This document shows positions 1 to 37,892 of a stretch of 37,892 nt of DNA, piece by piece (within the stretch, counting starts at the first letter, position 1; the number at the start of each line of letters is the position of its first letter). The stretch comes from Ectocarpus siliculosus. Taxonomy: Eukaryota; Sar; Phaeophyceae; Ectocarpales; Ectocarpaceae. Made by a program: the position numbers and the translations under genes. The DNA is taken from the NCBI GenBank assembly GCA_000310025.1, contig FN649741.1, positions 1,632,332-1,670,223 of the forward strand. Direction: 5' to 3'. Under the pieces are notes generated by a model. The model ran no database searches. It was not told where the DNA came from and worked only from the letters and a program-made list of their open reading frames with translations.

Positions 1-500
1 GGGGGGGGGACTTTTGAAATTGGGGGGGGGCCGTTGTTTTTTTTTGATTCCAGAATTTTCTGAATTTTAAAAAAGGGGGGGGGGGGGTTTGGGAAAGATT
101 GCCGCTTTTCCCCGCCCCCCCGTCCCTTTTCGCATGGCCTTTTCCCCCCGGGGAAAAAACGAACGAAAGAATTTTGTAAATTGGTTTTTTGGCCGGGGGG
201 TTTTTAGTTTTTTTTTTTTTTTTTTTTTTCCCCGTGGGTTGTTTTTGGGGGGGTTTGTTTCTTTGGGCTTTTTGAATTTCTTTTTTTTGGGGGGGGTTTT
301 TTTCCCCCCCCCCCTGAAACCTTCCCCCCTCATTTTTTTGGTAAAACCCTTTGTTTTTGGGGGGAACGGGAATTTTGTTTCCTTGGGTCCCGACAAAAAA
401 TTGAAAATTTGGGAAAAAAGGGGGGGGGGCCCCCGCCCGGGGGGGTTTTTTTTTTTTTTGTTTTTTTTTTTGTTGCCCTGGGGGCCCCCCCCCCCCCCCC
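1..500. other. Low-quality homopolymer-rich sequence
   Basis: The stretch is built of runs of G, T, C and A that stutter, with many runs of 5 to 20 identical bases and almost no ordinary mixed sequence. It resembles the low-quality end of a sequencing read rather than biology. The long open frames across it (poly-Lys/Pro/Gly on one strand, poly-Phe/Gly on the other) follow from the homopolymers and should not be called genes. Confidence 0.75.
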
Positions 501-619
501 CATTCTGTGGATCTCGGGAGATATTCGGCGCGAGCCCTGTTCGTTTGCGCACATTTCCATTTTTTTTTGTCTCTCTTGACTTACTCGACTCTCGCGTTTC
601 CATGCGTTTTGGGGGTCTT

Positions 620-3498
620 TCCTAATGTTTTGGTCTTAGAGAGGGAGGTGACCGGATTTTTAGAGTGTGAAAAGCCGAGTGCTCAAGATCGCTCTCTGGG
701 GGAGCGTCGTGACTAGAATGAGTAAAAGAGAGGGTTCGATCTTCCCCCTTCGTAATTTTTGTTGGGGGCTCCGTGATTTTCCGTCTCGAATCAGATACCA
801 TTCGGCGAGGGGGGGGGGAACCGGGCGAACGCGTTTCGTTAGAAAATGCGTTGATGTTTCGGGCGGGGGAGGTGGTGGCTGACCATTGGCAACCCTCTCT
901 TGTCCCTGTCGGGGACCGCTTCTCCAGAAGCTTGGTGGGAGTCGTTCGCTGATTCTGTAAGAAAGTCCCCGGGAGGGGATTCAGGGAAACTTGCGTACAA
1001 ACGGGAGACATGATGTGCTTATTATGTTTGGAGTTTGCGCAACGGGTGGATGAGCGGAGGAGAATGAAAATAGGTGGGGAAGGGATACGGGGGGGGCAGG
1101 GGGTGATGGAAGAGGCACAAACATAAAAGAAAAGTTGCTGTAAAGCTATTTCATGTTTTTTTCTGTGGACGCTGTTTTTATTATTATCTGCCATAGGCCG
1201 GCTGAGGGTGTGGGGGGGGGGGAGGGAGGGAGTCAAAATCGTTGTTTGAGAATGTTGGTGATTTGATTTGGCGGGCTAAATGCTTGGTTCATGTCTGCCG
1301 TGTCTTTAAGTTGTCGTGGTTTGGGTGTGTACATAGAGAGAAACAGGCATGGCCGCGCGCGTTGTTTGTCGCTTTGTTGGCGACATCAGCGATAGCCTAG
1401 GTCGGAGCAGAGGGCAGACGGAGGTGGAGAGATGGAGGAAGACTGACAATGAAAACACATCGCACCGGACAACCCTCTTTTTGATGCACAAAAACTATGA
1501 CACAGCCACCGATCGGCGGGTGTACATGTGCGACTGCCGTGTCTCGCTATTTCGGACGGTTTGTTTTGATCGTCGTCGTCGTCTATTTAGCTGGCCGCGC
1601 ATCGTGAGAACGGCTGCAAACGAGCTTACTTCGTTGTGACGGTGACTGACTCACCCATCACGTACGTCCTTGCTTGTTTTTTTTTATTATTGTTCACTTT
1701 TGGATGCTTCATTTTCCATGTGACCCTCTCGATCGAAGCGGGGACCGACTGCTGTTAGACACTTGGTGTTACGCATTTTAATTTCATCATTCGATCGCTC
1801 TCCCTCTACCGCTGCTGTGCGTAGGCCGGGGCCAGATCGCCCGTCCCACAATCATGCGACTTGCAGCACGCGCACGTGCGCGCCAGCGCTTGTTGGAAAA
1901 GTTGGGACTTTTTTTTTTAGGCTCCTTTTATTTCTGGATCGATCGGTGGAAAACGTTAATCCCACCCCGCTGTTGAGCCCAAAACTAAATAGTGGCTGCT
2001 ACCCTGTGGTGACGTTATGCAACCCGCAGAGCAACAGTGAACCGAGCCTCGGGGCAAAAACATGACGCTTGTGCCTCTACAATGCACGGGATACCTTCAT
2101 TCGGTCGACTGAAGGCAAATAGAACTGGATCTTCAGTCACACCATGAATCCCTCCCTCTATTTCTATATGTGCACTTTTTTCGCCAGCGTCTCCGCGTGC
2201 CTCCTTGGTTTATCCCGACCAGGCGGAAGCGGTAGAAGACTGAATGTGACGTATCCAATCGATCACGAACTGCTTTCCCCCATCGTGATTTTGTTGTGTA
2301 ACCGGTGATGACGCCCAACACTTAAGGTGATCCAAAATGCCAAGTTTTTTTTTTTTTTTCCGTTCACAGAGACACGCACCAAAGTTCATCTTTTCCACAG
2401 ATATTTTTGTTTGCAAACAATCCGTTGAATGATGGAAGCGGGGCCACAACAAAAAAAACGAGCTCGATGGTATGTGCATGGTTTCTTAGTTTTAGCGCAC
2501 GGCCATCGACTTTCTTGAACTCACGACCGACCCTGGAACAACCTAACGCTCACGTCCGGCATGTTTGCATCAGACACAAACACTTATTTCGTCCAAAAAT
2601 TAACAGACGAGGCACGGACGGCCATACGGTATTTAGTCACTCAAGCCACGGATACTGTGTGGGAGGCGGGGAAGAAATCCCCCGGTTTAACACGATGAAA
2701 ACTACCACCATGCCAATACGCGAGCATAGACCCACTGATCATCATCTCCTACCCTCCATCTACTACAGCCTCCTCCGACAATACAACTCATGATACAAGG
2801 TTCCAGTAGAGGGCACGAGGTGGTGGTGGGGGGGGGGGGGGGAGGGCACAACACTATCGCACACACCACCGAAAAACGAGCATGCGCAGACTATCCGGAA
2901 GCAACAAAAGGCGACAACACGACACACAGTCCACCACGCGATACACACACACTACAGCAGGAAATATTTCCCCAGCTACTTTTTTGTTGCTGGGGGGGGG
3001 GGGCCTCACGTCGCCATCCGCTCGTCTTGTCTCTCTGTCTACAACTGGCAACAGTCCAGGATTATTGGGTGCCGTCAACTTACTACAACGAAACACGACC
3101 TTCAACGCAAGCGTCTCCTGACGGCTAAGTGGGCAAAAAATCAATTTGGCAAAGCCGTGCACCACACTACTGCTCTTAAGCGCAGACCACCGACGACATG
3201 GCCCGCGCGCTCCGAGGAGTTGAAACCACAGTAGAAATTTTCAATCCGCAGACCAACGGGGAGCCATGTAGCACATACGTACCCAGCACAACGCTACGCG
3301 CCCCACTTCGTGAAAGGAGCCGAAAAAACACTCGGTGCACATTGCACCCCTCACCCACAGACGGATGGCAGTCTCCCGCCACACCCAACACCCGCCATAT
3401 CACACCGAGAGAGCGGCGACAAGGCGGAGGGACCATCACTCACACCCCAAATTAGCACACGGCAACACGAACAGCCTTTGACTAAAAAAATAAAAAAA
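620..3498. other. No recognisable gene; region downstream of the primase
   Basis: I see no open frame with recognisable protein similarity and no convincing exon chain on either strand. The part next to 3498 lies downstream of the primase stop codon on the minus strand, so some of it is probably that gene's 3' untranslated region. Brown algal 3' UTRs are known to be long. Local features are short homopolymers (poly-G near 2827-2842 and 2993-3003) and AC-rich stretches around 2900-3450. Confidence 0.5.
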
Positions 3499-5564
3499 TC
3501 ACCAACCCGTCTCGCTGCCGTCGAAGACACCGTCATCTTCATTCATCTGTTCCATCTGCTCCTCGGCCTCCCTCGCCATCCTTTCCACAACGGCATCGTC
3601 AAGACCCCCGTCGCCCCCCCCTCCTCCCATCACCGTTACGGCCTGCGGTGTCCCCGCACCGCGCCGCGCGTTCCGCTCGCTCCGAGCACCTTTGCTCGCC
3701 TCCCCGGCGTGATTGCCGCCGGCAGCGGGATGACGCCGCGGTAACGGCGGCGACGTTGTGGTTGCCGTGTCTCGGACCGTCCCGCTTGCCCCCACCTCGA
3801 CCCCGGGCCGCTGGTCATTGTCACGGTTGTCGCCAAGGCGTGCTGCCACCGGCGCTGGCGATGATTCCCCTGCTGCTGCTGCTGCCCCCCCCAGCGCCGA
3901 TGCCGCCGATGCCGCTGCTGCTACGACTCCCTCTGCCGCATGTCGCCGCCGAGCTTCCCTTGCAACTGCTTGCCCGTGCGTTGCGTCACTGCTGTACTGC
4001 GGCTGGTGCTGCCCCTGCTGCTGCGGCTGGTGCTGCCGCGGCCGGTGCAGTTGCTGTTGCTGCTGCGGCGGCGGCGGCGTTGGTGACAGCGGCGGAGGCA
4101 GCGCGGCATCCCCGGCCTCAGCAGCTTCCATCGCCGCCATCGCCGCCGCGATGTTCCCGTCCACGTCGTAGATGTTGATCCCTTCCTCCGGTTCCTTGTC
4201 TTCGTCCAAGAACCGGTACGGTAGGTCTTCCACCGACAGCTCTCCCTCATCCTCCCCCCCCGCTTCGCGCCTGAGCTGCTGCAGCTGCTGCTGCCGCCGC
4301 TCGTCGTACCGCGTGTCGGCGGGCGACTGCGATCGTTCCTGCGGCGGCGGCGGCGGCGGCGGCGATGTTGGTGGTGGTGGTCGGGGCGAGGGAGCCGCCG
4401 ATCGCGCCGCCGGTGCCGCCGCCGCCATGCTCTGCCTCTTCGCCCGCGCTTCCTGCTTTCGGATAGCCTCTGTCTCCGCCCTGACCTTCGGCAGGCGGTT
4501 CGTGAACGCCTTTCTTCGTGCCTCGAACTCGGTCACCTCCTGCTCTCGGCGGAACAAAAAAAAAGAAGGCGGCGGTACAAGCGGGCGATTCACGTGTGTG
4601 TGTGTGTGTGTGTGTGGGTGTGTGTTAGGTCTCTCCGAGGTGTACCGCTATCGAGTAGCATCGACCGCGATAAAACCGATGGCGCCATGAAGAAGGAAGC
4701 GCACACCTGCGCAGTCTGACCTTCTAGAAAAAGAACGCACGCTCCTGTATGACTCCCAGGCTGCTACAACGTCAAACACACAGGTATACACCGAACGGTG
4801 TGAAAACTGGCTACAGCACAGATGGGGAACGAAATACACTCACAAACACACGCACACACCGGACCGCACAAACCAACCACCACGCACACCACCAGTCCCC
4901 GCATCAGCACCCGAAACATCTGTGCTTCTTCTTCTCACCTCCCTCTGCTCCTGAATCATCTCGAACAGTTCCGACTGCCGAACTTTGAGCCTCTCTACCT
5001 CCGCTTGGGCCTCCGCCCTGCTCCTCCCCACCCCCTGACCCTTCCCCGCGGCAACGCCTGGTGATTCAGGGGCGGTAGCGGTCTCTGGGGGCTCCCCAGA
5101 GGCTTGAGGGGGGTCCAGCGCGAGAAAGTCGGCGGTGGCTGCCTCGGCCATCGTGCGGGCTATAGCGTTGCTCGTGTCGGCTAATTCCAGGCTCAGGGAG
5201 TGCATCTTCGCCGCGGCCTTTCACATGGGGGGTGGGGGGGGGGGAAGGGGGTACAGGATGTTGCCGGGGGCAAGAAAAAGAGGCAGCGTGGGGGCCGGGG
5301 GGGGTGTAAGGGTACTGTACCTGTACATCCGACAAGAGGAACAAACAATACTTCCAATACCTCGTACCTGGTGGGTGCACGCCTTAGACAAACATCTATG
5401 AAGACATGGATCGCTAGACCCCAGGAAAAGACCATGTGCGCTGCATGTGTAGAACCATGCTCCTGCCATGGGCAACAAACTTGACACAATAATGATGACA
5501 CCTGCAACGCCTTAACGGAAGCGTACGTTTCCGCCTCTTGAGCCAGCCCCAGCTCACGACGCCG
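3499..5564 (-). other. Primase exons 13-15: coiled-coil and low-complexity tail
   Basis: Exon 13 (5564-5502, 21 aa) and exon 14 (5217-4939) give charged helices such as [20 protein letters not shown]. Exon 15 (4542-3499) starts [20 protein letters not shown] and passes into long Pro, Ala, Gln, His and Gly-rich segments, ending in an acidic stretch ([14 protein letters not shown]). I know no counterpart of this tail in bacterial DnaG. The antisense strand of exon 15 has long open frames of Cys/Pro/Ala/Leu composition; these are shadows of the GC-rich triplets. Confidence 0.65.
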
Positions 5565-8500
5565 CTATCTCCACCAAAATCAAACGCCAGCACATTCTGC
5601 CCCCCGGCCCCTTGCGCGAGGAGCTCTCGAGGAAAAACACGCAGGCATCTCCCCCGCTAAAAACCTAGCCAGGCGCAACACGTACAGACCGTCTTCGCCG
5701 GGCCCCACTCACCTGCTCCTTGAGCATGACCATCACCACCTCCAGCAGCACGAGGTCGGTGTTGGCCCCCTTGGCCACTCGCTCCGCCTCCGCCCTCTCG
5801 AACACCCAATCCAGCGTGTCCTCCTTCTCCCCCTCGTCGTCGGCCCCGACCCCCCCCCCGCCTTTTCCCGCCGCCTTTCCTCGGAGCGCGAAGTACCCGC
5901 CGGGGGCCGCCGCCCTGACCTCCGCGAATAGCACGTCCCCGCCCGCCTCCAACGCCTCCGGCGTGGGACCTCCCCAGGCCGGGGGAGAGTCGCGCCCAGC
6001 CCCGTCTTGTCCATCTCCCCCACCCCCCCCTGCTCCTGCTGCTGACGGTAAGGCAGGGTCTGGTGACACCGACGCGGTCAGGGCGTTGAACAGCCACTGC
6101 CGCCGCTCTCCGCCGAGGTAGAGCCCGTGCCGCGACACCTCCTCCAAGCACTTGGCGCGGCGAGAGGGGTCGTGTACCACCAGGGCCAGCAGGAAGCGCT
6201 GCGCCTGGTCAAGGATTCGGCCGCGGAGGGCGAGCTCCGTGGCCTTGCTCTCCTCGCTGCCGCCGCCGTACTCCTGCCGGGACCGAAAAAAGAGGAATCG
6301 ACGCAGCAGCAGCAGCAAATGTGAGCACCGGTGGACAACAGGGCGTTCAGGAAAAGCAAAGAGGAATCGCCACGCATACACAACAGCAGTACAAGTAGTA
6401 CACGTTAGAGCACCGGCGAAGAATACTTTATATGTAAACACATGTGCGTCTCGACATCAATAAATAGGTCGACACATTCGCAAGGAGCGACAACCAGCAA
6501 GATCTCTCTTAACAAACAGACACATGGGCATCATCTCAACACAACACCACCACACACAAACACAAACGCCAAGAAGACAAACAACCAATCGGAGTCCTGC
6601 TTCCGCGCGGTGCACCCCGCACATCCCAATACCAAGCGGCGAACAGCGCCTCCCTCGCTGCAGCGCGAGCGACCCCACCCCACACCGCACCTGCTCCATC
6701 GACGGCGACCAGATCGTCATCCTCTTGCTCCCGTACTTCTCCCTCTTGAGCCTCGACTCCTCCCTCTTCTTCATCCTCACGCGCTCCATCACCCACGAGT
6801 GGTCCCTCACCACCTCCACGCCCTCCATGCCCTCCGTGCCCGTCAAGTACCCGCCCCCTCCTGCACCATCGACGGCGGCAGACCTCAGCTCCTCCTGCTG
6901 CTGCTGCTGCTGCTGCTTCTGCTGTTGGCTCTGTTGTTGCCCTTGAGCCGGCGGGGCGGAGCCGGCGTTCACGCCGGCGTTCCAGCTGCCGGTGTAGTGG
7001 CCGGAGCGTCTCCGGAGAGCGTTCTTGCGGGCACGTTTCTCGTTGGACATGTTCATCAGGTCGAACTCTAGCTGGTGCCGCATCGCCTCGTTGCCTTTTC
7101 GACACGGCAGCGAGGGCAGAAAGAAAACGGGGACTTGTTATTGAGAGCACCGGCATGGAACACGGTGACCATTTACACGAAACACGCGAGAAAGTCATGA
7201 CGGAGAGGTATACTGACATCATACATGCGACGTCTTAAAGTCCTTGGGCCAGAAAGCAGCTTTCTTGCGCGCTATTCAGGCGAAACAATATTATTTTGGC
7301 AAGCGGTTGGTTGTTGCAAAAACTCGATACGAGTGGGAAAATACTTGTTCGCTGCGGCACGACCGACAGCACGCCGCAGTCAACAAACTCGGGTGAGTCC
7401 GTGGGGCTACACTCTACTACAAGAGCAAAAAAAAACACAAAGGAGAGCGAGGGCAACGACACCAAATGAAACGTCTCACCGCCCGCTAGAGCCTTGGCGA
7501 AGCGATGGACGTGGAACGTCTGATCGGTGGGGATGCTGAGGTCGCTCATGAAGCCCGTCAGGCGGTCCGTACACCTCCGGAAGGCGTTTGCGTCACCCGC
7601 GAAGTCGTGGTCGGCCAGGATGCTGTCCCCGTACCAGTCGCTCCAGGGGACCGCCTTGCCCATTACCTTGGCTCGGAATTCTTCTGCACCATGCGCCTGG
7701 TACGGTGGGGGGGTGGGTTGAGGGTTGGAGACAATTGTGAGAACGGCGGGATTGCGCAAGGGAAAAAATAAAATGCATGCTTAAGCCACATCGTGGAATG
7801 ATGCCGTGTTCCCGCTTCCTCGCGCGCGAGAGAGACCAGTGACAAGCACGCGCTGCAAGTTGCGCCCGTCTGGCCGAGAATGGCCTATCTTCTCTTTCCG
7901 TCTCCCAATAAAGTAATTAAATGAAAGCAAAACCGCAGCAGCGACTGCTTGGCGGGGAAAAGGAGGGTACGCTCACTGACATGTTGGGGTTCGGAATGTT
8001 GGAACAACAAGAGAGACACCTGAGAGGAGCGTAACATTAGGCGTGCAACTCTGAACCGATACATGCACACGGCAACGAGTCTGCTCTGGCGCCGCAAGTC
8101 GTAACATCGGTACCATTGGTCGTTCTAAGACATGACACCCCCTGAGCCGAATTTCGAGCCTCGACTAAATAGTCCACGAAGAGGACGCCAAAAATCAAAA
8201 TTACTCGGACAGCTCTCTTCGAGACAGACGGTTCCAACAACGACGCCATACAAGTACTCGGCACCGTTATTTCGGCAGAGCAATCAACATGCCTAGAAAA
8301 ATCCCAAGTTACAAGTCGGTCGTTCTTCGACTCACTCGAAAAATAAAAATAAAGACTTCAACACATCCCCTGCGACTGGCTTGTGGTTCCACCTCCAACG
8401 GCTAGTCTTTCTTTGCTGTGTTTACATCACAGTTATGTCAGCGAAAATCGGTCCACGTGTGTTCGTCAGCTTCTGCGACCTACGAGAGCGTCCCTCGGAT

Positions 8501-8733
8501 CGGTTCTCAGCACCGCACCTGCAAGAAGTCCGCGGGGTCCTTGCACCCAGGGTCCTCCGGGATGGTCGCCACCGAAACCGACACCCCCGCCTCGGAGAGG
8601 GAGTCTAGCCCCGACGAGGCCGGGCTCTCGCACAGCCGCTCCACCGCCCGCCTGCCCGCCGCGTCGCCGTCCATGCACAGGATCACTCGCTTGCTCTTGG
8701 TGTACCTGGGGGGGAAGGTCACAGCAGAAGCAG

Positions 8734-8781
<48 letters not shown>

Positions 8782-9727
8782 AAGAAGGAGAAGCGACAGC
8801 AGCAGAAGCAGCAGCAGAAGCAGCAGCAGAAGCAGCAACCGCAGCAGTAGCAGCAGCAGCAGAAGCAGCAACGTGAGCAGAAGATACGTGCGGCGCAAGG
8901 CTATGCAGGCGTGACTGGCAGGGACACCAGGGGATATCGGTTGGCATTGTCGTGTTGATCAAGAAATGAGGGCAAAATCCAAAAAGCAGCCATGGGGCCA
9001 CTAGAGCAAAGAGAGAGGTAAACGATTTCCTTACGTATCATCTTTCAACATATATCTCCGCAAAAACTAAAACCAAAACAAAAAATATTCAAACAATACA
9101 ACAAACAGAACACAATGCCATGTCCAACCATTGTGCGGAAGAGAACACCTGTTTTTGGTTTTGACTGGAAAACACGCGAGAACGCCGCGTTCTTCGATCG
9201 GGGTAGACGAACCTGCGGCTGGAAAAAATAATTAGGGACGAGCCTATCTAGATCAATATACTCCAACTCTTACCGAACTCGAGCGGGTTGTCTAGAAAGC
9301 CACCCGCATGCTAGTTTTTCATGGGAACCATGGCTCATATATGTCAAGGTGTCGCGTTGTAGAGCAGCTATACAATGCACGCCTAACGCTGCGCTCGGCC
9401 TCCCTCCGCACCTCGCACAGAGCTGGAGCTGGTCGATGGTGATGGCCGTGCCCAGCACCCCGACCGCGCACCGGATGCCGGCATCGTGCAGCTTGATCAC
9501 GTCGAAGTATCCCTCCACGACGAATGCCGTGTCTTCCGACCGCATCGCCTGTTCGATAAAAGAAGAAATCATTAGTGTCGTCGACAAGGGAAGGATACAC
9601 ACAAAAGGTGGCATTTACAAGCGGTGGTTTCCCGATAATACATAGCCGCACTGAGACTGAGGTATTTTCGTTGGTCAGCCGGTTGACGCGGCTGATGCCA
9701 ACTCAATGAAGTATCAACACACACAGG

Positions 9728-9760
<33 letters not shown>

Positions 9761-12700
9761 GCAGGGGAGAGAGAGAAATAAAGAAAGAAAAGAGATTCTT
9801 CCGCATTTCTCCCCTTTCAGGATGCACGAGCTCCCACCGCAAGAGCCTGGTCAGCCCAACCGGGGGAGAAGCCTTCCTCCACCAATGCGAGCAAAACACC
9901 CACAAGAACACGGACGGTACTCTTACCTCCTTGGCGAGATCTAGCCCAAACACGTTCTTCCCCTTCTTGAACAGAGTGGTCTCGGGCGAGTTCAGATACT
10001 TCGCCGGAGGCCTCGCTTTCTTCTCCCATTTCCCCGCATCCGCCCCCTCCCCAACCCCCTTCCCCCCCGCCGCTAACGCCGCTTTGCTGGAATCCCCCGT
10101 GGCGGCCGCCGCCGCCTCGGTCTGCTCTCCCTTTTTCTTGGCCTTTCCCTTCTTAGAAACATCGGGGATCACGAAGCCGCTGCCGACGCTGCCCTGCGCC
10201 TGAGAAAGCGCGCAACGCCATAAGCGCGCAGGGGGGGGTGGGGGGGGGCAAGCGGAGGAGAAGAGCAACCACATCAAGCCGACACTAAAAACTAGCTGGC
10301 ACGCAACGGCAGAAAAAACACACATCCCTCGTGTGCGACCCCCCCCCCCCCCCAACGCGAAGGCAAAGAGCACACAATAGCACAAATCACTCGCGTGCGA
10401 CCACCCCTCCCCCTCATCACGCCGCCCTTCCGTTCATGCCGTCTCGTTACCTGAGAATCCGAAAGATCCCTCGCCCCAAAGCCAATCACAAGCCCACGGT
10501 GATCTCGAATCGGCACCACTAGTCGACCCCGAAAGCGGTCCACTCGGCCCCGCGCGTCCTGATGTTGAGAACGAGCGTCATCAAACCCGAGAGACAAGGG
10601 GAATGTAGTGGGGGAACTGGTGCGCGTTTGTGGTGTTGCTGGTGATGCTGGTGGTAGAAATCGTGACTGGCTTGCTCAACAAGGTATCCCCCCCCCCCAA
10701 CCCCCGACGTGCGGCCAATGGTCTAACAACTAAGGTATGCAAATCATGAGTACGCACCCCCCCCTTGCCACGTTTGAAGATTACTTCACAGGCACAGAGG
10801 CGTGGAAAAGCCATGCTTACGTTCGGCGATGGGCGGTATTTCCACTTGGACGTATCCGGCACAAGCCCGGCATCAACGAGGGTGTCCATCTCGAAGCCCT
10901 CCTGTGGAACCGCACGGACGAAGGCGATCGGCGTTGAGCAGGGGCAGCAGCGACAACAACAACAACAACCACCACCACCACAACAATAACAATAACAATA
11001 ACAACAACAATAACAACAATAACAATAACAACATTATGACAGCACCACGCGAGTCCCAAACCACCAACAGGAACGACGACAGCAGGATCATCGACCACAA
11101 CAACGACAACGCGGCACTGTCAACAACAACAACAACAACACTACGGCAGTGCTGCTGTGCCACCCGAGAACCAAACAATAGCAGAACAACGGCCACGCGG
11201 CAACGTCAACAGCAACAGCAACCACGACCCACACGAGAAGCACCTGATCGAGGTACTCAATGAGCGGACTCGTCAGGTCCGCGGGGCTGTACCCCAGCTG
11301 GAAGTCCATCACCGTCATGGGGGAGATGCCCCGCTCTATTATGTGCGCCCTGTCAGCCAGGAAATAGACCGCGAGGGAGAGCAAGAGAGGGAGGCGTCAA
11401 CAACCATGGCATCAAGCGAACGACTTCCGTCACAGCAGTAGTTCCCCCTGGCCCTCTTAGCTTATGCCTAGCGTTTGAGACTTGCTGAGAGCATGCACAG
11501 ACGATGGGATGATGATTCCTCGCCCCTCCGGGCAGGATTCGGCATTAAATTAGGTGCGTGGTTTCGGCGCTTCCGACTGATGACCGCAATCACGACACTT
11601 TTCTTGCTGATAAAAGCCACATTTTCTTGATCATAGGGGGGGCAATCGATGAAATCCCGAGACAACACCGCCGTATCGGCCTCTGAAGAGAGAGAGAGCG
11701 GGACGGCTCTCGCACTCCCTCTCACCTAGCGCCACCCGCCGCCGGCATCTCCACGAGACACCGGGTGTAAAACTGCGCCGCCATCTGCAGCACGAGGCTG
11801 AGCCTCTCCCGGGCCTCCCGCCGGGCTTTCTCGTCCGCGGTGTCCCACTTACCGCCGCCGCTGCCGTCGGCCGCGTTCTCGAACCCGAGGGGGATGCCCG
11901 CCTCGACGGCTAGGTCGTGCACCACCTCTCGGAACCCAAGGCCATCGATCTGGAACAACATTAGACGAGATTGAAGTGCGTATGACCATAGAAAGTCAGT
12001 GCCGCGTCGCGTATCTTCTTTCATACTGTAAATCATATGAGAGGGGCAGGATGACAGAGAGGAATGTCTTTTGACAGTACAGTATGACAGTATGACTCAG
12101 CAAGGAGTAACGAAGTGGCCCTCGGAAAACGTTTAAAACCATAATAAACAAGGAAGGGTCAAGGAGGCAGCAGTTGGACATCAACTGTGTGTTGCACCAC
12201 CGTACGATATCAGAGGGCGAACACGCGAGAGGCACCGCCGTTTGCCGGACCATCCACTGACAGCGGGAGAGAGGCCCACCCGCATCGCGCGAAAAACGTG
12301 ATTTTCCTACGCTTCGCAAAATAGAACTCCACCTGTACTACATCATGCATCCTACCGCTCCTGTTTCTCCCCCGGGGGGCGGGGGGGGGGGGGGGGGGGG
12401 GGGCCCCCGGCTCCAAAAAGGGGTCCCCTCCCCCCCCCCCCCCCCACCCAAACAATGGGAAGAACCCCCGGGGGCCCCCCCCAAAAAAGAAAGGGGCCCG
12501 GCCCCCTGGAAAGGGGAAGACCCCCCCATCCCCCGGCCCCCCGGGTTTTTTTTCCCGGGGCTTTCCGGGGGGAAAAAGGGGAGGGGGGGTAAAAACCGGA
12601 GTTATAAAAAAAACCCCCTTGACCCGGGTTNNNNNNNNNNNNNNNNNNNNNNNNNNNNNNNNNNNNNNNNNNNNNNNNNNNNNNNNNNNNNNNNNNNNNN

Positions 12701-14769
12701 NNNNNNNNNNNNNNNNNNNNNNNNNNNNNNGCGGGGGGGGGGGGGGGGGAGGGGTCACCTGCATCAAGAACGTGATCACGTCGCCGCTCGCGCCGCAGCC
12801 GAAGCAGTGGTAGGACCCCCTGGAGTCGTCCACAGAGAAGGAAGGCGTCCGGTCCTCGTGGAAGGGGCAGCACCCCACCATCCCCCGTCCCGCCGGCTTC
12901 ATCTCCACGTGCCTTCACGGGTGAAAAACGGGAAGGGAGGTAATAAGCAGGAGTAGTAAGACAACGCGCTTGAGCCGGGATTCGAGGATGCTGGATACGC
13001 GTGAACGTGTACTTGCATATCGCACAAACTCAGCCCATGAGATGCAACCCCTGCTGGGCGGAGGCCGTCAGACTGCATGGACAAGGACGCCAACAAGAGG
13101 TGCCGCCGAAGAACTATTGGGACGCGGCGGCGGCATGCTTGCGATGACACACACAACCAGCGGTAGAATAGCTTTTCTCCTCTTTGCAACCGGCGGGGCA
13201 ACTGCAGACGCAACAGAAAAAATGAAGCAGCACAAGCACACGCATGCTACACGCCTCTTTTTCTAGGTCAAATTGAAGGTGTTTGATGTGTGCTGGTGAA
13301 CACTGAAAGCCACGGCCGTATATGTGGAACCGTTAGCCGGCGAACCGTAGACAGCGTGCCAGCAGCAGACTACACGACACAACAGCAGCCACGTGCACTA
13401 CAAGCTTTGGGCGTTGTCGTCGTGCGTTGTTGCGTGACCACCAGTCTAACAATGAAGTCAGTCACCTCGCGGTGTGAGCGTCAAACGGCAGGGGTTGGCG
13501 CCAACTGACAAACAAGCGGGCGGTGCAAGTGTCTGGGTACAGCAGTACTACAGCACCAGCGCCCCATGTTCTGCTTGCGGCGAACTTTGCCTATTTTGGG
13601 GCAGCAGCCCACCACCAAAGCAGCTAACCCAGCAGTCAGCAAGCTCGTTCATAATCCTTGGGGGACTCAGAAAGGTCCCGCACGCCAACATACGCACCAC
13701 GGTAGTAGTGCCGCCACCCTACACCGCTACACGTACCAGTGGCACACCGAGTCCAACGAAACATGTCCACGACATATGTTTTTCAACAAGACGGGCATGA
13801 ATCGACGATCGTCTCCAATCGCGGCCTGGATTTACCGTCATGCACATAGGCACCAAACCTCAATCTTTCCCGATAGCAAAGCGCAACCCTTTCCCCGGGT
13901 GCCGTCAGGCCTACCCCTAAAACCTGGTGAGCATGAGGGGGGTGAGGCGGGCCCAGCGGGAAAGAAGCGTTACCGTGTGATGGCGTGGTTTCTCACGTGG
14001 CGTTAGAACTATGGTACTACAGCAGTAGCATGCGATCGCATTCGTACCTACAATGCTAGCGGTGGTGCGTTTGAAGCGCACCGACGCTGATCTCTGCGCC
14101 GCTACGTGCATCACCCCCACACCCAAGCAGCAACCACACCAAAGCCACACCCACTACTCACTGGCCGATGACTTCGGTGATGCTGGTGGAAGCCCGGATA
14201 AGATCCAGGGTCTCGTCGGTGATGTGTCTACTGGGACCAAACGGCTTCCGTCCTCCTCCTCCTCCGCCGCCACCCTCCTTTCGCTGCTGCACGCTCCCCC
14301 GCGGCTGCCCGGCCGCTAGCTCCACCCTTTGAGGAAGCCTGGACTGCTGAGGACCTCTCCCGCCGCCCGCGGCGGGAGCGGCATCGCCGGGTCGATCGTT
14401 ACCGGCTGCCGCCGCACTCAACGGCGCCACGGCGCGAGGTCTACTAGGTGGTAGTCGGCGCCGGCGCCGGCCTGTGCACTCTTGGCCGCTGGAAGCTGCG
14501 CTTGTTCCGAACCCGCTGCTACTCGTTGGTAGGGCGCACCACGACGACGAGCGGGGTTGCTGCTGCTGCTGCTGCGCGCGGTGCAGCAGTCGACGGGAGG
14601 AGCCTGCTGCTGCCGTACGCGGCGGAGGGCCGCACAGGAAGGCCTCGGCTGCCTTCGGGGTCGTCGTCGTCGCGACGAGGGAGGTGGTGGCTGCCGCCGC
14701 TGCCGCCGCTGCCGTCGCCAGGCGCAAGGAGCGGCGCACGCCAGTGCGAGCCTCCGGTGCGCTCCTCAT
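3499..14769 (-). CDS. dnaG: Plastid-targeted bacterial-type DNA primase (DnaG-like), 15 exons
   Basis: DnaG makes the RNA primers for DNA replication and normally works with the replicative helicase DnaB. The inferred exons, in transcript order, are 14769-14162, 12912-12759, 11949-11726, 11349-11244, 10901-10821, 10558-10451, 10199-9927, 9548-9412, 8705-8519, 7696-7480, 7094-6691, 6273-5713, 5564-5502, 5217-4939 and 4542-3499 (stop TGA). Every junction is GT-AG with matching phase, and the total is 4446 nt, 1481 codons. The order of signatures is CHC2 zinc finger, RNA polymerase core, TOPRIM, C-terminal region, as in bacterial DnaG (about 580-650 aa). The extra length is an N-terminal pre-sequence of about 195 aa and a long low-complexity tail. 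The start at 14769 is chosen because it gives a clean signal peptide; an in-frame GTG lies 24 nt upstream. Red-lineage algae are known to use nuclear-encoded DnaG in plastids, which fits. The small 63-nt exon 5564-5502 is the least certain. Confidence 0.9.
5713..7696 (-). other. Primase exons 10-12: post-TOPRIM helices and probable helicase-binding-like region
   Basis: Exon 10 (7696-7480) starts [20 protein letters not shown] and resembles the DnaG segment just after TOPRIM. Exon 11 (7094-6691) has basic helices ([15 protein letters not shown]), a Gln-rich run, and then basic and Trp-containing helices. Exon 12 (6273-5713) has [20 protein letters not shown] followed by a helix with RQWLFNAL, which I read as the leucine-rich 'L-L-x3-HP' repeat of the DnaG C-terminal helicase-binding domain. 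A Gly/Ala/Pro-rich insert follows. The helicase-binding assignment is inference from pattern, not a match I could compute. Confidence 0.6.
8519..8705 (-). other. Primase exon 9: TOPRIM DGD metal-binding motif
   Basis: The exon begins by completing an Arg codon and encodes [20 protein letters not shown], in which Asp576 and Asp578 are the TOPRIM metal-binding aspartates. It then gives [20 protein letters not shown], equivalent to the conserved 'P-x-G-x-DP' segment of DnaG. With Glu530 in the previous exon the catalytic acidic set appears complete, so the primase should be active. Confidence 0.9.
8723..8875. repeat. (CAG)n-type imperfect microsatellite in primase intron
   Basis: Runs of CAG with AAG, GAA and CAA interruptions cover about 150 bp. 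In the transcript (minus strand) this reads as CTG/CTT and sits immediately upstream of the exon 9 acceptor at 8706, so it may act as part of the pyrimidine tract. Open frames of poly-Gln or poly-Ala through it are not coding. Confidence 0.85.
9725..9776. repeat. (GA)n dinucleotide repeat in primase intron
   Basis: A GA run with a few interruptions. It reads (CT)n in the primase transcript and lies in the intron between exons 7 and 8, about 180 nt before the acceptor. Confidence 0.85.
10713..10750. repeat. Short dispersed tRNA-like (SINE-like) fragment
   Basis: GGCCAATGGTCTAACAACTA with a following AAGGTATGC resembles the D-arm / box A of a tRNA. The 13-mer GGCCAATGGTCTA recurs at about 37790-37802, and a variant of the second half (CCTAACAGCTAAGGCACGC) occurs near 37855. 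The fragment is small and could be chance; it lies inside a primase intron. Confidence 0.3.
10949..11037. repeat. (AAC)n/(AAT)n/(CCA)n microsatellite in primase intron
   Basis: AAC and AAT triplets with a short CCA block. In the primase transcript this is GTT/ATT, starting about 50 nt upstream of the exon 5 acceptor. More AAC triplets recur at about 11098-11140. Confidence 0.85.
12365..12730. other. Assembly gap (100 N) with low-quality flank
   Basis: N runs from 12631 to 12730. The sequence from 12365 to 12630 is made of stuttering homopolymers, like the start of the window, and is probably unreliable read-end sequence. It lies in the primase intron between exons 2 and 3, so the coding sequence is not affected, but the intron length is unknown. 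Confidence 0.9.
12759..12912 (-). other. Primase exon 2: CHC2 zinc-binding domain
   Basis: The exon completes the split Gln codon and encodes [20 protein letters not shown] followed by a conserved TPSF segment and [18 protein letters not shown]. The likely zinc ligands are Cys218, His221, Cys239 and Cys242, spaced as in DnaG (C-x2-H, then C-x2-C). This is the most diagnostic piece of the gene. It lies only 28 bases from the 100-N assembly gap, which falls in the next intron. Confidence 0.92.
14162..14769 (-). other. Primase exon 1: bipartite plastid pre-sequence and start of mature protein
   Basis: Residues 1-43 have a basic start ([13 protein letters not shown]), an Ala/Thr-rich hydrophobic stretch and the junction KAAEA|FLCG, with Phe44 at the predicted cleavage point. 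This matches the ASAFAP-type motif of stramenopile and other red-derived secondary plastids, where an aromatic residue follows signal-peptide cleavage. The following 110 or so residues are rich in Ser, Arg, Gln and Pro and poor in acid residues, as in a transit peptide. The last part, '[21 protein letters not shown]', is the conserved helix that precedes the zinc finger in DnaG. The exon ends in phase 2 inside the Gln codon at donor GTGAGT. Confidence 0.8.
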
Positions 14770-14992
14770 TGGAGCCGTGGTGGTTCTTCGCACACAAGGC
14801 TACCGCAATTGCTTGCTGCTCGCAGCAAACACATGTCCCCGTTTCGGCCAAGGGGGGCACACAGAGCGGAATATTTCATCTCTTTAGTTCCCCTTCGCGA
14901 TGCCCCCGGTCAACGGCCCCAACGGCCCGCTGTATCTTTTCTGGCTTGTCGTCCGTCTGGGTGGACTCGAACAGCAGCATCGCGAAAGAAGC
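14770..14992. promoter_or_regulatory. Short divergent intergenic region (probable bidirectional promoter)
   Basis: Only about 220 bp separate the proposed start codons of the primase (minus) and the PhoD-like protein (plus); if the upstream in-frame ATG at 14900 is used it is 130 bp. Both genes' 5' UTRs and promoters must overlap here unless an unseen 5' non-coding exon exists. I see no clear TATA box. The call rests on geometry alone. Confidence 0.45.
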
Positions 14993-15091
14993 ATGGGCAA
15001 CATAGAGAGTGGTCCCGAGGGTTCGCTGGGGGCCGTGGACTCCCTGAAGCATCGATTGCAGTCACTCGAGGAGACCATCCGATCCATCGAG
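14993..15091 (+). other. PhoD-like gene exon 1: candidate N-myristoylation start
   Basis: From ATG 14993 the protein begins MGNIESGPEG, with Gly2 and Ser6 as in the N-myristoylation consensus, followed by a short amphipathic helix (LKHRLQSLEETIRSIE). An in-frame ATG at 14900 would add a 31-residue hydrophobic-then-basic extension and remove the myristoylation site. I prefer the second ATG because of the motif. The donor GTAGGT follows a complete codon. Confidence 0.5.
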
Positions 15092-18000
15092 GTAGGTGTA
15101 TATAGATTAGTCTGGGGAGATGGCTATGCGCGGTGTGTATCCAACTACGGCGCATCACGCACCCCCACTATCCCAACCGAGTACATCAATCAAAGCAACG
15201 GAGAGTAGCACCGGCGCGACAACACCCCTGTTGCGGACGCATCTGAGGCGTTGTTGATCAACGAAATAAAGGTTTTACATGTACATTGTTTGACACTATG
15301 GACACCCTATAGTCTACACTTGAGTTTCATTCAAACGAAGTTGGAAAGCACTTCAAAATATTGTGCGGCGCACTGCGAGGGCGACTCTCATTGTTTGACA
15401 CTATGGACACCCTACACTTGAGTTTTCATTCAAACGAGGTTGAAAGCACTTCAGAAATATTGTGCGGTCGCATTGCGAGGGCGACTCCAATCATCCTCCG
15501 CAGCCAGCGACGTATGCTCTCAGCCAATCAACTGGCTCAACAGTAGGACACCACCGCGTCGGACGGCCGTGCACGGACGACTGCTGTTGTGTTGGTCGGT
15601 TCGGGAAATTCAAAATTTCAGGTCGCTCATCAGGATGCCCAAGGTGACCACTTCCCGGCACCCGGCGCAGCGGATATGTGCCTCTACGGTGCTCGCCTGG
15701 TGTGCACGCCTGGCGTACAAGTCCTGACTGGTCCCGTCATCGGCGAAGTTACCGAAAATTCGGCGGTGAGCATTCCATGTGGTTCAATCTTGTAAGATAG
15801 TCAGCACCAACTTCCACCTTTCACCTGGTACTCGATAAATAGCAATAAGCTCGTTCCTGCAGAACACCCCCTTTCAAACCCAAGCGACCACCGTCAGCGA
15901 ATACCCACTCGCACTCCGTGCGTTCATCTCAAGTGTGCCGGTGTTGTACTCACGGTGTTTTTTTCTTCTGCTGCTCATGTCCGCACCGATCGCGCCTTGC
16001 ACCCGTTGTGAGTTCCCTGAGATTAAAATCGTTAAACCCGCGTCCCTTGCACATTCCGCCAACCACCAAACGCACAGGTCGTCCTTCTGGAGGTGGACAT
16101 TGCACCCGAGTTAGGGCCAACGTCCCCAGTAACTTGCCACGTGTCCGTATCAGAGGGTGCCTGCCGAGGCGGTCGCGTTGTTCATTCTACAACTCTTACC
16201 CTACCGTCCCGCCGACCAAGGGCCTTTCGAATAGGTGGGGGAATAAGCAGCGTCATCGGGCCCGGGCGAGTCTTCACCGTGTGCTTCGGTGGAGTTAGCG
16301 CAGAGGATGCCCGTTTTCGCGTTGGAAGGTATCGTGCGAATTGTGATTGCGGGGTAAGCCGCGACGAACATGTAAAATTTGTTCCCTCACTTCGGTGTGT
16401 GTGATACGTGTCCTCGTTCCGATATTCTCACGGGTCTATTCATGATGGCTAGAGAGAGTCGTCCTTGACGGACGTTCGCGAGGTGGGACCCTTGTTAAAG
16501 GCCACCTCCACACTCTCTCTCACACACACACCTCTAGCCTAAGCCTAGTCACAGGATAAACTAATATTTCCTCGCTGCTGGTCGCGCCTCCGCACGTGAC
16601 CACGCCGGTATCGTTCCCAGAACTTTCTTCCTCACCCCGAGCGCCTGCATCCCGTCGAACGACAGGTTTAGGACGCCCGGCACCTGCTTCGAGCCTTGTC
16701 TTGGAGCGATAGCCGTGAGCGGGGATCGCCCGGACCGACTCGCGCCGGGAGAGCCGTCGCTGTGGCGCGTCCTCCGCGAGCGCGTCGCGGTTCCGAGCAT
16801 CGTCCCGGGGAACGTTCCAGGTGCTAGCGGTGAAGGGAAAGAAGGGCACCAGCACTACTTTCCAATCGACGTGGTCTTGCATACCGGTGGTCAGGCGTGG
16901 ATGGCCGACGCCCTCGAGGACGCCTGGGAGCTGCTGAGGAGGCGGGCGATGGAGCCGGTGCTCTGCGCCGACGGCGGGTGGCGGGAGGCGCAGGAAGAGG
17001 CAGACGAATGCCTGCGTGAGGTGAGAGCGGGAGAAAAAACCACCAGTGGATGCGACAGAACGAGGACAACTGTTTCGTTTGGTCTGCTGATGATGAGTAT
17101 AGACTCGCGTGCGATTTTTGTAAGTCTACGGTTGTATGTTTCTTCTCGACCTATCGATCGTTGATGTATCGGAAGAGCGCAAGGAACGCGATCCGCAGAA
17201 CAAGGGTGGTTGCGTCGTCACAGCGCGTGACGTGCCGATGGAAACAAGCGCACACAAAGACCACCCCAACCCTTTGTCCCCTCTTCAACCCAGGCCATCC
17301 GGCGGTCGTGGAACCTCCCGGACAAGCGTGCCGTGCTGTCATCGGTTTCCAACCTCATGGTTTGCGGGGCCGCGGACTTGCACCCCGATTTCGAAGGACA
17401 TTTGGCACGTGTTTCGTTGAAGTCAGGTGACGGTGTCAACGCGGGAATGGGGAGTACAAGACGGGGAATGAGATCGACTCGGGCGTCCGGAAAAGAAAGG
17501 TTGGTGTAGGCAGATGAGACAGCCCAAACAGGCATGTGACAGCCCAAACGGGCAGGTTAACAGTGGGTTACGAAACTTCTGTCCAATTACGTGGAAAAAG
17601 GGTTTGGTTGATCGTTTCTTTTCATGCTCTATTTTCGGCGTGTAGCGCGCCCAGCATACGTATGCTATTTTCTGAACAGAACGATAAACCACACGAAGCA
17701 ACCCAAAAACTACCGAATGCGCTGCGACGGAGGTGAGTTTCTTACGCTACAAGACGCCGGAGAAACATGTGTCCCGCTACGCACCCCATACCATAGTGAC
17801 CCTCGCCAGCACTCGCTGCCTTCGTCATACCTTGCGAAGCACAAGAGACACCAATCCCTCTGTAAAAAGCTGGTCTTCTACACTCCGTCGCCATCAACTC
17901 GGGAAACAAACACATTCTTGGTGCCCTGAAAGCGCAGCTGCCGCACGCTGGAGGAGCTGAGGGTCCCGCGGCTCGAACGACCACCATCCGCGACGAACCG

Positions 18001-18319
18001 GATTGCTTTCCTTCGTCGTAGGTCAGCGTACTGATTTGTTTTGGCTTGTTCCAATGCTCGCGCGCATCACGTGGCGCGGTGATCGTTCTGCGTTGGACAG
18101 GCAAGAAGTCCGGGCCCTTCACGCAGCGGTCCGAGCCTGCCGCCGCGTATTCAGCGAGTACCAAGGCCAGCTCCTGTGGAAGGCGTTGTCGAAGGGAGGG
18201 GTGCGGGGGGGGGGGGACATGGAGGACTTGACCCCGGCTTTCGAGGCAGAGGTGATTGTTGTTGTTGGTGGTGGTGGTGGTGCTGTTGTTTGTTCGTGTT
18301 GTTGTCGTTGTCGTTGTCG

Positions 18320-18357
<38 letters not shown>

Positions 18358-21300
18358 GCTGTTGTTATTGCCTCGCTGCATCATGCCTAGCGCTGTCGCC
18401 ACACGTGAGTCCCGACCACGGATGTAGGATTTCCTTTTCAATGTCGAGGCATGACGTCACTTGTGTGCGGCTCCCTGATATTCTAAAAGTCGACCACATT
18501 TAAAACAGAGGGAATCAAAGACAGATGAGAAAACCCTGCGCTGGTCTGTGGTGGGGGCACTCATACAATGCTAACCTTTGTTAGATACGCTCTCGAACCA
18601 CTATTTTCACATGCTGTTTCCGTTGATGGAAGACTATCGTTGTGTGGGAGAGACCAAAATCGTGGTTTTCGCATATTTGTCAGACGACGGACGAAGGAGA
18701 CCATTCATCGACGAAACGAGCATATGCAGCCAACAAAAATCCGTCTTCTGTGGTGCACCGAAGGGGCTTCCGACTTCCATTGCAACCCCATCCCTGGTTG
18801 CACCTGCCCGAGCGGGGATCGGAGTAGATTCGATCAGGATATATATATCAGGGTATCGACACAACGATCTGCTCAGCGTAAGACCGTGCCGTGCCCCGGG
18901 GGTGCTGTTTTCGTAGCCGATGTGTTCCCTCGAGTAGCACGCGGTCACTATTGGTCCTACAGAAAACAAGCTGCCAAGATCTTTGTTGAGCGCGTTCTGC
19001 AGGAGTACCGCGTGGCGCGACAGTCGCGCTCCTCGCGGGTGCGGTGTTAAGTGGAACCTACGGTCAATGGGGCTGAACAAACAAGGACTTTCCCACCGCA
19101 GCAACACGTCAAAACTTAGAGATGGGACGAACGTGTCGCTACAAGCTGCATGACCGATGATGCTCCGTGGCGCTCGATCAATGTCTGAGGCCGGCAACGA
19201 ACAAGATCGCCCTCACCCCCTCCTCCTTGCGCATTCACGCTCAAACGTGCATTTCCTTGGAATATGTCGGCTGATGCTTGCCCTTATCGGTCGCCGCTGC
19301 CACCTCAGGAGAAAGGCGTGGAAGAGGCCCTCGCCGAGACTCGTCGGGTCGAGCGAGACGAGGCCGTAAAGCAGAAGAAGGTGAAGAGGGCGCGTTTCCT
19401 CCCAGAAAAACGCCCCGTAAGCTTGCCAAGCAGCCCCACGCAGCCCTACCTCCTAAACCTAGAGTCAGGGAAACACTCTCCGCGCGCCTCTTTTGTTTGT
19501 ACTCCCTCCTGCCCGCCTTCCTTGGTCCATAGTTGGAGCGAGAAGAAAACATGGACATCGATGCCAAACTCGGAGAAGCACGGCCAATACGCTGAACTGT
19601 TATCCTGAACGTGGTAGTTTGTGCGAGGAACAAGACACCAGAGTCGGCCACACCATCAATTTAGCACCAACCGGCCGCTCCTCCTCCTCCTGGCATCAGG
19701 TGGCGATGGCAGAGGAGGCTCTTCGCCGAGCCAAGGCGGCGGGTAGCCTCCCCACCGAGGGCGGCCTGCGCGCCGCGGAGGAGAGGATCGACAAGATACG
19801 CAAGCAAGCCAAGGCGGCCAGGGCTGCACGAATTGCCCTGGCCAAGCGCGAGGTCCCAGCTGTGGCGGCGGCGGCGGCGACGCGGGCGTCTCAGGTACGG
19901 GCACGGAGAGTGACTGGCCGCCTCTGGTTGGGCGCGTGATTCTGTGAAAGGACTGTACGTGACCGGAGCACGACGGCAGAACAAGCAACGAGGAAACAGT
20001 ATCCGCACAACTAGGAGAGGAAACGAGCCCCTGTCTCCCGACACGGAGACTTCACACAACGGATCATGTAGTCGGCTACGTACCCGCCCATGTTACGATC
20101 CCTTCTAAGCTGAATAGCAAAATCCAGGGCTCATGCCCAGCACTTTGGCGGAGGTTTTGAAGCACGAACCCGCCGCCATAGAATTCAACTTACGTCGTTC
20201 CACGCTCTGTACCATGTAGTGCTATTGTCCAAGCCACCCATTTTCTCGGAACGAACCAGGTTACGAATACATACATACATATTTTGTCCCAAAAATGAAA
20301 GCCAGAAAGCCTTGAAAAAATCTAGATTAACTGCTGCACCGACAGCTCGGGAGATGCACCGAGTTTCTTACTTTTCGTATGTTAGAACTCAAGGTAGTCA
20401 TTCTTCAAAATATGTTATATTATGACGTTGCGGTTGCGTTATGTGCCTTTTCCAACCACGAAACCGGCGGGGTTTTGCTTCACGTTTCTCCGTGCTCATA
20501 GGGAGGGTTTCTCAACCTGGGTGGGTCGATTGGCCTCGTCCTTCTCGACACCGTGTGGTCGAGGGTGACTTGGGACGGCAAGATCCACCAAGCAGGGGAG
20601 AACTCCCCGCACGGCGTGGACGGGGGCGGCACGGCAGCGGCACCGGAGGCGCCGCCGTTGCTGTCCCCCGGTGCATGGGAGGCTCTTGAGCTCGAGCTGG
20701 GCAGGGACTCTGAGCTAAGGCTCCTGATTGTCGTCATGCGAGTGAGTCTCGCCGGCAATGTGGGGGAAATTGCGGGATGCAGGGGGGAGGGAAGGAGCTT
20801 GATTTTGGAATGGATCAGTTGGTATGGGCAGAAGTTGACGAGTATCTCGTGGGTGCCTACATAGAGCGCCGCTAGCCGGCTGGGCAATGGCCACACACCC
20901 TTTGCTACGTCCTACTGCGGCAGGAACCGAATGCCAGAAATGTTCCTGAACGCGGCGCTCCTGCCTGCCGATCAGTGCAACAGCGGCCGGGAGGTCCTGC
21001 ATAAACTAATGAGGCAACAGGGGGCGGTTATTTCAACACGAGGAAAAGGGGGACCCGACGCTGAATTCGAAACACACCTCACCTACAAAGTCCGAAAGTT
21101 TGGAGGATACTGCGATATAGTACTATGTTGCTCTCATCACAACTAGCTGGTGCTCTGCAACCGGCGCGCGCGGAGAGTCTGGGATCGTCTGCAAAGGCGC
21201 ATTTCCCTCAAGACTCTCATTCGCACTTATTTCTACCCGCCGACGGTTTTTTCGTCCACGGCGCGCAAAGATTGACATACATGCACCTTGCCTCCTCGCC

Positions 21301-24300
21301 GCCTCTGATTCCTCGCCGCATCAATTGCTCAACCAACAACGCATACAATGAAGCACGCACTAGCGGGAGGCACGCCGCATACCACGGCACGCTTCCCCTC
21401 GGCATCCAGCGGCAACGACCAGGTGTCTGGCAACGCCAAAGCTGACGGCAGCGGCAGAAGTAATCTCGACGGTAATCCGCCGTCGCGGTCAAACTCGGCC
21501 TCGATCTCGGCCTCGGATGTTGCCGATGACACCGGCAGCGGTGGGCGGGACGAGAGGGACCGCCTCTTGGAGCGCCTCTTCGCGTGGAAAGCCGGGGAGG
21601 CGTGGAGGGAAGTGGTGCTGGTCTGCGGCGCGGCGGAGGGGCGAGGCGGGCGGGGCGGGCTGCGCTCTGCGTGCGAATTGGAGGTGAGAAAAATATCAAT
21701 AGAAAGAGGACGCCCTCTCTGACTTGGATTGGACAGCTCGGTGTTAGAAAGAATACTGCGCCGTACGATCCATCCTCCGGTACAGTATCCATCAATACAC
21801 ACCCGACTGCCCGCCGCACGAAAATGAGGACACCGTCGTGTGGCAACCCCAATCCCTAAAACTCCAGGTGCCCCCCACCCGGCCTCCAACAATCTCTCCT
21901 TGTTCCAGGTTTTGGACTCGAAGCACCCGGGGTGTACCATCCGCCAGGTCGTCGCCGGACCCATCACGGACACTCCCGGTGCGCCGCCGAGGGTGACGCC
22001 CGCCACCCCGGATCCAACAAACGGCCGTCGGGGGTCCCGCGCCCCCCCCGAAGCCACCAGCGTCGGCGGCGGCCGATTCTCTTACCGATGGAGCCACCCC
22101 GGTTCCGCCAGCGGTGGATCGGCTGCCGGCGACGGCAACGACGACTCGGGGCCCAAGGGCACGGCTCTCTCCTCCTCCTCCTCCTCCTCCTCCTCCTCCT
22201 CCTCCGACAAGGTCAACGCCGTCACCGCCGGCTCGTTCGGGGACGACGTCAGCGCGATCACGACCGCACCCGGAGCGGGGTCGGCGCGCCCGTCCTCCCG
22301 ACAGAGCAAGCTCGACGACGAAGGCCCAGTGTTGCCGCAAGCGAAGGCGGTGGCCGCAGCAGCACCGGGCTGGGACGACGACGCCGGCGGGGCCAGCGGC
22401 ACCCCCGACAGCCGGCAGTCCTCGCGGCCGGCGACAGCGGCAGACGCCGACGGAACGGCGCCACGGCAATCGACGACGACGACGACCGCGGACGAACGGC
22501 AGCGACGATCCGCGGCGGCGCCCGTGTCCGCGCACGGGGAGCGGAGTTTTATCGAGGCTTTCCTCGACGGGGGCCACTCGCCTTCCACCGCCGTCGCGGC
22601 CGGGATGGACCCGGCGGCGAGCGCGCGGGGGGTCGCGGCGTCCGTGACGGCGAGGGCGGTGACGGTTACGTTTGTCGGCGCGGCGGTGGTGCTGGGGCCC
22701 GTGGTGGGCAGGGTGACGCAGCGGTCCGCGGTGGTTCTCGTGGAGGTCGGGAGCACGGCGGCGGTGGGGTGCGTGCTGACCGACGGGGCGACGGGGTGGC
22801 AGCACAAGCAGGTAAAATGGGGAGGATACCTGAGGAAGAATAGGAGTGCTGCATCCCTTGCGACACCTACGCAGTTGTTCGTGGTTCTCGCAAGCCTAAA
22901 TTACGTCCGAATCCAACATCTTGTGTGTAGTTCGATCTGGCCAATGCAAAAGTATGGAATTTAGCACGCCAGGACCTATGATGAGACCTCGCGATATGTT
23001 GGTAACGAAAGATTTGGTGATATTATTATGGAAGAGCTCTACGTTTGACAATGACCGAACTCTCCGATCGTTTTCTCCACTCGTATGCCATACCCGTGCA
23101 ATTGAAACCGGCACCACACCTTGCGCACGTAAGGGTTGCCACTGAGCAACACCCTCCCTCTCGACGTCCCAGGACAAGCACACAAAAATACGTAAACGTA
23201 GCCCCTCTTAATTCGCGTGGTCATTGTCCCAGGACACACCTCGTTACATTTTTCGGAGATGTCACCACTTTGTGCCGTGAGGTTTAGCTCTGTTCCTAGG
23301 CGCTAAACAGGGGAGCGTGTAACATCCCTTCACTACGCCGCGAACGCGACCCCTACCGCCGCACCCCGCCTCGCCCCTCCCCATCCAGGTGCACCTCCTC
23401 TACCCAAGGCAACCGCACGCGTTCTTCTTCGACACGCTGGAAGAGAGCCGGCACTACAGCATATTTCTCGAAGGGGTGGACAACGGCGACGCACGCACGG
23501 GGGCTTTCACAACGCTCAAGGTGACGGGCGGCGCGAGTCCCCTCTGCGTGCACTCGCAGCTTTGAACAACGCGGTACCATGACTGTTCCCTGCCGATTTC
23601 GTGTTCCTTGAAGGAAATCGCGTCGCGAGGCACCCCTGAGTTGTAAGATGCAGTCATTTACAGCTTCGAACTCTGTAGTACTCCCGCATACCCTTCCTTC
23701 GCTCTCTCGGTCCTGTTCCTTGCTCGCTCGACGTCTTTCTCTACCCCGACCACCCGCATCACTGTTTCCGCGTACCTCCGCGCCCCCCTGTACCCCGCGC
23801 TCGCTGTGTTCCAGGCATGGCCGGACCGTCGGGAGCCTCCCGCCCTCCGAGCTGCCGTACGCCTGTCCGGCAACGGCGGCGACGACGACGACGACTACGA
23901 GCAATCTCAATCATGCGACGTGCGCCTCCTCTTCGTCAGCGGGACGGGGCTCGCCAGCGCCGCACGGGGGCAACTCCGAGACGAGGGCGACGGTGGTGCT
24001 AGCACCGCCACCGCCGGCGAGGCGACGGCGGCGGACATGTGGGGCGTGTTGGGGCGGGAGCTGTGGAGGCCGTGGCCGCAGGCGGACGTCGTCGTGCACA
24101 CGGGCTCCCAGGTGAAAGATTCGATTTATATTGGCGGGCGCTCTTTTCTCCCTCAAGGAACGAGAACGGCGGACTGTGGTGGCGGTGGTGCTGAGGGTGG
24201 TAGTCGTACGCCAGGAGGCGGGTCCCGCTGGTGTAGATCTAAACGGAGGAACGGTAGGTGTGCTGTTGGGCGAGGAACGGTCCGAGCTCTGTGTTGTATC

Positions 24301-27300
24301 GCCTCGACTGCTGTGCCAAGCAGGGTGCTCAGAATCCAGCCCAAAACAACAGAACACTACGAACGATTCTTGTAGACCGCGCACTCCACCGCGGCAAAGA
24401 CAACCTGAAGCCTAAAATAGGCGCATTCTGAAGAAAACCACGGGCACTACCGTATATGACACAAGATAACACACCTACATAAGAAAGCACACCCCCCACA
24501 GAATACGACACCCCGGTGATAGTTTCGGGCGCTTCTGACAAACCATCGATTTATCACCGGGGGTACATAAGATAACACACCCCGGTGATATTTTTAGGTA
24601 CGCCGCATATAGTCACGGGGCCCCTCCTTCTTTATCACCGGGGTGACAGCATCTGCCCTGGGCAGTCACACACACAACCACGTCAGCTATGTGCGGGGAA
24701 ACACCCCGCATGGAGACCCCCAACAACATGAACGTGCAGGCAGAGCAGAATGCAGCCGCAAGTACCAAGTAAACGTTTTTGTGAGGGGGGCAGGAAGGAT
24801 GGCGCACGCAGTCTGTGGCCGCCGCCAATCATCGTATCGGTCGAGGTACCTTCGATTTTTAATTTTTTCTTGCTCGATTCAAGCCCGTATTTTGTTTCAA
24901 ACTTTTTTTGGCGATGAGAGGGTTGAGTTATCGCCGAGGTCATGTGCTCAGGAGTTTCGTCACCTCGGTTGAGCCCCTTTGTTTTTCCACGCCCCTTTAG
25001 GTAGGTCCCTACACTGCACGTGTACGTGCTGGCATGGCTATCACACCCCCTTTTATCGCACCCCCTCATTTATCACACCCCAAAGCACACGCTGTGACTG
25101 TTCGGACGTGCTATCAAACCCCCTTTTATCACACACCCTCATTTACCACACCCCCAAACGCACGCTGTGGGTGTTCGGACGCGCTATCACACCCCCTGTG
25201 TTATCACACCCCCTTAGGGGCCCCTGCGAGCTGCACTTTATCACCCGGGGTACACAAGATAACACACCCCCCACAGGATACCACACCCGGTGATAATATT
25301 TTCAAACTCCAAAATGTTATCACCGGGGTGTGTTTTCTTGTGTCATGTACGGTATGCACGGCGTCACTCCCCCGTAGATGTTTCCTTCGACAGAGACCTA
25401 AATGAAGCCTTTCGCTCATGAACGACAGAACTATTTCAACGGAAATAGAACCGCTCCCTGCCACTCTCCGGTTCACGCGCATTAGGTGGACCTTGAGGTC
25501 GCCGTGATGGAGGCGTTGCCTATCCTGTCTGCCGCGGAAGCGGAGGAAGAGGGTTCGGAGGAACGCGAGCAAGCCGAAGAGATGGCCATGGAGCGGGTGG
25601 GATGCGATATTCGAAATGTTGGTTGTTGTTCTTGTTTGGCTACCCGTAACAATAACATGTAGAATCTCCTAAAGGATAACCCTCGCGGAGAGGCGGGGAG
25701 AGGTGCTTAACGTGTCGCAAGCATTTGCCGTTCTATGGTCCTGGAGGTGATAGGAACTGCGACCCCTGTTTTTCCGCCCGTGCACCACCGTCTCATGCGC
25801 CTGATAATCTGGACGCATCTCCACACCCCCTGCGTCCACACTTGTTCATTGGCATACGGAGCGAACTGTCCAGTTTAGCCCTAAAGGAGAACACCCAGCC
25901 GACAGCAAACGTTGGTTCTTTCGCCATGCCTACCAACGGGCGCTATTTAGTGTCAACAAACACGAGCTCCATCCCCCCACCATCATGACCAACCTCACGC
26001 CTCCTCCGCCTCCCGCTACAAATCCAGATCCGCGACGCCTACCGGTTCCAGTGGAGCCTCCCGGGCGCGAGGGTGTGTCTCTCTTGCGGCAGCCACCTCA
26101 TGGTGAGGGGCGAGGCAGACCTAGCTCTTCCTCAGCTCGACGGCTCTTCACGCCGATCCTCGTCCTCGACTACCTCTAGCGCGCCCGGTGGCGTTGGGGT
26201 AAGCGCTGGCCGCCGCCGTCGGGGCGGCGGCGGAGGCGGCGGCGAGACTCTGGCAGCAGGAAAGGGAGGGCTCCTTGGTCTGCAAGTGAGCGCATACGCG
26301 CGGATTACGCTCGCTCGCTTGGCTTCACAGGTGACGAGACTTACGGGGCCCATGGTGGGGAGTGGCTGGTATGCCATAGCAATGTCCCACAGCAACAAAG
26401 TTGTGGTAGTGATTATTTTTTTTTGTTTTGGGAGCAATATCGAGGCTCTTTTCGGGATTTCCAAGTGGCGGGGCGTCTTGCATGGTGGTCGCAACCCTTT
26501 GTGTTCTTGCACCAGACATGTCAGAGCCTCCGAGACTGCCCGACTGAAGGTACTGCTGTATCCGTGACTACAAACCTTTGCGAGTATTCGGGGCTGAACG
26601 ACCCCGGTTCTTTGCTTTTCTCTGTTCCCCGCTCAAAAAGAACCCTCAAGCGCCCACAAAGATCTACCCCGCACGCTGATTCCGAGCTTTTTTTTAACGC
26701 GTGAGAACCTCGAAAGGCGTTCGACGACTACCAGCGGCAGCTGTGGGATCCCCTGTCCGTGCCCATGGGCCTCGACATGAACGACGTGGGCTATGCTCGC
26801 GGGGGGCCAGGTATCGACAGCGTAGGGTCGGGCGACGGGTTCTTCCGAGATGCCGCGAGTGTGGGGGGCGAAGGAGAGTGGCACTTTCACGTGTACGGGG
26901 AAACGGTCGGTCTTTTCGCGCTGGACGTTCGCGAGGGAAGCGCGGGGTTGCAGGTGTGATATAACAAGCAGAGGCAGGGTTCGCTACGGAACGATGGGTG
27001 CGTTCATCACTGCTGAGCTTAAAAAGTCCGGGCTTGGTTTGTGGGGATCACCGCCGAGGTCGCAACCCAAAAAAGCTGCCGGCAATCTCCTGAAACCCGT
27101 TACCTCACGATTGTAATCTAACCACAATCACGAGGAGTTTCGAGGAAAACGCGGGATCAGCGGGAGGCTTGACCGGTGGATTTTTTTACCTGNNNNNNNN
27201 NNNNNNNNNNNNNNNNNNNNNNNNNNNNNNNNNNNNNNNNNNNNNNNNNNNNNNNNNNNNNNNNNNNNNNNNNNNNNNNNNNNNNNNNNNNNCCCCCCCC

Positions 27301-30246
27301 CCCCCCCCCTTCCCCCCCTCCCTACACGTTATTACCCAAACGGAAAGCGCGACGAGCGTGCCCCGCTTCTTTCCGACACGCAGTGGTCGTCTCTGGCGCG
27401 AGCCCTTAGCATCGAGGAGATCCAGGCGATGGTCGTCGTGGGCGACGCGCCGTTCGTGTCGGACTCTATTCTAGATGCTCGGACCAAGGCTCGACACCCG
27501 TCGCACGTGAGGGTCGTCGGTTTGACTCAATTGTGCTTGCTGTGCAATCCGTCGGGACCCTCTATGTGTTACATCCGACGACTCCCGAAAAAATTCCTTG
27601 CCAACCATGGTACTCTCGAACAGCAAGTGCGTGGTCACTTTGGCTGCATGTTTCCCTCCAGCGCAGATCACTAGAACCCGCTCACAAAACTCTGTTCACG
27701 TTGTTTCGGACTTGCTTCGTACGGTCAGAGAGTCCCGAGCATGCTCCCTCTTGCCCCGGCTTGGTGCAATGGCCTCGCCACCCCGCATTGGCTGCCGTTC
27801 GGCGGTGCCCTACCCTCGGCAAAGAACCCCCAAAGCCCTTAAACACCCAATCCTGGACGGTTACCCGTCTCACACCTACCCACGCCTTGTTCGACGTGTC
27901 TTGTTGCAATGCACAGGCTCACCTGCGGCGCTCGTGGCCGTTTCACGGTGGCGAGCTTCTGCGGTTGGTGGGGATGCTGGTAGAGTGGAAGACGGCTGGG
28001 GCAGTCGGGGGAGAACCTCGCGAGGTGGTCCATTGCTTTGGTTATTGTTGTTGTTGATTCGGATGCTACAAGATTCAGGAAGAGCTTTTACTCCCTGTAC
28101 AGATAGTCTAGAGGCCAACCTTGCACGTGCACTAGTCAACGCTTACACATCGGCTCTGGCACCAAACACGTTTCCATTCCGAACAATATTAAATCTCCCT
28201 CTCTCCTCCCAAGCGCCACTAGTTCACCAACGTGGGCAAACGTGGAAGCCGCACACTCAAGCACACTTCCTGCTTTACTACTGCGTGATTGCCTCGACAT
28301 TACACAACAGGTTACCCTGATCGGGGGAGGTGTACAATACCCGCTGGAAACCGTCATCAACGATTCTGCGTCGTCTGTTGCTATCACACAGGTACGGCCA
28401 CTAACGAACCATCTGGCTATGCTGCCTTTCTCCCGACGGCATCGAACGTTGTTTTACGTACGCAAATGTGTAGTACCCTTGGCCATCCGGTCTGGAAACT
28501 GAAAGACAACGAGGTTGTGAAAGCACTCTTCGCTGTAGTTACTGGCGGGGATACAGGAAGTGGCAACGATCACGATGCCCATCAAAAGCACGAACTTCCG
28601 TAGGCTTGAGGATAACAGATACTCACAATCGAAGGGCCTCTTCCCTCCATCATTGCCCCGTTCTCTTCCCTGACCCACGCTCCGCACGGCATGACTTCCT
28701 ACGACGCCCTTCTGGTATAGACGGTCTGCGGGCCGTTCTACGGCATCCCGTCCCTCCATGGAAGGGTATTCGAGCCCGCGGGTGCGCTGAGTCAGCGGTT
28801 TTTCTACAGCCACACGATCAACGACCCGCAGCAGCAACAGCCTGGCGGCGTTCACCCGGCGTCAGCTGCGTCGGACTACAAAGTCATGCCCCCGCCGCGG
28901 CCGCTCAGCTCTACATCAGACCGGCACGACGAAAACGGCAGCATCGAAAACGGTGCCCTTGTCCCCGAAATCGACAGTCCGTATCGATCCCCCTCGTGCG
29001 TCCTGGTGCGGTGCGAGGCCAGGGGGGCGGGACCTAGCGCCCGCCTCTTGCTGCGGAGTCGCTTCTTCACGGCCTCCTCGTGGGCGGCCTGGTGCAGCGA
29101 TGGTGATGCCGGCGCAGCAGCAAAATCAGCTAGACCGGCATCGCCACTACCCCCCTCCACCGAGGCGAATGTGCCTCCGCTGTCAGAGCCACCAGCAGAC
29201 ACAGGACGACCAAGAGCGGCCCCGCGGTGGGCCGTCACGGCGTGGCAAGAACAGGCCGAGACCACCTCCAAAAAACAAGGTGGAGGAGGGGGAAGAGGAG
29301 CAACGGAAGCAGCGGATGCCCTAGCAGCGCTTTGCACGGACGAAAGTCTTTCTGACGTTCTCCTTGAAGCCTTCGATCGAGTGTTAGACATAAACGAGGG
29401 CGAGGACGAGGACGAAGCCCTGGCGGCCGCGCGGGCTGGGACCGGAGACGCAACTCGGAGGGTGTTCGAGAGTCTGGCCTGGGTGTACAACAACGTGAGA
29501 CGCTTTGGATTGATAGTTCGTTCCTTTGCTCGCTTGGGGCTTCGTCTAGTCTTGGTGGTCTTGATCTGGCGGAATCGTGTCAGTGTGTACAGGAGGGGAT
29601 AGAAACAGCGGGTTGGAGGGCGTGTTGAAGTCTACCGAAGTTTTCCGTCGGAGGGTAAAAGTGCTAAACTTCTAGAAGTGGTAAGCACTATTATATGAAG
29701 GAATCCCTCTAAATCATGCAAACCATTTGATTCAAGTAACCGATGGCCTCCTACCAGCTGCAATGCTGTCGACCTCCTTCTTGAGCTTCCCTTCGCTCTC
29801 CTGCCTCCCCATACCTCATTCACCGACTGACTGGAACCATCAACCGACGGCAGGCTGCCTGCGCCAGGGTCCGTGCGCTGTACCCCACACGCCCGTCCCC
29901 CATCGTGGTTCGTCACCTTCTGAAGTCGGCACAGCAGCGAGGCAGCGGGTCCAGCAACAATGCGGACGAAAACAAGGTGCCGCCACGACCAGCAAAGGTC
30001 AGCGAATCAGTCGAAACGACCATCGCGAAGGGTCGGCAGGGCAGGAGCGGTCAGAGGGGGGGCGGGGAGGGGAAAATGACGAAGCGGTCTAAGACCAGAG
30101 ATGAGGGCGCGAAAGAAGGAGAAGCAAGGTCGTTGCTTCCGTCGTGGCTGTTCGTGCACTTACCGTTTCACGACGAAGAGAGCTTTGCCGAGTTTTTCTG
30201 CAAGGTTTTGAGGGGCTCAGAGCGTCTGGCGGCCGGGTTCGTCTAG
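14993..30246 (+). CDS. Tandem double PhoD-like protein, probable pseudophosphatase, about 21 exons
   Basis: PhoD-family proteins are metal-dependent phosphodiesterases/alkaline phosphatases. Here two successive PhoD-like units are joined in one reading frame of roughly 1,780 codons. The exons I support are 14993-15091, 15622-15765, 16078-16328, 16666-17020, 17294-17499, 18101-18251, 19309-19416, 19700-19894, 20502-20741, 21423-21683, 21909-22811, 23389-23520, 23815-24111, 25486-25596, 26028-26285, 26717-26953, 27384-27506, 27917-28024, 28311-28391, 28721-29494 and a last exon from about 29926 or 29935 to 30246 (stop TAG). All adjacent phases match. A small exon may be missing between 20741 and 21423, and another between 26285 and 26717. 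The exon ending at 17499 uses a weak donor, chosen for phase; 17426 is an alternative. Catalytic motifs are degenerate in both units. It could instead be two adjacent genes, but no stop codon or start region is seen between the units. Confidence 0.72.
15285..15488. repeat. Tandem direct repeat, 105-bp unit, two copies
   Basis: Copy 1 (15285-15389) and copy 2 (15390 to about 15488) both start ATTGTTTGACACTATGGACA and end near GCGAGGGCGACTC. They differ by a few substitutions and small indels. The repeat lies in intron 1 of the PhoD-like gene. Confidence 0.85.
15622..21683 (+). other. PhoD-like unit 1
   Basis: The parts in order are: N-terminal beta-sandwich strand LTGPVIGEVTENSAVVLLEV (exons 2-3, residues 68-87); an inter-domain segment ending DARFRVGRFRTPG; AVSGDRPDRLAPGEPSLWRV, which matches the 'VSCDRP...G..S.W' start of PhoD catalytic domains but has Gly in place of Cys; DVVLHTGGQAW (residues 233-243), where PhoD has H-L-G-D-Q-V-Y; RRSWNLPDKRAVLSSVSNLM followed by VCGAADL, where PhoD has a DDH[DE]-type motif; CRRVFSEYQGQLL; SIGLVLLDTVWSRVTWDGKI; and RDERDRLLERLFAWK followed by EVVLVCGAAEG, where PhoD has SGD-x-H. 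Two exons (19309-19416 and 19700-19894) insert about 100 residues of Lys/Arg/Glu/Ala-rich coiled-coil-like helix. Fold assignment is by pattern; the missing residues are read directly. Confidence 0.7.
18252..18370. repeat. (GTT)n microsatellite in PhoD-like gene intron
   Basis: TTG/GTG/GTC triplets begin right after the donor at 18252 and become a pure GTT run at about 18319-18357. Both genes of this window therefore have GTT-type triplet repeats in the sense strand of introns. Confidence 0.85.
24450..25352. mobile_element. Non-autonomous TIR element (MITE-like), 903 bp, TA flanks
   Basis: The left end CCGTATATGACACAAGATAA and the right end, reversed and complemented, CCGTACATGACACAAGAAAA form an inverted repeat that continues into ACACACC. 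TA dinucleotides at 24448-24449 and 25353-25354 are the probable target-site duplication. There is no transposase frame. The motif CACCCCGGTGATA and its reverse complement recur several times inside, as does a 73-bp tandem repeat. The element sits in the intron between the exons ending at 24111 and starting at 25486 of the PhoD-like gene. Confidence 0.72.
25038..25183. repeat. 73-bp tandem repeat, two copies plus partial third
   Basis: Units start CTATCACACCCCCTTTTATC at 25038 and CTATCAAACCCCCTTTTATC at 25111, and a partial third copy starts at 25184. Each unit ends in GTTCGGACG(T/C)G. Within each unit 'TATCACACCCC'-like motifs recur. The array is internal to the TIR element at 24450-25352. 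Confidence 0.85.
27193..27292. other. Assembly gap (100 N)
   Basis: A run of exactly 100 N, followed by a C homopolymer to about 27330. It falls in the PhoD-like intron between the exons ending at 26953 and starting at 27384, so a small exon could be hidden here, but the flanking exons join in phase without one. Confidence 0.95.
29926..30246 (+). other. Terminal exon of the PhoD-like gene
   Basis: The frame carries SAQQRGSGSSNNADENKVPP, a Lys/Arg/Gly-rich stretch, then LLPSWLFVHLPFHDEESFAE and a stop TAG at 30244-30246. It continues in phase 0 from the donor at 29495 with acceptors at ...CTGAAG (29925) or ...GCACAG (29934). The basic, disordered composition followed by a hydrophobic Trp/Phe-rich helix resembles no family I know. 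If this exon is wrong, translation would instead run past 29494 and end at the TAG near 29599. Confidence 0.5.
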
Positions 30247-31557
30247 GTTTTTCGGTCGCTCACCCTAACACTGGTGGGCGACCGCGTGTTGGGGCCGGTT
30301 GTACCAAAATCTCACAAGGTGACCATAGAAGCTTTCGAGGTCGTACCGCTTCTTCTCGTGTCTCGTTCGATTGCTATACCGTACGTTGTTGAGGGAAGAT
30401 CGGACCCCAAGAACTCATGCTATATCGGGCAGATAGACTATGGCTTACGGCAAGGGGATTCTCAGACGAGTTTTTGCGGAGGCCGATGACGAGTTTTCGA
30501 GAGTGTAAAAGATGCGTATAGCCTGGGGATATGGATGAGATGTGAGTGTTGACGTCATCATTTCACACCACCAAGGCCTCGACTGAATGCCCATTGTCGC
30601 TCAGGGCTCTTTGTAGCTTTCGTTTCATTGTAAAACGCCTACACCGCGACGCGACGAGGCATTGATGATGGATCGACCTGTGCGATCCTCAACAACCGCA
30701 TGAAGGGTGGTATGATATTTGGAGATAGACATGTGATCGTGGTTGACCATGGTTATTTAGCGCCGTCGGATGCTAAGACGTGACGCCATGCTAGATCAGG
30801 GCTTTATGCCGAGAGGCATGTGCCCTTCTGTTCAGTGTGCGTGCAGACGATCCATGATCGTGTGTGCGTGGGATATTGTGAGTTGGCTTGGAAAGCGTTA
30901 ATCAAGAGAAAGAGAACAACGGAAAGCAACAATAACCTGCTACTGTCGTCGGACAAGAGAGTTCCACACAGCTCAAAGGTGATTGCTTCTGAAGGAAGGG
31001 GTCAAATACCATTACAAGGGGAAACGTCACCAATATCGTGGTTTGTGGTTGGACTACTACAGTACACAGAACAAGACTGGTGAGATCTGGACAAAGACGG
31101 ATTTCCGTTGGGGGACACTTTGAGGCCAGTTTCCAGAAGCAAGTGCACGGGACTGGCAATAGCAGCTGGGTGTCGCTCGGTAGTGCCAGGCGTCACGCTG
31201 GTGGCGACGGCGAACCTTTAATTGCCAAAGAACTTTCTTCAGCTGGACGAGGAGCGCATGGGGAGGCCAAAGCTGCTGGCCGTGCTTTCTGCTTCTGCTG
31301 TGTAACTCCCCAGCGTTTGGCTCTCCGACTACTGCATTGGTATCTGTTCATTAGCATCTTTGCACGTAGACTTGTTGCTTAGTGATGTCTTGACCTCTCA
31401 CACCGCAATCACAAACCTGAAAGCGTAGACTAGACTAGATGTCTACAGAGACTACTGGTGTGCCGGCCGCTAAGACTATTGCGTTGATACACAGTAGTCT
31501 TCTTACAATTCATTTCGCCTCTTTCGGCTTCTGTGAGCGCTCTATTCCGGCCTTCTC
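30247..31557. other. No recognisable gene
   Basis: This lies downstream of the PhoD-like stop codon and probably holds its 3' UTR. Open frames of up to about 110 codons occur but have no recognisable similarity, and no donor/acceptor chain connects them. Confidence 0.45.
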
Positions 31558-32145
31558 GGGCTCTCGCAGAGCAGCATTTCCTCTGGAAATTTGGCACTTT
31601 GGTGGACTTTCCACTTTTGTCCTCCGCTTTTATCTCTCTCGCCTGCTGCTGTCACCCCGCTCTGTACCATCATACCACGCATTCGAAGTACGGCCCTCTC
31701 CTCTGTGTGTGCCTCCTTCTCCTCCGTTCCTCCGTCTCTCTATGTCTCTGACGGTCTGTCTATCCACATTCTCTTTTCATTTTCGCCTTCTCTCTTGACC
31801 GCTCTCGCATCGGAATGGTCTGTTGTTTGTGCCGCTGCCGTGTGCTACTGCGGGCTCTCACAGAGCAGCATTTCCTCTGGAAATTTGGCACTTTGGTGGA
31901 CTTTCCACTTTTGTCTTCCGCTTTTATCTCTCTCGCCGGCTGCTGTCACCCCTCTCTGTACCATCATACCACGCATTCCACTCGAAGTACGGCCCTCTCT
32001 GTGTGTGCCTCCTTCTCCTCCGTGCCTCCGTCTCTCGATGTCTCTGACGGTCTGTCTATCCACATTCTCTTTTCATTTGCTTTCTCTCTTGACCGCTCTC
32101 TCGTCGGAATGGTCTGTTGTTTGTTCCGATTCCGTGTGCTACTGC
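31558..32145. repeat. Tandem duplication, 294-bp unit, pyrimidine-rich
   Basis: Copy 1 (31558-31851) and copy 2 (31852 to about 32145) share GCAGCATTTCCTCTGGAAAT and nearly all following sequence, ending with CGGAATGGTCTGTTGTTTGT near 31810 and 32105. The last motif appears a third time at about 32258, marking a partial third copy. The top strand is strongly rich in T and C. Open frames through it repeat the same peptide twice and are not convincing genes. Confidence 0.85.
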
Positions 32146-32882
32146 TGTACATTTTTTTTTTTCTTCTAACACCTTCACACGGTGTGCACTCACCCCCTAT
32201 CGCCTTGGTACCGTATTCTCTCTCTCTCTCCTCTCGGTGTGTGTGTGTGTCTGTGCGTCGGAATGGTCTGTTGTTTGTTCCGATTCCGGCAACGGTGTTG
32301 AGTGCTCCGGTTCCGATAATCCCTTCTAAAGGTCCGGAAAATACGAAAATACACTCCTTTCTACCTCCACTCTCGATGGCTACCCCGGCCCACTCCACCC
32401 ACTCCTCTGCAGCTACTCCGGCTACTTTTTCGCACTCCTTCTGTTACTTCGCACTCCTTCTGTAGTCTTCGACTCCATGTCTCGCCGCCATCTCTTCGAC
32501 GACTCCCCCGCCCGAGCATCCCCTGCCGCGAAGCGGAAGAACCAGACTTACCCAACCAACACGAAGATGGGGGGTTGGATAGAAGCTAAAGGGCCTCGCT
32601 AGCCTTAATACCCACGTTTGGGTCAATGCCATAGAATTGTGGAATGTTTTACGTACGTTGTCCGTATTTTACTGTTTCCTTTGGGGGTACGTCTCTTGGT
32701 TTACGTGTCATGGTCCTTCACCAGGTCAGTTCAGTTCAGTTTTTCATTTGTTCAGAATTCAAGTAGTAGTGTGTCCAATTCTTCGTGCTGTCTTTATTCT
32801 TTTTTTGCAGTTCAAAAGTGCGTTACATTCGTAGTGCTATTCTTTTTTTGCAGTACAAGTAGTGCGTTAAACTGGTAGTGCT

Positions 32883-33391
32883 GTCTTTCTTCATTCGAGT
32901 TCAGCCGACAATTTTGTCTATTTTTTGCAGTTCTGAGTTCCGGATGTGTATCAGATAATGGAGGGGTACTGGGCACGGCGATGGGAAACAAATAATGGAC
33001 CTTTACATCTCTTAAATCACACACGAACCTCCATCATGGGAACTCCACCTTCACGGAAACTTTAACTGCCATCGGTGCCTACCTTCATTTTATCAACATC
33101 CTACACCCACTTTCAGAGAAAACATTGCCTTGGAATCGCTTCAAATAAAGCGGTCTTTCTTCATTCATTCGCAGTTCAGCCGACAATTTTGTCTATTTTT
33201 TGCAGTTCTGAGTTCTGGATGTGTATCAGATAATGGAGGGGTACTGGGCACGGCGATGGGAAACAAATAATGGACCTTTACATCTCCTTAAATCACACAC
33301 GAACCTCCATCATGGGAACTCCACCTTCACGGAAACTTTACCTGCCATCGGCGCCTACCTTCATTTTAATAACATCCTTCAAATAAAGCGG
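32883..33391. repeat. Tandem duplication, 270-bp unit with internal deletion in copy 2
   Basis: Copy 1 (32883-33152) and copy 2 (33153 to about 33391) share TTCAGCCGACAATTTTGTCT, AATGGAGGGGTACTGGGCAC and the sequence up to 'ACATCC'. Copy 2 then lacks about 40 bp present in copy 1 before rejoining at TTCAAATAAAGCG. Shorter pieces of the same sequence (a 'TTTTTTTGCAGT' motif followed by 'AGTGCGTTA') recur upstream at about 32795-32880. The repeat lies just upstream of the Sam50-like gene. Confidence 0.85.
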
Positions 33392-33787
33392 GGGCGCGCA
33401 GCGCCCAAAACCTTGTACAGTAACGAACCGGCTGCGCTCGACAACCTCAAAATGAGTATCCGCCGAGGTTCTCGACTCCTTTTACAGTTAGAGACTCGGA
33501 TTCGAGAGGGGAGGAGGGGGAGGGAGAGAGAGAGAGAGGTCTTGAATCTGCGCACTGCTGCGCTGCTGCGGCGCCAACCAGCTGGCCAACCACGCGGTGC
33601 GTTTTTTGTGAACTTTTTGGCCTCCGAACGGGCACCCCCGCAAAATTTAGAACCTCCGATGGAGAACCAGTTATCGATGGAGGCAAGAGAGCAGTGAGAG
33701 CAGAGAGGCAGCACAATCGGAGCACACACACATTCCACACGAGGGAGCGCACCTTCTTGCGTTTTTTTCAACAACGCGGCCGGTACC
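33392..33787. promoter_or_regulatory. Upstream region / probable 5' UTR of the Sam50-like gene
   Basis: About 400 bp between the tandem duplication and the ATG at 33788. It contains a GA-rich run (33505-33538). An open frame from 33221 to 33697 crosses both the repeat and this region, but has no recognisable similarity and a composition that follows the repeats. No TATA box is obvious. Confidence 0.3.
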
Positions 33788-36681
33788 ATGGTAATCCCTC
33801 TAGACGAGCTGCCGCTGAGGGTGCGCACAGTCAAGATTGTGGGAAACAACCGGACGAAGCCCTACGTCGTGGAAGATCAGCTCCAGGTTCGCTTGCGTGC
33901 ATGCTCTCCGAGCAAACATTGCCACATAAGTAAGCGCTGGCGGTGTGTTTGCGATTTCGGGCGATGTCCGCAACGAGCTTTTTTTTGCCTCGCCCAAAGA
34001 AAGTGCGCAAAGTCCGTTCACCTTCACTGCACGTGCTGCTCTCTTGGTCCTGGTCTGAACTGTGCTTCTGCTGTTGTTGTGTTGCGCAGTATGCATACAG
34101 TAATATATACTCTGTGGCTGTTTCTCCGCATGGACGGGAAGGAGTGTGACGCTGTGTACCGACAACCGCGCACAACACACACGACAATGCAAAACAGCGC
34201 CGTCAGTCCAAATCCAGCCGCTGCTGTATCCACGATTGCTTATTTTCGTTCTGTCGCCCGGGGCTTGCTACAACCGCGATCACCTCACAAGCTGCAGAAG
34301 CACCTCCGACTCAGCAGGAGGACGACGCCTAAAGTACGGCGTGGGTTGCATTAGATACCACCCCCCCTGGACCAATGTTCAATGCTCGATTACTCCATGA
34401 CGAACAAGATGCAACAACCCAAATGGTACGTGTTCGGAAAGCTCTCGATAAGACGGTTCCCCCGCTGCTTCTATTTTCGGCACCGTCACTGCTTGTGCTG
34501 CAATGTAGTCGGGGTTTTGCAAATCGGCCCTGGGGGTGTGGTATCTAACGCAATACACGATACGCAGAAATGGTACGCAAACATCGTGCAGAGCTACAGA
34601 TTGGGTGGGTAACACAGCAGCCAATCTGTGTTTCTGCACGATTATTGTTGCATTTTGCATTTTTCAATTGTTGGTGTTGGCGGGGAAGACATCTATATGC
34701 GGGCGGACAGAAAGGCTTCTGACACGTCTCGGCGGGGTTCCCTGACCGCCTTGACTTGACTCTACTTTGTTCGATAGGACGCCTATGAGGCGACGACCGT
34801 GGGCGATGTCTACGGCGGCCTGGTGGAGGGAGCACAAAGGCTCGATGGTGAGTGAGTCAAGGTTGGCATGTTCTTTGAACGGCGGAGGCGGAAAGGGTGG
34901 TAGTTGTTCCAGCTAGGTATATCACTAGCCGAACGCACAGTGCCCCAGGGGCAGCAAGCAGCCTACATGTACATGGGCGTGAGGGGAGGGGAAGTTGTGC
35001 AACGGAGGAGAGGCAAAGGCAATTGTTTTGTGTTGTGGTATTTGGAGATACTGGAGTGCTACCGCATCTTGGACCCGTCTGGTTCAGTGCGCTATTTCAG
35101 CTGGCTTGGGGCTTGGGTTGCCTCTGTGCTGCGTCATGGCCTTGGAAGGCAATAAAAAAGAAAGGAACCCAGCAAAAACTATATCATCTGTGGTCCGCTG
35201 GTTCCACCCCGCCCCAGGGGGTAGTACAGTAGAGAAGGAGGTAAAATTTATGCAATTTCGGCCACGACCCATGCCCACTACCAGTATAGCTGAAGAGAGA
35301 TAAGTGGAAGAACGGAGGGTACAGCAAGAAACATGAAAGACCATCGAGAAGAGGAGAGAGTGAGGTCCCGACAAAGAGGAAACCAAGAAAGGGATGTAGA
35401 GTGAAGGGGATGAGGGTTCGGAACTCAGGCCTTCATGGAAAGGTTGTGCCAGCTTCGTAGCCGCATGTACTTGACCTTGTACCTCCGAGAACTCGTCCAA
35501 CTTGAGAAACGCAACCCAGGCGAAAGATCGTCTCCACCCGGTTAAAACTGAAACGCACCCCTCCCTCTTCTCACTGCACAGCAGCACCTGTCTCAAACGC
35601 TAGTCCGATTTTCGCTTTTGTTCCTCGTCCCGACGCCCTCATCCAAGAACGCCTCAGAGTTCCATTGTGTACGTTGTTCCCCCGGTCTGCCCCCTCCCTC
35701 AATATCTATATAAAGGACTGGGGCTGTTCGAGTCCGTTCAAGTGTCCATGGATGCCGTCGACGACGGTTCGCTGGACCAGACGGACGTAACCGTCACCGT
35801 GAAGGAGAAGAACTGGTACCTGCTGCAGTCGGGGGCCACGACGACGGGAACGGCGAAAGGAAACCTGGACGCCTCCGAGTTCAGCAACCTCAGGTCTATC
35901 CCACCACCTGTGTGTGTGTATGCCCCCATGGCTTTGTAGGTTTTTGGGACAGGCACACGCGAATCTCGAGTTCAGGAACCTAAGGCTTTCACCACCACCT
36001 ATGTATACCATCGCGTGTCTCATTGGATTTGTTGTACAAAAACACGCGACCTTTCATGTATGGTTGTGGAGGGCGGTTAACTTGCCCCTGCCTGATTGAT
36101 GTTGCTGCGACCTCAGACGCTGGTTCGTCTTGTTGTTGCGTCTGTTTTTACGATGTACACAAGGGGAAGGTGATTACGGCACACGTTTCCCCCGCACCCC
36201 CACCCCTATAGCAGTAGAAGCTTTGGGGGGGGGGGGGGGGTGCGTGCGTGCGGAATACGAACCCCACCACTGCTAGTGATCAAGCTCTCGCCTGCTTGCT
36301 GTAAAGACAGGTGACACGTTTGTTGTTCGCTGATCCCCCTCCACTCCTGTCCTTGGCGGGAAATGGTTGTGTGTTATTGAGTCAATCCACCGGAGGAACC
36401 CAGGGTTTCATCCTGCACGTCCCCTGACCACCACCACCACCACCGCCACCGCCACCGCCACCGCCTGAACGCTGACCGCCCGTCTGTGGAACCGGTTTTT
36501 CCGTCCCAGGTATTCTGTGGCGGGGGCCCTGCGGAACCCGCTCGGGCACGGGGAGATGCTGGACGTGGGCTACAACAGCCCCATCAAGGGCCAGGAGGGT
36601 CACACCGTGAGTGCCAAGCTACACCTGCCGCACCTGTTCCGTACGCCGGTGTCGGGCACCCTGGAAGCTATCATGGACACG
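33788..36681 (+). CDS. SAM50: Sam50/Omp85-family mitochondrial outer-membrane assembly protein, N-terminal part (partial)
   Basis: Sam50 (Tob55) is the core of the SAM complex, which inserts beta-barrel proteins into the mitochondrial outer membrane. Four exons join in phase: 33788-33886, 34778-34847, 35716-35893 and 36510-36681 (donor GTGAGG), 173 codons so far. The start ATG sits in ACCATGG, a strong Kozak context. Order: VRTVKIVGNNRTKPYVVEDQ (POTRA strand 1 and helix), GDVYGGLVEGAQRLDGLGLF then ESVQVSMDA (rest of the POTRA domain), DVTVTVKEKNWYLLQSGATT, then RYSVAGALRNPLGHGEMLDV, GYNSPIKG and LHLPHLFRTPVSGTLEAIMD, the first barrel strands. The remaining barrel lies beyond 36682 and past the window. 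A single POTRA domain and the lack of a pre-sequence fit Sam50 rather than plastid Toc75 or bacterial BamA, but a plastid Omp85 cannot be excluded. Confidence 0.75.
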
Positions 36682-37263
36682 GTGAGGAGATCATAACTGG
36701 GGTCTCCGTGGTGTAAATGTATCACCCCTCCCCCTGATATCAATCGATTTTCTATAATGGTCGGTGTTTCCGACAACAATGACGTGGGGGTATTTGGTGA
36801 AGAACGATGGTTGTCAGGGAAGCTCTGAATGAAAGAAACTTGTCCTGTTCGTGCTGTGGGGTATGTGGAGGAATGTGAGATCGGTCCCACCGATGCGGCA
36901 ACTTGTGCAACGCGGCGTGTGTTTGCTGTGTGTATACTAGGTAGTCCACGCGCGTGGGCTTTTCGATGTCAAGCATTCCTCGTCTGTGTTCCGCTGTCTA
37001 GCCTTGCCTGCTTGTCTGTGAGGTCGTTTTCGAAGACGAAAACACTCGGTACTGATCCTGTCCAATCTCTGACCTGCCCCTGAGCTTCGAACAGTTTTAA
37101 CGCCTGCCGTAGCCATTCGAGCTAAGTAAACAAGGCCCAGTGGTTCCAGTAAGTGCCCCTAAGGAGTTAAACGTGTTTACGACGTAGTGATGGCGGTTTT
37201 CTTGTTGTTGCTGTTTTGTCCTCCTGACGCTTGGAGCCGCTCTAGCATGCCAAGGCTTACGAA
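36682..37263. other. Intron of the Sam50-like gene; no exon recognised
   Basis: After the donor at 36682 I see no clear barrel-strand exon before the MITE at 37267. A short in-frame 'VVFEDENTRY' segment at about 37026-37055 is the only candidate, and it runs into a stop. The next exon is probably outside the window. Confidence 0.4.
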
Positions 37264-37266
37264 GTA

Positions 37267-37471
37267 CCGTAAGAGGCGGAGAGATGGCACCCCCCCTACA
37301 ACGACTTTCAAAGCTCGATTGCTCCACAACCAAGGGGGCGCGGAAAGAACCCGATGCGCCTACGGAAAGGCCTCGACGATATGTTTACAGAACCACCATT
37401 ATTGGTGCTTGGTTGTAATGGAGCTTTGAAAGTCGGTCTAGGGGGCGGTGCCATCTCTCCGCCTCTTACGG
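37267..37471. mobile_element. MITE with ~66-bp terminal inverted repeats, TA flanks, 205 bp
   Basis: The left end CCGTAAGAGGCGGAGAGATG is matched by the reverse complement of the right end. Pairing continues for about 66 bp with few mismatches (to CAACCAAG / CTTGGTTG), leaving about 75 bp of unpaired centre. TA at 37265-37266 and 37472-37473 is the probable target-site duplication. It has no coding capacity. It begins with the same CCGTA as the larger element at 24450. Confidence 0.85.
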
Positions 37472-37734
37472 TACAGAAGAGACAACCCAAGCATCATCCC
37501 TGGTGGCGTTGTCTCTCTACTGGACGCACCGACGGAGCTTCACCGCGGCAGGCACGCCTCCTCGTCGATACCCTATCGGCAGCGTTGGCTTCCTCCTTCA
37601 GCCACCACCGCCACCACCGCCTCCACTCGTCTTTCTTCCTCCTGTGTTGACACACGTAACATGCCCTCCTGCAACATCACACGCACAACCCCCCACACAC
37701 ACGCATGACGAACACCCCCTGGTTCATCCCTGTG

Positions 37735-37892
37735 AGACGTGGCCTGGGCCGGCGAAAACCCGGCATATCGCTCCGAATCCCGGCTGCGAGGCCAATGGTC
37801 TATTAACGACGACTACAGCATGCGTGCCCCTCCCCCCCGTCTCGAGGACGCGTGGCCTAACAGCTAAGGCACGCTATTACGCCCCCCCCCCC
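37735..37892 (+). repeat. tRNA-related (SINE-like) sequence at the window edge
   Basis: CGTGGCCTGGGCCGGCG at about 37739 resembles a box A, and GCTCCGAATCCCGGCTGCG at about 37773 resembles a tRNA T-arm / box B. A second box A-like motif, CGTGGCCTAACAGCTAAGGC, lies at about 37850. No complete cloverleaf is seen, so this is at best a tRNA-derived repeat cut by the window edge. Confidence 0.3.

Follow-up and report, generated by a model that had tools for sequence, protein, structure and literature searches.

A probable family of tandem PhoD-derived pseudoenzymes in the genome of Ectocarpus siliculosus

Introduction

The phosphatases of the PhoD type (PF09423) are metalloenzymes with an Fe/Ca site, and the consequences of disturbing that site have been charted in Bacillus subtilis PhoD, where the substitutions C180A, D265A, N271A, N272A and D436A abolished activity and D207A and D266A drastically reduced it (excerpts of PMC4223295). 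Among other phosphatases, loss of catalysis has been compatible with a function: STYX, MTMR13 and the distal PTP domains of receptors are phosphatase folds without catalysis that are used in binding or regulation, and the best-known pseudophosphatases, in human the majority, are of the Cys-based class (excerpts of PMC10211241). Pseudophosphatases are already known as a class; in the open-licence literature we found none described in the PhoD fold (judged by title or by the start of the abstract, among the matches listed), and no paper on the domain DUF7800 (PF25077).

Here we analyse a window of 37,892 nucleotides from the brown alga Ectocarpus siliculosus, which holds a gene originally predicted to encode a PhoD-like protein with the metal-binding motifs lost in both of its two units. 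We compare these units with each other, with related genes in the same genome and with bacterial PhoD.

Results

The window gene is modelled as 20 exons, picked by eye from the genomic sequence, which splice into a single frame of 1,799 codons (1,799 amino acids) encoding two PhoD-like units (Table 1); the original claim of a frame kept across about 20 exons is borne out. All 19 introns are GT-AG and the spliced frame is stop-free, properties that are partly built in because the exons were selected from open frames with such borders. For the same reason, the roughly 38 stops that composition would lead us to expect in such a reading do not provide a free test. Less dependent on exon choice are the 38 and 25 stops in the two alternative frames of these exons, and GC at the third codon position is 0.746 in the exons against 0.529 in the introns. 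We consider it unlikely that two neighbouring single-unit genes have been wrongly joined or some exons mis-chosen: selection by eye leaves room for this, as does the position of exon 16, whose 5' edge lies 55 bases downstream of an assembly gap, but within exon 10 a single open frame runs from the last part of unit 1 into the first part of unit 2, and open frames at a second locus, described below, show a unit junction of the same kind.

Table 1. Exon model of the window gene, in window coordinates
Feature	Position	Strand	Basis
Whole gene, two PhoD-like units, 1,799 aa	14993..30246	+	20 spliced exons
Exon 1, begins MGNIES	14993..15091	+	exon model
Exon 2, start of unit 1, TGPVIGEVT 15727-15753	15622..15765	+	exon model
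Exon 3, unit 1 N-terminal part	16078..16328	+	exon model, profile scan
Exon 4, unit 1: IAVSGDR (likely lost Cys site), HTGGQAW (lost Asp-207/Tyr-210 site)	16666..17020	+	alignment
Exon 5, unit 1: SWNLP kept; LMVCGAAD replaces DDH site	17294..17499	+	alignment
Exon 6, unit 1: SEYQGQL kept	18101..18251	+	exon model, profile scan
Exon 7, Ala/Arg/Lys-rich insert, long-helix look by eye	19700..19894	+	alignment: unmatched in unit 2 and C46
Exon 8, unit 1: VLLDT and LLSPGAW kept	20502..20741	+	exon model, profile scan
Exon 9, unit 1: RDERDRLLERLFAWK kept; VLVCGAAE replaces SGDxH	21423..21683	+	exon model, profile scan
Exon 10, unit 1 end, ~180-aa low-complexity linker, unit 2 start LGPVVGRVT 22692-22718	21909..22811	+	alignment, profile scan
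Exon 11, unit 2 N-terminal part	23389..23520	+	exon model, profile scan
Exon 12, unit 2: LFVSGTG (likely lost Cys site), HTGSQ (lost Asp-207 site)	23815..24111	+	alignment
Exon 13, unit 2	25486..25596	+	exon model, profile scan
Exon 14, unit 2: QWSLP kept; LMVRGEAD replaces DDH site	26028..26330	+	exon model
Exon 15, unit 2: DDYQRQL and FALDV kept	26717..26953	+	exon model, profile scan
Exon 16, unit 2: LLSDTQW kept; 5' edge uncertain (gap 27193-27292)	27348..27506	+	exon model, profile scan
Exon 17, unit 2: SWPFHGGELLRLVGMLVEWK kept	27917..28024	+	exon model, profile scan
Exon 18, unit 2: TLIGGGVQ replaces SGDxH	28311..28391	+	weak alone in profile scan, E 0.21
Exon 19, unit 2 end, C-terminal extension without Pfam match	28721..29494	+	exon model, Pfam search
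Exon 20, C-terminus and stop	29854..30246	+	exon model

A motif pattern search of the same genome finds a PhoD-like gene, C46, which matches Pfam PhoD with E 1.5e-14 (54.4 bits, cut-off 27) and PhoD_2 (PF19050) with 22.3 bits (cut-off 22). It is the closest intact relative of the window gene that we found, and differs from it in having a single unit with VSC, HLGDQIY and CDDHEFTDD in its readable sites; as far as its sequence can be read these sites are intact, the SGDxH exon probably lying in an 11-kb assembly gap. A genome search with unit 2 finds a second, larger gene outside the window, on contig C6, which we have partly modelled and which holds at least three units (U0', U1' and U2') and possibly a fourth.

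Through these relatives the ancestry of the window units can be followed. Unit 1 aligns with unit 2 at E 3e-12 (identity between the units is 29-35%) and with C46 at E 3e-10, unit 2 aligns with C46 at E 4e-4, and hhalign pairs unit 2 with U2' at E 8.5e-22, with 37% identity over 341 columns. Leave-one-out profiles, built for each window unit from three units (C46, U2' and its partner in the window gene), give E values for one sequence of 2.8e-45 for unit 2 and 1.3e-35 for unit 1, while the best of 500 shuffles per unit reach 7.1 and 3.5 bits; an earlier profile of C46 with nine bacterial rows gave E 0.0056 for unit 1 and 0.0095 for unit 2, against 0.68 for the best of 400 shuffles. Chance resemblance is rejected by these pairwise values and shuffle controls, and on this evidence the units share common ancestry with PhoD, as first proposed along with the two-unit layout.

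Taken singly, the window units are weakly tied to bacterial PhoD, and the link we trace runs through C46 and U2'. The hhalign probability against bacterial PhoD is 5.8% and 5.3% for the units one at a time and 39% for both together. Neither Pfam PhoD, the profile with which the original prediction was to be checked, nor PF19050 matches either unit at E up to 10; NCBIfam has no match for either, and a PDB sequence search with unit 1 returned one irrelevant match (E 6.9). DUF7800 matches where unit 2 begins (E 0.022 in one scan and 0.0019 in another) and in C46 (E 0.032), U1' (0.0056) and U0' (0.00081), in every case below the cut-off of 27 bits, with no match in unit 1 or U2'.

Now we consider the metal sites. 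All motifs quoted in the original prediction lie where it placed them: HTGGQAW (16880-16900), LMVCGAAD (17354-17377) and VLVCGAAE (21615-21638) in unit 1, and HTGSQ (24097-24111, the following codons being in the next exon), LMVRGEAD (26097-26120) and TLIGGGVQ (28314-28337) in unit 2. Opposite HLGDQIY of C46 the units read HTGGQAW and HTGSQVD, opposite CDDHE they read CGAAD and RGEAD, and at the SGDxH site of bacterial PhoD they read CGAAE and GGGVQ. Mis-joined exons are rejected as the source of these losses, since each lost motif sits in one exon except for the HTGSQ|VD end.

Our ligand set comprises Cys-180, Asp-207, Tyr-210, Asp-265, Asp-266, Asn-271/272, Asp-436 and His-438, with Tyr-210 and His-438 taken as Fe/Ca ligands by their position. 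At the six better-aligned columns (207, 210, 265, 266, 436 and 438) neither unit keeps a ligand (0/6 each), the replacements being mostly Gly, Ala, Ser and other non-ligands and differing between the units. This 0/12 compares with 48/106 cells kept across the 53 conserved columns that are not ligand columns (p 0.0012, post hoc and with the related units counted as independent). Those 53 are columns in which C46 agrees with at least five of the nine bacterial rows, seven of which form one tree group, with gaps in 7 of 106 cells; eight bacterial references were taken from the 20 listed of 120 matching plasmid records, with 37 phage records left out. The references have Gly in 7/9 at Asn-272, and Glu stands in 6/9 bacterial references at Asp-436.

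The Cys-180, Asn-271 and Asn-272 columns were omitted from the main count because they are doubtfully aligned. As MAFFT places these columns, unit 1 retains one Cys and one Asp and unit 2 one Asp, giving 3/18 kept over all nine ligand columns (p 0.018). Alignment places no intact ligands elsewhere, bar one ambiguous Asp per unit in the MAFFT Asn-271 column. The predicted loss of metal motifs in both units is supported for most or all ligands, and the family motifs around the site are kept in both. VSG (within 16709-16729 and 23929-23949) fares differently: originally listed as a kept scaffold motif, it faces VSC of intact C46 and most likely marks where the iron-binding Cys (Cys-180 in B. subtilis PhoD) has been lost, although in one alignment a different Cys from unit 1 occupied this position, which makes the loss less sure in that unit. 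By sequence, the window units look like pseudoenzymes, with homology to an enzyme and the catalytic motifs missing.

The C6 gene resembles the window gene in its multiple units, its junction and its lost sites, and differs in having at least one additional unit (U0'), possibly a fourth. Its metal sites are readable in two units and lost in both, U1' reading FGGS, HLGNE, LAFTPL and CGGTG and U2' reading VSHD, HLGGQ, WGQGE and AGAGL; the metal-site exons of U0' were not found. U2', the last of the two readable units, passes the Pfam PhoD cut-off (35.3 bits against 27, E 9.2e-9), and U1' scores 2.5 bits with the C46-plus-bacteria profile, below its shuffles at 3.4 bits. The same loss in a second gene makes this look like a family of enzyme-shaped proteins with a non-catalytic job.

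Further searches added no members. An exon-wise genome search with PF09423 found nothing, an own-genome search with PF19050 was empty (its controls were silent as well), and genome searches with the C46 core and with unit 1 returned just their own genes. Weak matches on C23, C16 (7.06 Mb), C3, C22, C17, C7 and C462 failed against a five-unit profile (best E 0.07). Viral contigs and bacterial and archaeal genomes, queried with the first 328 residues of the window protein and with C46, gave no confirmed relatives. The tree does not resolve the relations of the five units: U2 groups with U2' (71/57), U1 does not group with U1', and the topology does not separate the order of loss and duplications.

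Discussion

We assign a probability of roughly two in three to the reading that the window gene, a member of a small PhoD-like family, encodes a tandem pseudoenzyme of PhoD descent retained for a binding or scaffolding role. Each unit would consist of an N-terminal part and a metallophosphatase core that has lost its Fe/Ca site but not the surrounding packing motifs, and the family would comprise the single-unit C46, with intact sites as far as readable, together with the window and C6 genes, both multi-unit and with their sites lost. The products would fold without catalysing, the metal sites were probably lost long ago, and the proteins may bind, scaffold or regulate a partner, for example a phosphoester ligand or the live enzyme of PhoD-like type. 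At the N-terminus, MGNIES presumably fits an N-myristoylation consensus and hints weakly at membrane tethering by myristate. A more specific version is tentative, and slightly less likely than not: metal-free PhoD building blocks arrayed on large proteins, two in the window gene and at least three in C6 (two read, both dead), may stand beside a live single-unit enzyme, the site having been lost before today's genes diverged and the arrays kept as a scaffold or phosphoester receptor. From the original prediction the ancestry, the two units, the ligand loss and the kept frame stand, strengthened by C46 and C6, and VSG as a kept motif probably falls away.

A decaying pseudogene that is still readable by chance would also have lost its catalytic residues and might have units as highly diverged as these, and if the ligand loss were recent the divergence could stem from an active past. 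We nevertheless judge this improbable given 1,799 stop-free codons against about 38 expected stops (in exons chosen from open frames), the third-position GC, two units with differing ligand replacements at 29-35% identity, and a second gene in the same state in both of its readable units. It is similarly doubtful that the units remain hydrolases or metal binders through migrated ligands. The abstract of a review (PMC10211241) allows for migrated residues in some pseudoenzymes, unit 2 has Glu at the Asp-266 column and Asp at the Tyr-210 column, and MAFFT gives each unit an Asp at the Asn-271 position; but the six better-placed columns have changed in both units, mostly to non-ligands, and visual inspection shows the two units sharing no new set of Asp, His or Cys.

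If the pseudoenzyme reading is true, a tandem, multi-gene, metal-free PhoD set with a live relative would show cleanly how the fold of a metalloenzyme can be put to new use in binding, and the function of a PhoD fold that has no metals would become a question open to testing. They also carry a warning for annotation: Pfam PhoD misses both window units, and U2', which it matches, would be labelled a phosphatase despite its changed sites.

Compared with PhoD phosphatases such as B. subtilis PhoD (PDB 2YEQ), the window units share the motif order: GP..G, H-x-G-x-Q, the W.LP region and the M[VI] strand before the DDH site, then the YQ.QL region, the LD strand, L[LM]S/G..W and the strand before SGDxH. 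They differ in their changed Fe/Ca ligands, their tandem arrangement and the absence of a Pfam PhoD match, and the protein has a long linker, an insert exon and a C-terminal extension. With Cys-based pseudophosphatases such as STYX, MTMR13 and the distal receptor PTP domains they would share the retention of a phosphatase fold that does not catalyse and serves in binding or regulation. The two folds and their chemistry are unrelated, however, and whereas STYX is without one cysteine, in the window units the whole metal site has changed.

Gene structure and descent of the two units

The 20 exons of the window gene can be joined via 19 GT-AG introns into a single frame of 1,799 codons, in agreement with the original prediction of one frame kept across about 20 exons; the exons were chosen by eye among open frames bearing GT-AG borders, a choice that by itself secures part of the openness and of the splice-site agreement. 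Composition alone would give about 38 stops in such a frame, and the other two frames of the same exons contain 38 and 25. GC at third codon positions is 0.746 vs 0.529 in introns. An assembly gap ends 55 bases 5' of exon 16. The protein starts MGNIES, which may be compatible with N-myristoylation. By eye, the surroundings of the intron 12 repeat are rich in CACACCCC and CACCGGGGTG motifs, and this repeat stretch may be a short mobile element.

Features of the window and of related loci in the same genome
Feature	Location	Strand	Basis or description
Window gene, two PhoD-like units	window 14993-30246	+	
Intron 12 repeat	window 25037-25214		73-base tandem repeat, 2.4 copies
Tandem repeat	window 31557-32145		294-base unit, two tandem copies, 92% matching
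Divergent neighbour, DnaG-type primase-like gene in pieces	window about 9273-14799	-	CHC2, DNAG_N and Toprim_4 matches
C46 gene, single-unit PhoD-like	contig C46, about 352.6-361.1 kb	-	VSC, HLGDQIY, CDDHEFTDD
C6 gene, at least 3 PhoD-like units	contig C6, about 1.887-1.907 Mb	-	sequence reading and five-unit profile scan

The protein contains the same unit twice, as unit 1 (about residues 57-694) and unit 2 (about 876-1446), which align with each other (blastp E 3e-12; hhalign over 495 columns, 35% identity, E 2.6e-13), and a genome search with unit 1 matched the DDH-region exon of unit 2 (E 0.03). A DNA pattern for H-x-G-D-Q-x-Y-x-D has a single exact match in the 189-Mb genome, inside the C46 gene, a single-unit relative that matches Pfam PhoD (E 1.5e-14) and also nine bacterial PhoD proteins combined in one profile (E 1.1e-19). 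The Pfam PhoD profile, which had been proposed as a check on the spliced protein, misses both window units, and bacterial PhoD matches each of them only weakly when taken alone. Nevertheless, the case for their descent from PhoD is solid, because they align to C46 (E 3e-10 and 4e-4 for units 1 and 2) and, with a C46-containing profile, both score above the best of 500 shuffles (10.8 vs 1.9 bits; 11.1 vs 1.4). With a profile including other eukaryotic units, the values become E 1.3e-35 and 2.8e-45 (E for one sequence). The prediction of two PhoD-like units therefore stands.

Loss of metal ligands

B. subtilis PhoD binds Fe and two Ca ions; substitutions at Cys-180, Asp-265, Asn-271, Asn-272 and Asp-436 abolish activity, and those at Asp-207 or Asp-266 drastically reduce it (PMC4223295). 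Residue spacing in the 2YEQ sequence agrees with that published numbering. Unit 1 has G at the Asp-207 column, W at Tyr-210, G at Asp-265, A at Asp-266, A at Asp-436 and E at His-438; the corresponding residues of unit 2 are S, D, G, E, G and Q. The Asp-436 column is Glu in six of nine references. The predicted loss of metal-binding residues in both units is thus borne out: none of 12 residues is kept at the six better-aligned ligand columns. For comparison, 53 further columns were taken in which C46 shares its residue with five or more of nine bacterial rows; of their 106 cells, 48 are kept (p 0.0012, in an after-the-fact test on two related units). When the three doubtfully aligned ligand columns are added to the six, 3 of 18 residues are kept (p 0.018).

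VSG, originally read as a kept scaffold motif, aligns to the VSC of C46; unit 2 has lost the Cys-180 site, and so, probably, has unit 1, for which MAFFT placed a different Cys in that column. Change in the window units is thus concentrated at the metal site, with the surrounding motifs remaining. For the SGDxH motif the comparison rests on bacterial proteins, since the corresponding C46 exon was not seen; the 3' end of that gene, this exon included, probably falls in an 11-kb assembly gap. One C46 intron apparently uses a GC donor (by eye).

A second multi-unit gene

With unit 2 as query, the genome search gave two weak ordered matches on contig C6 (E 0.036, 0.94). The last C6 unit, U2', exceeds the Pfam PhoD cut-off (E 9.2e-9) and aligns with unit 2 over 341 columns (hhalign, 37% identity, E 8.5e-22), yet its metal-site motifs read VSHD, HLGGQ, WGQGE and AGAGL. 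Those of the preceding U1' read FGGS, HLGNE, LAFTPL and CGGTG; U1' is the least secure unit, falling below its shuffles with a C46-plus-bacteria profile and beating them with each of five profiles tried that included U2'. In the five-unit profile scan of the C6 region, U0' shows itself through its start, GPVIGRVG (E 2.1e-8), together with three stretches that score less well (E 0.0007-0.02); exons covering its metal site did not turn up. Further upstream, an open frame with a strand like EVLLICCGG (E 0.04, same profile) may carry the tail of a fourth unit in a more degenerate state. Two open frames of 1,081 and 702 aa precede the units and may or may not belong wholly to the C6 gene; the 702-aa frame has a sub-threshold stretch resembling an EF hand (E 0.014).

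Frames combining a unit's end, a linker and the next unit's start occur in both genes, which suggests that the tandem arrangement predates their split; the tree of units gives no order for the two events. Of six units scanned, four (U2, U1', U0' and C46) begin with a sub-threshold match to DUF7800 (E 0.0008-0.03), hinting that this domain is the N-terminal part of eukaryotic PhoD-like proteins.

The primase-like neighbour matches CHC2 zinc ribbon (E 4.6e-22, in an open frame containing an N run), DNAG_N (2.5e-9) and Toprim_4 (1.3e-9); by eye, AEAF at its presumed N-terminus resembles a plastid-targeting cleavage motif, and such a plastid-like presequence would be in keeping with a stramenopile.

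Discussion

We give about two chances in three to the window protein being a retained pseudoenzyme. Given the open gene, the homology, the ligand loss in both units and its repetition in the C6 gene, the protein would lack phosphatase activity, keep its fold and act through binding. Its partner could be a protein, in the simplest case a live C46-type enzyme, or else a phosphoester ligand sitting in the former active-site cleft; any particular partner is much less probable than the pseudoenzyme reading itself. In the open-licence literature we found no paper pairing PhoD with a pseudophosphatase and, among the matches listed, none with a PhoD pseudoenzyme as its subject, judged by the title or the opening of the abstract. 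Pseudophosphatases as such are already known, in scaffold, competitive and allosteric roles (PMC10211241).
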